Below the pieces are notes generated by a model that saw only the letters and a list, made by a program, of their open reading frames with translations, did no database searches and was not told where the DNA came from. Source: Thauera aminoaromatica S2 (GTDB lineage: Bacteria; Pseudomonadota; Gammaproteobacteria; Burkholderiales; Rhodocyclaceae). Taken from it: a stretch of DNA of 53,894 nt. Shown in pieces: positions 1-53,894 of the stretch. The stretch spans positions 1 to 53,894 of the forward strand of contig NZ_AMXD01000011.1 in assembly GCF_000310185.1 (NCBI RefSeq), read 5' to 3'. The stretch's first letter is position 1; the number at the start of each line of letters is the position of its first letter. A program made the translations under genes and the position numbers.

Positions 1-740
1 TGGCGGCCTCGCGCACCGCGGCGCGCGCGCTGATCGAGGCCGGGCGGGTGAGCCACGAGGGCCAGCCGGTCGCCAAGCCGGCGCTGGAATTGCCGCCCGA
101 CGCACGGCTCGCCGTCACCCCCGCCGACAGCGACCGCTTCGTCTCGCGCGGCGCGCTCAAGCTCGAAGGCGCGCTCGCGCGCAGCGGGCTGGACGTACGC
201 GGCGCCACCTGCCTCGACATCGGCCAATCCACCGGCGGCTTCACCGACTGCCTGTTGCAGGCCGGCGCAGCGAGGGTGGTCGGGGTGGAGGTCGGCCACG
301 ACCAGCTCCATCCGCGCCTGCGCGCCGATGGGCGCTGCGTCACCCTGGAGGGCGTCAACGCCCGCCAGCTCGACGCCGCCGCGCTCGGCGGACACTACCC
401 GCCGCACGGCTTCGACCTGCTGGTGTGCGACGCCAGCTTCATCTCGCTCGCCCTGCTGCTGCCGCAGTGGGCCGCGCTGCTCGCACCCGCCGGCCACGTG
501 CTGGCGCTGGTCAAGCCGCAGTTCGAGGTCGGCCCGCAAGGCCTGGGCAAGGGCGGCATCGTGCGCGACCCCGCGCGCTACACCGAGGTCGAGGCCCGCC
601 TGCGCGCCGCAGCGGACGCCGCCGGCCTCGTCATCCTCGACTGGTTCGACTCGCCGATCACCGGCGGCGACGGCAACCGCGAATTCTTCTTCCACGCCAT
701 CCGCAGGTCGGGCGGCGACACCCACCGAAGCGAACCATGA
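1..740 (+). CDS. tlyA: TlyA-family RNA 2'-O-methyltransferase (5' truncated)
   Basis: The reading frame is open from the window edge (first full codon at base 3), so the N-terminus lies outside. The first visible residues (ASRTAARALIEAGRVSHEGQ) match the end of an S4 RNA-binding domain. They are followed by an FtsJ/RrmJ-like SAM methyltransferase domain with the motif LDIGQSTGGFTDCLLQAGA and the later motif ALVKPQFEVG. The family 2'-O-methylates ribosomal RNA, and many members are mislabelled haemolysin A. The GTG at 48 lies inside the S4 domain and is not the true start. The stop overlaps the metF start (ATGA), so the two genes are probably cotranscribed and translationally coupled. Confidence 0.9.
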   Translation, partial: AASRTAARALIEAGRVSHEGQPVAKPALELPPDARLAVTPADSDRFVSRGALKLEGALARSGLDVRGATCLDIGQSTGGFTDCLLQAGAARVVGVEVGHDQLHPRLRADGRCVTLEGVNARQLDAAALGGHYPPHGFDLLVCDASFISLALLLPQWAALLAPAGHVLALVKPQFEVGPQGLGKGGIVRDPARYTEVEARLRAAADAAGLVILDWFDSPITGGDGNREFFFHAIRRSGGDTHRSEP

Positions 741-1570
741 AACCCGAAATCTCCATCGAGTTCTTCCCGCCCACCACGGCCGAGGGCGCCGAGAAGCTGC
801 ATGCCACCCGGGAGAAGCTCGCCGCGCTCGAGCCGGCCTTCTTCTCGGTGACCTACGGCGCCGGCGGCTCCACCCGCGAGCGCACCTTCGCGACCGTGAA
901 GGAGATCGCCGCTGCCGGCCACGAGGCCGCGCCACACCTGTCCTGCGTGGGCTCGTCGCGCGACAGCATCCGCGAGATCCTGCAGGAATACGCCGCCGCC
1001 GGCATCCGCCGCATCGTCGCGCTGCGCGGCGATCTGCCCTCGGGCGCCGGCGCGGCGGGCGAGTTCCGCTACGCCAGCGAGCTCGTCGAGTTCATCCGCA
1101 GCGAGACGGGCGACCGCTTCCGCATCGAGGTCGCAGCCTACCCCGAGTGGCACCCGCAGGCGAAGAGCCCGAAGGACGACCTCGCCGCCTTCAAGCGCAA
1201 GGTCGAGGCCGGCGCCGACTCGGCGATCACGCAGTATTTCTACAACCTCGACGCCTACCTGAACTTCGTCGACGCGGTGCGCAGGATGGGCGTCGACGTG
1301 CCGATCGTGCCCGGCATCATGCCGATCGGCAGCTTCAGCAAGCTGGCGCGCTTCTCGGATGCCTGCGGCGCCGAGATCCCGCGCTGGATGCGCAAGACCT
1401 TCGAGAGCTACGGCGACGACAGCGACGCGATCCGCGCCTTCGGCCTCGACGTGGTCACCCGGCTGTGCGAGAAGCTGCTCGCCGCGGGCGCGCCCGGCCT
1501 GCATTTCTACAGCATGAACATGGCCGGCCCGACCACCGAGATCTGCCGGCGGCTGGGGCTGACTGCCTGA
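737..1570 (+). CDS. metF: 5,10-methylenetetrahydrofolate reductase
   Basis: This 277-residue protein begins MKPEISIEFFPPTTAEGAEKL and has the family signatures SVTYGAGGSTRERT and a TIM-barrel FAD enzyme layout. It is close to the usual bacterial MetF length of about 275-300. MetF reduces 5,10-methylene-THF to 5-methyl-THF for methionine synthesis in the cytoplasm. The ATG overlaps the upstream methyltransferase stop by four bases, which fixes the start. Larger frames running through this region in other registers are shadows. No riboswitch is visible in the short gap upstream because the genes overlap. Confidence 0.95.
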   Translation: MKPEISIEFFPPTTAEGAEKLHATREKLAALEPAFFSVTYGAGGSTRERTFATVKEIAAAGHEAAPHLSCVGSSRDSIREILQEYAAAGIRRIVALRGDLPSGAGAAGEFRYASELVEFIRSETGDRFRIEVAAYPEWHPQAKSPKDDLAAFKRKVEAGADSAITQYFYNLDAYLNFVDAVRRMGVDVPIVPGIMPIGSFSKLARFSDACGAEIPRWMRKTFESYGDDSDAIRAFGLDVVTRLCEKLLAAGAPGLHFYSMNMAGPTTEICRRLGLTA

Positions 1571-1710
1571 TCTCCCGGCAATCCTGGACGGGATCGTAAG
1601 GTGGGTGTGACGTATGCGGCTCAAGCCCCTGTGGCGTATGCCGTATAGTCCTTCGATCAGCACATCTTCTTCCGCCCCACGCCTCGTGCTGGCGGCCAGG
1701 ATCCGCCACC

Positions 1711-3801
1711 ATGTATTTCGCGCCTTTCTCCTCCGGTCCTGCCCAAGGCATTGATCGGTGCGTGGCTGGCGCGGACCTCTGCATATCTGCCCGGCGCCAA
1801 CTGGCCCGGCTGCTGTTGACCGGCGCCCTCGCGCTGCCCTTCGCCGCGGCAGCCGAGGCGCCCCCTGATCTGAGCCTGGAGCAGTTGATTGCGCTTCCGG
1901 TGGAGAGCGCGGCAGAGTACGAGCGGGTCGCGGTGGTCGGCGCCTCAAAATACGAGCAGACGAAGGACCGCGTTGCCGCCGCCGTCACCGCGATCACCCG
2001 CGACGAGATCCGCAGCTTCGGCTGGCGCACGCTCGACGAGGCGCTCGCCACCCTCCCCGGCGTGCATACCACCTACGACCGCCAGTATTCCTACGTCGGC
2101 GTGCGCGGCTTCGGTCTCGCCGGCGACTACATGACGCGCGTGCTGGTCACCATCGACGGCGTGCGCGTCAACGAGCCGATGTACGACGGCGCCCCTTTCG
2201 GTCGCATGCTGCCGCTCGACATGGACCTGGTCGAGCGCATCGAATTCATCCCCGGCCCGGGCGGCGCGATCTATGGCCAGAACGCCATGTTCGGCGTCGT
2301 CAATGTGATCACCCGCAAGGGTGCGGCACTCGACGGAGGAGAGTTCTCGGCTTCGTGGCAGTGGCCGCAGGCGACGCGCAAGGCGCGGGCGAGCTGGGGC
2401 AAGCGCCTCGACAACGAGCTCGAGCTGATGGTCTCGGCCACCGTCCTGCGCAGCGACGGCGACGACCTGTGGATGGACTTCGGCAATGGCGACAGCGCTA
2501 CGGTGCGCGGCCAGGACGGCGAGCGCGACCAGGAGTTCAACCTCAGCGCGAGCCGCGGCCCGTGGTCCTTCGGGCTCGCGCACGGCGACCGCCGCAAGGA
2601 CGACCCCACCGGCGTGTTCGGCACCGACGCCTTCACCTCGGGCACCTTCCAGGGCGACCGCTACACCGTCGCCCACCTCGGCTACGGTGCCACGCTCACC
2701 GACACCTTGTCGCTGTCGGCGCGCGCCTTCGCCGGCGACTACCGCTACGAGAGCACCCTGATGTATGACGGCGAGGGCTACGAGTACCCCGCCTCCGCCG
2801 CCTGGCACGGCGCCGAGCTGCAGCTCGTGTCGACCGCCGTGGCCGGCCATACGCTCCTGTTGGGTACGGAATACCAGCGCAACCAGCGCATCGACCAGAA
2901 CATCGTCCATCCGGACATCGGCTACCTCCTGCGCGACCGCCGTGACGGTTACCGCGCGGGACTCTTCGTGCAGGACGAATGGCAGATCACCGACGCTTTC
3001 GCCAGCACGCTCGGCCTGCGCGCCGACCACAATGACCTCACCGGCACCGAGTTCAGCCCGCGCGCTGGCCTGATCTGGAATGCCGGCAAGCACAACACGC
3101 TCAAGCTGCTGTACGGTCGTGCCCACCGCGCGCCCAACGCCTACCAGATGTACTACGACGATGCCTACCTCATCGAGGATGGCACGATCGGGGCCTGCCA
3201 ACGCGCCAACCCGAGCCTGGGTGGCGAAGTGGTCGAAACCACCGAGCTGGTGCTCGACCATATCGCCTCGGCCAACCTGCACCTGCGCGCCTCCCTCTAC
3301 CGCTGGAAGATCGACGACCTGATCAATTTTGTCGCCGACGCCGATAGCGTCGGCCAATATCAGGCCGTCGGCAGCGTCGAGAGCCGTGGCCTGGAGCTCT
3401 CCGCCGACCACACCTGGCGCAACGGCGCCCGCCTGCGCGGCAACCTGTCCTTCCAGCACGCCACCGGCGCGGCGGGCGAGCGCGTGGAGAACTCGCCGCG
3501 CATGCTCGGCCGGATGAACTTCTCCACTCCGCTGGCAAATCTGCCACTGCGCATGGGCGTGGAGTTCGCCTACGACAGCAAGCGCCGCAGCCCGGCGGGC
3601 AACACGGTCGACGCGTACTGGCGTTCGAACCTGCACCTGGTGGCCGAGCGCTGGATCCAGGGCGCCGAGGTGTCACTGAGTGTGATGAACCTGTTCGACG
3701 AAGACTACGCCCATCCGAGTGGCGGCGCGCCCATCCACACCATGGACCGCATCGCCCAGGACGGCCGCAGCCTGCGGGTCAAGTTCGACTACCGCTTCTG
3801 A
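1711..3801 (+). CDS. TonB-dependent outer-membrane receptor (first copy)
   Basis: This 696-residue protein has a signal-peptide-like hydrophobic stretch near residues 30-48 (LARLLLTGALALPFAAAAEA) preceded by an unusually long N-terminal tail, so the true start may be further downstream. A plug domain follows (TLDEALATLPGVHTTYDRQ, VLVTIDGVRVNEP, IEFIPGPGGAIYGQNAMFGVVNVITRKG). A beta-barrel ends in the aromatic C-terminus SLRVKFDYRF. The ligand cannot be inferred. A YfiR-family gene starts six bases after the stop, then a hybrid histidine kinase, so this receptor may serve as the outer-membrane input of a signalling circuit and not only as a nutrient importer. No classic TonB box is obvious. 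The gap before it (1571-1710) shows no clear RNA structure. Confidence 0.88.
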   Translation: MYFAPFSSGPAQGIDRCVAGADLCISARRQLARLLLTGALALPFAAAAEAPPDLSLEQLIALPVESAAEYERVAVVGASKYEQTKDRVAAAVTAITRDEIRSFGWRTLDEALATLPGVHTTYDRQYSYVGVRGFGLAGDYMTRVLVTIDGVRVNEPMYDGAPFGRMLPLDMDLVERIEFIPGPGGAIYGQNAMFGVVNVITRKGAALDGGEFSASWQWPQATRKARASWGKRLDNELELMVSATVLRSDGDDLWMDFGNGDSATVRGQDGERDQEFNLSASRGPWSFGLAHGDRRKDDPTGVFGTDAFTSGTFQGDRYTVAHLGYGATLTDTLSLSARAFAGDYRYESTLMYDGEGYEYPASAAWHGAELQLVSTAVAGHTLLLGTEYQRNQRIDQNIVHPDIGYLLRDRRDGYRAGLFVQDEWQITDAFASTLGLRADHNDLTGTEFSPRAGLIWNAGKHNTLKLLYGRAHRAPNAYQMYYDDAYLIEDGTIGACQRANPSLGGEVVETTELVLDHIASANLHLRASLYRWKIDDLINFVADADSVGQYQAVGSVESRGLELSADHTWRNGARLRGNLSFQHATGAAGERVENSPRMLGRMNFSTPLANLPLRMGVEFAYDSKRRSPAGNTVDAYWRSNLHLVAERWIQGAEVSLSVMNLFDEDYAHPSGGAPIHTMDRIAQDGRSLRVKFDYRF

Positions 3802-3807
3802 CCCAGC

Positions 3808-4359
3808 ATGCTCTCACTTTCCATCCGCCCGCCACGACGCCGGCTGCGAGCGTTCATCCTCGGGGCGCTGCTGGCTGGCGTGGCGAACCTCGCACATGCG
3901 GGCGACATCACCGCCGAAGAGTACAGGGTCAAGGCATCCTTCCTGTTCAACTTCGCCGCCTTCACCTTCTGGCCGGAGGGCGGAGGTGAAACCCTGTCGA
4001 TCTGCGTCTATGGTGGCGACCCGTTCGGCTCGCATCTCGACGCGCTCATGGACCGCAAGGTGGGCGAACGCAGCGTGCGCGTACGGCGTGTGGGCAGCGT
4101 CGACGCCCTCGTGGACTGCCAGCTCGTGTTCGTCCCCCGACAGATGATCGGCAACCTGGGCCGGGTGCTCGACGGCGTGGACGGCCAGCCCGTCCTCACC
4201 GTGGCCGACAGCCCGGGCGCCCTGGCGAGCGGCGTGGTGTTGAACATGGACAGCAGCGCAGGTCAGATCCGCTTTTCTGTCAACCTCGCGGCGGCCCGCC
4301 GCCAGGGGCTCGGGCTCAGCTCGAAGCTCCTCAATCTGGCCACCGAAATCAAGCGATGA
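3808..4359 (+). CDS. YfiR family (DUF4154) periplasmic protein, first copy
   Basis: This 183-residue protein has a basic N-terminus and a signal peptide ending about AHA-GD (residues 14-32). The mature part starts [21 protein letters not shown], the typical YfiR opening. Later conserved pieces are [24 protein letters not shown] and [24 protein letters not shown]. In Pseudomonas, YfiR is a periplasmic repressor that binds the CHASE8 periplasmic domain of the diguanylate cyclase YfiN. Here the next gene is a kinase with a CHASE8-like segment, suggesting an analogous partnership. The stop overlaps the kinase start by four bases (ATGA). Confidence 0.9.
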
Positions 4360-7121
4360 AGATGTCCCACGACGAAGACGACAACCGCATCACCCTCGGC
4401 GAAAAGCTGCGCCGCGTAAGCCAGCGCGCGCTCGGCGCCGCGGTGGCGATGCTCGCGGTGGCGATCACCCTCGGTAGCTTCTTGATCAGCACGCTCGCGC
4501 TCGAGAGCAATACTCGGGTGATGGCGCGGGTGCTTGCCGACAATGCCGCCGCCGGCCTGATGTTCCTCGACCACGACGCCGCCACGCGCGTGCTCGCGAC
4601 CCTGGAGCGCCTGCCGGACGTACGCGGCGCAGCGATCTTCGATGTATCCGGAGCCCCTTTTGCGCGTTACGGCAAGTTCATCGAACAAGGCCGGGAGACG
4701 GTGGACTTTTCGGCCGAGCACGCGCACTTCAGCTTCGAGACACTGCACCTGACCCAGCCGATCGTCGAGGGCGGGAACGTGGTCGGGGTGCTCGACCTCG
4801 ACCTCGATCTGCGTCCGCTCTACCTCCAGGTGCTCGCCCACGGCTCGATTACGGTGCTCGCCGCGGCGATCGCGCTGCTGCTCGCCACCCACACGCTGCG
4901 CCGGCTCAACCGCGCGGTGTTGCAGCCACTGTCGACCCTGTCTGCGCTGATGGAGCGCGTCGCCCACACCGAGGACTACAGCGCGCGCGCCGAACCCAGC
5001 CGTATCATCGAGCTCGATTCCCTCGCCAGTGGCTTCAACCGCATGCTCGGCCAGATCGCCGAGCGCGATGCACGCCTGGCAAGCCATCGCGACCACCTCG
5101 AGGACGAGGTCGCCACACGCACCGAGGAGCTCCTGCGCGCCAAGGAGGCCGCAGAGGCTGCCAGCCAGGCCAAGAGCGACTTCCTCGCGACCATGAGCCA
5201 CGAGATCCGCACGCCGATGAACGGGGTGCTCGGCATGACCGAGCTGCTCCTCGACAGCGGCCTCAACCACGAGCAACGCCACTTCGCCGAGGCGGTCGAG
5301 AACTCCGGTCGCCACCTGCTGGGCATCATCAACGACATCCTCGACTTCTCGAAGATCGAATCCGGCCACCTCGAGCTCGAAGCGGTGGAGTTCGAGCTCG
5401 GCGACCTGCTCGAGGACACGCTGGCGATGTTCGCCCAGCCAGCCGAGAAGAAGCGCCTGGAGCTGATCGCCGACCTGCCCCCCGAGGTGCGGCGCTGCGT
5501 GCGCGGCGACCCCTTCCGCCTGCGCCAGATCGTCGGCAACCTGGCCAACAATGCGATCAAGTTCACCGAGCGTGGCGAGGTCGTGGTGCGTGCCCGTCTG
5601 CTCGGCGAGGGCACTGACGGCTATCGCCTGCGCATCAGCGTCGAGGACACCGGGATCGGCATCCCGCCCCATGCGCAGCAGAAGATCTTCGAGCAGTTCT
5701 CCCAGCTCGACGGCTCCACCACCCGCCAGTTTGGCGGCACCGGCCTCGGCCTGGCGATCTGCCGCCGCCTGGTGGGCCTGATGGGCGGCGAGATCGGTGT
5801 CGACAGCCGGCCCGGAGCGGGCGCCTGCTTCCATATCGACCTGTGCCTGCCGGCGGGGCAAAGCACCGCCGAAGCCCTGCGCTGCGACGTCGCGCTCGAG
5901 CGTGTGCACGCCCTCGTCGTGGATGACAATGCCACCAACCGCGAGATCCTGCTGCGCCAGCTCCACGGCTGGGGCATGCAGGTGGAATGCTCTGCCGACG
6001 GCGCGGGCGCACTGGATCGACTCGCACGCGCCGCCACGGCCGGCGAGGGTTTCGAGCTCGCCGTACTCGACATGCACATGCCGCACATGGACGGCTTGCA
6101 GCTGGCCACCGCGATCCGCGCCAACCCGGCGCTCGCCGGCGTGCGCCTGGTGGTGCTGACATCGAGCTACTCCAGCGCCAGCGTGCGCGAGCGCGAACGC
6201 GCCGGCATCCTGCGCTGCGTGCACAAGCCGATCCGCCAGGCCGAGCTGTTCGAGGTTCTATGCAGCGCATTGCGCGCTGTGGACGCAGTGCCAGCGGCCA
6301 CCGCAGTTGCGGACGAGTGGCGACCGACGCGCGGCGGGCGCGTGCTGCTGGCCGAGGACAACCCGGTGAACCAGCAGGTCGGCCTCGCAATGCTCGCCAA
6401 GCTCGGCATCGCGGTTCGTGTCGCCAACGACGGCGAAGAGGCAGTGAAGCTGGCTGCGACCGAAGCCTTCGACCTGATCCTGATGGACTGCCACATGCCG
6501 GTGCTGGACGGCTACGAGGCGAGCGCGGCAATCCGCGCATCGGAGCACGCACCGCGCGTACCGATCGTCGCGCTCACCGCCAACGTCATGGAAGGCAACC
6601 GCGAACGCTGCCTGGCGGCGGGCATGGACGATTTTCTCGCCAAGCCCTACGCGCTCGAGCAGCTCCAATCCACCCTGCAGCGCTGGATGGCGGCAACGCC
6701 CGCGAGCGCGCCGGCGACGCCTTGCGACGCCGCGACCGAAGCCGAGGCGACCGAGGTGACAGAGGCGGCGATCGATCGGACCTTCATCGAGCAGTTCCGC
6801 GAGCTCGACTCCGACGGCGGCATGGCACTCGCCGCGCGCATCCTCCGCGTCTATGCCGAGAGCAGCGCCCCCCCCTTCGCCGAGATCGAGCGCGCCACCG
6901 CCGCCGGCGACGCCGCGGGACTGCGTCGCGCCGCGCACAGCCTCAAGTCGAGCGCGGGGAACGTCGGCGCCAGACGCCTCGCGGCCCTCCTCAAGGACTT
7001 CGAGAGCCTCGGCAAGGACGGCCGGATCGACGACGCGCGCGCCGGCCTCGCCGCGCTGCGCACCGAGCATGCGCGCACGCTCGACGCCATCCATGCCCTG
7101 ATCGAGGAGTTCGGTCGATGA
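4356..7121 (+). CDS. Hybrid sensor histidine kinase with CHASE8-like sensor, two receivers and Hpt
   Basis: The protein has 921 residues. Domains in order: TM helix about 26-48; a periplasmic segment of about 115 residues containing [21 protein letters not shown], which resembles CHASE8; TM helix about 164-182; HAMP about 183-245; HisKA with phospho-acceptor His282 ([10 protein letters not shown]); HATPase with DTGIGIP and [13 protein letters not shown]; receiver 1 with Asp572 ([10 protein letters not shown]); receiver 2 with Asp711 ([13 protein letters not shown]); and C-terminal Hpt with His861 ([13 protein letters not shown]). This is a complete internal phosphorelay. The CHASE8 call is from pattern only. 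ATGA overlaps on both sides (YfiR upstream, GGDEF/EAL protein downstream) mark a tight operon; the downstream receiver is the likely phosphorelay target. Confidence 0.92.
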
Positions 7122-9229
7122 GCTCGACTCGCATCCTGGTCGCCGACGACGATCCGACCGCACGCCTGCTGATGCAAGCCGCGCTCGGCAAGAGCGGCTT
7201 CGAGGTCGCCGTTGCCGAGGATGGCGAGGAGGCCTTGCAGGCCTTCGCGCGCGCCACCTTCGACATGGTGCTGCTCGACGTGGAAATGCCGCGCCTGGAC
7301 GGCTACGCGGTCTGCCGCGAGCTGCGCCGCCGCTGTGGCGACGCGCTGCCGATCGTGATGGTCACCGGCATGGACGACACCGCATCGATCGAGGCCGCCT
7401 TCGAGGCCGGCGCGACCGACTTCGTCGCCAAGCCGATCAGCTGGCCGCTTCTTGGCCACCGCGTCCGCTACGTGTTGCGCGCCACCCGCGCCGCCACCGC
7501 GCTGCGCATGGCCAACGCGCGCAACGCGGCCATGCTCGACGCCTTCCCCGACACCCTGCTGCGCCTCGACGCGGCCGACCGCATCGTCGAGCTGCGCGCA
7601 GCCCCGACCGGCGTGCCCAGCTGCTGCATGCCGGCGGTCGGCCAGACCCTGGCCGAAGCCTATCCGCACGAGGTGGCGACGCTGCTCGCGCAAGCGCTCG
7701 ACGAGGCCCGCCGCAGCCAGCAGCCGAGCACGGTGGATTTTCCTCTCGCGTGTCGGACCGGACGCCCCTGCCACCAGGAAGCACGGGTGAGCGTAATCGA
7801 CGACGGCGAGGCCCTCTGCCTGCTGCGCGACATCACCGAGCGCAAGGAGTATGAGACCCGCATCCACCACCTCGCCTATTTCGACAGCCTGACCGGGCTG
7901 GCGAACCGGCGCAGCTTCCTGGAGCGGCTCGAGCGCGAGATCCGCCGCGCCCTTCAGAACAAGTGGCGCCTGGCCGTGCTCTTCCTTGATCTGGACCGTT
8001 TCAAGAGCATCAACGACACCCTCGGCCACGCTGCAGGGGACGCCCTGCTGCAGCAGGCCGCCGAGCGCCTGCGTGCGATCACCCGCCCGGGCGACATCGT
8101 GGCGCACGACACTGATCGCATGGGCACGGCCGAATTCGCTCGCCTCGGCGGCGACGAATTCACCGTGCTGCTGCCGACGATCTCCCGACCGGACGACGCG
8201 CTGGCGATCGCCGAGCGCATCCGCGCCAGCATATGCGCTCCATTCGCGATCGAGGGCCAGGAGCTCTGCGTCACCACCAGCGTCGGCATCGCCGTCTTCC
8301 CGGACGACGGCGAGGACGCCGCCACGCTGATCAAGCACGCCGACATCGCGATGTACGACGCCAAGGCCAACGGACGCAACGGCTGCCGCTACTACAACCC
8401 TGCGCTGACCGCGGAGGCGGTGCATCGCGTGGAACTCGAGGCCGGGCTTCGCCGCGCGCTCGCCCACGACGAGCTCGTGCTGATGTACCAGCCGCAGGTG
8501 GAGGTGCGCGACGGCAGTATCGCCACCGTCGAGGCCCTGGTGCGCTGGCAGACGCCCGACGGCAGGCTGGTGCCACCGCTCGAGTTCATCCCCTTCGCCG
8601 AGGAATGCGGCCTGATCGACGCCATCGGCTCCTGGGTGCTGCGTCGCGCCTGCCATGACGCAGCACAATGGCAGCGCCGCGGGCTCGACCTGCGCGTCGC
8701 GGTCAATCTGTCGCCGGTGCAGTTCCGCGCCAGCGGGCTGCTCGACAGGATCCGCGAGGCCCTCGCCGACAGTGACCTGCCCGCCGAACGGCTGGAGCTC
8801 GAGATCACCGAGAGTGCGCTGATGGCCGACGATGCCGACACCCATGCCACGCTGGCCGCACTGCGCACGCTTGGGATCGGCATCGCACTCGACGACTTCG
8901 GCACCGGGTACTCGTCACTGAGCTGCCTCAAGCGCCTGCCGCTGGACAAGCTGAAGATCGACCGCAGCTTCGTCAGCGGCCTGCCCGACGACGTCGACAA
9001 CCACGCGATCGTGCGCGCGATCGTCGCGCTCGCACGTCACCTGGGCTTCCGCATCACGGCCGAGGGCGTCGAGACCGCGGCGCAGGCCGAGCTGCTCGGC
9101 GAGCTCGAGGCCGACAGCCTGCAGGGCTACCTGTTCAGCCGCGCGGTGCCGGCCGCGGAGCTCGAAGCGCTGGCCTCGCGCAGGTGGCCGCCGGCGCGCG
9201 GCACCCAGTTCCGCATCGACTTCAGTTGA
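7118..9229 (+). CDS. REC-GGDEF-EAL response regulator (c-di-GMP turnover)
   Basis: This 703-residue protein starts at an ATG overlapping the kinase stop. It has a receiver (acidic DDD at 10-12, Asp54 in [11 protein letters not shown], Lys105 in AKPIS), a PAS-like linker (about 130-245), and a GGDEF domain with intact motif RLGGDEF at 344-348. An EAL domain follows with intact EAL (residues 472-474, ATVEALVRW) and [24 protein letters not shown]. No RxxD inhibitory site is seen five residues before GGDEF. Both catalytic domains look competent, so it could make or hydrolyse c-di-GMP, with the receiver probably set by the adjacent hybrid kinase. Its last eight bases overlap the end of the convergent YfiR gene. 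Confidence 0.93.
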
Positions 9230-9737
9230 GCGGCTGGCGCAGGTTGCGCGCGAGCCCGAGCAGCGCCGCGCTGGGCTTGAGCCCGGCACGGCGGCTGCGC
9301 TCGACATCGATCTCGAAGGCGAGGCGCCGGCCCTCGGGCACGATCACCACCGCGACCGGTTGCGGCTGCGTTGCGTCGGTCACGGTCAGCACCGGCGCAT
9401 CGCCGAGCAAGGCTGCGATGTGTGGCAGGCTGGGCGCCTCGTCCCTGCCGACGTAAAGCAGGTCGCAGTCACGGATCGCGGTCAGCGCACCAAGCCGCGC
9501 CACCGCCACGCTGCGCCCATGCACGGACTTGCCCTGCAGCCGGCGCATCGCCTCGGCCACGCCGTCGTCCCCATAGACGCAGAAGTTGAAGCTCGCGCGC
9601 GTCGCCGGCGGCCACTGCGTGAGCACGGCGAAGTTGTAGGCGTAGGTGGCCTTGAGGTCGAACTCGGGCAACGCCTGTGCGAGCACGCCCTGCGAAGTCG
9701 CCAGCGCGAGCCCGAAAAACAGGTTGCGTGCGCTCAT
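9222..9737 (-). CDS. YfiR family (DUF4154) protein, second copy
   Basis: This 171-residue protein has a signal peptide (NLFFGLALATSQGVLAQA) followed by the YfiR-like start DLKATYAYNFAVLTQWPPA. Later come NFCVYGDDGVAEAM, RDCDLLYVGRDE and an RSRRAGLKPSAALLGLARNL tail. It diverges clearly from the copy at 3808-4359. It overlaps the upstream TonB receptor by four bases (ATGA), so receptor and YfiR form a two-gene minus-strand operon. No dedicated CHASE8 partner lies in this operon; it may act on the kinase encoded head-on at 4356-7121. Its 3' end overlaps the GGDEF-EAL gene by eight bases. Confidence 0.88.
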   Translation of the reverse strand: MSARNLFFGLALATSQGVLAQALPEFDLKATYAYNFAVLTQWPPATRASFNFCVYGDDGVAEAMRRLQGKSVHGRSVAVARLGALTAIRDCDLLYVGRDEAPSLPHIAALLGDAPVLTVTDATQPQPVAVVIVPEGRRLAFEIDVERSRRAGLKPSAALLGLARNLRQPLN

Positions 9738-11749
9738 AGCGCGTACCCGACCTGCAGCCAGACGCTGCGCCCGTCCATGCGCAGGCCGTCCTGTGCCACG
9801 TCACCGGGCCGCCAGTCGAAGCCCGACACGGTCTCGTAGTCACGATCGAACAGGTTGCGCACGCTCAGCGAGGCCGACAGGCCATGCCAGTCGCGCTCGG
9901 TGGACAGGGTCAGATTGGAAAGCGTCACCCCGCCCAGCATGCGCCGCTCGCGGGTCAGGCGCGGGCCGAGATATTGCGTCTCGAGGCCGGCACGCAGCGC
10001 CTCGCCCGGCAGCAGGAAGGTGAAGGCGAGCTTGCCGAGCAGGTCGGGCGAGTTGACCGCGTCGCGCCCGTACACATCGCGCGAGCGCTGCCAGGCCACG
10101 CTGGCGCGCGCACGCGCCCCGCGCTCCCAGACATGCTCGATCTCGGTCTCGACGCCGCGCGCGCGGCTGCTTCCCTCGGGAACCTCGTCCCCGTCCGCGT
10201 TCTCGATCGGCAGGTCGCTGCGCCGGTAGCGGTACAGGGAGCCGGTGAAGCGCGTGTGCGGCGCGAGCTGACGCTGCAGCACGAGCTCGGTGGCGGCGAC
10301 GTACTCGGGGACGGCCGTGTCGTCGGACGTCCAGCGGTCGTTGGCGTTGGGCATCTTGAAGGCCTCGCTGTACGAAGCCTTCCAGGTCGTCGCCGGATCC
10401 TGCTGCCAGATCAACGCGGCACGCGGGCTGAGGTTGCCGTCGAGATCGTCGGCGTCGTCGTGACGCACGCCCAGGTTGAGCGTCCACTGCTGGTTCAGCC
10501 GGTAGTCGTCGGCGACGTAGAGACTGAAGGTGCGGCGCGAAAGCTCGCCGTCGTCACGATCCGTGACTTCGCCAGCGGGCGAGAGGAAGCGGCGGTGGAA
10601 GGACTGGCGGTGGTCGTCGCGCAGCTCCGCGCCGAACACCAGCGTGTGGTCGACGAACCAGCGCCCGACGAACTTCTGGTCGAAGCGCCACCACGCGCCG
10701 TGGTAGTCGCGCACGCCGTACTTCTCGCCGTCGTCGTACTCGCCGTCCTCGTCGAGGGCGTATTCGCGCTGGTTCCAGTAGGCGTAGCGTCCTAACATCA
10801 GACTGGACGAGGAATACAGCTGCAGACCGAGGTCGGTCTCGTGGCGCACCCCGAGGAAGGCGCTCTCGTCGCGCGTCGGGAACGGCGTGTTGAAGGCGGT
10901 GTATGCGGAGGGGTTCGTGGGTACGCTCTTCTCGCGCTCCACCCACGCCGCCTGAACGGTCCAGCCCGACCACGACAGCTTTCCGAACACGCGCTGGTTA
11001 CGCTCGCCGTCGAGCCCCTCGGCCACGCCGAAGTTGGTCGCGGGCGTGTCGTAGGCGGGGAAGTACAGGTTGCGCCCGTCGACGTCGAGCGTGGAGGCCG
11101 AGAGCAGGACCTCGGCGCCGCTCTCGAGGCGCTTGCCCCAGGCGGCGCGCTGGCGGCTGGCGCCGCGGCTGGAGATCTCGGCGGACACGCGTGCGCCGTC
11201 GAAGTCTCGCCCGCGCCGGGTGACGACGTTGAGGATGCCGAGCAGCGCATTGTTGCCGTAGGTCACCGAGCCGGTTCCCGGCACGTACTCGACGCGATCG
11301 ACCAGTTCCAGGTCGATCAGGCCGGATTCGTCGATGTAGGCCTGGTCGAAGAGGTTGTCCTGCACCGCGTAGCCGTCGATCAGCAGCATCACGCGGCCGG
11401 CGTAGTCCTCGACGTCGCCGAAGCTGCGCCCGCCCATGTAGTGGTAGGTGCGCTCGTCGGTGGTGTACAGGCCGCGCATGCCGTTGATGACGTCGGCCAG
11501 CGTACGGTAGCCGTAGGCGCGGATGTCGTCGGCGGTGACGATCGCCACCGCCGCGGGCGAGTCGCTCACCTGGCGTGCGAGCCGCGACGCGGACACGAAA
11601 TCGCGCAGCAGCAACTCCTCGAAGGGCAGCGCGGTCAGGTCGTCCTGCGCGGCGCCAGCCTCGGACGGGAACGCGAGCAGCACGCCGAGGCCCAGCACGG
11701 CCAGCTTCAACCGACGAGGATCCACGACCTTTTCAGCTCCCCACTCCAT
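9734..11749 (-). CDS. TonB-dependent outer-membrane receptor (second copy)
   Basis: This protein of about 671 residues starts at the ATG complementary to 11747-11749 (MEWGAEKVV); the frame is open further upstream but that part lies in the divergent promoter. A signal sequence is visible (LKLAVLGLGVLLAFPSEAGA). The plug is RTLADVINGMRGLYTTDER, VMLLIDGYAVQDNLFDQAYID, VEYVPGTGSVTYGNNALLGILNVVTRRG. The barrel ends GRSVWLQVGYAL. The mature start (LTALPFEELLLRDFVSASR) resembles that of the other receptor in this block (LSLEQLIALPVESA), so the two are probably paralogues. It is coupled to a YfiR gene. Confidence 0.88.
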   Translation of the reverse strand: MEWGAEKVVDPRRLKLAVLGLGVLLAFPSEAGAAQDDLTALPFEELLLRDFVSASRLARQVSDSPAAVAIVTADDIRAYGYRTLADVINGMRGLYTTDERTYHYMGGRSFGDVEDYAGRVMLLIDGYAVQDNLFDQAYIDESGLIDLELVDRVEYVPGTGSVTYGNNALLGILNVVTRRGRDFDGARVSAEISSRGASRQRAAWGKRLESGAEVLLSASTLDVDGRNLYFPAYDTPATNFGVAEGLDGERNQRVFGKLSWSGWTVQAAWVEREKSVPTNPSAYTAFNTPFPTRDESAFLGVRHETDLGLQLYSSSSLMLGRYAYWNQREYALDEDGEYDDGEKYGVRDYHGAWWRFDQKFVGRWFVDHTLVFGAELRDDHRQSFHRRFLSPAGEVTDRDDGELSRRTFSLYVADDYRLNQQWTLNLGVRHDDADDLDGNLSPRAALIWQQDPATTWKASYSEAFKMPNANDRWTSDDTAVPEYVAATELVLQRQLAPHTRFTGSLYRYRRSDLPIENADGDEVPEGSSRARGVETEIEHVWERGARARASVAWQRSRDVYGRDAVNSPDLLGKLAFTFLLPGEALRAGLETQYLGPRLTRERRMLGGVTLSNLTLSTERDWHGLSASLSVRNLFDRDYETVSGFDWRPGDVAQDGLRMDGRSVWLQVGYAL

Positions 11750-11818
11750 TCCTGCATATTGGCTGACGCCCGAATCGGGTATCTTATCAGGCTGGTCCCG
11801 CGCCCGGCCGTACCCCCG

Positions 11819-13723
11819 ATGAAAACCCTCGAACACATTCCCCTGAACGGCGAACTCCCCAGTCCGAAAGGCGTCGCGCTGGCGATCCTCGAACTGTGCC
11901 GCAAGGACGACGCCACGATCGCCGAAGTGGCGCGCATCGCGCAGACCGACCCGGCGCTGGCGAGCCGCCTGATCCGCCAGGCCAACTCGGCGGCGCACGG
12001 TGGCGGACGGCCGGTGGCCTCGGTCACCGAGGCGATCATGCGCCTGGGCATGGGCACGGTGCGCAACCTCGCGCTCGGCTTCTCGCTGGTGGACCAGTAC
12101 CAGAACGGGCCCTGCGGACAGTTCGACTACCAAAGCTTCTGGTCGCATTCGCTGCTGATGGGGCTGGCGATGCAGAGGTTCAGCAACATGACGGGGGTCG
12201 GCTCGAGCGAGGAGCTCTTCGCCTGCGGCCTGCTCGCCCAGGTGGGCCGGCTCTCGCTCGCCACCGTCTATCCGGTCGAGTACGGCCGCCTGCTCGACGG
12301 CCAGGACGGCGCCGCGCGCAGCCTGGTGGCGCTCGAGCAGGAGCACCTGCAGACCGATCACAACGAGCTCACCGCCGCGCTGCTCGGCGAGTGGGGCATC
12401 CCCGGCGCGCTGATCGAGCCGATCTACCACCACGAGGACCCGGAAAGCTCCGGCTTCTCGCGCGGCTCACGGCCCTACCAGCTGGTACATCTCTTCTACC
12501 TTGCGCGCCGCATCGCCGACCTCGGTCTCGCCGGCGAGAGCGAACGCAACGCCTGCACGGCCGAGTTGCTGCTGCTCGGGGGCAGGATCGGCCTCGACGC
12601 CGAACAGCTCGGCGCCACGGTGGACGACCTGGTGCAGCAGTGGCGCACTTGGGGCGAGCTGCTGCGCGTGCCGGCCTCGGCGCTGCCCTCGTTCGCGCAC
12701 ATGTCGGCGGCGCACGCGATGCGCGACGAGAAGAGCGATGGCGCGGCGGCGCTGCGCGTGCTGCTGGTCGACGACGACCCCACCACGCGCTGCATGATGG
12801 AGGGCGTGCTGTCCGGGGCGCTCGGCCACGCGGTGGTGTGCGCCAACAACGGTCGCGAGGCGCTTGCGCTGGCGGTCGAGACCCAGCCGCAGATCGTCGT
12901 CACCGACTGGATGATGCCGGGCATGGACGGGCTGGACCTCGCGCGTGCGCTGCGCGCGACCGAGTGGGGGCAGACCATGTACCTGATCATGCTCACCGGG
13001 CATGAAAACGAGGACGAGGTGAGCGAGGCCTTCGAGGCCGGGGTGGACGATTTCCTGGTGAAGCCGGTCAACGTGCGCACCCTGCGCGCGCGTCTGCGCG
13101 CCGCCCGGCACTACGTGCAGCTGCTCGAGGCGTGGGAGCGCGACCGTGCCCAGCTCAAGCAGTTCGCGGCCGAGCTGGCGATCAGCAACCGCCGCCTCGC
13201 CCACGCGGCGATGACCGACCTGCTCACCAACCTGCCCAACCGCCGCTCGGGCATGAACGCGCTCGCCAAGGCCTGGGCCGCCTCCAGCCGCTTCGAACAG
13301 CCGCTGTCGGTGATGATGCTCGACATCGACCACTTCAAGCGCATCAACGACAGCCACGGCCACGCGGTGGGCGACACCGTGCTGCGCGACGTCGCCCAGG
13401 CCATCCAGCACTCGGCGCGCAAGGACGACAGCATGTGCCGCATGGGTGGCGAGGAATTCCTCGTGATCTGCCCGAACACCGACCTCAAGGCGGCGGTCCA
13501 GGCCGCCGAGCGCCTGCGCCGCATGGTCGAGCGCCTGCGCATCCAGGCCGGCGAAACGGAAATACAGACCTCGGTGAGCATCGGCGTGGCCACCCGCGAG
13601 GTCGGCATGACCGAGACCGACGCGCTCGTCAATGCCGCCGATCGCGCCCTCTACCGCGCCAAGCAAGCCGGCCGCAACCGCAGCTGCGTGGTGGTGCAGG
13701 GGCAGATGCGGTGCTTTCCGTGA
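11819..13723 (+). CDS. HDOD-REC-GGDEF protein (diguanylate cyclase)
   Basis: The protein has 634 residues. An HDOD domain covers about 10-280 (IAQTDPALASRLIRQANSA, WGIPGALIEPIYHHE). A receiver covers about 312-430 (VDDDP, Asp363 in VTDWMMPGMDG, Lys in LVKPVNV). A GGDEF domain has the active motif RMGGEEF (543-547) and an I-site RKDD at 534-537, exactly five residues before it, so product inhibition is likely. The start ATG at 11819 lies 70 bases from the divergent TonB receptor start; the gap contains the palindrome CCCGAATCGGG (11769-11779), a possible shared operator. It probably belongs to the same c-di-GMP neighbourhood but forms its own transcript. Confidence 0.92.
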   Translation: MKTLEHIPLNGELPSPKGVALAILELCRKDDATIAEVARIAQTDPALASRLIRQANSAAHGGGRPVASVTEAIMRLGMGTVRNLALGFSLVDQYQNGPCGQFDYQSFWSHSLLMGLAMQRFSNMTGVGSSEELFACGLLAQVGRLSLATVYPVEYGRLLDGQDGAARSLVALEQEHLQTDHNELTAALLGEWGIPGALIEPIYHHEDPESSGFSRGSRPYQLVHLFYLARRIADLGLAGESERNACTAELLLLGGRIGLDAEQLGATVDDLVQQWRTWGELLRVPASALPSFAHMSAAHAMRDEKSDGAAALRVLLVDDDPTTRCMMEGVLSGALGHAVVCANNGREALALAVETQPQIVVTDWMMPGMDGLDLARALRATEWGQTMYLIMLTGHENEDEVSEAFEAGVDDFLVKPVNVRTLRARLRAARHYVQLLEAWERDRAQLKQFAAELAISNRRLAHAAMTDLLTNLPNRRSGMNALAKAWAASSRFEQPLSVMMLDIDHFKRINDSHGHAVGDTVLRDVAQAIQHSARKDDSMCRMGGEEFLVICPNTDLKAAVQAAERLRRMVERLRIQAGETEIQTSVSIGVATREVGMTETDALVNAADRALYRAKQAGRNRSCVVVQGQMRCFP

Positions 13724-13780
13724 GGCGTCGGGAACCGGCCTGCGCGCGGCGCGAATCGGCCGCGGCAGCGCTGAAGCGCG

Positions 13781-13857
13781 GGATCGCGACTTGCGTCGCT
13801 CCTACGAGACCGCCGCGCTCCCGAAGGCGCCTGTAGGAGCGACGCAAGTCGCGATCC
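13781..13857. repeat. REP-like inverted repeat, 25-bp arms
   Basis: The two arms at 13781-13805 and 13833-13857 are perfect inverted repeats of 25 bp separated by 27 bases. The core reads GGAGCGACGCAAGTCGCGAT in the right arm, and each arm itself has internal dyad symmetry (GCGACgcaaGTCGC). The same core recurs at 15541-15627 and, degenerated, at 53218-53361, always between genes. This looks like a REP/BIME-type element of this chromosome. It sits between two convergent genes and could also act as a bidirectional mRNA 3' structure. Confidence 0.85.
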
Positions 13858-13931
13858 GGTAATGGACACCGCGGCGCGCGGCGCTTGCCCGCGCGGCCGC
13901 CGGAAGGGATGCAGTCTCCCTCCTATCCCCT

Positions 13932-15449
13932 TCAGCGCTTGCCGCCCAGCAGCGAGCCCAATATCCCGCGCACGATCTGCCGCCCCAGGCTGCTGCCGAT
14001 GGTGCGCGTGACCGTCTTGGCGGCGATCTGCACCAGTCCGTCGCGCTTGCCGCCACGCGGGCCGGTGGCGCCGAAGAGGATGTCGCTGACCACACTGCCG
14101 GTATCCTCGCCGCCGACCTCCTTCGCCGCCGCGCGGCCTGCCTCGACCGCGGCCTTGGTCGCGGCGCTGGCCTTGAGCAGCTCGTAGGCGGATTCGCGGT
14201 CGACCGCCTTCTCGTAGTGGCCGTAGATCACCGAGCCGGCGATCGCCGCCCGGCGCTCGCCGGGCTCGAGCGGACCGAGGCGCGAATCGGGCGCGATGAC
14301 GTTGCAGCGCTCGGTGATCTGCGGCCGGCCTTTTTCGTCGAGGAAGGAGATCAGCGCCTCGCCCACGCCGAGCTCGGTGATCGCCGCCACGGCGTCGAAG
14401 GCCGGGTTGGGGCGCATGGTGTCGGCGGCGGTCTTCACCGCCTTCTGGTCGCGCGGGGTGAAGGCGCGCAGCGCGTGCTGGACGCGGTTGCCGAGCTGGC
14501 CGAGCACGGTGTCGGGCACGTCGAGCGGGTTCTGGGTGACGAAATACACGCCCACGCCCTTGGAGCGGATCAGGCGCACCACCTGCTCGATCTTCTCGAT
14601 CAGCGCCTTGGGCGCGTCGTTGAACAGCAGGTGGGCCTCGTCGAAGAAGAACACCATCTTCGGCTTGTCGGGGTCGCCGACCTCGGGCAGCTGCTCGAAG
14701 AGCTCGGACAGCATCCACAGCAGGAAGGTGGAGTAGAGCTTGGGCGAGTGGTAGAGCTTGTCCGCGGCGAGCACGTTGATCACGCCGCGGCCATCGGCGT
14801 CGGTCTGCATCAGGTCGGCGATGTCGAGCATCGGCTCGCCGAAGAACACGTCGCCGCCCTGCTCTTCCAGCGCCAGCAGGTTGCGCTGGATGGCACCGAT
14901 CGAGGCGCTGGAGATGTTGCCGTACTCGGTGGTGAAGCTCTTCGCGTTCTCGCCCACGTACTGGACCATCGCGCGCAGGTCCTTGAGGTCGAGCAGCAGC
15001 ATGCCGTTGTCGTCGGCGATCTTGAACACCAGCGTGAGCACGCCGGTCTGGGTGTCGTTGAGGTTGAGCAGGCGCGCGATCAAGAGCGGGCCCATGTCGG
15101 AGATGGTGGCGCGCACCGGATGGCCCTGCTCGCCGAACACGTCCCAGAACACCACCGTGTTGGCACGCGGGGTGTAGTCGTCGATGCCGATTGCGGCCAG
15201 GCGCTGCATCAGCTTGTCGGACCTGACGCCCGCGGCGCCGATGCCGGAGAGGTCACCCTTGATGTCGGCGACGAACACCGGCACGCCGATATGGGCGAAG
15301 GATTCGGCGAGCTTCTGCAGGGTCACCGTCTTGCCGGTGCCGGTGGCACCGGTGATGAGGCCGTGGCGGTTGGACAGGCGCGGCAGCAGGCAGATGTCCT
15401 TGAACTGGTCCTTGTCGTGCGCTCGCGCGATCAGCATCGGGTCGGCCAT
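13932..15449 (-). CDS. HerA-like ATPase, DUF853/YjgR family
   Basis: This 505-residue protein begins [18 protein letters not shown], preceded by GAGGAG six bases before the ATG; an upstream in-frame ATG lacks this support. It contains Walker [13 protein letters not shown] and Walker B-like [12 protein letters not shown], and the pieces [29 protein letters not shown] typical of the DUF853 (YjgR) family of helicase HerA-like proteins. The function is unknown; the ATPase fold suggests a DNA- or protein-translocating hexamer. The C-terminus ([17 protein letters not shown]) is also typical. It stands alone and convergent to the HDOD gene. Confidence 0.9.
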
Positions 15450-15540
15450 TTCATGCTCCTCGGGATTCGGTTCGGAATGCACCGAGTTTAGCAGCCCCGC
15501 CCGCGGCCTCCCATGGCCCCCGCAGGCGCGGTGGTTCTTC

Positions 15541-15627
15541 GTGGGAGCGACGCAAGTCGCGATTGCAGCGCATGAAATCCGCGCCAGCGCCGCAGAAACC
15601 TCCGATCGCGACTTGCGTCGCTCCTAC
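15541..15627. repeat. REP-like inverted repeat, second copy
   Basis: The arm at 15541-15563 (GTGGGAGCGACG...GCGAT) and the arm at 15605-15627 are inverted copies of 23 bp with one mismatch (G against T near the outer end), separated by 41 bases. Orientation of the pair is opposite to that at 13781-13857 (arms point the other way). It lies directly upstream of the yebC promoter region. Confidence 0.82.
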
Positions 15628-15675
15628 GTCGCGGTGGCGCCCGCTGCACCCGAGGCGCGCACACGGAGCGGGCGC

Positions 15676-15681
15676 TATAAT
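15676..15681 (+). promoter_or_regulatory. Likely -10 box of yebC
   Basis: A perfect TATAAT hexamer stands 41 bases before the yebC start in a GC-rich context. No good -35 hexamer is present at 16-18 bases upstream, so the assignment rests on the -10 alone. Confidence 0.5.
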
Positions 15682-15722
15682 GCGCGCCTCTTCAATCGCT
15701 CGGGCAGCACAGAGGTTCCAAT

Positions 15723-16448
15723 ATGGCGGGTCACTCGAAATGGGCCAACATCCAGCACCGCAAGGGTCGTCAGGACGAAAAGCGCGGTGCGGCGTTCTCC
15801 AAGCTGGCGAAGGAGATCACCGTCGCCGCCAAGATGGGCGGAGGTGATCCCGGCTTCAACCCGCGCCTGCGCCTGGCGGTCGACAAGGCCAAGGGCGTCA
15901 ACATGCCCAAGGACAAGATCGACAACGCGATCAAGAAGGGCACCGGCGAGCTCGAGGGCGTGAGCTACGAGGAGATCCGCTACGAGGGCTACGGCATCGG
16001 CGGCTCGGCGGTGATGGTCGACTGCCTCACCGACAACAAGACCCGCACCGTGGCCGACGTGCGCCACGCCTTCTCCAAGTACGGCGGCAACATGGGCACG
16101 GACGGCTGCGTGTCCTTCCAGTTCAAGCACTGCGGCCAGCTCCTGTTCGCCCCCGGCACCAGCGAGGACGCGCTGATGGAAGCCGCGCTCGAAGCCGGCG
16201 CCGAAGACGTCGTCACCAACGACGACGGCTCGATCGAGGTCATCACGGGCCCGTGGGAGTTCACCACCATCAAGGAAGCGCTCGAGAAGGCCGGCTTCAC
16301 CGCCGAGTTCGGCGAGGTCACGATGAAGCCCGAGAACGTCATCGAGCTCGCCGGCGACGAGGCCGCGCGCATGCAGAAGCTGCTCGACGCGCTCGAAGGC
16401 CTGGACGACGTGCAGGAGGTGTACACCTCCGCCGAATTCGACGAGTAA
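15723..16448 (+). CDS. yebC: YebC/PmpR (TACO1) family protein
   Basis: The 241-residue protein starts [20 protein letters not shown], the invariant family opening. It keeps [25 protein letters not shown] and a three-domain layout of normal length. YebC-family proteins were long annotated as transcription regulators; more recent work links them to translation of difficult proline-containing sequences on the ribosome. An AGAGG ribosome-binding site precedes the ATG. The gene is followed by a strong terminator, so it is not cotranscribed with the downstream transporter, although ruvC lies nearby as in many genomes. Confidence 0.95.
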
Positions 16449-16471
16449 GCTCTCCCGACTGCCCCCAGGAA

Positions 16472-16500
16472 AGCGGCGCCCGGCGCCGCTTTTTGTTTTT
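16472..16500 (+). terminator. Rho-independent terminator after yebC
   Basis: The stem AGCGGCGCC-c-GGCGCCGCT (16472-16490) has nine perfect pairs and is followed at once by TTTTGTTTTT. It lies 24 bases after the yebC stop. Confidence 0.92.
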
Positions 16501-16515
16501 CACGGACCCACCGCG

Positions 16516-17397
16516 ATGCCGACTCCGCCCCTGCTCACCCGCCTGACGCCGCTGCTGTTCGTGCTGCTGTGGAGCACCGGCTTCATCGGCGCCAAGTTCG
16601 GCCTGCCCTACGCCGAGCCACTCACCTTCCTGAGCAGCCGCTACGTGCTGGTGATCGCTCTGATGAGCCTGCTCGCGCTGGCGATGCGCGCGCCCTGGCC
16701 GGCCAGCCCGCGCGAGGCGCTGCATATCGGCGTCACCGGCGTGCTGGTGCAGGCGCTGTACCTGGGTGGCGTGTTCATGTCGATCCACCGCGGGCTGCCG
16801 GCGGGCATATCGGCGCTGGTGGTGGGCATGCAGCCGCTGCTCACCGCCGCACTGGCCGGCGCGCTGCTCGGCGAGCGGGTATCGGCGCGGCAGTGGGCCG
16901 GGCTCGCGCTCGGCTTCGGCGGCGTCGCGCTGGTGGTGGGCAGCAAGGCGAACGTGGATGGCGTCGATGGCGGCGCGCTGATCCACATGCTCGTCCCCGC
17001 GCTGGCCGCGCTGCTCGGCATCACCGCCGGCACCCTGTACCAGAAGCGCTTCTGCCCGCGCTTCGACCTGCGCACCGGTTCGGTGATGCAGTTCCTGCCC
17101 AGTCTGGCGATCACCGCACTGATCGCCAGCCAGACCGAGACGATGCGGATCGAGTGGACCGGCGACTTCGTCTTCGCGCTCGGCTGGCTGGTGCTGGTGC
17201 TGTCGATCGGCGCGATCAGCCTGCTCAACCTGCTGATCCGCAGCGGCAGCGCGGTGAACGTGGCGAGCCTGTTCTACCTGACGCCGCCGACCACGGCGCT
17301 GATCGCCTGGGCGATGTTCGACGAGAAGCTATCCGCACTCGCCATCGCCGGCATGGCCATCGCCGTCTCGGGTGTATGGCTGGCGCGCAAGGGCTAG
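16516..17397 (+). CDS. EamA/DMT-family inner-membrane transporter
   Basis: The protein has 293 residues with about ten hydrophobic helices in two EamA repeats (for example [20 protein letters not shown] near the N-terminus and [20 protein letters not shown] near the C-terminus). The family exports or exchanges small metabolites such as amino acids; the substrate cannot be told. It begins just after the yebC terminator. The stop lies 34 bases before the YbjQ start, so the two may be cotranscribed. Confidence 0.9.
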
Positions 17398-17431
17398 AAT
17401 CGGGGCTCCTCCCACTCCGCAGGAGCATGCC

Positions 17432-17749
17432 ATGCTGATGACCACCACCTCGAGCCTCGACGGCCAGCCGATCCGCCAGTACCTCGGCGTGGTCAATGGC
17501 GAGGCCATCATCGGTGCCAACCTGTTCAAGGACATGTTCGCCTCGATCCGCAACGTGGTCGGCGGCCGCGCGGGCAGCTACGAGCGCACGCTGGCCGACG
17601 CCCGCCGCATCGCCATGGAAGAGATGGAGGAAGCCGCGCAGAAGCTCGGCGCCAACGCGGTGATCGGCATCGACGTCGACTACGAGGTCCTCGGCCAGGA
17701 CAACGGCATGCTGATGGTGTGCGTGAGCGGGACCGCGGTGAAGATTTGA
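17432..17749 (+). CDS. YbjQ/UPF0145 heavy-metal-binding-like protein
   Basis: This 105-residue protein contains [57 protein letters not shown] and a C-terminal [13 protein letters not shown], the standard features of the YbjQ family (often annotated heavy-metal-binding domain, function unproven). The ribosome-binding site AGGAG is six bases before the ATG at 17432. The TGA stop overlaps a TTG start for ruvC. Confidence 0.92.
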
Positions 17750-18297
17750 GCGCTGCCGCAAGCACGCACGTCGCCACCCGCATCCTCGGCCTCGACCCCG
17801 GGCTGCGCATCACCGGCTTCGGCCTGGTGGACCAGCTCGGCACCCAGCTGCGCTACGTCGCCAGCGGCTGCATCAGGACCCGGGACGGAGAACTCCCCGC
17901 CCGCCTCAAGACCCTGCTCGACGGCGTGCGCGAGATCGTCGACACCTACCGGCCGGATGTGGTCGCGGTCGAGAAGGTCTTCGTCAACGTGAATCCGCAA
18001 TCCACCCTGCTGCTCGGCCAGGCCCGCGGCGCGGTGATCTGCGGCGCGGTGGCCTGCGACCTGCCGGTGGCCGAATACACCGCACTGCAGGTCAAGCAGT
18101 CGGTGGTCGGCTACGGCAAGGCGCACAAGGAACAGGTGCAGCACATGGTGCAGCGCCTGCTCGCGCTCGACGCCAGCCCCGGCCCCGACGCCGCCGACGC
18201 GCTCGCCTGCGCGATCTGCCACGCCCACGGCTCGCGCGGCCTCGGCGCCCTCCCCGGCGTCGGCACGCGTCGCCGCGCAGGGCGCATCCTGGGCTGA
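17746..18297 (+). CDS. ruvC: Holliday junction endonuclease RuvC
   Basis: The protein contains [18 protein letters not shown] (first catalytic Asp in a GLDPG motif), [41 protein letters not shown] and [14 protein letters not shown] (last catalytic Asp). This is a complete RuvC RNase H-like nuclease that resolves Holliday junctions. No ATG lies in a sensible place: the start is taken as TTG at 17746, overlapping the YbjQ stop, giving 183 residues. The alternative GTG at 17719 lies inside the YbjQ gene. ruvA and ruvB do not follow; a tRNA does, and the mobile element is inserted right after it. Confidence 0.93.
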
Positions 18298-18395
18298 GCG
18301 CTGCCGGGCCTTCCGAAGCATGGCCTTTCCAGGGGAGTGCCAGAAGGCGCAAGCGCGGTGGCCGGGTTCCGCGCCTGCGCCGGACGAAAAATCTG

Positions 18396-18424
18396 TTGCA
18401 CTGCGCCACACCTGCGCGTATGAT
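18396..18424 (+). promoter_or_regulatory. Sigma-70 promoter of tRNA-Lys
   Basis: TTGCAC (18396-18401) and TATGAT (18419-18424) are separated by exactly 17 bases. The -10 is 44 bases before the first base of the tRNA. Confidence 0.75.
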
Positions 18425-18468
18425 GCGCGCTCTTCGATCGGGCGCCAATCCGATCCGCCGCAAGGCAC

Positions 18469-18545
<77 letters not shown>

Positions 18546-18561
18546 GAAATTCAAGCACTTA

Positions 18562-18588
18562 GGCCAGTTCTCGCGAACTGGCCTTTTT
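18562..18588 (+). terminator. tRNA-Lys terminator
   Basis: The stem GGCCAGTTC-tcgc-GAACTGGCC (18562-18583) is followed by TTTTT. A variant copy stands at the same distance after the right att site (29603-29629), with a different loop. Confidence 0.9.
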
Positions 18589-18601
18589 GCTTTTGGGCCC
18601 T

Positions 18602-18639
18602 GTGTAGCCGCGGTGTAGCCAAATCCGGGCGGTGTAGCC
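18602..18639 (+). repeat. GTGTAGCC repeats near attL (candidate integrase arm sites)
   Basis: GTGTAGCC occurs at 18602, 18613 and 18632. The pair spaced by 11 bases, with its context GTGTAGCCgCGGTGTAGCCA, recurs next to the integrase gene at 29392-29411. The rest of the 18545-18980 gap shows no convincing gene. Confidence 0.65.
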
Positions 18640-18979
18640 ACCCGGCCGGCCTCGCTGGCGCAGGATGCGCGCGGGCCTCTCGCACCAGAGGGCGGCGGGT
18701 TTCCTACCCGGCGCTTGCTCGGGTCCGGGTCGTCACGCGACAGAAGGTCGGCGGCGATGCTCTCCAGGCGCACCATAAAGGGCCATGGGCGACACTGGTC
18801 TCCCCTGGCAGTTCGACAGGCGCGCGCAACCCTGGTGGCGGCAGAGGTCGCCATCGTGGTTACAGCGTAGCCGGCGGGCGGGTGCTCCGGGCCATCGGAG
18901 CCGGGTCGTCAAGCACATGCACCCATGCTTGAAACGGCATTGGTTGAAGATGCTACATCGCTTAGGGTTGGGACCTGAT

Positions 18980-19429
18980 ATGGCAAGGAAGCTCTCCGAA
19001 TACCGCATCGCAAGTGACCTTGCGGAAGCCTTAAAAAAACGCATCGTCGGCGCGTGCATCCGCGACCTTCAGGGAATGCGCGAGCACCTGTTGTCAGGGG
19101 AGGACTCCGGTCTGGCGAATGTTTGGGACGAGATTTGCGTCCAAGAGCAGAAAGAACGCTCCTTCGATTGGGAAGCGTACGAGGAAACGATGAGCACCTT
19201 CATCGAGTGCCGTGTTAGCGAGTTGCAGCCCTACGAACTGGACGCGCTCTGGCTGCTCACTCCGCAAGGCGACGATTGGGATTGCGAGCCAGACGATACG
19301 CGCGAGAGCTACCCGGTAGTTCAGCAAGACGTGGAGGATTACCTAGCGGCTGAAATGCTGACGGCGGCCAACAACTGGAGCAACGCCCGCATCTCCAAAT
19401 ATTTGGAGCGTGGCTACGAGTGTGATTGA
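18980..19429 (+). CDS. Hypothetical acidic protein, element cargo
   Basis: With the start at ATG 18980 the product has 149 residues (MARKLSEYRIASDLAEAL...). The frame is open further upstream with ATGs at 18917 and 18950, but that part reads as low-quality basic sequence. The protein is acidic and tryptophan-rich (DALWLLTPQGDDWDCEPDD; AAEMLTAANNWSNARISKYL) with no signal peptide or TM helix. I do not recognise a family. The lower GC here, compared with neighbours, fits acquired cargo. It is the first gene after attL. Confidence 0.65.
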   Translation: MARKLSEYRIASDLAEALKKRIVGACIRDLQGMREHLLSGEDSGLANVWDEICVQEQKERSFDWEAYEETMSTFIECRVSELQPYELDALWLLTPQGDDWDCEPDDTRESYPVVQQDVEDYLAAEMLTAANNWSNARISKYLERGYECD

Positions 19430-19635
19430 CCCCCACACCCGACATTCGGGCTGCCTCGTTCAGAATCGTCTGCCTCCATTTCAACAGTCGAGCCATGAGC
19501 ATCAGCCACCAGATATGCAACGCCCTTGTGATACACCCACTTTGGGCGCTCGTTGGGACCGCAGTCCTTGGCTATCTCGTCCTGCACATCCTGCGGAAGC
19601 GCAAAAATGCGCCGCAGCGAACCGGAGTTCGACAT
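19414..19635 (-). CDS. Possible small hypothetical protein
   Basis: This 73-residue frame (MSNSGSLRRIFALPQDVQDE... KWVYHKGVAYLVADAHGSTVE) looks protein-like and is more convincing than the frames opposite. The end overlaps the convergent 18980-19429 gene by 16 bases. A TTG at 19692 would extend it. No family is recognised. The rest of 19700-20120 holds repeats and no clear gene. Confidence 0.35.
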   Translation of the reverse strand: MSNSGSLRRIFALPQDVQDEIAKDCGPNERPKWVYHKGVAYLVADAHGSTVEMEADDSERGSPNVGCGGQSHS

Positions 19636-19993
19636 TCCAGAGTTTCTCAGCGGTCGACCGAGCACCGGCAACGATGTCAGCGGCGGCTTCAAGGGTGATT
19701 GGACAGAAGTTCACAGACTTCCTCGTCGTCCGAAGGACTGAAGGCTCGAAGCTGCCAGCGTTGGTGCTTCGTGCGCACCCCCCTGGTGCCGGGTATTCGT
19801 TGGATACCCGTGGATACCAGCCGGCTGGATACCGACTCCTGCGCGCGCGCGGAACACCCGGCAACGGCGTCACGAATCTCAGCTTTTCTCAGCAACTTCT
19901 CGGCAATCTGCACCGCAGAGATAGCGCAGCGTCAAGTTTCTACTGGTCGGACAGGCGAGAATTCTGCTCCCTGGCGTTTGCACCCCGGCGGGC

Positions 19994-20041
19994 GGAATAC
20001 TCCGGGCTGGAGCCTCAAAACCACTTCACACGCGCGCGTAC
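19994..20041. repeat. 48-bp direct repeat, left of RDD gene
   Basis: The stretch GGAATACTCCGGGCTGGAGC... through CGCGTAC matches 21787-21834 with about six mismatches and no gaps. Upstream of each copy are further shared pieces: TGGATACC repeats at 19801, 19810 and 19825, and at 21648 and 21660. A TTTAGGGACTC motif lies nearby at 20058, 21751 and 21852. The paired repeats bracket the RDD gene. Confidence 0.75.
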
Positions 20042-20119
20042 GATTCACCAATCAGACTTTAGGGACTCAAGAAAGCCCGCTCTTCGCGCGTTTTGAGACA
20101 GCAGGTGTGAGAACTTCGG

Positions 20120-21310
20120 TTAATCCCAAATTCCGGCAATTACGAGACAATTCTGATTTCCCTCAGCGAAAATTTGCCACGGCAGTATGCTGAAAGTCGC
20201 AACAACGCTCTCTCCAGGAGCCACGGAGCGTCCAAGTTGAACATGGAATGTCTCATGGTTTGAGGAGCTGGCGCAGACCCGCGGCTCAAAGTGAAATCTG
20301 ACTGTTCGAATGTTATAAACAGAGGGGTTCGGGATGTGAATGAAGAATGAGCCATCCTCAATCCACCAAGTTGAACCGTTCTCAATGGACAAAACGTCGT
20401 CGCTGGGCCACATGCCACCCGATACTTGGTCACGTTCGAGGTGCTGCCCAACAACCGTATCAATCGTCCCGTTACGGACCATGCCTTGCAGAGCACGCAC
20501 CAATAGCTGCCAATCGTCATTTCTCGCCATTAAGGCGCTCGATTGGCCTGTATTTACTTGAAAAAGAACAGCGTTGATAGAAACAAGAAGAACAAGAAAC
20601 AGGGCAGCGGCGAGCCCCCGAAGAAGCCCAACCCGCTTTTCGACAACCTGAGTTTCCGACGCACGGTCGTAGGTCGCACAGCCCTCTTTCCTCACCTTGT
20701 CGCCCTGATAGGCCATGGCAAAGAGGTTGAGAGCCGGAAGCCCAAGAGCGAGGCCGCTCACCCATAGACGCATATTCCTTGCGAGATGGTCTATGGCCGG
20801 CAAGGCCCTCATGGACTTGTCGACGACACGCAACCCCAGAAGCGCCTTTCCGGGCGAGTTGGAGAACATCGCGACGACGAAAGCATCAAAAGCGAGAACT
20901 AGCGGGGTGAGCAAAACGCCAAGCACCATGGCGTCTGATTCCTGCAGCCAGTTATTGACACTCGCATCGTTTGAGCCGAGGTAACCGACCGTTGCACCAA
21001 CTAAAGGCGCCTCCCACATGAAGTCGACGAGTCTCGCTACGAACCGCTTCCAAGGCTTGGCCTGTACCGGCTCCTCCAACGCATCACCGATAGCATCCGC
21101 GCTCGGTGGGGCGATTTTTGGTGCAGACGTGGGGGCTAGGTCGGACGGAGTCTCCAGTTTGAGTTGCTGAACGCGCAGCTTGATATACCCTGCGACGGTC
21201 TTAGCCTTGTCACCATCAACATCGGAAAGCGCTCTGGCCCAAAGTGCGAGAACAACCTTCTGGCTGCGCACCTCCTGCAGAGCCTGCTCAAAAAAACGGT
21301 CATCGTTCAC
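20120..21310 (-). CDS. RDD-family membrane protein
   Basis: The GTG at 21310 gives a 396-residue product (VNDDRFFEQALQEVRSQK...). The frame is open to 21487, but the extra 59 residues look like leader sequence; the start is uncertain. After a soluble helical N-terminus comes an RDD domain (KRFVARLVDFMWEAPLVGATVGYLG, AFDAFVVAMFSNSPGKALLGLRVVDK), with three or four TM segments. Another TM (LLRGLAAALFLVLLVSINAVLF) leads to a C-terminal soluble domain with SGGMWPSDDVLSIENGSTWWIEDG. RDD proteins are poorly characterised membrane proteins; some have been linked to ion transport. It is cargo flanked by 48-bp repeats. The strong amino-acid diversity indicates a genuine gene. Confidence 0.8.
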   Translation of the reverse strand: MNDDRFFEQALQEVRSQKVVLALWARALSDVDGDKAKTVAGYIKLRVQQLKLETPSDLAPTSAPKIAPPSADAIGDALEEPVQAKPWKRFVARLVDFMWEAPLVGATVGYLGSNDASVNNWLQESDAMVLGVLLTPLVLAFDAFVVAMFSNSPGKALLGLRVVDKSMRALPAIDHLARNMRLWVSGLALGLPALNLFAMAYQGDKVRKEGCATYDRASETQVVEKRVGLLRGLAAALFLVLLVSINAVLFQVNTGQSSALMARNDDWQLLVRALQGMVRNGTIDTVVGQHLERDQVSGGMWPSDDVLSIENGSTWWIEDGSFFIHIPNPSVYNIRTVRFHFEPRVCASSSNHETFHVQLGRSVAPGESVVATFSILPWQIFAEGNQNCLVIAGIWD

Positions 21311-21786
21311 TTGTGTAGTGCCCCTATGAGTCCGCATCTCAGGATGCTGGTTGCTGCGCACGACCTCCTCATGCCGCACCGCGACACCGGCATAGCACAG
21401 TATGGTTGGCAGCCCGGCCTCATCCCACAACTCGGTTTCATCATACGCATTTTGACTCGTGCAAGGCTGCAAGATACATATCGCCACGTGGGTAGGCGCG
21501 CTGCTTGCGTTTTAGGTGACGCGGGGCGCACCTCTTGCAGGTGAATCAGCGCTGGGCAATTGGAGCGCACCGTTTCGTACCTGCCGGGTAGCCTCGCCGC
21601 CTCCCTTGCCCGTCTCACGGCACGCCGGCTTTCCCTTGGGCACCCTATGGATACCTCGCTGGATACCGTCCGTTTTTCCGGTAACCGAGCCGGTAACCGC
21701 CGATGCTCGCCCGCGCAGACAACGAAAGCCGGCGCGGAATTCGGGCGTCTTTTAGGGACTCGGAAAACTCTGGTCCTCGCGCGCGC

Positions 21787-21834
21787 GGAATGCTCCGGGT
21801 TGGTGCCTCAAAACCACTTCACGCGCGTGCGTAC
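21787..21834. repeat. 48-bp direct repeat, right of RDD gene
   Basis: This is the partner of 19994-20041 in the same orientation, 1.79 kb apart. It is bracketed by two near-identical 21-bp copies, TTTTAGGGACTCGGaAAACTC (21750-21770) and a one-base variant (21851-21871). The gap 21488-21850 otherwise shows no supportable gene. Confidence 0.75.
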
Positions 21835-21852
21835 TGGTCGCAAAGCGGCCTT

Positions 21853-22083
21853 TTAGGGACTCGGGAAACTCATCCCCCTGCCATCAGAACTAAGGTTTTC
21901 TGAAGTGGCATATTCAGCATCTTGGTACGGGCGAAGTTCGCGGCATACCTCGCTCACCTGTGCAGCCAGTGCAACATTTAGGCGCGCGGCTTCATGCCCT
22001 ATCTCGACCGCGGCAAACTGCTGGCTGCTGCCGGCCATCAGTTCCCCAATCATCCGAGAGACACGCCGCCACCGTGCAAACAC
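21853..22083 (-). CDS. Possible small hypothetical protein
   Basis: A 76-residue frame from a GTG (or ATG at 22053) reads RMIGELMAGSSQQFAAVEIGHEAARLNVALAAQVSEVCREL, an amphipathic helical pattern typical of real proteins. No family is recognised. It lies downstream of the Rep-like gene on the same strand. Confidence 0.4.
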   Translation of the reverse strand: MFARWRRVSRMIGELMAGSSQQFAAVEIGHEAARLNVALAAQVSEVCRELRPYQDAEYATSENLSSDGRGMSFPSP

Positions 22084-22330
22084 TCTGCTCGCAGCATGCT
22101 AGTAGCAGGCCGGCACTGTTCGCGGTGCGCGGGCCCACTTTGTGGCCAGAACCGGTTGATGTCTTGCTGGCGTAGTGCAGCAGCACCGGCAGCGGACGGC
22201 GATGATTGTCTAGCGAGGCGACAATGACCTGCGCGGCGGCCTTGATGCCGGCGATGGGTGTCGAGCGGGTCGTTTGACTCGCCCTGATGCGCTGCTCTTT
22301 TTCCGCTGGATATGGCTACATCTAAATAGC

Positions 22331-22456
22331 TACCGGGAGACGGTGGCATCAAAATGGACTTTTCGTGCCCTACTGCACCGGCAGACGGTGGCATCAGCTC
22401 ATCCATGCCACCGGCAGACGGTGCTATCAGGCGCTTGATGCCACCGGGAGACGGTG
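22331..22456. repeat. Four iteron-like dyad repeats CACCGGnAGACGGTG
   Basis: Copies start at 22331, 22376, 22409 and 22442 (spacings 45, 33 and 33). Each contains the interrupted palindrome CACCG-N5-CGGTG (TACCG in the first), and three continue into a GGCATCA- or GCTATCA-type tail. The last copy is inside the end of the Rep-like gene. They could be replication iterons, operator sites, or the remains of a repetitive C-terminal protein tail. Confidence 0.85.
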
Positions 22457-22858
22457 CCGCGTTTTGATTTCCTCGGGCGTCAGCAGGTAGGCATTGACCA
22501 CGAACTCGAACGGCTTGATGTCCATCTCGGGTACGTAGTCCAGCGGTCTCCAGGTGATGCCATACCAAGCTGCTCTGCGGGGCATCATCGGCAGTCGGGT
22601 TTGCTGGATGAATCCTGCAGACTCCAGGTCCCTGCGCGCGCGTATCAGTGTGTCGTTGCTGCTCCATCCACGCCTCTTCAGCACGGACAAGGTGCAGAGC
22701 AGTTGTCCGTTGTTGGTGCCGACGTACTGGCGCGCGATGTCCAGCAGCAGACGGGTTGCCGGGGCGCTCAAGTTGATGAAGGCCGCGGCGTCCATGACGG
22801 TATGCGGCAGGGCTAGGAATCGACCCTTGATGCCGCTCTTGGTGCGTTCGCGGCCCAT
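22427..22858 (-). CDS. Winged-helix, Rep-like DNA-binding protein
   Basis: The 143-residue protein starts MGRERTKSGIKGRFLALPH. Its central part (FINLSAPATRLLLDIARQYVGTNNGQLLCTLSVLKRRGWSSNDTLIRARRDLESAGFIQQTR) reads as a winged helix-turn-helix like that of plasmid/phage replication or MarR-type proteins. It starts two codons after the upstream (IS-split) gene, so the two form an operon. The C-terminus ends in iteron-like DNA; a shift of one base near 22456 would continue it into a PSPGG/PSAGG repeat tail. Function is inferred only from fold and position. Confidence 0.75.
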   Translation of the reverse strand: MGRERTKSGIKGRFLALPHTVMDAAAFINLSAPATRLLLDIARQYVGTNNGQLLCTLSVLKRRGWSSNDTLIRARRDLESAGFIQQTRLPMMPRRAAWYGITWRPLDYVPEMDIKPFEFVVNAYLLTPEEIKTRHRLPVASSA

Positions 22859-22861
22859 GAG

Positions 22862-23208
22862 TCATGCGCCCATCAGCAACAGCACCGAAACTGCACCAAG
22901 CGCAAGCCAGCCGGCAAGCTCGGGCGCGATGCGTCCGGAACTGCGGCTGCGCAGCCACGCGGCAATTTTCCGGCGGTCAGCGGGGGTCGCGTGATACACA
23001 CCGGGACGGCAGGGGCGGCCGTCGCGGTCGATGGCTTCCACGCGCTCGCACGGCAATTCAAGACCACGGCGGCGCAGTTCTGCCACCAGCTCGGGGCCGT
23101 TCGATGCACCGGCTGCGCGGTCGACCTCTTCGCGCTTCGCGGGGCGTTGCAGCAGCAAAGCCAAGACGCGCTGATGGCGCGGATTGTCGGTGTCGAATCG
23201 GGGCGGTG
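22862..23208 (-). pseudogene. 3' part of an island gene split by IS21-family insertion
   Basis: This part encodes PRFDTDNPRHQRVLALLLQR... REEVDRAAGASNGPELVAELRRRG, a DNA-binding-like domain with a C-terminal TM helix (LAGWLALGAVSVLLLMGA). Its original start is 2.5 kb away, at 25743. Joining 25743-25694 directly to 23201-22862 restores one continuous frame reading MKNAPDSTAAESALAPPRFD and on, 129 residues. A TTG created at the IS end (23221) could still drive a 119-residue product, so residual function is possible. Confidence 0.85.
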
Positions 23209-23278
23209 TGCCCAGCGTCAATTACCTTGGCCGGTCGACGTCAATTATCCTGGCCGGTGGAAGCGAGGCATGAGGGGT

Positions 23279-24076
23279 TCAGCCTTTCGGCTTTGAGGTG
23301 TTGAGGGTGCGTTGCTCAGAAGGGGCGAGCCCCTTCTGAGCAACGCGGCGGCGGAAGCTTTCCACGTTCATCTCGAAGAGCGTGGCGTGATGCACGAGCC
23401 GGTCGACGGTGGCCAGCGTCATGGCCGGTTCGGCAAAGACGTGGCCCCACTCCGAGAACGGCTGATTCGCAGTGATGGCCAGGCTTCTGCGCTCGTAGCG
23501 CTCGGCGATGAGCTCGAAGAGCACCGAGGTCTCGCCCTGGTCGCGGCGGACGTAGCTGAAGTCGTCGCAGATCAGCAGGTCGAAGCGGTCGAGTTTGGCC
23601 AGCTCGGCCGGCAAGCGCAGATCGCGCCGGGCGGCCTGCAGGCGCTGCACCAGATCGCTCGTGCGGGTGAAGAGCACGCGGTAGCCACGTTCGATGAGGG
23701 CGTGGCCGATACTGGCGATCAGGTGCGTCTTGCCAACACCCGGTGGTCCGAAGAGCAGGATGTTCGCGCCTTGTTCGAGCCAGCTGTCGCCCTCGGCCAG
23801 CGCGGTGACGTGCGCCTTGGAGACCGTCGGCACGGCCGTGAAGTCGAAGGCCGACAGGCGCTTGTCCGGCGGCAAGGCGGACTCGGCTCGATGGCGGTCG
23901 ATGCGGCGCGTCTCGCGCTCGTGCATCTCGTGCTCGCACAGGGCGGCCAGAAACCGCTCGGCCGGCCAGCCTTCGCGGTTCGACTGCTCGGCCAGCGCCG
24001 ACCACAGCCGCTTGATGGTGGGCAGCCGCAGCTCGGTGAGCATCATGGGCAGCGTCGCCGTCTCGATGACGCTCAT
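23279..24076 (-). CDS. istB: IstB-like transposition ATPase
   Basis: This 265-residue AAA+ protein has Walker A GPPGVGKTHLIASIG, Walker B LLICDDFSY, and the IstB features LPTIKRLWSALAEQSNREGW and SLAITANQPFSEWGHVF. It is the transposition helper of IS21 elements that directs the IstA transposase to targets. The ATG overlaps the istA stop (ATGA). Length and motifs look intact. Confidence 0.95.
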   Translation of the reverse strand: MSVIETATLPMMLTELRLPTIKRLWSALAEQSNREGWPAERFLAALCEHEMHERETRRIDRHRAESALPPDKRLSAFDFTAVPTVSKAHVTALAEGDSWLEQGANILLFGPPGVGKTHLIASIGHALIERGYRVLFTRTSDLVQRLQAARRDLRLPAELAKLDRFDLLICDDFSYVRRDQGETSVLFELIAERYERRSLAITANQPFSEWGHVFAEPAMTLATVDRLVHHATLFEMNVESFRRRVAQKGLAPSEQRTLNTSKPKG

Positions 24077-25569
24077 GCCGCCACCTCGTACAGCGTGTCG
24101 TAGACCGACAGCGCGGGCAACGACACAGTGACCGCCGGCATGGGCGTCTGGCGCGGCGCAAAGCGCGCCTCGAGTCCTTCGAGATCGGGCAAGGTGCCCG
24201 CCTGCAGCAAACCCCCGAGGATCTGCGCGAGTTGGACCTCGCACGCGCCGCGTGCGGCCAGATCAAGCAGCCCCACCATGAGCTTGCAGGCCTGGCGCTC
24301 GGGCAAGGTCTCGACCAAGCGCTCCCAGGTCTGCCGGTACTCGGCGCGGGGGAACATGTCGTCGCGCAGCGCCCAACGGGCAAAGGCGCCGGGTTTGCGC
24401 TTGAGCGCGGGCAGCAAGTGCCGGTAGTCGAGCTGCTTGCCGCGCCGCTTGCCTGCCGGCACCGCTCCGCGCGCGCTCTCGAACACGCACACCCCGCCCA
24501 GCCAGCCCTCGAGGCGCTCGGGGTAGAGGCGAAACTGGAGCCGATGGCCGATCAGGCGCGAGGGCACGCTGTAGAGCACGCGGCGGATGCTGACGGTGCT
24601 GAACTTGGTCACGCGCGCCTCGATCTCCTCGTACTCGCTGGTCCGGCGCATGGGGAGCTCAGCGAGCTGGCTGCGCTCTTCGGCCAGCCGCGTCTGGATG
24701 CGCCGGTTCAGGCGTGTGACGACCTCTGCGACGAACCGCTGATAGTCGGCTGTGGTGGCGAACTCGCGGTGCCCACGCAGCAGCAGCGCCTGCTCGAGCG
24801 CGCCCTTGAGGCTGCCTTGGCGCGATTCAATGGCGCCGTTCTCGTGCGACTGGCCCAGATTGTTCCGGCTCGGACGCAGGCCATAGTGCCGGCACAGATC
24901 TTCGTAGCGGCGCGTGAGCGTTTCCGCTTCGGCCAGGTTGTTGAAGGCGGCCGACAGGCTGTCGGTACGGTGTTCTTCGGGCACCCCACCCAGGGCCCAC
25001 AGGGCATTCTGCAGACCCTGCGCCAGGGCGGCGAAGCTCTCGCCGCCGCACACGAGTTCAGCATGGCGCCAGCCCGAGTACGCCAGCGCGAACTGGTATA
25101 GGCGATGCGCGAAGTGTTCGCCGCCCACCGTGATCCTGAGTTCGTCACACACGGTGAAGTCCGACAGCGCCAAACGGCCCGGCGGATTGGCTTGCGAGAA
25201 GAACACCTCCTTCTCGTGTCCGTGCTCGGCGCGCCACATGCGGATCCGCCGCTGCAGGGTGCGCAGCACCCCATCGCCGAACACCTCACCGTGACGGCGC
25301 TGCAACTCCTCGAGCAGGGTTCGGCCCTGCAGCCCGGGTTCGCGCTCGAGCAAGGGCACCAGCTCCTGCTCCCAGACGTCCGCCAACGGATCGGCGCGCG
25401 TCCGCCATGTCCTCGGTCCGCGCTGCGACGGCAACCCGTCAGCCTGCTCGATGCGCCGTGCTGAGCGCACGCTGATGCCCATCCGGGCCGCCGCGATCTG
25501 CTGCGTCGCCTGCCTTCTTGCTTCCTTGTATTTGCGCACTTGTTGGTCCGTGATCTTCTTGCCGGGCAC
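24073..25569 (-). CDS. istA: IstA transposase (IS21 family, DDE)
   Basis: This 498-residue protein has an N-terminal HTH (ITDQQVRKYKEARRQATQQIAAARMGISVRSARRIEQ), an rve integrase core (LALSDFTVCDELRITVGGEHF; GVPEEHRTDSLSAAFNN; NNLGQSHENGAIESRQGSLK) and a C-terminal DNA-binding part. It appears full length, so the element may be active. It acts with IstB. Confidence 0.95.
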   Translation of the reverse strand: MPGKKITDQQVRKYKEARRQATQQIAAARMGISVRSARRIEQADGLPSQRGPRTWRTRADPLADVWEQELVPLLEREPGLQGRTLLEELQRRHGEVFGDGVLRTLQRRIRMWRAEHGHEKEVFFSQANPPGRLALSDFTVCDELRITVGGEHFAHRLYQFALAYSGWRHAELVCGGESFAALAQGLQNALWALGGVPEEHRTDSLSAAFNNLAEAETLTRRYEDLCRHYGLRPSRNNLGQSHENGAIESRQGSLKGALEQALLLRGHREFATTADYQRFVAEVVTRLNRRIQTRLAEERSQLAELPMRRTSEYEEIEARVTKFSTVSIRRVLYSVPSRLIGHRLQFRLYPERLEGWLGGVCVFESARGAVPAGKRRGKQLDYRHLLPALKRKPGAFARWALRDDMFPRAEYRQTWERLVETLPERQACKLMVGLLDLAARGACEVQLAQILGGLLQAGTLPDLEGLEARFAPRQTPMPAVTVSLPALSVYDTLYEVAA

Positions 25570-25693
25570 CGAGCGCCTCCCAACGCCTGTCGTCAGAAGA
25601 GCACTCTATCCCTCGCTTCCGGACCTTCCCGGCTGCAGATCCAACCGGCCAGGATAGTTGTCGTCGACCGGTCAGGTTAATTGTCGCCGGCCA

Positions 25694-25743
25694 GGCGGTG
25701 CTAGGGCGCTCTCGGCTGCTGTGCTGTCGGGGGCGTTTTTCAT
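25694..25743 (-). pseudogene. 5' part of the gene split by the IS21 element
   Basis: This fragment encodes MKNAPDSTAAESALAPP and starts one base after the stop of the AlpA-like gene (25745), which places it in the same operon. The codons run straight into the target duplication and match the remainder at 22862-23208 when the IS is removed. Confidence 0.85.
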
Positions 25744-25744
25744 G

Positions 25745-25951
25745 TTACGCCACCTCGCCGGTGAGCAGGCGCTCGATAGCCTCGGCAGGCCACGCCAGGA
25801 AGCGGGAAGGCAGTTTGTGCGGGCGGATGCCGGCATAGTGCCCGGCGCGGCAAACAGCAGCGCGCAGGGTTTGCGGCTTGATGTGAAGGGCGGCGGCGGC
25901 CTGCTCGGTGCTATAGGTTCGGCAGGTGGTCGGGATGGCTTGGGCTTGCAT
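25745..25951 (-). CDS. AlpA-like small helix-turn-helix protein
   Basis: The 68-residue protein reads YSTEQAAAALHIKPQTLRAAVCRAGHYAGIRPHKLPSRFLAWPAEAIERLL, the MerR/AlpA-type HTH found in phages and integrative elements as an excision or gene regulator. A GGAG ribosome-binding site precedes the ATG by about nine bases. It heads the operon with the split gene and the Rep-like gene. Confidence 0.8.
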   Translation of the reverse strand: MQAQAIPTTCRTYSTEQAAAALHIKPQTLRAAVCRAGHYAGIRPHKLPSRFLAWPAEAIERLLTGEVA

Positions 25952-26002
25952 CGCGGGGACTCCGTCGTTGGTGACGAAACCACGGTATTTCCCGGCGTTG
26001 CA

Positions 26003-26095
26003 TGGCGAAATTCAGGCGGAATAGTGGCGAAAGCGTGGCGACTTTCCGGCGGTTTCGCGCCTCAGTCGCCACAATCGCGGGCGGAAAAATGGCGA
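26003..26095. repeat. TGGCGA repeat cluster (possible operator)
   Basis: TGGCGA occurs at 26003, 26025, 26036 and 26090, with an inverted copy in AGTCGCCAC (26064-26072) that pairs with GTGGCGACT (26035-26043). The cluster lies between the AlpA-like gene and the gene upstream, so it may be the operator or start region of the AlpA operon. Confidence 0.5.
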
Positions 26096-26917
26096 CTAGT
26101 CGAAATTGCCTGTCAGCAGGTGCCCACAGTCGCGTGAGCGGTGCGGTAGGTTGTTTGCCAGGACTCGCGCGCACCGCTCCCACTTCCAGCCGGCGGGCGC
26201 TTGCCGTTCCAGCCACCAGCGCGCGGCGCGGTAGGGGTTGAAGGTGCCGCGTCCTTCTCGCGCCTCAATCAGGCCATTCCGAGGAGCGCGCTCGGCATAT
26301 TTCGCCCACTTCCCGCCATCGGGAAATAGCGCCTCCAGGGTTGGCACCCGCACAGGGTCGAACAGGGCAGCCAGCTCGGCGTCATCATCTCGGATGGTGT
26401 CATCTACCTTTGGCTCAGCTTCGGCCGCGGTATCGTGTCGAGCGGCTGAGCCGCCCTTCGGCATGCCTTCTCGTACCGCATCCTCCAAATTCGGCGGGAT
26501 TCTCGGAGTGAAGTTCAGCTCTTTGTCGCCAGGGCGCTCACCGACGATGTAAAGCACTCGCCACCAGCCGGTAACGCTTTTCTCAAGCTCGTCGCGCCAA
26601 ACGAAGCAGTGCGACGGAAGCTCCAGAATGGACTGCTCGCGCCATGCTGGATATGAATCGCCCTCCATTTCGTCGAGCCTCGCCGACAGCGCATCAAGCG
26701 CTCGCGCCGGTCCATCCCACTCCTTCGGCAGCATCGCGGAAATGCTCCCGTCACTGGCAATGTGGTACGCCGTCACCCCTTCAAGCTTTCCGCTTTCAAG
26801 TCGGTGCGCCAGTCCCTCTGCTACTGCATCTGGTGAAAATGACTGCCATCCAGTCACAAACGGAATTGCCCTGACGGGCAGCGCCTCGCGTCCAGCGATG
26901 ATGACGACACAGTTCAT
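26096..26917 (-). CDS. Conserved island protein of unknown function
   Basis: The ATG at 26917 gives 273 residues (MNCVVIIAGREALPVRAIPFVTGWQ...), with GGAG about seven bases upstream; longer starts (26923 or 27010) lack support. Features are VTAYHIASDGSISAMLPKEWDGPARALDALSARLDEME, a middle SHCFVWRDELEKSV, and a C-terminal FNPYRAARWWLERQAPAGWKWERCARVLANNLPHRS. The layout resembles proteins near AlpA regulators in other tRNA islands, from memory. No enzymatic motif is recognised. Confidence 0.72.
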   Translation of the reverse strand: MNCVVIIAGREALPVRAIPFVTGWQSFSPDAVAEGLAHRLESGKLEGVTAYHIASDGSISAMLPKEWDGPARALDALSARLDEMEGDSYPAWREQSILELPSHCFVWRDELEKSVTGWWRVLYIVGERPGDKELNFTPRIPPNLEDAVREGMPKGGSAARHDTAAEAEPKVDDTIRDDDAELAALFDPVRVPTLEALFPDGGKWAKYAERAPRNGLIEAREGRGTFNPYRAARWWLERQAPAGWKWERCARVLANNLPHRSRDCGHLLTGNFD

Positions 26918-27016
26918 TTCGCGCTCCATCGTGCGCACCATCGGTAAAGGGTGCCGCCCCAGGCCGGCGATGGTCTCCGGCTTTTCCCTCCGTCGAGGTA
27001 GGGGCGGCATGCTCGG

Positions 27017-27298
27017 TCAGGCGGTGCGTTCCAGGCGCACCACGGCGCGGCTTCCGGTCGCCTCGGCATAACGGGCCAGCGTGCGCATGCTCGGCATGGT
27101 GCGGCCACTCTCCAGGCGGGCGATGGTCGATTGCGTCGTGTGCATGCGCTCGGCAAGCTCGGATTGAGTCAGGCCAGCGCGGGTCCGGGCAGCGATGAGT
27201 TCGCGGGCAAGCTCGAACTCCGGCGCTTGCGCGTCGTACTCGGCGCGGGCCTCGGGGTTCGCCAGAATGCGGGCCTTCAGGGCGGCAAGCTCAGTCAT
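27017..27298 (-). CDS. XRE-family regulator
   Basis: The 93-residue protein has a clear HTH_3 domain (ARTRAGLTQSELAERMHTTQSTIARLESGRTMPSMRTLARYAEAT) after a helical N-terminus like HigA-type antitoxins. It starts three bases after the stop of the preceding XRE gene, as third gene of the toxin operon. Confidence 0.88.
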   Translation of the reverse strand: MTELAALKARILANPEARAEYDAQAPEFELARELIAARTRAGLTQSELAERMHTTQSTIARLESGRTMPSMRTLARYAEATGSRAVVRLERTA

Positions 27299-27301
27299 CG
27301 G

Positions 27302-27592
27302 TCAGGCTCTCAGGGCCTCGATGACGGCGGCGGGGTTGCGCTCGATGACGTTCAGCAGCACCAGCGCGGGACCGTGCGGGGTGCGGTCGCCTCGCTCCCA
27401 ATGGCGAAGGGTCGCCGTCGAGAATCCGAAGCGCGCGGCGAACTGCTCTTGCGTCATGCCCACCTTGGCGCGCAGGGCTTTCACGTCCACCGGGCGCGGG
27501 CGGTGAATGCGGGTGCCCGGCGCGGGGTGTCCTTCGGCGTGTTCGATGGCCTCTTGCAGGCCACGCTTGATGCTCTCGAATGCGGTGCTCAT
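27302..27592 (-). CDS. XRE-family antitoxin-like regulator
   Basis: This 96-residue protein (MSTAFESIKRGLQEAIEHAEGH...) has the HTH VDVKALRAKVGMTQEQFAARFGFSTATLRHWERGDRTPHG. This is the usual arrangement for the antitoxin partner of a RelE/HigB-type toxin. Its ATG overlaps the toxin stop (ATGA). A frameshifted second copy lies at 29711-29991. Confidence 0.9.
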   Translation of the reverse strand: MSTAFESIKRGLQEAIEHAEGHPAPGTRIHRPRPVDVKALRAKVGMTQEQFAARFGFSTATLRHWERGDRTPHGPALVLLNVIERNPAAVIEALRA

Positions 27593-27930
27593 GTCTTTCG
27601 GTTCCTCCATGCCCTGACAAGTAGGTCGGTCAGGTCGGCAAGCTCGTTTCGTTCGGCCTTGGTCAGGTTGGCGCGGTCGCCCTTTGCGAAGAGCGTCAGC
27701 AGGTACAGCGGCATGTCCTCGTTGTGGAAGTAGTAGATGACGCGCACGCCTCCGCTCTTGCCTTGTCCACCGCGCCTCCATCGCAACTTGCGCACGCCTC
27801 CCGTGCCTTCCATCAGGTCGCCGTCTTTCGGGTGTTCTGCCAGATAGCGGATGATGTCCTGCCGCTCTTCCTCGCTCATCAGCTTCGCAGCGGTGCGGAT
27901 GTACTCCGGCAGTTCGGCAACGGTTTGCAT
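27589..27930 (-). CDS. RelE/HigB-type toxin
   Basis: The 113-residue protein (MQTVAELPEYIRTAAKLMSEEERQDIIRYLAEHP...GGVRKLRWRRGGQGKSGGVRVIYYF...LLTLFAKGDRANLTKAERNEL) matches the RelE/ParE-fold mRNA-interferase-like toxins that pair with a downstream XRE antitoxin. A TTG at 27948 would add six residues. The toxin gene precedes the antitoxin, as in higBA. It probably stabilises the element in the chromosome. Confidence 0.88.
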   Translation of the reverse strand: MQTVAELPEYIRTAAKLMSEEERQDIIRYLAEHPKDGDLMEGTGGVRKLRWRRGGQGKSGGVRVIYYFHNEDMPLYLLTLFAKGDRANLTKAERNELADLTDLLVRAWRNRKT

Positions 27931-27979
27931 GGTTGGAGTGTAATCCAATGGAACGGTTCAGCCTACCGTCTGTGATTGC

Positions 27980-29353
27980 TCACGCAGCGCGCAGGTGTCG
28001 CACGTTCGCGGGTTGCTTCTCGGCTTGGCGGATGGCGGCTAACCTTGCCTCCCAGGCCACCAGCGCGGCGCGCTTCTCGTCGGTGTATGCGTGCCGGTCG
28101 TAGTGCGCGGCCTGCACTCCGCTGATTCCATGACTCAGCAGTTGCGCGCGGGTGTCCTTGCTGATGCCCAGGCCGGCTAGCATCGTCTCCACGGTGCGGC
28201 GAATGTCGCGCACGTTGAAGGGCTCGCCACCGATGCCGGCGCAGACTTCGGCGGCGCGGTTGCTTACCGTCTCGGGGTTCATTGCCACGCGGCCATGCGT
28301 CGAGAAAAGCCACAGGCCGGCCATGTCGGGCGCTCTGCCTTCTTGCTTGGCGCGGTCGGTCTCTCGGGCCTTGGCGCGCTCCACAAGGGCGGCCACCATC
28401 CCGGCGGCGTGCGGTGCCAGCGGCAACAGGTGTTCGCGCGGTTGCGTGCGCTTGCCCTTGCCATCCCACAGGCGAAGCGTTGCGGTGTCCTGGTCGAAGT
28501 CTCCCACCTTGGCGCGCAACAGTTGGGCCATGCGTTGCCCTCCCGCATACAGCGCCAGCAGCAAAGCCACGTCGACAAGCTCGGGGCCGGTCTCGTGCCC
28601 GATGCGCAGCAGGTGCCCGATGTACGCGCGCAGCTCGCCAGCGGATAGGGTGCGGTCGCCTCGTTGCACGGCAATTGCCGGGATGGCGTCGACGGGGTTG
28701 TGTTCGATGCCAAAGGCAATCAGGTCCGCAGGAAGGGCGGAATCGAAGGGCGCGCGCTTGGCGGCATTGAATGCGGCGCTCAGGTAGCTGCGCAGGACTC
28801 CGGCGGCGCGCTCTTTGCCGGCTTCCCTCACCTTGCGCACCAGCGCGGCTACCTCGTGCGCTGTCACGGTTCGCGCGGGCTTGTTCGCGGTGTCCTGGTC
28901 TATATGGCACTTGAACAGGCTCCGGGCTCCGGCTGCGCTCTTGCCCTTACCGGCGCGCTCTAGGGCGCTCAGGTAGGCATCGCACAGGGCGCGCAGGGTG
29001 TAGCGGGCCTGTCGGTCGGCTTCGGCTTTGGCGGCTTCTGCTGCGGCGCGCTTGGCCTCGGCGGCAGCGATGCGCTCGCGCTTCTGTTCGCGCGGGTCAT
29101 TGCCTTGGTCAATCTCGGTTTGCAGTCGGCGCGCTTCGGTGCGGGCGTCATCGAGGTTCCAGGCCCGCACGTCGCCAATTGTCACGCGGATGGTGCGGCG
29201 GTCTAGCTTGGCCTCGAAAACAAACGACTTCGCGCCAGCGGTCGCACGCACGGCAAGGCGGGGCGCTGTCTCATCCCACAAGAAAGCCTGTTTTGTGCCC
29301 TCGGGGCAGGTGAAGCGGCGGATTCGCTCGGGGGTCAGGCGCTCGCGTTGCAT
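27980..29353 (-). CDS. Tyrosine recombinase (P4-like integrase)
   Basis: The product is 457 residues from ATG 29353 (MQRERLTPERIRRFTCPEG). It has an N-terminal arm-binding DUF4102-like domain (FLWDETAPRLAVRATAGAKSFVFEAKLDRRTIRVTIGD), a coiled linker and core domain, and catalytic-box residues in YAGGQRMAQLLRAKVGDFD, RDIRRTVETML, LLSHGISG and Tyr in AAHYDRHAY. The first residue of box II is Arg (RDIRRT), not the usual His, a variant seen in some island integrases. It lies next to attR, at the end opposite the tRNA. Confidence 0.93.
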   Translation of the reverse strand: MQRERLTPERIRRFTCPEGTKQAFLWDETAPRLAVRATAGAKSFVFEAKLDRRTIRVTIGDVRAWNLDDARTEARRLQTEIDQGNDPREQKRERIAAAEAKRAAAEAAKAEADRQARYTLRALCDAYLSALERAGKGKSAAGARSLFKCHIDQDTANKPARTVTAHEVAALVRKVREAGKERAAGVLRSYLSAAFNAAKRAPFDSALPADLIAFGIEHNPVDAIPAIAVQRGDRTLSAGELRAYIGHLLRIGHETGPELVDVALLLALYAGGQRMAQLLRAKVGDFDQDTATLRLWDGKGKRTQPREHLLPLAPHAAGMVAALVERAKARETDRAKQEGRAPDMAGLWLFSTHGRVAMNPETVSNRAAEVCAGIGGEPFNVRDIRRTVETMLAGLGISKDTRAQLLSHGISGVQAAHYDRHAYTDEKRAALVAWEARLAAIRQAEKQPANVRHLRAA

Positions 29354-29374
29354 GCTGGCAACTCCGGCTAGTTT

Positions 29375-29410
29375 GGCTACACAGCGGGTCCGTGTAGCCA
29401 CGGTGTAGCC
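29375..29410. repeat. GTGTAGCC repeats near the integrase (candidate arm sites)
   Basis: Inverted copy GGCTACAC at 29375-29382 and direct copies at 29392 and 29403 (11 bases apart). The last two share an 11-bp phase and nearly identical surroundings with the set at 18602-18639 near attL. Confidence 0.65.
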
Positions 29411-29539
29411 AGATTCTAGCAACATCCATCAACATGAATCAACCACGCTACTCTCTCATCTTCATCCAAAACAATGGCTTGCGTTCAGTTTTTAGCGCAT
29501 TCCCTGGGGGCTGGCGTTGATTAGGATGAACATAAAATG

Positions 29540-29588
29540 TGACTCTTAATCAATTGGTCCTAGGTTCGAGTCCTAGTGCCCCCACCAA
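29540..29588 (+). repeat. attR, 49-bp direct repeat of tRNA-Lys 3' end
   Basis: It is identical to 18497-18545 and lacks the 5' half of the tRNA, so it is not a functional tRNA. A terminator-like hairpin follows (29603-29624, then Ts). Confidence 0.95.
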
Positions 29589-29710
29589 CAAATTCAAGCA
29601 CTTGGGCCAGTTCGAGAGAACTGGCCTTTTTGCTTTTCGGACGTTTGGTTGCCGTTCGGCGGCCACCAGGCGAGCAATCAGGTCGCTGCGAAGCAAAAGG
29701 CCGTCCCGCT

Positions 29711-29991
29711 CAGTGCCTCGATGACGGCGGCGGGGTTGCGCTCGATGACGCTCAGCAGCACCAGCGCGGGGCCGTGCGGCGTGCGGTCGCCTCGCTCCCA
29801 ATGGCGAAGCGTTGCCGTCGAGAATCCGAAGCGGGCAGCGAACTGCTCTTGCGTCATGCCCACCCTGGCACGCAGGGCTTTCACATCCACCGGGCGCGGG
29901 GGTGAATGCGGGCGCCCGGAGCGGGATGTCCCTCGGCGTGCTCGATGGCCTCTTGCAGACCACGCTTGATGCTCTCGAATGCGGTGCTCAT
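29711..29991 (-). pseudogene. Frameshifted antitoxin copy
   Basis: It is homologous to 27311-27592 over its length but lacks one base in the GCGGGcGGTG tract (about 29898). The reading splits into MSTAFESIKRGLQEAIEHAEGH... and VDVKALRARVGMTQEQ. The original stop is also lost. Confidence 0.85.
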
Positions 29992-30209
29992 GTCTTTCGG
30001 TTCCTCCATGCCCTGACGAGCAGGTCGGCAAGTTCGTTTCGTTCGGCCCTGGTCAGATTCGCGCGGTCGCCCTTTGCGAAGAGCGTCAGCAGGTACAGAG
30101 GAGGCATGTCCTCGTTGTGGAAGCAATAGATGACGCGCACGCCTCCGCTCTTGCCCTGCCCTCCGCGCCGCCATCGCAGCTTGCGCACACCGCCCGTTCC
30201 CAGATAGCG
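29988..30209 (-). pseudogene. Toxin copy truncated at the N-terminus
   Basis: The C-terminal part (GTGGVRKLRWRRGGQGKSGG...ADLLVRAWRNRKT) is retained. It differs from the intact toxin by in-frame changes (an inserted codon and a six-base deletion). The N-terminal half is gone, except for about ten bases (CAGATAGCGG, 30201-30210) at the junction to integrase sequence. Confidence 0.82.
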
Positions 30210-30333
30210 GTTGCGCGCGGGTGTCCTTGCGGATACCCAGGCCGGCAAGCATGGTCTCCACCGTGCGGCGGATGTCGCGCATCTCGAAGGACTCGCCACC
30301 GATGCCGGCGCACCCTTCGGCGGTGCGGTTGCT
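30210..30333 (-). pseudogene. Integrase fragment
   Basis: About 124 bases match 28141-28264 of the intact integrase gene (encoding SNRTAE... GGESFEMRDIRRTVETMLAGLGI). The rest is lost, and the fragment is fused to the truncated toxin. Confidence 0.85.
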
Positions 30334-30337
30334 CGCC

Positions 30338-30366
30338 AAAAAGGCCAGCTCTTCCGAGCCGGCCTT
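30338..30366 (-). terminator. Terminator of the phasin gene
   Basis: On the minus strand, AAGGCCGGCTC-ggaa-GAGCTGGCCTT forms a stem of 11 positions with one mismatch, followed by a T run (A tract at 30338-30342 on plus). It lies about 70 bases after the phasin stop. Confidence 0.75.
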
Positions 30367-30436
30367 CCTGCGTTCCACGGCGGGTGGATTCCCCCGCCTC
30401 CACTGCCAGGTCCCCGCTCCGGCGGGTCCGCCTCGC

Positions 30437-31018
30437 TCAGGCCGCGCTGCGGATGAGCGAGACCGTGGCGCTGGTGCCGCGGTCGAGGGCTTCGAGCGCG
30501 GCGCTGGCGGCCTGGTCGACGTGGGTGCGCGCGGTGGAGCTGGCGTGGGCGGCAGCACGGGTGACGCCGTCGTAGGCGGTCGAGGCATTGGCGACCACGG
30601 AGCGCAGGGCGTGCACCGCGAGCGCGGAGCCTGCGGGGGCGCTGCGGTTGAGCAGTTCGAGGGTGAGGATCACACCCTGCAGCCATTGCGACATGCCGGC
30701 CTCGAACAGGCGCAGCGCGTCGGCCTGGGCCTGGGCGGCGACCGTGCCCGCGGTGGTAAACCAGGCGTGGCCGTGACGCAGCACCGGGGTGATCGAGCCG
30801 ATCTGGAGTTCGACCAGGGTGCGCGGCTCGCGCGCCGCGGCGGCCGCCTGGGTGAAGGCGATGGTTTCGTCGAGCAGCGCGCGGCCGGTGTTGAGGTTGA
30901 GCGCGGTCAGGTGCTCGACCCCGGAGAGCAGGCCGTCGCTCGCGGTGGCGAGTTCGTGGATACGGACCTCCGCGGTGTTGCGGAAGGCGGAAAGCATTTT
31001 CTCGGGCGAGACGTTCAT
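30437..31018 (-). CDS. Phasin family protein (PHB granule)
   Basis: This 193-residue protein from ATG 31018 is preceded by AAGGAG. It is helical and alanine-rich (EVRIHELATASDGLLSGVEHLTALNLNTGRALLDETIAFTQAAAAAREPRTLVELQ), as phasins are. Phasins coat polyhydroxyalkanoate granules. It is divergent from the membrane methyltransferase-like gene. An in-frame upstream extension to 31141 is not supported. Confidence 0.85.
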   Translation of the reverse strand: MNVSPEKMLSAFRNTAEVRIHELATASDGLLSGVEHLTALNLNTGRALLDETIAFTQAAAAAREPRTLVELQIGSITPVLRHGHAWFTTAGTVAAQAQADALRLFEAGMSQWLQGVILTLELLNRSAPAGSALAVHALRSVVANASTAYDGVTRAAAHASSTARTHVDQAASAALEALDRGTSATVSLIRSAA

Positions 31019-31078
31019 GGTGTACTCCTTGCGGTGGACGACACCTGGGTGCCGACTCGGCGTGATAGACCTTGCGGC

Positions 31079-31110
31079 ATTATGGTGCACTGCAACAAAA
31101 AACAATGCAA
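31079..31110 (-). promoter_or_regulatory. Possible phasin promoter / PhaR-like operator
   Basis: On the minus strand CATAAT (31079-31084) is preceded by an A/T-rich stretch with repeated TGC/GCA (TTGCATTG...TTGCAGTGCAC). PhaR operators at phasin promoters in other bacteria are TGC-rich; this is a resemblance only. Confidence 0.35.
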
Positions 31111-31167
31111 GTCCTTTTGGAAACGTTCCAGAATCATGCACTTGCCTTCCTTCGGGGAGCCCCGTCG

Positions 31168-31851
31168 ATGAGCCTTTCCGGCACCCAGATCGCCAGCCTC
31201 GTACTGTGCTGGCTGGCTTACGCCGCGCTGCACTCCCTGCTCGCCTCGCTGCGGCTCAAGCGCGTGGTGGCGGCGCACTGGCCGCGGCTGGCGCCGGCCT
31301 ACCGGCTAGCCTTCAACCTGCTCGCGGTGGTCCTGCTGCTGCCGCCGCTGTGGCTCACCTTCGCCTGGCGCGGGCCGCTGCTGTGGTCCTGGCAGGGCGG
31401 CTGGGCCTGGCTGGCGAACGGGTTGGCGGTGGCGGCGGCGGCCGGCTTCCTGTGGTCGACGCGCTACTACGACATGGGCGTGTTCTACGGCAGCACGCAG
31501 TGGCGCACACGCGAGCACGCCGCCGAGGATCCCGGGGGCCTGACGCTGTCGCCGCTGCACCGCCACGTCCGTCATCCCTGGTACAGCCTCGGCCTGCTGA
31601 TCCTGTGGACGCGCGACATGGACGAGGCGCGGCTGACGAGCGCGCTGTGCATCACGCTCTACCTGTGGCTGGGCTCGCTGCTCGAAGAGCGCAAGCTGCT
31701 TGCCTTCCACGGCAAAGCCTACGCGCGCTACCGCGAGCGCGTGCCCGGGCTCGTGCCCTGGCCCGGCCGCAGCCTGAGCGCGGACGAGGCGCATGCGCTG
31801 TGTACTCGACGACAGGCTCGGGACGCCACTCCGATGCACGACGACGCCTGA
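31168..31851 (+). CDS. Isoprenylcysteine carboxyl methyltransferase-like (ICMT/NnrU-like) membrane protein
   Basis: The ATG at 31168 (GGGGAG upstream) gives 227 residues with five TM segments and the signature LHRHVRHPWYSLGLLILWTRDMDEARL followed by EERKLLAFHGKAYARYRERV, shared with ICMT-type and related membrane methyltransferases (SAM-binding). The substrate in bacteria is unknown. It is divergent to the phasin. Confidence 0.85.
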   Translation: MSLSGTQIASLVLCWLAYAALHSLLASLRLKRVVAAHWPRLAPAYRLAFNLLAVVLLLPPLWLTFAWRGPLLWSWQGGWAWLANGLAVAAAAGFLWSTRYYDMGVFYGSTQWRTREHAAEDPGGLTLSPLHRHVRHPWYSLGLLILWTRDMDEARLTSALCITLYLWLGSLLEERKLLAFHGKAYARYRERVPGLVPWPGRSLSADEAHALCTRRQARDATPMHDDA

Positions 31852-32444
31852 TCCTCGCCCGGCAAGCCCATAGGCGCGGCCCGAGGCCATCACCCGCCGG
31901 CCCTCGTCGATATCCTCGGCCGGCCAGCGCACCGAGCACGCGGGTCGGACCAGCCTCACGCTCACAGGCCAGGATGCCTGCGCAGACAAGGCCCGGCAGG
32001 TGGTCCTTTGCCTCTACGGCCAGCCCCAGGCCTGGGCAACAGACGCTGCCGCCCCGTTGAACACCCGTTTGGACTGGATCTGATAGATTGTTCGCATAGA
32101 AAATGTCGATGCGCGAAAATTGGGGTGTGAGGACCGGTAGACGCTACGCAGGAGGGTGCTGCGGATGCCCCCCTCCAGACTCGACGCAGTCGGATTGGCG
32201 CAGATCGGAGCGGGCCTTTCCCTTTGCCTCCTTACGCGCCCGCGCCCAACCCGGCCGCGTGCCTGAACCACGACTTCAAGACCACATCACGCTTGGAGCC
32301 GCCCATCCGCGATCACAACACGCCATTGCAGAAGTCGGAATCATCATGGAGCGCGTCACCGGCCTGCGAGAGGAAACTCGCTCCTGCTCCAAACATTCGG
32401 CCGCAGCCTACGCTGCACGGCAAAGATATTCGAGGGCCGGTTTA
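31852..32444 (+). other. 593-bp gap upstream of the FixJ-type regulator
   Basis: No convincing gene is found. A TTGAAC (about 32056) with TGATAG about 17 bases downstream is a possible promoter. The frame of the regulator is open through much of this stretch but reads as non-protein-like sequence. No copy of the TAAGACC motif is present. Confidence 0.4.
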
Positions 32445-33119
32445 ATGATCATGGAAGCAGAGAAACCGGACATGTCCGCAGCACCCACGATATTCGTCAT
32501 CGATGACGATGAGGACGTCCGTACCAGTCTGTCACGGCTGCTGCGCGCCGCCGGCTGGCAAGTCGAGACCTTCGCTTCGGCAGGCGACTTCCTCGAGCGC
32601 CCCGCCTGCGCCGGTACAGCTTGTGTATTGCTCGATGTCGACATGCCGGAAATGACAGGTCCGCGCTTGCACGAAACGATGCTCGCACGCGGCATCGACA
32701 TGCCGGTCATCTTCCTCACCGGAAAGGGAGACGTGCCCACGACCGTCCAGGCAATGAAGCGCGGCGCCGTCGATTTCCTGCTCAAGCCGGTGGAAAACGA
32801 TACGCTCTTTGCCGCCATCGAGATCGCCCTGCGACGTCACGACAGCGATCAGGCGCGCCGACGGGAACAACTCGGCATCGCCATGCGCCTGGATCGCCTC
32901 TCGGCCCGCGAGCGCGAAGTCATGGAACTGGTCGTTCTGGGCCGCCTCAACAAGCAGATTGCAGCGGAACTGGGCATCGCCGAAAAGACCGTCAAGATTC
33001 ACCGCGGGCGAGTCATGGAAAAAATGGAGGTCCAATCCGTGGCTGCACTGGTCCACCTGTTGGACCGCGCCGACGACAGAGCGCCAGCCGGTGGCGGCGA
33101 CCCGCCCCTCCAGCGCTAG
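32445..33119 (+). CDS. FixJ/LuxR-type response regulator
   Basis: The ATG at 32445 (GAGG about ten bases upstream; 32451 and 32472 are alternatives) gives about 224 residues. It has a receiver with acidic DDDED, Asp64 (VLLDVDMPEM), Thr in FLTGKGDVPTT and Lys in LLKPVENDT. It also has a C-terminal LuxR-type HTH (LSAREREVMELVVLGRLNKQIAAELGIAEKTVKIHRGRVMEKM). It should bind DNA when phosphorylated. The FixL-like kinase at 34574 is the natural partner, and the TAAGACC promoters are its likely targets. Confidence 0.92.
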   Translation: MIMEAEKPDMSAAPTIFVIDDDEDVRTSLSRLLRAAGWQVETFASAGDFLERPACAGTACVLLDVDMPEMTGPRLHETMLARGIDMPVIFLTGKGDVPTTVQAMKRGAVDFLLKPVENDTLFAAIEIALRRHDSDQARRREQLGIAMRLDRLSAREREVMELVVLGRLNKQIAAELGIAEKTVKIHRGRVMEKMEVQSVAALVHLLDRADDRAPAGGGDPPLQR

Positions 33120-33187
33120 CCCCGTTTGTTTCACCCCTGGCGCAGGCGGGAACCGCCCCCCGGTTACCCGAACTGCGCCAAAGCCAA

Positions 33188-33232
33188 TAAGACCAAGAGG
33201 CGATTACGGTCGGGCGGCGGCCCGCCTACCAT
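33188..33232 (+). promoter_or_regulatory. TAAGACCAAG promoter of mipA/ompV-like gene
   Basis: TAAGACCAAG at 33188-33197, CGAT at 33201-33204 and a -10-like TACCAT at 33227-33232. The A/C/T layout and the distances are the same as at 36481-36525 and 42384-42428. Confidence 0.7.
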
Positions 33233-33259
33233 CGGTTCTCCCTGACCTCCTGGAGAGAC

Positions 33260-34093
33260 ATGATGCGACATTCCGGCAAGCTGCTTGTTGGCCTGGCCGC
33301 GTTCGTGACGATGGTTACCGGCAACATCACCGCAGCACGGGCGCAAGGCTTTCTCGAACTCGAGCAAACGCCTGCCTTCATTGGCTTGGGCGCCGGCAGC
33401 GTCCCGGATTACAAGGGCTCGGACGATCGCAGCGGCGGCGTCGCCCCCTACGCCCGCTACACCTTCGCCGGCCAGCAGCGCTACGTGCAACTGTTCGCCA
33501 ACGAATTGAGCCTCAACCTGGTCGACAGCCAGAAATATCGCTTCGGGCCGGTGATCAACTACCACTTCGGCCGGGACAGCGACGTCGAGGACGACGTGGT
33601 CCGCCAGATGAGGGACATCGACGGCACCGTCGAACTCGGCGTCTTCGGCGACATCGCCTGGGTCGATGCCGCCAACCCGCGCAATCGCCTGATCGTCGGC
33701 GGCATGCTGCTGCAGGATGCCGGCGGCGAAAGCGACGGCCTGCGCGCAAGGCTCTCGGCCCGCTACTGGCGCCAGGTGCACCGCGCCGTGGACGTGCATG
33801 TCGGCGCCGGCTTCATGTACGGCAACCGCAAGCACAACGATCACTACTTCGGCATCAATGCGGACAACGTGGGCAGCGCGCCCCTCCCGGCCTACAAGGC
33901 AGACAGCGGCGTACACGAGGCCTACATAAACCTGGGAACAGCCCTTTACCTGAGCAAGGAATGGGTGCTCGGCGCCGGCCTGCGCTACGGTCGGATCACC
34001 GGCGATGCCGCCGACAGCCCCCTGGTCGACCAGCGCGGCAGCGAGAACCAGGTCATCGGCGGCATTGGTGTGGCCTACATCGGGTGGCGTTGA
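33260..34093 (+). CDS. MipA/OmpV-family outer-membrane protein
   Basis: The 277-residue protein has a signal peptide (residues about 6-28, ending ARAQG) and the MipA/OmpV opening PAFIGLGAGSVPDYKGSDDRSGGVAPYARYTF. Beta-strand patterns follow, with a C-terminal VIGGIGVAYIGWR. In E. coli MipA is a scaffold for murein machinery; others are porin-like or beta-barrel proteins of unknown role. The ATG is preceded by TGGAGAG. Its promoter carries the shared motif, so it belongs to the local regulon. Confidence 0.88.
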   Translation: MMRHSGKLLVGLAAFVTMVTGNITAARAQGFLELEQTPAFIGLGAGSVPDYKGSDDRSGGVAPYARYTFAGQQRYVQLFANELSLNLVDSQKYRFGPVINYHFGRDSDVEDDVVRQMRDIDGTVELGVFGDIAWVDAANPRNRLIVGGMLLQDAGGESDGLRARLSARYWRQVHRAVDVHVGAGFMYGNRKHNDHYFGINADNVGSAPLPAYKADSGVHEAYINLGTALYLSKEWVLGAGLRYGRITGDAADSPLVDQRGSENQVIGGIGVAYIGWR

Positions 34094-34132
34094 CTGCGGA
34101 GGATCGATCACCGGGCCGGCAGGAGCTCATGC

Positions 34133-34525
34133 ATGCGCGATGGTTCGAACGCCCTGAGCATTCACATCGTCGATGACGACGAGATGGTCAGATGCGGGCT
34201 GGCACGGCTGATGCGTTCCGCCGGCCACTCGTCGCTGAGCTTTGCCGACGGCGAGTCCCTGCTGACCCACCTGCATCAGGCCGTTCCCGACTGCGTCCTG
34301 ATCGACATCACGCCCACCGGCAGACTCGGCATCAAGCCGCAGGAAAGACTGCGGGCGCGACTTGCCGATATTCCCTTGATCGCCATCTCTGCCCGCGACG
34401 ACGAGGAGACCGTTCGCCTGGCCCGCCAGCTGGGCGCCCGCTTCTTCTTTCACAAGCCGGTAGATGGCCTGGCACTGCTCGATGCCATCAAGTGGGTGAC
34501 GGGAGACCCGGCGGCCCGCCGATAG
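34133..34525 (+). CDS. Stand-alone receiver-domain protein
   Basis: This 130-residue protein consists of a receiver domain only: acidic DDDE, a phospho-acceptor Asp in VLIDITPTG, a conserved ISARDD and Lys in FHKPVDG. The residues after the Asp (ITPTG) differ from the common MP-x-M pattern. No output domain is present, so it may be a phosphate sink or shuttle between the FixJ-type regulator and the kinase. Confidence 0.85.
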   Translation: MRDGSNALSIHIVDDDEMVRCGLARLMRSAGHSSLSFADGESLLTHLHQAVPDCVLIDITPTGRLGIKPQERLRARLADIPLIAISARDDEETVRLARQLGARFFFHKPVDGLALLDAIKWVTGDPAARR

Positions 34526-34573
34526 TCCGGAACAGGCTTGGTAGGCCACCCGCTTGGCGTTACATTCCGGGAC

Positions 34574-36424
34574 ATGCCGGGCTTGAACCTGATCGACGTA
34601 ATCTGGCCGATGATGGCCGCCACCAGCTTGACGCTGGCGGTCATCTTTTTCTTCATCTGGATTCACCTTCGGGCCCAGCGCGATTACCTGGCTTTCGCCC
34701 TGTTCGCCGTCTGCGTCTGGTTTTACACGTTCGGCGAGTGGTCGCTGATGCGGGCGACGACGCCCGAGGCCTACGGCGACACCCTGCGCTGGATGATGGT
34801 CGTGGTCCCGATCGGGGTCATCCTCCTGGCCGCGTTCATCCGCTGGCACCTGCGCGCAGGCCGCGACTGGCTGTTCTGGAGCGTCTGCGGCCTGCGGCTG
34901 CTCGGCATCCCGCTCAACTTCCTGTTCGGGGCCAATGTCGTCTATTCGGAGATCACCGAGCTCCAGCAACAGGCGACCATGTTCGGCGACAGCATCGCCA
35001 TGCCGGTCGGCGTCCCGGGGCCCTTCCACTGGCTGGTCAACAACCTCGCCGACATCCTGCTGGTCCTCTTTCTCGCCGACGCAACCCATTCCGCCTGGCG
35101 CCGCGGCGACGCTCTGACCCGGCGGCGCGCCCTTTTGGTCGGTGGCGGCACCATCCTGTTCTTCCTCATCGCCGCGGGCCATGCCACGCTGCTGCACGCC
35201 GGACTGGCATCCTCGCCATATCTGATCAGCATCAGCTTTCTCGGCATCGTCCTGGTCATGTCCTATCAGCTGGGCTTCGATGTCTTCCGCTCGGTGCACC
35301 TGGCCATCCAGCTGCGCGAGAGCGAACAGCGGATGGAGCTGGCCGTCCATGCCGCGCGCCTCGGGCTCTGGGAATGGGACATCGAGCGCGACGTCTTCTG
35401 GGCCAACGACACCGGCTATGCGATGTTTTCCTTTCTGCCCGGCGAGCGCGTGGACTTCGACAGGTTCAGCCAGCGCATCCATCCCGAGGAGAGAGCCGCA
35501 GTCGTTACCGCCGTCCACGATGCCCTCGCCAACCATCGCCGCTACGAGAAGGAATACCGCATCGTCCTGCCCTCCGGCGACACCCGCTGGATGCACGCCT
35601 GGGGGCAGGCCGAATACAGCGCCAGCGGCAAGCCGACCAAGCTGCTCGGCGTCGTCCTCGATGCCACCGAGCGCAAGCTGGCGGAGCAGCGCCAGGACGA
35701 GATCGAGAGACTGGCCAACCGCCAGCGCGACGAACTCGCGCACCTGTCGCGCGTCGCCATGCTGGGCGAGCTTTCCGGCGCTCTCGCCCATGAGCTGAAC
35801 CAGCCGCTGACCTCGATCCTCAGCAATGCCCAGGCGGCCCAGCTGTTCATCGCCCGCGGCGTGGTGAGCGCCGACGAGATCGGCCCCATCCTCGACGACA
35901 TCGTCAAGGCCGACCGCCGTGCCGGCGACATCATCCGGCGCCTGCGGCGGTTGCTAAAGAAGGACGACTCGACGCGGCAGTGGCTCGACCTCAACGAGGT
36001 GGTCAGCGAGGTCCTGCGGCTGACCAACAGCGACCGCGTTTCCCGCGGGATCACCATCAAGCTCGAGTTGTCGCCGGACCTGCCTCCTGTCTATGGCGAC
36101 GAGGTGCAATTGCAGCAGGTCCTCCTGAACCTGCTGAACAACGCCTGCGATGCCATCGAGGCCGTCGACGCGCTGCCGGCGCTGACCGTCCGCACCGTAT
36201 GCGAGGCCGGCAACGTCATCGTCTCCGTGGCCGACCGCGGCAGCGGCATCGGCGCCGAGGACATGGAGCGCATCTTCGAGCCCTTCGTCACCACCAAGGC
36301 CAAGGGCTTGGGCTTGGGCCTGTCGATCTGCCGGACCATCATCCAGGCTCACGGCGGCCGGCTCTGGGCTGAAAACCGGCAGGACGGCGGCGCGGTCTTC
36401 CACTTCGTGGTGCCTGTCGCGTGA
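34574..36424 (+). CDS. Membrane PAS sensor histidine kinase (FixL/DctS-like)
   Basis: The ATG at 34574 (the frame opens at 34538) gives 616 residues. About seven TM segments fill residues 10-232, followed by a PAS domain (about 250-370, LGLWEWDIERDVFWANDTGYAMF... ATERKLAEQ). The HisKA-type H-box has His406 (GALAHELNQPLTSILSNAQAA), and the ATPase has ADRGSGIG and GLGLGLSICRTII. The HELNQPLTSI form is typical of kinases paired with FixJ-type regulators. The 7TM-like N-terminus suggests sensing in or at the membrane. The ligand is unknown. Confidence 0.92.
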   Translation: MPGLNLIDVIWPMMAATSLTLAVIFFFIWIHLRAQRDYLAFALFAVCVWFYTFGEWSLMRATTPEAYGDTLRWMMVVVPIGVILLAAFIRWHLRAGRDWLFWSVCGLRLLGIPLNFLFGANVVYSEITELQQQATMFGDSIAMPVGVPGPFHWLVNNLADILLVLFLADATHSAWRRGDALTRRRALLVGGGTILFFLIAAGHATLLHAGLASSPYLISISFLGIVLVMSYQLGFDVFRSVHLAIQLRESEQRMELAVHAARLGLWEWDIERDVFWANDTGYAMFSFLPGERVDFDRFSQRIHPEERAAVVTAVHDALANHRRYEKEYRIVLPSGDTRWMHAWGQAEYSASGKPTKLLGVVLDATERKLAEQRQDEIERLANRQRDELAHLSRVAMLGELSGALAHELNQPLTSILSNAQAAQLFIARGVVSADEIGPILDDIVKADRRAGDIIRRLRRLLKKDDSTRQWLDLNEVVSEVLRLTNSDRVSRGITIKLELSPDLPPVYGDEVQLQQVLLNLLNNACDAIEAVDALPALTVRTVCEAGNVIVSVADRGSGIGAEDMERIFEPFVTTKAKGLGLGLSICRTIIQAHGGRLWAENRQDGGAVFHFVVPVA

Positions 36425-36480
36425 ACCCTGCCAATCGCCGCCCGGGCTGCTGGCGGACGGATCGCCGGCTCGTCCGGCGG

Positions 36481-36525
36481 TAAGACCAAGGTCTGATTTC
36501 TCGCCCCAGCCCCGGCGCATAACCT
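36481..36525 (+). promoter_or_regulatory. TAAGACCAAG promoter of the sulfatase gene
   Basis: TAAGACCAAG at 36481-36490, TGAT at 36494-36497 and a -10-like TAACCT at 36520-36525, with the same spacing as the other two sites. Confidence 0.72.
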
Positions 36526-36608
36526 TCTCCTCCATGCCGGGTGGAGCGCGTGTGCGCTCTCCGGCGCATCGGTCCACCCCGGACCGTCTTCGACGGAAGG
36601 AGAAAACA

Positions 36609-38345
36609 ATGACCATTCCCCGCAACACCCCCAACCCGTCCCCGGGCAGTCGCTGGCGGAAACTCGCCGCCTGCGCCGGGATGCTGATGGCAGCCGGCCT
36701 CGGCTTGTTGCATGGCGCCCCCCAGGCCAGTGCTGCCGAGCCGGCCAAGAAACCCAATATCCTGCTGATCGTTGCCGACGACATGGGCTATTCCGATGTC
36801 GGCGCCTTCGGCGGCGAGATCGAGACCCCGAACATCGACGCGCTGGCCCAGCGCGGCCTGAGCGCGACCAATTTCTACGTCGCCCCGACCTGCTCGCCGA
36901 CCCGCTCGATGCTGCTCACCGGCACCGACAACCACGTCGCCGGCTTTGGCGTCATGTCCGAGTACACGGGGCCGCAGCAGAAGGGCAAGCCCGGCTACGA
37001 AGGCCATCTGAACCAGCGCGTGACCAGCATCGCCACCCTGTTGCGCGATTCCGGCTACCACACCTACATGGCCGGCAAATGGCACCTCGGCGAGGAGAAG
37101 GGACAGTGGCCGGCCGACCAGGGCTTCGAGCGCGACTTCACCCTGATGCAGGGTGGCGGCAGCCACTGGTCGGATATGGGTTATCCCAACCCCCAGCATC
37201 CGAACCTGACCTTCACGCGCAACGGCAAGCTGCTCGACAAGCTGCCCGACGACCACTTCTCGACGGCGGCCTTCAGCGATTTCATCACGCAGTCGATCGA
37301 CGAGAACAAGGCCGACGGCAAGCCCTTCTTCGCCTATCTCTCCTACCAGGCGGTGCATAGCCCCTTCGCCCTGCCGGACGACTGGATCGACAAGTACAAG
37401 GGACGCTACGACCAGGGCTACGATGCACTGCGCGCCGAGCGCCTGGCGCGGATGAAGGCGATGGGACTGGTCGGCGCCGACGTCAGCCTGGCACCGCGCA
37501 TGCCCAACGTGCCCGCGTGGGACAGCCTGACGCCCGAGCAGAAGAAGATTTCCGCCCGCAAGATGGAAGTCTATGCGGCGATGGTGGCCAACATGGACCA
37601 CCACATCGGCCGCGTCCTCGGCCACCTGAAGGCCAACGGCCAGCTCGACAACACGCTGGTGCTGTTCTTCTCCGACAACGGCGCCGAACCGGTCGAACTG
37701 CTCGAGCTCGCGGCCTCGGTCGATCCGGCGATGAAGGTCTGGCTGGAGAAGAACTGGGACACCAGGCCGGAAAACTGCGGCCGCAAGATGTCCGTCTGTG
37801 ACTACGGCGCCGCCTGGGCCCAGGTCGGCTCGACCCCCTTCAACTACTTCAAGCACTACACCGCCGAGGGCGGCATCCGCTCGCCGCTGATCGCCGCCGG
37901 TCCCGGCGTCGTCTCCGACGGCCAGACCACCCGGGCCGTCCTGCACGTGACCGATGTCGTACCGACACTCCTCGAACTTGCCGGCGTCAGCCACCCGTCG
38001 CAGCGCGGAGGAAGCGATCAGGCACCGCTGACCGGCAAGTCGATGCAGCCTGTCCTCGTCGGCAAGGCGCAGGACATCCGCAGCGCCGACGAATGGATCG
38101 GCTGGGAGCTGTTCGGCAACCGCGCCCTGCGCCAGGGCGACTGGAAGGCCCTGTCCCTGCTGAAGGCAGCCGGCGGCACCGGCGAATGGCAGCTGTACAA
38201 CCTGAAGGACGACCCGACGGAGTCACGCGACCTGGCGTCCAGCCAGCCGGCCAAGCTCGCGGAGCTGACCCGGCTGTGGGACCTCTATGCCAGCCAGAAC
38301 GGCGTCATTCTCACCGGTGACGGTCCGTTCAAGGGCAGGAAATAA
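36609..38345 (+). CDS. Secreted sulfatase (arylsulfatase type, FGly)
   Basis: The 578-residue protein starts MTIPRNTPNP, with AAGGAG upstream. A signal peptide (residues about 20-43, ending AQASA-like ASAAEP) targets it to the periplasm. Catalytic motifs: metal Asp57/Asp58 (VADDMGYSDVG), CSPTR with Cys95 as the formylglycine precursor, AGKWHLG, and FFSDNGAEP. It hydrolyses sulfate esters; the substrate is unknown. A formylglycine-generating enzyme is not in the window. It is followed by a beta-barrel gene in the same operon. Confidence 0.93.
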   Translation: MTIPRNTPNPSPGSRWRKLAACAGMLMAAGLGLLHGAPQASAAEPAKKPNILLIVADDMGYSDVGAFGGEIETPNIDALAQRGLSATNFYVAPTCSPTRSMLLTGTDNHVAGFGVMSEYTGPQQKGKPGYEGHLNQRVTSIATLLRDSGYHTYMAGKWHLGEEKGQWPADQGFERDFTLMQGGGSHWSDMGYPNPQHPNLTFTRNGKLLDKLPDDHFSTAAFSDFITQSIDENKADGKPFFAYLSYQAVHSPFALPDDWIDKYKGRYDQGYDALRAERLARMKAMGLVGADVSLAPRMPNVPAWDSLTPEQKKISARKMEVYAAMVANMDHHIGRVLGHLKANGQLDNTLVLFFSDNGAEPVELLELAASVDPAMKVWLEKNWDTRPENCGRKMSVCDYGAAWAQVGSTPFNYFKHYTAEGGIRSPLIAAGPGVVSDGQTTRAVLHVTDVVPTLLELAGVSHPSQRGGSDQAPLTGKSMQPVLVGKAQDIRSADEWIGWELFGNRALRQGDWKALSLLKAAGGTGEWQLYNLKDDPTESRDLASSQPAKLAELTRLWDLYASQNGVILTGDGPFKGRK

Positions 38346-38387
38346 GCGCCGGATCAGTCGGTCGATGATGAAACCAGGAGCAACACG

Positions 38388-39173
38388 ATGAGGAAGATCG
38401 CTTACCGACTGCCGCTGACCCTGGCCGGTCTGCTCGCGGGCCTCGGCCCGCTGGGCGCGGCCCAGGCCGCAGATGAATGGGACGTCGCCGTCACCCCCTA
38501 TCTCTGGGCCACCGGCATGAAGGGCGACACGCAAGCCGGCAGGCTGCCGAAGACGAGCGTCGACATGAAGTTCTCGGACATCATGGACACCCTGGACTTC
38601 GGCCTGATGGGCCAGCTGGAGGCGCGCAAGAACCGCTGGGGCGTCTTTGTCGACGCCATCTACATGAAGCTGTCCGATAGCGCCGAAGCCTCGCCGGCGG
38701 TTCTCGGCGGCTCCCCGGACCTGCACGCCAAGGCGAGGATCAAGCAAAGCACGCTGGCCGCCGCGCTGACCTACCGGGCGCTCGAGGGCCCGTCACCGGT
38801 CGACCTGTTCGGCGGGCTCCGCTACACCAGGCTCGACGTCGATGTCGATGTCGACGCCAGCGTCTTCGGCGGCGCGGTCGGCGTGCAGGTGAAGCGCGAC
38901 GCCACCAAGGACTGGGTCGACCCCTACATCGGCGTACGTGCCCAGCACAGCCTGAACGACAAATGGACGCTGGTCGGCTATGGAGATGTCGGCGGCTTCG
39001 GTGTCGGCGCCGACTTCACCTGGCAGGCCTCGCTGGGCGCCAACTACGATCTGTCCAAAACCACCTCGGCCAGCTTCGGTTACCGCTATTTCAGCGTCGA
39101 CTACGACGACGACGGCTTTCTCTACGACATGGAGAACGAAGGCCTGTACCTGGGCGTGAGCTTCCGCTTCTGA
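38388..39173 (+). CDS. Outer-membrane beta-barrel protein
   Basis: The 261-residue protein has a signal peptide (MRKIAYRLPLTLAGLLAGLGPLGAAQAA...) and a mature start DEWDVAVTPYLWATGMKGD. Strands alternate through the protein, and it ends GLYLGVSFRF with a terminal Phe, typical of outer-membrane insertion. It resembles the family of OMP/porin-like proteins with PYLWATG openings. It lies 42 bases after the sulfatase stop, with AGGAG before the ATG. Confidence 0.85.
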   Translation: MRKIAYRLPLTLAGLLAGLGPLGAAQAADEWDVAVTPYLWATGMKGDTQAGRLPKTSVDMKFSDIMDTLDFGLMGQLEARKNRWGVFVDAIYMKLSDSAEASPAVLGGSPDLHAKARIKQSTLAAALTYRALEGPSPVDLFGGLRYTRLDVDVDVDASVFGGAVGVQVKRDATKDWVDPYIGVRAQHSLNDKWTLVGYGDVGGFGVGADFTWQASLGANYDLSKTTSASFGYRYFSVDYDDDGFLYDMENEGLYLGVSFRF

Positions 39174-39334
39174 CGCAGCCCCCCGGGACGGTTCAGGCCG
39201 TCCCGGCTTCCACACCTGAATCGAGCCGCGCCAAGCACGAACCTTGCGCCGATCGGTATCACCCCTTCCCTTCCTGATGCAGCAGAACGCCGTAGCGCGC
39301 GGCATGCGGGCAGCGATTGCCCGCGGCGAGAGAC

Positions 39335-41593
39335 TCATCGCTCCCGCAAGGTCTCGCACAAAGCCTTGGCTTGCCGGTCCCCCGGGAAGCGCTCGAGCAA
39401 TTCCTCGGCATAGGCGCGCGCCCTGACCATGTCCTTCTGGTCGCGACTGATCGTCGCCAGGGCGAAAAGGACATCGCGATTGCCCGGATGCTGCGATTTC
39501 GCCTGACGCAGGATGCGCAGGGCGCCGGCCCCGTCGCCACTGCCCTGCAGGGCCAGGGCATAGACATAGCTGTAGTGGGCATTGCCGCTTTCCGCTTCGG
39601 CAGCCTGGCGCAGCCACTGCAGGGCTTCGCCGCGGCGTTGCTGGCGGATCAGATTGAGGCCGAGGGTATGGCGCAGGTCGGCATCGAAGGTGATCCTGTC
39701 GATGCCCTCGCGCAGCAGGTGCTCGCCCTCGCCTTCGCGCTGCTGCAGGCGGTAAAGGTCGGCCAGGTTGACATAGGCCGGGACGAAACGAGCATCCAGC
39801 CGCAGTGCCGTCCGGTAGGCCTGCTCCGCCTGCTCGCCGTCGCCCATCGACAGGGCGAGCAGGCCCTGGCTGACATGACTCTCGGGCAGATCGGCGTTGA
39901 CCTGAAGCGAAGCTTCGTACTCGGCCACGCCGCGCAGCAGTTCCTCCCGCTGGGCCGCCGGCAGTCGCTCGCGCAGCAGCGGGGCAAGAACCCGGACAGC
40001 CTCGAGGCGTACCGTCCGCTCGCTGTCGCGCAGGCTGCTCCAGCCCTGCTCGAAGCGGGTGCGCGCATCCGCCACCTCGAGGAAGCGCAACGAGGCGGCG
40101 CGCACCAGCGGCTGCCGATCCGCCAGCAAGGCCTGCAGCCTGGACGGCGGCGGCACCGTCCCCAGGCCGGCCAGGCGGCTGGCGGCGCTGCCGCGGACAA
40201 TCGCCGGCTGCTGCGGATCGCTCGCCACCGCCAGCAAGCGGGCAGCCCCGTCGGCCGCACCGGTGGCGGCCGCATGGAAGGCTTCGGCAAAATGCGGCCC
40301 GCGCATCCGGCTCTCGGGATACCACCGGGAAAGGGCACGGGCCGCCCATTCGTGGCCCTGCTGCGCATGGCATCCGGCACAGGCGTTCGGCGTGCCCAGC
40401 CTGACGGAGAGATCGGGACGCGGCACACGGATGCTGTGGTCGGCGCGCCAGTCATGGACCATGTACGCCCGCTGCGGCATATGGCAGCTGGTGCAACTGG
40501 CCCCCGGGCTGCCCGCCGGGTGATGGTGGTGCGCCGGGGTGTCGTAGCGTGCCGCCGGATGGCAGCTGGCGCACAGGGCATTGCCCTCGGCCCGCAGCTT
40601 CAGGCTGTGCGGCTCGTGGCAGTTGGTGCAGGCGACGCCGGCCGCATGCATCCGGCTCTGCGTGTAGGAGGCGTACTCGAAGACCTCGTCCTTGATCTGG
40701 CCGTCGGCAAAGTACAGCCGCTCCTCGAGCAGGGCCAGGCGATGGCTGTTGCCCAGCGGGCGGCCACCGCCGTCATCGGACCAGATCGGCCCGCGCCGCG
40801 AATGGCAGCGGGCACAGGCCTCGACCTGCGCTGCAGCGCTGGCCGGCGTGCTTGGCCGCGGCTTGCCGCTGACCGGATCGAAGGCCCAGGTGGTGGTGGC
40901 CGCGGCAGCCAGCGAAACCGTCAGTCCCTTGTCGCCCGCCGGACGCCTTGCCGCCGGCAGTGCGGCCCAGTCGGCATGCTTGCCGCCGGCACCGTGACAG
41001 GCCTCGCAGGCGACGTTGATCTCGCTCCAGGTCGTCCGGTAACGATCGGCCGCCAGGTCGTAGTTCTTCTGCAGATTGGTCGAGTGACACTCGGCACACT
41101 GATGGTTCCAGGTCTGGCTGCGCGCCGTCCAGTGCTGCGGATGGCGGTGATCCATCGGCTCATTGGGGTAAAGATGGAACCAGCGCTGGCCGCCGACGGC
41201 CGCCGGCCGGCTATCCCAGGCGATACCCAGCGCCTGGACATGGCCATTGGGCAACTCGATCAGGTACTGCTGCAACGGCGTCCAGCCGAAGGTGTATTTG
41301 ATCCGGTAGTCCTGCAACTTGCCATCCGGGCCATCGGTGCGCACGAAATAGCTGCCGTCCTTGCGATAGAAGCGCGAGGTCACGCCATGCGCGGTGAAGG
41401 TGGCGTCGTTGAAGTCGCCCAGGACCTTGTCGGTTGCCGCCACGGCCATCGCCAACTCGTGATGCGAGCCGCGCCAGGCCTCGGCCTCCGCCTGATGGCA
41501 GGCGACGCAGCGGGTACTGCCGACATACCCGGAGCCAGCCACCGACCAGGGGGCCAACAGCAGGGCAAGAATGAAGACGGCGAGTTGCCTCAT
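39335..41593 (-). CDS. Octahaem cytochrome c with HEAT/TPR repeats
   Basis: The 752-residue protein has a signal peptide (residues about 1-20, ending SVAGSG) and eight CxxCH motifs (CVACH, CAECH, CEACH, CARCH, CTNCH, CASCH, CTSCH, CAGCH) in the first 60 percent. The rest carries HEAT-like and TPR repeats (ADLPESHVSQGLLALSMGDGEQAEQAYRTAL, FVPAYVNLADLYRL). Such cytochromes occur in periplasmic redox complexes; the TPR part suggests a partner-binding platform. It is the second gene after the DUF3313 gene (77-bp gap) and probably shares its regulated promoter. Confidence 0.9.
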   Translation of the reverse strand: MRQLAVFILALLLAPWSVAGSGYVGSTRCVACHQAEAEAWRGSHHELAMAVAATDKVLGDFNDATFTAHGVTSRFYRKDGSYFVRTDGPDGKLQDYRIKYTFGWTPLQQYLIELPNGHVQALGIAWDSRPAAVGGQRWFHLYPNEPMDHRHPQHWTARSQTWNHQCAECHSTNLQKNYDLAADRYRTTWSEINVACEACHGAGGKHADWAALPAARRPAGDKGLTVSLAAAATTTWAFDPVSGKPRPSTPASAAAQVEACARCHSRRGPIWSDDGGGRPLGNSHRLALLEERLYFADGQIKDEVFEYASYTQSRMHAAGVACTNCHEPHSLKLRAEGNALCASCHPAARYDTPAHHHHPAGSPGASCTSCHMPQRAYMVHDWRADHSIRVPRPDLSVRLGTPNACAGCHAQQGHEWAARALSRWYPESRMRGPHFAEAFHAAATGAADGAARLLAVASDPQQPAIVRGSAASRLAGLGTVPPPSRLQALLADRQPLVRAASLRFLEVADARTRFEQGWSSLRDSERTVRLEAVRVLAPLLRERLPAAQREELLRGVAEYEASLQVNADLPESHVSQGLLALSMGDGEQAEQAYRTALRLDARFVPAYVNLADLYRLQQREGEGEHLLREGIDRITFDADLRHTLGLNLIRQQRRGEALQWLRQAAEAESGNAHYSYVYALALQGSGDGAGALRILRQAKSQHPGNRDVLFALATISRDQKDMVRARAYAEELLERFPGDRQAKALCETLRER

Positions 41594-41670
41594 GTCAAGT
41601 CCGCTCCTGCGTCGTCACCACCCGGTCGCATGCCATGCCGGCAGCGACCGGGTCGCCCACGTCGCCCCCT

Positions 41671-42342
41671 CTAGTTGGCAGCCTTGGCGGCCTGCATGAA
41701 GGCGGCGGCATCCTTGGCCCAGGCGTCGATGGCCGGTTGCATCTGCTCGAGGGTCAGCGTGTCCTTGACGGTCTTCAGCTTGGCGCCTTCACCTTCACGC
41801 ATGCCAGCGGCAACGAGCTGGCCGGTCGCGGTGTCGGTCACCTCGTATTCGAGAGCCAGAACAGCGCGTTTGGTGGTCTGGCCCATGGTCAGCACGAAGG
41901 CGACGGGCAGCAGCTGGTAAGGCTTCAGACCCTCGTCCTTGGCCGCTGCTGCGGTGACCGCCGGACGCATTCGCAGGACATTGGGCCCAGGCTTGTCGAC
42001 TACGCGCACCACCGTCTGCAATTCGCGGCGAAAGGCCTCGTCGAGGGCGGCAGCGATCTGGTTCAGCGTGGCCATGCCCAGCTGTTCCGTCGGCTGCGGC
42101 GCCGGATGGAAGACCGTCTTGTCCACCATCACGGCGTCGTACTGAGCGAACGAGATCCCCGGGGCGACCCAGCGCCTGGCGCGTTCGCCCGACGGCGAAC
42201 GGACCTCCTCCATACTGGCGTAGGTGGTGTCCTTGAGGAAACCGGACGGGGCGCCCAGATCTTTCTTGTCGTCGGCCAGCGCTTGATTGGCAAGGACACT
42301 GGCCGCCAGGGCCATGCCCGTCAAATAGGCAGGGAAACGCAT
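41671..42342 (-). CDS. DUF3313-family exported protein
   Basis: The ATG at 42342 (AGGAG upstream) gives 223 residues with a signal peptide (YLTGMALAASVLANQALA). The mature part GFLKDTTYASMEEVRSPSGERARRWVAPGISFAQYDAVMVDKTVFHPAP resembles the DUF3313 family, often lipoproteins, although no lipobox is visible here. No function is assigned. It heads the cytochrome operon and has the shared TAAGACC promoter. Confidence 0.82.
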   Translation of the reverse strand: MRFPAYLTGMALAASVLANQALADDKKDLGAPSGFLKDTTYASMEEVRSPSGERARRWVAPGISFAQYDAVMVDKTVFHPAPQPTEQLGMATLNQIAAALDEAFRRELQTVVRVVDKPGPNVLRMRPAVTAAAAKDEGLKPYQLLPVAFVLTMGQTTKRAVLALEYEVTDTATGQLVAAGMREGEGAKLKTVKDTLTLEQMQPAIDAWAKDAAAFMQAAKAAN

Positions 42343-42383
42343 CGCATTGCTCCTGAAGGCACATGAAGGGGGGAGGTGTCTTG

Positions 42384-42428
42384 ATCGTAAGCTGCCGACC
42401 GTTCGCCGACTATCGGGCTTTGGTCTTA
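42384..42428 (-). promoter_or_regulatory. TAAGACCAAA promoter of the DUF3313/cytochrome operon
   Basis: On the minus strand TAAGACCAAA (42428-42419) is followed by CGAT (42415-42412) and a -10-like TACGAT (42389-42384), with the same spacing as at 33188 and 36481. Confidence 0.72.
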
Positions 42429-42555
42429 CAGCCAGGCTGAAGATCGCCTCGCGCGCCCCCTCGGGCCGATCACCCTCGACGTGGTGAAAGCCCCTCATGC
42501 ATCCGCCTTGAGATTCCAGGGCAGAAGGGCTGCGCCGTTGGCAGGCCTGCTTCGA

Positions 42556-43335
42556 TCAGGACGACACCACCCCGATGCACGGCGGCAGCTGATCCTCCCC
42601 CGGCCAGCGCGACCAGTCGGGGTCGGGCAGCGCGTTGAAGACCTGGCGCAGGCTGGCGCCCCACTCCTTGTGGATCATGTCGAAATAAGGGTTGTCCCAA
42701 TCCACGCTGACGTGGCGGGCGACGCGCAGTTCGTCGCGGCGGTAGATCAGCAGGTCGAGCGGCAAGCCCACCGACAGGTTGGAGCGGATGGTCGAGTCCA
42801 TCGAGATCAGCGCGCACTTGGCGGCCTCGTCGAGCGAGGTCTTGCTGGTGACGATGCGGTCGATGATCGGCTTGCCGTATTTCGACTCGCCGATCTGGAA
42901 GTACGGCGTGTCGATCGAGGCCTCGATGAAGTTGCCGGCCGAGTAGATGTTGAACAGGCGCGGCGACTCGTCGCCGATCTGCCCGGCGAGGATGAAGCTG
43001 GCGTTGAACTCCACGCCGAACTGCTTGAGCGCCTCGGCGTCCTGGCGATGCACGCCGCGGATGGTCTCGCCGACCAGGCGGGCGCACTCGAACAGGGTCG
43101 GCGCGTTCCACAGGCTGTCGCGGTCCTGCACCGCGGCGTGCTCGCGCAGCAGGCTGATCACCGCCTGGGTGATGGCGAGGTTGCCGGCGCTCATCAGCAC
43201 CAGCACGCGGTCGCCGGCACGCTCGAACACGGTCATCTTGCGGAAGGTGTTGATGTGGTCCACGCCCGCGTTGGTGCGCGAGTCGGACAGGCAGACCAGC
43301 CCCTCGTCGAGGCACATGGCGACGCAGTAGGTCAT
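42556..43335 (-). CDS. Anbu proteasome-type peptidase
   Basis: The 259-residue protein starts MTYCVAMCLDEGLVCLSDSRTNAGVDHINTFRKM. Thr2 becomes the N-terminal nucleophile after Met removal, and the proteasome Asp17 and Lys32/33 equivalents (SDSR, FRKM) are present. The Anbu family (ancestral beta-subunit) forms proteasome/HslV-like rings. Its neighbours, an alpha-E protein and an ATP-grasp enzyme, match the conserved Anbu cluster, in which the peptidase is thought to act on the cluster's products or targets. Confidence 0.93.
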   Translation of the reverse strand: MTYCVAMCLDEGLVCLSDSRTNAGVDHINTFRKMTVFERAGDRVLVLMSAGNLAITQAVISLLREHAAVQDRDSLWNAPTLFECARLVGETIRGVHRQDAEALKQFGVEFNASFILAGQIGDESPRLFNIYSAGNFIEASIDTPYFQIGESKYGKPIIDRIVTSKTSLDEAAKCALISMDSTIRSNLSVGLPLDLLIYRRDELRVARHVSVDWDNPYFDMIHKEWGASLRQVFNALPDPDWSRWPGEDQLPPCIGVVSS

Positions 43336-43399
43336 GGGTTCGATCCCGTCGGTTCATTGGCCCGGCCCCGGGTCCGGGCCGGAAGACGCCGCGTACCGG

Positions 43400-44347
43400 T
43401 CATGCCGCGACCGGAACCAGAAAGTTCTCGCCGATGCTGTCGCCGAGGCGGTTGATGCGCACCAGGAAGCGCTCCAGCCAGGGATGCAGGCCGGCATCGA
43501 AGATGTCGTCCATGCGCCCGTAGTGCAGCGTCGCGTGCAGCTCGCCGGCCTGGCGTGCGGCCTCGGCCGAGTGGATGCTGGCGATCTCGCCGAGGATGCC
43601 GTTGATCTCGTCCAGGCAGGCGTGCAGCGAGCGCGGCATGTCGGCGTTGAGGATCAGCAGCTCGGCCACCTTGTAGGGTGTGATCACGTCGCGATACACG
43701 TGGCGGTAGGTCTCGAAGGCCGACACCGAGCGCAGCAGCGCCCCCCACTGGTAGAAGTCGGTCGAGCTGGTGAGTCCCTCGGCCTTGGGCAGCAGGCTGT
43801 GGTACTTCACGTCGAGCAGGCGCGCGGTGTTGTCGGCGCGCTCGAGGAAGGTGCCCAGGCGCACGAACTTGAAGGCCTCGTCGTGCAGCATGGTGCCGAA
43901 GGTCACCCCGCGCAGCAGGTGGGAGCGGAACTTCACCCACTCGAAGAACTCGCCGAGGTCGGTGGCGCGCAGCTTCTGCGGCGTCATCTCGCGGATCTCG
44001 AGCCAGGTCGCGTTGGTGGTCTCCCACATCTCGGCGGTCAGCGTGCCGCGCACCGCGTGCGCATTCTCGCGCGCGGCGCGCAGGCAGTTCCACACGCTCG
44101 AGGGGTTGTCGCGGTCGAGCACGACGAACTCGATCACGTCGCAGGCGGAGAGCGGCCTGCCGGTGCGGGCGAAGGCCTCCGACAGTTCGCTGATGTCGAG
44201 GATAGCGGACCAGCTCTCGGTGTCGCCGCCGTTGGCCCCGGGCAGCAGCGACATGCGGTAGGACACGTCGAGCATGCGCACGGTGTTCTCGGCGCGCTCG
44301 GTGTAGCGCGCCATCCAGTACAGGTGGTCTGCGGTTCGGCTCAGCAT
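43400..44347 (-). CDS. Alpha-E domain protein
   Basis: This 315-residue helical protein (MLSRTADHLYWMARYTERAENTVRMLDVSYRMSLLP...) is of the alpha-E (DUF403) family. It is always found with a circularly permuted ATP-grasp enzyme and a transglutaminase-like protein. It is an accessory factor of unknown biochemical role. It lies between the ATP-grasp gene (37 bases upstream) and Anbu (64 bases downstream). Confidence 0.92.
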   Translation of the reverse strand: MLSRTADHLYWMARYTERAENTVRMLDVSYRMSLLPGANGGDTESWSAILDISELSEAFARTGRPLSACDVIEFVVLDRDNPSSVWNCLRAARENAHAVRGTLTAEMWETTNATWLEIREMTPQKLRATDLGEFFEWVKFRSHLLRGVTFGTMLHDEAFKFVRLGTFLERADNTARLLDVKYHSLLPKAEGLTSSTDFYQWGALLRSVSAFETYRHVYRDVITPYKVAELLILNADMPRSLHACLDEINGILGEIASIHSAEAARQAGELHATLHYGRMDDIFDAGLHPWLERFLVRINRLGDSIGENFLVPVAA

Positions 44348-44384
44348 GGGGGGTCTCCTTGGCAATTGCGCGGCGGCAGGCGGC

Positions 44385-45815
44385 TCAGCCCACCACCCAG
44401 GTGTCCTTGGTGCCCCCGCCCTGCGAGGAGTTGACCACCAGCGAGCCAGCCTTGAGCGCGACGCGGGTGAGGCCGCCCGGCACCATGCGGATCTCGCGTC
44501 CGCCCGAGAGCACGAAGGGACGCAGGTCGATGTGGCGCGGCGCGATGCCGGCGTCGACGAAGGTCGGGCAGGTGGACAAGGACAAGGTCGGCTGGGCGAT
44601 GTACTTCTCCGGCGCGGCGAGGATGCGCTGGCGGAACTCCTCGATCTCGGCCTTGGTGGCCGCCGGCCCCACCAGCATGCCGTAGCCGCCGGCGCCATGG
44701 ACCTCCTTGACCACCAGCTCGGGCAGGTGGGCGAGCGTGTAGGCGAGGTCGTCGGGTTCGCGCAGCATCCAGGTCGGGACGTTGTTGAGGATCGGCTCCT
44801 CGCCGAGGTAGAAGCGCACCATCTCGGGCACGTAGGGGTAGATCGACTTGTCGTCCGCCACCCCCGTGCCGACCGCGTTGGCCAGCGTCACCCGGCCGGC
44901 GCGGTAGGCCGACATCAGGCCCGGCACACCGAGCATCGAGTCGGCGCGGAAGACCTCGGGGTCGAGGAAGTCGTCGTCGAGGCGGCGGTAGATCACATCC
45001 ACCCGCCGCGGCCCCTGGGTGGTGCGCATGAACACGGTGTCGTCCTCGACGAAGAGGTCCTGGCCCTCGACGAGCTCGATGCCCATCTGCTGGGCGAGGA
45101 AGCTGTGCTCGAAGTAGGCGCTGTTGAAGGCGCCCGGGGTGAGCAGCACCGCGGTGGGGTCGAGCACGCCGGCCGGCGCCACCGCGCGCAGGGTCTCGAG
45201 CAGCAGGTCGGGGTAGTGCTCGACCGGCTGCACGTCGTAGCGCGAGAACAGGTCGGGGAAGAGCCGCATCATCATCTTGCGGTTCTCCAGCAGGTAGCTC
45301 ACCCCCGAGGGCACGCGCAGGTTGTCCTCCAGCACGTAGTAGTCGCCCTTGCCGTCGGCACCCGCGGCACGCACCAGGTCGATGCCGGCGATCATCGCGT
45401 ACAGCCCGCCGGGCACGTGCACACCCTTCATCTCGGGGCGGAACTGGGCGTTGTCCAGCACCTGGTCGGCGGGGATGCGTCCGGCGCGCAGGATCTCCTG
45501 GCCGTGGTAGATGTCGGCGAGGAAGGCGTTGAGCGCGCGCACGCGCTGGCGCAGGCCGGCCTCCAGCGTGCGCCACTCGTCGCCGGGGATGATGCGCGGC
45601 AGCAGGTCGAAGGGGATCAGGCGCTCCTTGCCGCCGTCGGCGCCATAGACGTTGAAGGTGATGCCGACGCGGTGGAAGGCCAGGTCGGCCTCCTTGCGCT
45701 TGCGCGCGATCAGCTCGCGCGGGGTGTGCCCGAGCCACTCGCTGTAGGGCTGGTAGTGCGTCCGGATCGTGCCGTCGGCGGCGTGCATCTCATCGAAAGG
45801 CTTGGCGGCGTTCAT
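44385..45815 (-). CDS. Circularly permuted ATP-grasp enzyme
   Basis: The 476-residue protein has the family pieces [95 protein letters not shown] and [62 protein letters not shown]. These belong to the DUF404/DUF407 circularly permuted ATP-grasp type. Amidoligases of this kind are predicted to make peptide bonds or peptide modifications (Iyer and colleagues' analysis, from memory). Confidence 0.92.
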
Positions 45816-45962
45816 GGCGTGCTCTGCGCGGATGGTTTATCGACTCCCTCGCAGGGCCTACAGCAGAAAGCGTGCCAAGCCCATGAAACGCGCAAAGCCG
45901 CGCCGACAACGGGGTCGGGCACGTCGACGTCCGCGGGCACCGCGCTGGTGCGCACCATGGTG

Positions 45963-45995
45963 GCCGCCGACGCATCAATCTGGTGCGTCGGCGGC
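45963..45995. other. Stem-loop with 12-bp arms between the two operons
   Basis: GCCGCCGACGCA (45963-45974) and TGCGTCGGCGGC (45984-45995) are perfect inverted repeats around a nine-base loop. The stop codon of the transglutaminase lies in the loop. No T run follows, so it may be a transcript-end structure or a Rho-dependent pause. Confidence 0.6.
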
Positions 45996-46937
45996 ACGCG
46001 CCGGGCGCCCGCCCCGCCGTGGGGGCGGGCCCTCCTCCACCGGCATCACCGTCACCGCGACCTCGACGCCGTGCCCGCCCCCGCCGAGAATGACGCCGCG
46101 CAGCGGACACACGTCGCCGTAGTCCCGCCCCCAGGCCAGCGTGATGTGACCGCTGCCAGGCTGCAGGTCGTTGGTCGGATCGATGTCGATCCAGCCCGCG
46201 CCCGGGCACCACAGCGCCACCCAGGCGTGCGAGGCGTCGGCGCCGATCAGGCGCGGCTGGCCCGGCGGCGGCTCGGTGAGCAGGTAGCCGGAGACGTAGC
46301 GCGCAGCCAGGCCGAGCGCGCGCAGACAGGCGATCATCAGGTGGGAGAAGTCCTGGCACACCCCACGGCGCGCCGCGAAGACCTCCGCCACCGGGGTGGC
46401 GACGCTGGTCGCCGCGGGATCGAAGCGAAAATCGGCGTGGATGCGCGCCGACAGCGCGAGCAAGGCGTCGAGCACCGGCCGCCCCGGGGTGAAGCTCGCC
46501 AGCGCATAGTCGGCGTACTGCGCCGCCTCGTCGCCCAGCGCCACGAAGGGCGAAGCGAAGCGGTACTGCCCGGCGTCGCGCGCGTCGGCGCGCAGCGGCG
46601 CGTGGCCGGAGAGGCCGTCGCGCAGGTGGTCGCGCGCGGTCTCCCAGGGCGGACTCGCCGCCGGCTCGGGCCAGGCCGGCGGGTCGACGCGGATGCGGCT
46701 GCGTGCGCGCACGACGAGTTCCGTGTGCGGCGCGTGCAGCGCGAACGCGGTCACCGGGTTGCCGAAGAAGTCGCTGCGCTCGCTACGCCGGGCCGGCGCC
46801 GGCGCGATCTCCAGGTGGTGCGCGAGGGTGCGCTGGCCGGCGCATTCGCGCGGGCGCAGGTGAGCCACCTGCTGCGACAGCGCCACCGCACTGTCGTAGC
46901 GGTAGGTGGTGTCGTGGAGGATCTCGTAGAGCGCCAT
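45975..46937 (-). CDS. Transglutaminase-like cysteine protease family protein
   Basis: The 320-residue protein starts MALYEILHDTTYRYDSAVALSQQVAHLRPRE, the typical N-terminal beta domain. The transglutaminase-core triad Cys194 (RRGVCQDFSHLM), His237 (ASHAWVAL) and Asp253 (IDIDPTND) is visible. It follows the ATP-grasp/alpha-E fusion gene by ten bases. Such proteins are predicted amidases or peptidases linked to ATP-grasp ligases. Confidence 0.92.
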   Translation of the reverse strand: MALYEILHDTTYRYDSAVALSQQVAHLRPRECAGQRTLAHHLEIAPAPARRSERSDFFGNPVTAFALHAPHTELVVRARSRIRVDPPAWPEPAASPPWETARDHLRDGLSGHAPLRADARDAGQYRFASPFVALGDEAAQYADYALASFTPGRPVLDALLALSARIHADFRFDPAATSVATPVAEVFAARRGVCQDFSHLMIACLRALGLAARYVSGYLLTEPPPGQPRLIGADASHAWVALWCPGAGWIDIDPTNDLQPGSGHITLAWGRDYGDVCPLRGVILGGGGHGVEVAVTVMPVEEGPPPRRGGRPARAADAPD

Positions 46938-46947
46938 CGCCGCCGCC

Positions 46948-49554
46948 CTACAGCGACACGGTCGCCCGGCTGCGGGCGTCGAGGTGGGTGAAGTAGCGCC
47001 GCGCCAGCGCATCGGCGAGCTCGTTGCCGCCGCGCCAGATGTCGTCCAGCACCTGCCGCAGGGGCTCGCAGTGGCGCGCCTGTGCGGCCGCGCGGCTACG
47101 CGCGCCGGCCAGCTCGTGCACGAAACAGTCGCACAGCGCGAGCGCGTCGAGCGCGGCCAGGCGTTCGCGCAGCGGCGCGGCGAGCGCGGCGCCGTCGGGC
47201 AGCAGGGCGACGTGCTCGGCGAGCGAATCGAGCTGGTAGCGCAGCGCGCGCGGGTTGTCGCCGTCGAGCATGACCAGCTCGGCCACCGGCTGCGGGGCGA
47301 GGCCGCGCGCGTGGCGGCTGCGGTAGCGCAGCTCGGCGTCGGTGATCGCGAGCAGCACCTTGAGCCCGCCTTGCGAGGGCTCGAGCAGCAGCGCCGACAG
47401 CGCGGCGGCGAGAAACTGCAGGCGCTCGATGCGCCGCCCGATCGACAGGAAGCGCCAGCCGGCGTCGCGCGGCATGCTCTCGATGACGAAACCCGACAGC
47501 GTCACCAGCGACAGCAACGACTCGTCCAGGCGCTGCAGCGCCTCGCCGAGGCGCGGGGCCTGAGCCGGCGCCGCGGCAAACTCCGACAGGCGGTTGTAGA
47601 TGCGCCAGCTGTCCGGCGACAGGCGGTCGCGCACCAGGGCTGCGACGCGCAGCACCTGGCGCAGGTTGGCCACCACGCTGCCGGGCTGGGCGGGATCGAA
47701 GAGCGCCTGAGCGAGCGGCGCGGGGGGTGTGGGTGCCGCGTCGGCCTCCCCCGCCACGGTGGCGAGCAGGCCGCGCTGCCGGCACAGCGCCTGCAGGGCC
47801 GCGGTCACCTTGCCATCCTCGCCCAGCCACGAGGCCTCGCCGGCCTCGCCCAGGCGCGCCAGCGTCTCGCGGCCGAGGCGGGCGGCAGCGTCGGCGCGCT
47901 CGCTGTAGCGTCCGAGCCAGAAGAAGTTCTCCGCCACCCGGCTCGACAGGCCGAGCACGCGCGCGCCCCCGGCAAAGGGCGCGAGCTGGCCGGGCACGAT
48001 GCGCGGCACCGGACGCGGCCGTGCCGGCGAGCCGAGCACCCAGGCGTCCTTGCTGCCGCCGCCGTGCTGCATCGACACGATGCGCATGTCGGCCTCCGAG
48101 GCCACCCGGACGAGCCCGCCCGGCAGCACGCGAAACCCCTCCGCCCCCGCCGCCGCGAACACGCGCAGCCCGATGTTGCGCGCGACCAGCGCGCGCGCGT
48201 CGCGCGCGGGCGCCTTGTTCCCGGCGCCGCCCGCCTCGTCCGCCAGCACCGGGGCCTGCGAGAGGTTGACCATCTCCTGCGCGACGAAGTCGAAGGGCCG
48301 CAGCGCGATCCGTGCTGCCAGCGCGTCGAGCTCTGCCACCGGCAGGTCGCCGCAGAACACCGGCCGCGCACCCAGGGTGGGGTAGGCCGGCTTGATCACC
48401 AGCTCGCGCAGGTGCTTCAGCGCGTATTCGCAGGCCGCCGGCTCGCCGCACCACCAGGTCGCCACCGAGGGCATGCGCAGCTTGCTGCCGAGCAGGTGCT
48501 CGCACAGCCGCGGCAGGTAGCCGAGCAACGCCCCGGTCTCGAGGATGCCGCTGCCGAGCGCGTTGGCCACCGTCACCATGCCGGCACGCACCGCCGCCAC
48601 CAGGCCGGCGACGCCGAGCGCGGAGTCTTCGCGCAGTTCGAGCGGATCGCACCACAGGTCGTCCACCCGGCGCAGGATCACATGCACCCGGCGCAGGCCC
48701 TCGAGCGTGCGCAACCAGACCTTGTCGTCGCGCACGGTGAGGTCCTGGCCCTCGACGAGCGGGAAGCCCATCTCGCGGGCGAGGAAGGCGTGCTCGAAGT
48801 AGGTCTCGTTGTAGGGCCCGGGCGTGAGCACCACGATCAGGGGATCTTCCCCGGCCGCCGCGCCGTCGGCCGGCGCGAGCTCGACGAGGCCGTCGCGGAA
48901 GCCCTCGAAGAAGGGCACCAGCGGCTCGACGCCGGCGGCGCGGTAGAGCTCGGGCAGCACGCGCGCGACCACGCTGCGGTTCTCCAGCGCGTAGCCCGCA
49001 CCCGAGGGCGCCTGGGTGCGGTCGGCGACGACCCACCAGCGCCCGTCGGGCGAACGCGCCAGGTCCACCGCGTACAGGTGCAGGAAGCGCCCGCCCGGCG
49101 GCCGCGCGCCCACGAGCGGGCGCAGAAAGCCGCTATGGCCATAGATGAGCGCGGGCGGCACCAGGCCCTGCTCGAGCAGGGTCTGCTCGCCGTAGAGGTC
49201 GGCGAGGATGCGGTCGAACAGGGTGGCGCGCTGGATCACCGCGGCCTCGATCTGCGCCCACTCCGCCGCGGGCAGCATGTAGGGCAGCAGGTCGAGCTCC
49301 CACGGGCGCGCGAAGCCGCGCGGATCGGCATACACGTTGTAGGTGATGCCGTTCTCGTGGATCTGCCGGCCGAGCGCGGCCCGCCGTGCCGACAGCTCGT
49401 CGGCGGGCATGGCGGCGAGGCCGTGGAAGAAGTCCCGCCAGTGCGGCCGCAGCACCACGACGCTGCCGATGCGTTGGCAGAGCTCGTCGTAGCGGTCGGG
49501 CCGCGCGACGTAGCGGGCGAGCAGCGCGGGCGGGCGGTGCGGCTGGACCTGCAT
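46948..49554 (-). CDS. Fused circularly permuted ATP-grasp and alpha-E protein
   Basis: The 868-residue protein starts MQVQPHRPPALLARYVARP. The first about 500 residues have the ATP-grasp pieces found in the 44385-45815 gene (GITYNVYADPRGFARPWELDLLPYMLP; TPGPYNETYFEHAFLAREMGFPLVEGQDLTV; VLPGGLVRVASEADMRIVSMQHGGGSKDAWVLG). The last about 350 are an alpha-E domain (LGLSSRVAENFFWLGRYSERADAAARLGRET). This fuses what the neighbouring operon encodes separately. It overlaps no gene and sits six bases after the DUF2126 gene. Confidence 0.92.
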   Translation of the reverse strand: MQVQPHRPPALLARYVARPDRYDELCQRIGSVVVLRPHWRDFFHGLAAMPADELSARRAALGRQIHENGITYNVYADPRGFARPWELDLLPYMLPAAEWAQIEAAVIQRATLFDRILADLYGEQTLLEQGLVPPALIYGHSGFLRPLVGARPPGGRFLHLYAVDLARSPDGRWWVVADRTQAPSGAGYALENRSVVARVLPELYRAAGVEPLVPFFEGFRDGLVELAPADGAAAGEDPLIVVLTPGPYNETYFEHAFLAREMGFPLVEGQDLTVRDDKVWLRTLEGLRRVHVILRRVDDLWCDPLELREDSALGVAGLVAAVRAGMVTVANALGSGILETGALLGYLPRLCEHLLGSKLRMPSVATWWCGEPAACEYALKHLRELVIKPAYPTLGARPVFCGDLPVAELDALAARIALRPFDFVAQEMVNLSQAPVLADEAGGAGNKAPARDARALVARNIGLRVFAAAGAEGFRVLPGGLVRVASEADMRIVSMQHGGGSKDAWVLGSPARPRPVPRIVPGQLAPFAGGARVLGLSSRVAENFFWLGRYSERADAAARLGRETLARLGEAGEASWLGEDGKVTAALQALCRQRGLLATVAGEADAAPTPPAPLAQALFDPAQPGSVVANLRQVLRVAALVRDRLSPDSWRIYNRLSEFAAAPAQAPRLGEALQRLDESLLSLVTLSGFVIESMPRDAGWRFLSIGRRIERLQFLAAALSALLLEPSQGGLKVLLAITDAELRYRSRHARGLAPQPVAELVMLDGDNPRALRYQLDSLAEHVALLPDGAALAAPLRERLAALDALALCDCFVHELAGARSRAAAQARHCEPLRQVLDDIWRGGNELADALARRYFTHLDARSRATVSL

Positions 49555-49560
49555 GGCGGG

Positions 49561-52500
49561 TCAGCCCTGGCGGCGCAGGTCGAGGGTGAAGGGGAAATCG
49601 GCGTTGCGCGTGGCGGGCGCGGGTGCGACGCGGCCCGGCGTGTGGCCGGTGGTGGTGAAGCGGGCCAGGCGGCGGCCTTCGGCCTCGTAGGGGTTCACCG
49701 GGTAGCTCTCGTGGTTGCGCCCGCCCGGATGCGCCACGTGATACACGCAGCCGCCCATCGAGCGCTGCATCCAGCCATCGACCAGGTCGAACACCAGCGG
49801 CGCGTGCACGCCGATGGTCGGGTGCAGGCAGGACGGCGGCTGCCAGGCACGGTAGCGCACCCCGGCGACGAACTCGCCCACCGTGCCGGTGGGCTGCAGC
49901 GGCACGGCGCGGCCGTTGCAGGTCAGCACGTGGCGGTCGTCGTTGAGCCCGGACACCTTGACCTGCAGGCGCTCCACCGAGGAATCGACGTAGCGCACCG
50001 TGCCACCGGGCGCCCCCTCCTCCCCCATCACGTGCCAGGGCTCGAGCGCCATGCGCAGTTCGACCCGCACGCCGCGCGCGGCGAACTCGCCGTACCTGGG
50101 GAAGCGGAACTCGAAGTGCGGCGCGAACCAGTCGAACTCGAGCGGGTAGCCGAATTCGCGCAGCTCGCCGACGACGTCGCGGAAATCCTCCGCCACCCAG
50201 TGCGGCAGCAGGAAGCGGTCGTGCAGCTCGGTACCCCAGCGCCGCAGCCGACCCGGGGCATAAGGCTGCTGCCAGAAGCGCGCGATCAGCGCGCGCAGCA
50301 GCAGCTGCTGGGCCAGGCTCATGCGCGCGTGCGGCGGCATCTCGAAGGCGCGCAGCTCGAGCAGGCCCAGCCGCCCGGTGGCGCTGTCGGGGCTGTAGAG
50401 CTTGTCGATGCAGAACTCGGCGCGGTGGGTGTTGCCGCTGGCGTCGATCAGCAGGTTGCGCAGCAGGCGGTCGATGAGCCACGGCGGCACCTGGATGCCC
50501 GGCTCCGGCATCTGCTGGAAGGCGACTTCGAGCTCGTGCACCGAGTCGTGGCGCGCTTCGTCCACCCGCGGCGCCTGCGAGGTCGGGCCGATGAAGAGCC
50601 CCGAGAACAGGTAGGACAGGCTGGGGTGGTTGTGCCAGTAGCTCAACAGGCTGCGCACCAGGTCGGGCCGCCGCAGGAAGGGCGAGTCGCCCGGCGTGGC
50701 ACCGCCGAGCACGAAATGGTTGCCACCGCCGGTGCCGGTATGACGGCCGTCGAGCATGAACTTCTCGGTCGACAGGCGCGCCTGCCGAGCCTCCTCGTAG
50801 AGGGTGCCGGTGCGCTCGACGAGTTCGTCCCAGCTCGCCGCGGGGTGGATGTTGACCTCGATGACGCCCGGGTCGGGGGTGATGCGGAAGTGCGCCAGGC
50901 GCGGGTCGGACGGCGGCTCGTAGCCTTCGAGCACCACCGGCAGCTTGAATTCGGCGGCGGTGTCCTCGATGGCGGTGACGATCTCGAGGTAGTCCTCCAG
51001 CGCGGCAGTCGGCGGCATGAAGAGATGGAGCAGGCCGCCGCGCGGCTCGGCGCACAGCGCGCTGCGAGTGATCCAGGCGGCGGACTCGAAGGGTGCCGGA
51101 CGGCGAGCGGGGTCGGTGCGCTCGTCGCGGCGATCCAGCGCGGACGTACCGGGCCGCGGCACCGCGGCCTCGCCCTGCACCCCATGGAAGCCGGCATGTT
51201 CGACACGGCTCGGCGTCCACCCGCCGCCGTGGGCGGCGAAGGGGAAGCCGAGGCCGCTGTCGGCGCCGAGCGTCGTGCCCGTCGGCCGCAGCTGCTGGCG
51301 CAGCTCGGCGTGCGCGGGCAGCGTCGGGAAGGGCTGGTTGGGGTCGGCGGGGTGGATCGAGGGCAGGTCGCCCTTGCCCGCCCAGGGCTGGGAATCGAGC
51401 GGCAGGCGGTAGCCGATCGGCGAATCGCCGGGGATCAGGTACAGGCGCTCGGCACGCAGGAACCACGGCCCGCTCTGCCAGCGATCGGCGCCGACGTGAT
51501 CGCGCACCAGCGGCAGCACGTGCCCGACGACCTGCCTCAGCCCCTGGTCGAAGACCTTGGCGAGCCGCGCGCGTTCGAGCGGATCGTCCACCCGCGAATC
51601 GTGCGGATCGACGTTGGCCGGCAGCCGGCGCTCGCGCCACAGGTAGTACCAGGCGTCCTCGAAGGCCGCCATCATCCACTGCGTATCCACGCCGAGGCGC
51701 TCGCCGACGCGCGCGAGGAAGCGCGCCGCCACGGCCTCGTCCACCGCGGTGCCCGACAGCTCGCGCGCGAACAGCTCGGGCTTGCGCCAGATCGGCTCGC
51801 CGTCGCGCCGCCAGTAGCAATTGAGCGACCAGCGCGGCAACTGCTCGCCCGGATACCACTTGCCCTGGCCGAAGTGCAGCAGGCCGTGCGGCGCATAGTG
51901 GTCCTTGAGGCGGAACATCAGGTTTTCGGCCAGGGTGCGCTTGCTCGGCTTGCTGGCGTCACGGTTCTGCGGATCGAGCGCGTCGCTGTTCCAGGCCGCG
52001 CCGTCGCGGTCGTCGAGTGCCACGAAGGTGGGCTCGCCGCCTTGCGTGAGGCGCACGTCGTGAGCCTTCAGGTCGGCGTCGATGCGCTGGCCCAGCACCT
52101 CGATCGCCGCCCACTGTTCGTCGGTATAGGGCTTGGTGACGCGCGGCGCCTCCCACACGCGCTCGACCTTCATGTGGTGCTCGAACTCGCATTCGCATTC
52201 ATCGGTGAAGCCGGTGATCGGCGCCGCCGACGAGGGCTCGGGCGAGCAGGCGAGCGGGATGTGGCCCTCGCCGGCGAACAAGCCGGAGGTCGGATCCAGG
52301 CCCACCCAGCCGGCACCGGGCAGATAGACCTCGCACCAGGCGTGCAGGTCGGTGAAGTCCACCGCGGTGCCCGAGGGGCCGTCGAGCGACTTCACGTCGG
52401 GCACGAGCTGGATCAGGTAGCCGGACACGAAGCGCGCCGCCAGGCCGAGGTGGCGCAGCAACTGCACCAGCAGCCAGGCCGAGTCGCGGCACGAGCCGCT

Positions 52501-53037
52501 CGCCAGCGTCAGCGTCTCTTCCGGCGTCTGCACGCCCGGCTCCAGGCGCACCAGGTAGCGGATGTCCTGCTGCAGGCGCTGGTTGAGCGCGACCAGGAAA
52601 TCCACGCTGGCCCGCGGCGCGCGCGGGATGGATTCGAGGCAGTCGATGAACTTCGGCCCCAGCGCGGCAGCCGGCGCCTTCGCCAGGTAGGGCGCGAGCT
52701 CGACGCGCAGGGCGTCCTCGTAGGCGAAGGGGATCTTCTCCGCCGCGGGTTCGAGGAAGAAATCGAAGGGGTTGATGACCGACAGCTCGGCCACCAGATC
52801 GACCTCGATGCGCAGTTCGGTAGCCTTGTCGGGGAAGACGAGGCGGGCGAGATAGTTCGACTGCGGGTCCTGCTGCCAGTTGATGAAGTGGCCGGCGGGG
52901 TCGACCTTCAGCGCGTAGGCATGGATGGGCGTGCGGCAGTGCGGCGCCGGGCGCAGGCGCACGACCTGCGGCGACAGCGCGACCGGGCGGTCGTAGCGGT
53001 AACGGGTGACGTGGTTGAGCTTGACGTGGATGGACAC
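49561..53037 (-). CDS. Giant transglutaminase-DUF2126 protein
   Basis: The GTG at 53037 (GAGG six bases before) is preferred over the ATG at 53070, because family members open with SIHVKLNHVTRYRYDRPVALSPQVVRLRPAPHCRTP. This gives 1158 residues. The transglutaminase triad Cys183 (SGSCRDSAWLLVQ), His232 (LHAWCEV) and Asp248 (GLDPTSG) is followed by about 800 residues of DUF2126 (VIEVNIHPAASWDELVE; MLDGRHTGTGGGNHFVLGG). From memory this part is predicted to be a COOH-NH2 ligase of the glutamine synthetase fold. It is the first gene of the operon running to 45975. Confidence 0.92.
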   Translation of the reverse strand: MSIHVKLNHVTRYRYDRPVALSPQVVRLRPAPHCRTPIHAYALKVDPAGHFINWQQDPQSNYLARLVFPDKATELRIEVDLVAELSVINPFDFFLEPAAEKIPFAYEDALRVELAPYLAKAPAAALGPKFIDCLESIPRAPRASVDFLVALNQRLQQDIRYLVRLEPGVQTPEETLTLASGSCRDSAWLLVQLLRHLGLAARFVSGYLIQLVPDVKSLDGPSGTAVDFTDLHAWCEVYLPGAGWVGLDPTSGLFAGEGHIPLACSPEPSSAAPITGFTDECECEFEHHMKVERVWEAPRVTKPYTDEQWAAIEVLGQRIDADLKAHDVRLTQGGEPTFVALDDRDGAAWNSDALDPQNRDASKPSKRTLAENLMFRLKDHYAPHGLLHFGQGKWYPGEQLPRWSLNCYWRRDGEPIWRKPELFARELSGTAVDEAVAARFLARVGERLGVDTQWMMAAFEDAWYYLWRERRLPANVDPHDSRVDDPLERARLAKVFDQGLRQVVGHVLPLVRDHVGADRWQSGPWFLRAERLYLIPGDSPIGYRLPLDSQPWAGKGDLPSIHPADPNQPFPTLPAHAELRQQLRPTGTTLGADSGLGFPFAAHGGGWTPSRVEHAGFHGVQGEAAVPRPGTSALDRRDERTDPARRPAPFESAAWITRSALCAEPRGGLLHLFMPPTAALEDYLEIVTAIEDTAAEFKLPVVLEGYEPPSDPRLAHFRITPDPGVIEVNIHPAASWDELVERTGTLYEEARQARLSTEKFMLDGRHTGTGGGNHFVLGGATPGDSPFLRRPDLVRSLLSYWHNHPSLSYLFSGLFIGPTSQAPRVDEARHDSVHELEVAFQQMPEPGIQVPPWLIDRLLRNLLIDASGNTHRAEFCIDKLYSPDSATGRLGLLELRAFEMPPHARMSLAQQLLLRALIARFWQQPYAPGRLRRWGTELHDRFLLPHWVAEDFRDVVGELREFGYPLEFDWFAPHFEFRFPRYGEFAARGVRVELRMALEPWHVMGEEGAPGGTVRYVDSSVERLQVKVSGLNDDRHVLTCNGRAVPLQPTGTVGEFVAGVRYRAWQPPSCLHPTIGVHAPLVFDLVDGWMQRSMGGCVYHVAHPGGRNHESYPVNPYEAEGRRLARFTTTGHTPGRVAPAPATRNADFPFTLDLRRQG

Positions 53038-53217
53038 GGCGGCCTCGCAGGGAGCGTAGTGGGGCGACACCGGGTGTCAGCAAGAAGCGTGCAAGCCCGC
53101 GCGACGCCTGGCTTCCGCCGTTTCCGCTGGCACTGCCCCTTCCGTGCAGGCGCAGTCGCGCACCATTTGCGCCCGGAGCGCACCAGCGCGGTGCGGCACC
53201 AGCGCGCCAGCGCCGGC

Positions 53218-53361
53218 ATCGCGACTTGCATCGCTACGGCGAAGAGGCCTCGGAGGCGTGGCGCATTCTCGTGGGAGCGGCGCAAGCCGCGATCGCAGGC
53301 GTGCAGCAGGCAAGGACGCTAGTCGCAGTGCCGCCGCCGGAGTCGCGACTAGCATCGCCCC
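53218..53361. repeat. Degenerate REP-like cluster
   Basis: Three related units: ATCGCGACTTGCATCGCTAC (53218-53237), an inverted unit from 53271 to 53293 (GTGGGAGCGGCGC...GCGAT) and a third in the first orientation (53341-53361). They vary the same REP core as at 13781 and 15541. The 409-bp gap 53038-53446 holds nothing else that I can support. Confidence 0.7.
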
Positions 53362-53446
53362 TGCGGAGGACCCTGTAGCGTGGCACCAAAGCTCGAGCGC
53401 ATGGACACCCCGTCCCGGGGTGCTGCGATCCGGCCCAGCTGGCACA

Positions 53447-53894
53447 ATGCGGCGCATGGCCGCACGGTCGCCCTCCTCCCTCGCTCCCGCGTTCGCGCTC
53501 GCCTATGCGCTGCTGGTCGCTTATGCCTGCCTGCATCCGCTGACCGGCTGGCGCGACAGCGGCTTGCCGGCGTTCGACTGGCTGTGGGCGCCATGGCCGA
53601 AGTACTTCATCCTCGAAGATCTCCTCTTCAACATCCTCGGCTACCTGCCGCTCGGGCTGCTGCTGGCGGCGGCGCTGCCGGCGCAGTGGCGCTTCACGCG
53701 CAAGGCGCTCGTCGCCGCGCTGCTCGCCGGGCTGTTCAGCTTCGGCCTGGAGGCGCTGCAGAACTACCTGCCCAGCCGGGTGGCGAGCAATCTCGACCTC
53801 GGCGGCAACGCGGCCGGCGGCCTGCTCGGCGCACTCGCCGGCGCGCGCTGGGGCAGTGCGCTGCTCGGGCCGCAGGGGCGGCTGCAGCGCTGGC
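53447..53894 (+). CDS. VanZ-like membrane protein (3' truncated)
   Basis: The frame runs off the window. ATG at 53447 or 53456 (MAARSPSSLAPAFALAYALLVAYACLHPLTGW...) opens a hydrophobic protein with the motifs YFILEDLLFNILGYLPLGLLLAAALP, SFGLEALQNYLPSRVASNLDLGGNAAGGLLGALAGARW, a VanZ-like (phosphotransmembrane) arrangement. At least 149 codons are visible. Function unknown; VanZ relatives affect lipoglycopeptide tolerance in some bacteria. Confidence 0.8.
   Translation, partial: MRRMAARSPSSLAPAFALAYALLVAYACLHPLTGWRDSGLPAFDWLWAPWPKYFILEDLLFNILGYLPLGLLLAAALPAQWRFTRKALVAALLAGLFSFGLEALQNYLPSRVASNLDLGGNAAGGLLGALAGARWGSALLGPQGRLQRW

Follow-up and report, generated by a model that had tools for sequence, protein, structure and literature searches.

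A 16-bp inverted repeat at a fixed promoter distance: the very probable operator of a FixJ/NarL-type envelope regulon in Thauera aminoaromatica S2

Here we present the analysis of a gene cluster located in a 53,894-nucleotide stretch of Thauera aminoaromatica S2 DNA, which was analysed at its full length and is called the window throughout. The cluster encodes a FixJ/NarL-type response regulator, a MipA/OmpV-family protein, a receiver-only protein, a membrane PAS histidine kinase, a sulfatase, an outer-membrane beta-barrel, a DUF3313 protein and a multihaem cytochrome, with three similar promoter regions placed among them (Table 1). The regulator start at 32472 is our choice within the open reading frame 32103-33119. 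The mipA, receiver and kinase genes follow site 1 in the same direction, with gaps of about 40-50 bp, and since the site precedes this codirectional group, the kinase probably belongs to its own regulon: site 1 probably drives mipA-receiver-kinase, which would put the kinase under the control of the system it serves. For all three gene groups the operon structure is proposed on the basis of intergenic distance and orientation. The first 231 residues of the kinase contain six hydrophobic stretches, and the kinase of a related genome (G171) gives weak 7TM matches below the cut-off; on these grounds a 7TM sensor is plausible.

Table 1. Features of the cluster, in window coordinates
Feature	Position	Strand	Evidence
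FixJ/NarL-type response regulator (REC + GerE HTH), proposed activator	32472..33119	+	Pfam Response_reg and GerE above cut-off in ORF 32103-33119
Operator site 1	33188..33204	+	17-bp motif, exact match; dyad is the first 16 bp; right half degenerate
-10-like TACCAT, promoter 1	33227..33232	+	positions 40-45 from motif start
MipA/OmpV-family outer-membrane protein gene	33260..34093	+	Pfam MipA 1.7e-47
Receiver-only response regulator, gene 2 after site 1	34133..34525	+	130-aa translation; NCBIfam matches span receiver part of response regulators
Membrane PAS histidine kinase, gene 3 after site 1	34574..36424	+	PAS_3, HisKA, HATPase_c (ORF from 34538)
Operator site 2	36481..36497	+	exact match; best dyad (AGACCAAGGTCT); 25.7 bits with other-genome matrix
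-10-like TAACCT, promoter 2	36520..36525	+	positions 40-45 from motif start
Sulfatase, first gene after site 2	36609..38345	+	Pfam Sulfatase 3.8e-63 (ORF from 36534)
Outer-membrane beta-barrel protein, gene 2 after site 2	38388..39173	+	OMP_b-brl 3.3e-10
Multihaem cytochrome with TPR repeats, gene 2 after site 3	39335..41593	-	Cytochrome_C7, Cytochrome_C554 and TPR matches; called octahaem in the initial annotation
DUF3313 protein, first gene after site 3	41674..42342	-	DUF3313 1.7e-43 in ORF 41671-42498
-10-like TACGAT, promoter 3	42384..42389	-	positions 40-45 from motif start
Operator site 3	42412..42428	-	exact match; 24.4 bits, second in window

The regulator carries the active-site receiver residues D11, D12, D55, T83 and K105, and the two domains that define the FixJ/NarL type, the receiver and the GerE/LuxR helix-turn-helix, both lie above the Pfam cut-off. 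Its recognition helix reads EKTVKIHRGRVM. The best NCBIfam match is FixJ at 201 bits, below the equivalog cut-off of 255 bits, and the kinase reaches 227.8 of the 850 bits set for FixL, so that neither protein belongs to FixJ or FixL sensu stricto. The likeness to FixL/FixJ lies in the regulator architecture and in this best match, whereas the helix is of an EKTVK type, against SIKTVE in many comparison proteins. The closest solved relative is 1yio (phmmer E 3.9e-52, residues 1-201 on 1-201), listed as 'response regulatory protein', which we take to be StyR.

A pattern search of the window for TAAGACCAAR-N3-YGAT gave starts at 33188+, 36481+ and 42428- (TAAGACCAAGAGGCGAT, TAAGACCAAGGTCTGAT and TAAGACCAAAGCCCGAT, respectively), the places and strands at which the initial annotation had put three similar promoters. 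GAT at positions 15-17 and TACCAT, TAACCT or TACGAT at 40-45 were likewise found as it had described them. Its formula was off by one in the spacer, given as N2 where the real gap is N3; the literal N2-YGAT form finds in the window only matches with 3 mismatches, 4 against 2.88 expected, which is the chance level. The motif had been called absent elsewhere in the window, and indeed the sole additional N3 match has 3 mismatches. When the motif was combined with a TA at a gap of 20-24, the window held 3 matches and 100 shuffles held 0. In the 4.28-Mb genome of the organism, TAAGACCAAR-N4-GAT has 26 matches at up to two mismatches (3 exact, 0 with one and 23 with two), and the reversed control pattern has 24, none of them exact; therefore the three cluster sites alone exceed chance. 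This is the genome scan that had been proposed earlier: nothing except the three sites matches at 0 or 1 mismatch, and the motif is not common at random. Each single site is a short motif, which is what could be said for a chance likeness of the three promoters. The shuffles, the uniqueness in the genome and the recurrence at fixed spacing in five other genomes, described below, make such a coincidence practically negligible.

The nature of the motif became apparent from related clusters. DUF3313 was searched for in 300 genomes of the order, with matches in six including the organism's own, and one of them (G136) holds within 6 kb relatives of the DUF3313 protein (54%), the barrel (54%), the kinase (36% over its C-terminal half) and the FixJ-type regulator (50.5%). 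Upstream of its DUF3313 gene stands TTAGACCAAAGACCAAT, with CACCAT at 40-45, and the DUF3313 gene of G171 is preceded by TAGGACCAAAGTCTAAT with TAAGGT as -10. From these two upstream sites it follows that the two parts of the motif, which the initial annotation had treated as separate, are halves of one inverted repeat: the related clusters resolve it into a 16-bp dyad, TTRGAC-CAAG-GTCYAA, of two 6-bp half-sites and a 4-bp gap. The dyad is nearly complete at site 2 and fair at site 3; at site 1 the left half is good and the right half (GAGGCGA) poor. With a matrix built from 15 sites of other genomes only, site 2 ranks first in the window (25.7 bits) and site 3 second (24.4 bits), followed by two scores of 14.2 in a tRNA-Lys gene and its duplicate, with site 1 fifth at 11.4 bits. 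Its rank below two tRNA-derived matches and its right half would suit a reading in which only sites 2 and 3 are true operators, site 1 is decayed or fortuitous and mipA is not a member. We consider this unlikely, as site 1 is exact in its ten leftmost bases, its terminal GAT and its spacing to the -10, and it directly follows the regulator gene, a position that the operator also takes in G171 and G206.

The dyad was then used in strict form (TNRGACCAARGNCYRAT). Among 300 genomes of the order it occurs at 35 places in 25 genomes, against 15 for control columns by our count. Five genomes hold 15 of the 35 sites: the organism's own (G000) 2, G136 3, G171 5, G206 2 and G291 3, the own count excluding site 1, which does not fit the strict form; the remaining 20 are near the control level. 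Strict sites share a contig with a FixJ orthologue in G171 (5 sites), G206 (2), G291 (2) and G136 (2). In a separate search of the order with the regulator protein, the best matches after the window were those of G171 (57%), G206 (52%) and G291 (52%), with G136 lower (50%); no strict site was found in G286, G188, G046 and G154, the regulator matches of which ranked above that of G136. Over 369 genomes of the class the strict dyad has 18 places in 14 genomes, against 10 in control columns by our count. Here a genome of another order (G674) combines the best regulator match outside the own genome (54%) with the most strict sites (3). These three lie on two contigs other than the FixJ contig, on which a receiver gene is preceded by a site with one mismatch. 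At least two strict sites were found in 7 of the 665 distinct genomes searched both ways: the six regulon genomes (G000, G136, G171, G206, G291 and G674) and G621, with two sites 270 kb apart.

The distance to the promoter is just as regular. We compared 50 distinct strict sites with enough downstream sequence, 17 of them in the six regulon genomes (18 exist; the site on contig C13 of G291 is not included). Of the 17, 12 have a TANNNT that begins at position 40 and one has it at 41, with no other start within 18-55; when the two window sites are removed, 10 of 15 have it at 40. Among the 33 strict sites outside the six genomes it begins at 40 in 5 (G107, G317, G363, G692 and G470) and in at most 2 at any other position. 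The five regulon-genome sites lacking TANNNT at 40 comprise two with CANNNT there (G136, G291), one with TATGCT at 41 (G136) and two in G674 with no forward-strand equivalent; for one of these G674 sites the reverse strand reads TATAGT at 40. A curated list of 18 promoters, with window site 1 and two near-matches (upstream of receiver genes in G291 and G674) included and the two G674 sites lacking forward-strand TANNNT left out, gives 15 of 18. The comparison of promoters of orthologous clusters, another check proposed earlier, thus shows the dyad and its spacing recurring together with FixJ in five other genomes.

If TANNNT is taken to end at -7, the dyad centre falls at about -43.5, a value derived from the -10. 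Bases 17-22 from the motif start are TTACGG, TTTCTC and TAGTCG in the window, a poor -35. An activator site overlapping the -35, a fixed distance to the -10 and a poor -35 are the features of class II activation, all found here at the level of sequence, and the predicted dyad centre fits this mode of activation without a good -35. The rigid distance from motif to -10 could also be expected if the motif were a promoter element recognised by an alternative sigma factor. That would be very unlikely: the motif is a 16-bp inverted repeat, its link to FixJ would be left unexplained, and its GACC core stands some 33 bp before the -10, beyond the reach of the -35 contact of a sigma factor.

The recognition helix was compared in FixJ-like proteins, 30 of the 32 matches of the order having loci, and then in 36 proteins including those of the class. 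The signature EKT[VI]K[VI]HR.RVM occurs in 7 of the 36, from G000, G171, G206, G291, G136, G674 and G675. At least two strict sites are present in 6 of these 7 genomes and in 1 (G621) of the other 658 searched. In the exception, G675 (85% complete, 350 contigs), a signature FixJ stands beside a kinase and no strict site was found even at one mismatch. The signature was defined after the first five proteins, and therefore the fair test is provided by the later two, of which G674 fits and G675 does not. The hypergeometric value of 4e-13 for the match of helix and operator is to be read with this post hoc signature in mind, and it covers only proteins within the E-value limits. When the 36 proteins are placed in a tree, the seven with the signature group more closely than shuffled labels do (1 of 500 as low), and a single clade of the seven appears in 0% of 200 bootstrap trees.

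Two known systems are close in kind. For StyR/TodT-like regulators of styrene and toluene catabolism, excerpts of one paper give the operator consensus ATAAACN4GTTTAT and the StyR contact residues K175, V176 and H179 (PMC5874301), and those of another a high-affinity StyR site at about -40 (PMC2442086). Compared with these excerpts, our sites share the 16-bp dyad of 6-N4-6 geometry near -40 (TTRGAC-N4-GTCYAA over the 18 aligned promoters, window site 1 being poor in the right half), with AC...GT in the identical place. The half-site is TTRGAC instead of ATAAAC, the window regulator has K175, I176 and G179 at the contact positions, and the targets here are envelope genes instead of styrene or toluene catabolism. 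The ACTU motif of CrbR, a LuxR-family regulator like ours, spans -52 to -36 of the acs promoter as an imperfect 17-bp inverted repeat and is required for activation (PMC5715377). Our operator resembles it in position and partly in sequence; one of the ACTU sites, TACTACCAAAGTCTAAT, which is predicted only (PMC5715377), has C and T at positions 3 and 4 where the window operator has R and G. CrbR acts on acs/actP (PMC5715377), whereas envelope genes follow the three window sites, and CrbS has, in the portion of the literature consulted, an SLC5 symporter domain, a Pfam domain that the window kinase lacks. The operator has the geometry of StyR/TodT and CrbR sites and the sequence of neither; it marks a regulon with its own operator inside a known kind of control.

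The likeness to the CrbR repeat is one reason to ask if another regulator, for instance a second FixJ/StyR/CrbR-like protein encoded elsewhere, binds the sites. The own genome has 81 loose regulator candidates, and G363, G692 and G470 have a perfect dyad with TANNNT at 40 and no FixJ match at E 1e-50, although in G470 a receiver-type match (38%) lies beside the site. We nevertheless regard this as quite improbable, since strict sites share a contig with a FixJ protein of matching helix in G171, G206, G291 and G136, while no site was found in the loci of the 25 other FixJ-like proteins of the order, each taken with about 1.5 kb to either side, and, the six aside, no genome encoding one of them reaches two strict sites. 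The local FixJ/NarL-type regulator is the preferred candidate: since its distant relatives have the same site at an equal promoter distance, the site is very probably the regulon switch. We put at roughly 0.85 the probability that the three sites are operators of the regulator at 32472-33119 and that it switches a small envelope regulon. The initial proposal of a local two-component regulon gains support here, as five other genomes combine this operator and spacing with a FixJ-type regulator that has the same recognition helix.

The genes placed next to the operator elsewhere are of a similar sort. A receiver-only gene is preceded by it in all five other regulon genomes, by a strict site in G171, G206 and G136 (contig C39) and by a near-match in G291 and G674; judging by gene order, the receiver-only protein is a recurrent part of the predicted regulon. 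DUF3313 genes are preceded by the operator in G136 (54% identical protein) and G171, and gene pairs with an outer-membrane barrel carry it in the same two genomes, the window barrel being 54% identical to that of the G136 cluster. Among the genes beside the G171 sites are those for Ysc84 and a barrel, for DUF3313, and for a radical-SAM/SPASM protein with a sulfatase next in line; the strand that encodes DUF3313 also carries, farther downstream, glycine-zipper and patatin-Omp85 genes. From its position as a neighbour and from general knowledge, we infer that the radical-SAM protein matures the adjoining sulfatase. In G291, LssY_C proteins come after a small lipoprotein-like gene adjoining the site, and the gene that the second site of G136 faces has a weak, sub-threshold glycine-zipper match. 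By predicted family, the common theme of the operator-linked genes is the outer membrane and periplasm.

In the mechanism that we propose, a signal reaches the membrane PAS kinase (34574-36424), which would phosphorylate the regulator at Asp55. A regulator dimer would then bind the 16-bp dyad centred at about -43.5, for which the sequence and its distance to the -10 are in hand, and would recruit sigma-70 RNA polymerase, by class II activation, to promoters with a TANNNT -10 and no recognisable -35. In this way mipA-receiver-kinase, sulfatase-barrel and DUF3313-multihaem cytochrome would be turned on, and the kinase would be autoregulated via site 1. Induction would probably also raise the receiver, which may compete for kinase phosphate and give negative feedback; we propose this step because the operator also precedes a receiver-only gene in other clusters. 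To judge by gene families, the output may be a remodelled outer membrane and periplasm. It is a more speculative, rather doubtful thought that an envelope regulon spanning orders of the class comprises, under one operator, a 7TM-PAS kinase, an activator of FixJ type and a receiver-only protein that acts in feedback, and that in this species it came to control the sulfatase and the multihaem cytochrome, so that sulfate-ester cleavage is coupled with periplasmic electron transfer. A specific operator of rigid geometry can now be assigned, as a prediction, to a set of uncharacterised FixJ-type regulators, and the correspondence of regulator helix and operator is testable by exchange of residues with StyR. 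DUF3313, MipA, the multihaem-TPR cytochrome, the barrel and the sulfatase come under one proposed switch, which makes a shared role testable as well.

Closer relatives share parts of the cluster. Sulfatase homologues were found in 14 of 28 genus relatives, and 12 sulfatase loci from 10 genus genomes held no FixJ, DUF3313 or barrel relatives of the cluster and no full motif. In 9 of these 12 loci (L148, L149, L151 and L153-L158) and in a second copy in the own genome (contig C136, L066), relatives of the window sulfatase and multihaem cytochrome adjoin each other, with no FixJ relative or operator beside the pairs; the pairing of sulfatase and multihaem cytochrome is conserved. The exact motif occurs once each in 4 other genomes among 60 relatives, and in three of the four the following 120 bases showed nothing notable. 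In one genus relative (L030, G028:C8:274080) an exact TAAGACCAAAACGCGAT stands about 50 bp before an ATG, the frame of which resembles a response regulator (MQIGVLEEDRA...). No dyad was recognised by eye upstream of the DUF3313 homologues of G134 and G174. On plasmids, DUF3313 has 18 records, all below 60% identity, and the best 80 of 137 kinase relatives in genome contigs reach at most 38% identity.

In open-licence PMC we found no paper joining FixJ, MipA, sulfatase and response regulator, none linking DUF3313 with response regulator and regulon or with sulfatase, and none with three or more of FixJ, patatin, LssY, sulfatase, DUF1254 and DUF3300. The operator itself did not appear among the matches listed there, and it could be published. 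The literature on EmbRS and Thauera flocculation, in the parts consulted, was a dead end.

Several other observations were made along the way. The perfect dyads of G363, G692 and G470 (TTGGACCAAAGTCCAAT, with TANNNT at 40) lie at L288 7772-, L289 1953+ and L290 8025-, with a DUF1254/DUF1214 gene downstream in L288; the receiver-type match of G470 belongs to L290. At 838-1060 of L255 (G180), two tandem dyads precede an outer-membrane barrel gene, 48% identical to the window barrel, the second with CACAGT at 40. In the window, a 108-bp direct repeat (92%) at 18497-18604 and 29540-29647 takes in the 3' part of tRNA-Lys together with the next 60 bp. These repeats bracket about 11 kb (18497-29647) with a phage-type integrase at 27980-29425 on the minus strand; the bracketed DNA is probably an integrated element, and it stops short of the regulon. 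At 42556-47012 of the window, adjoining genes encode proteasome-like peptidase, Alpha-E, circularly permuted ATP-grasp and transglutaminase proteins.
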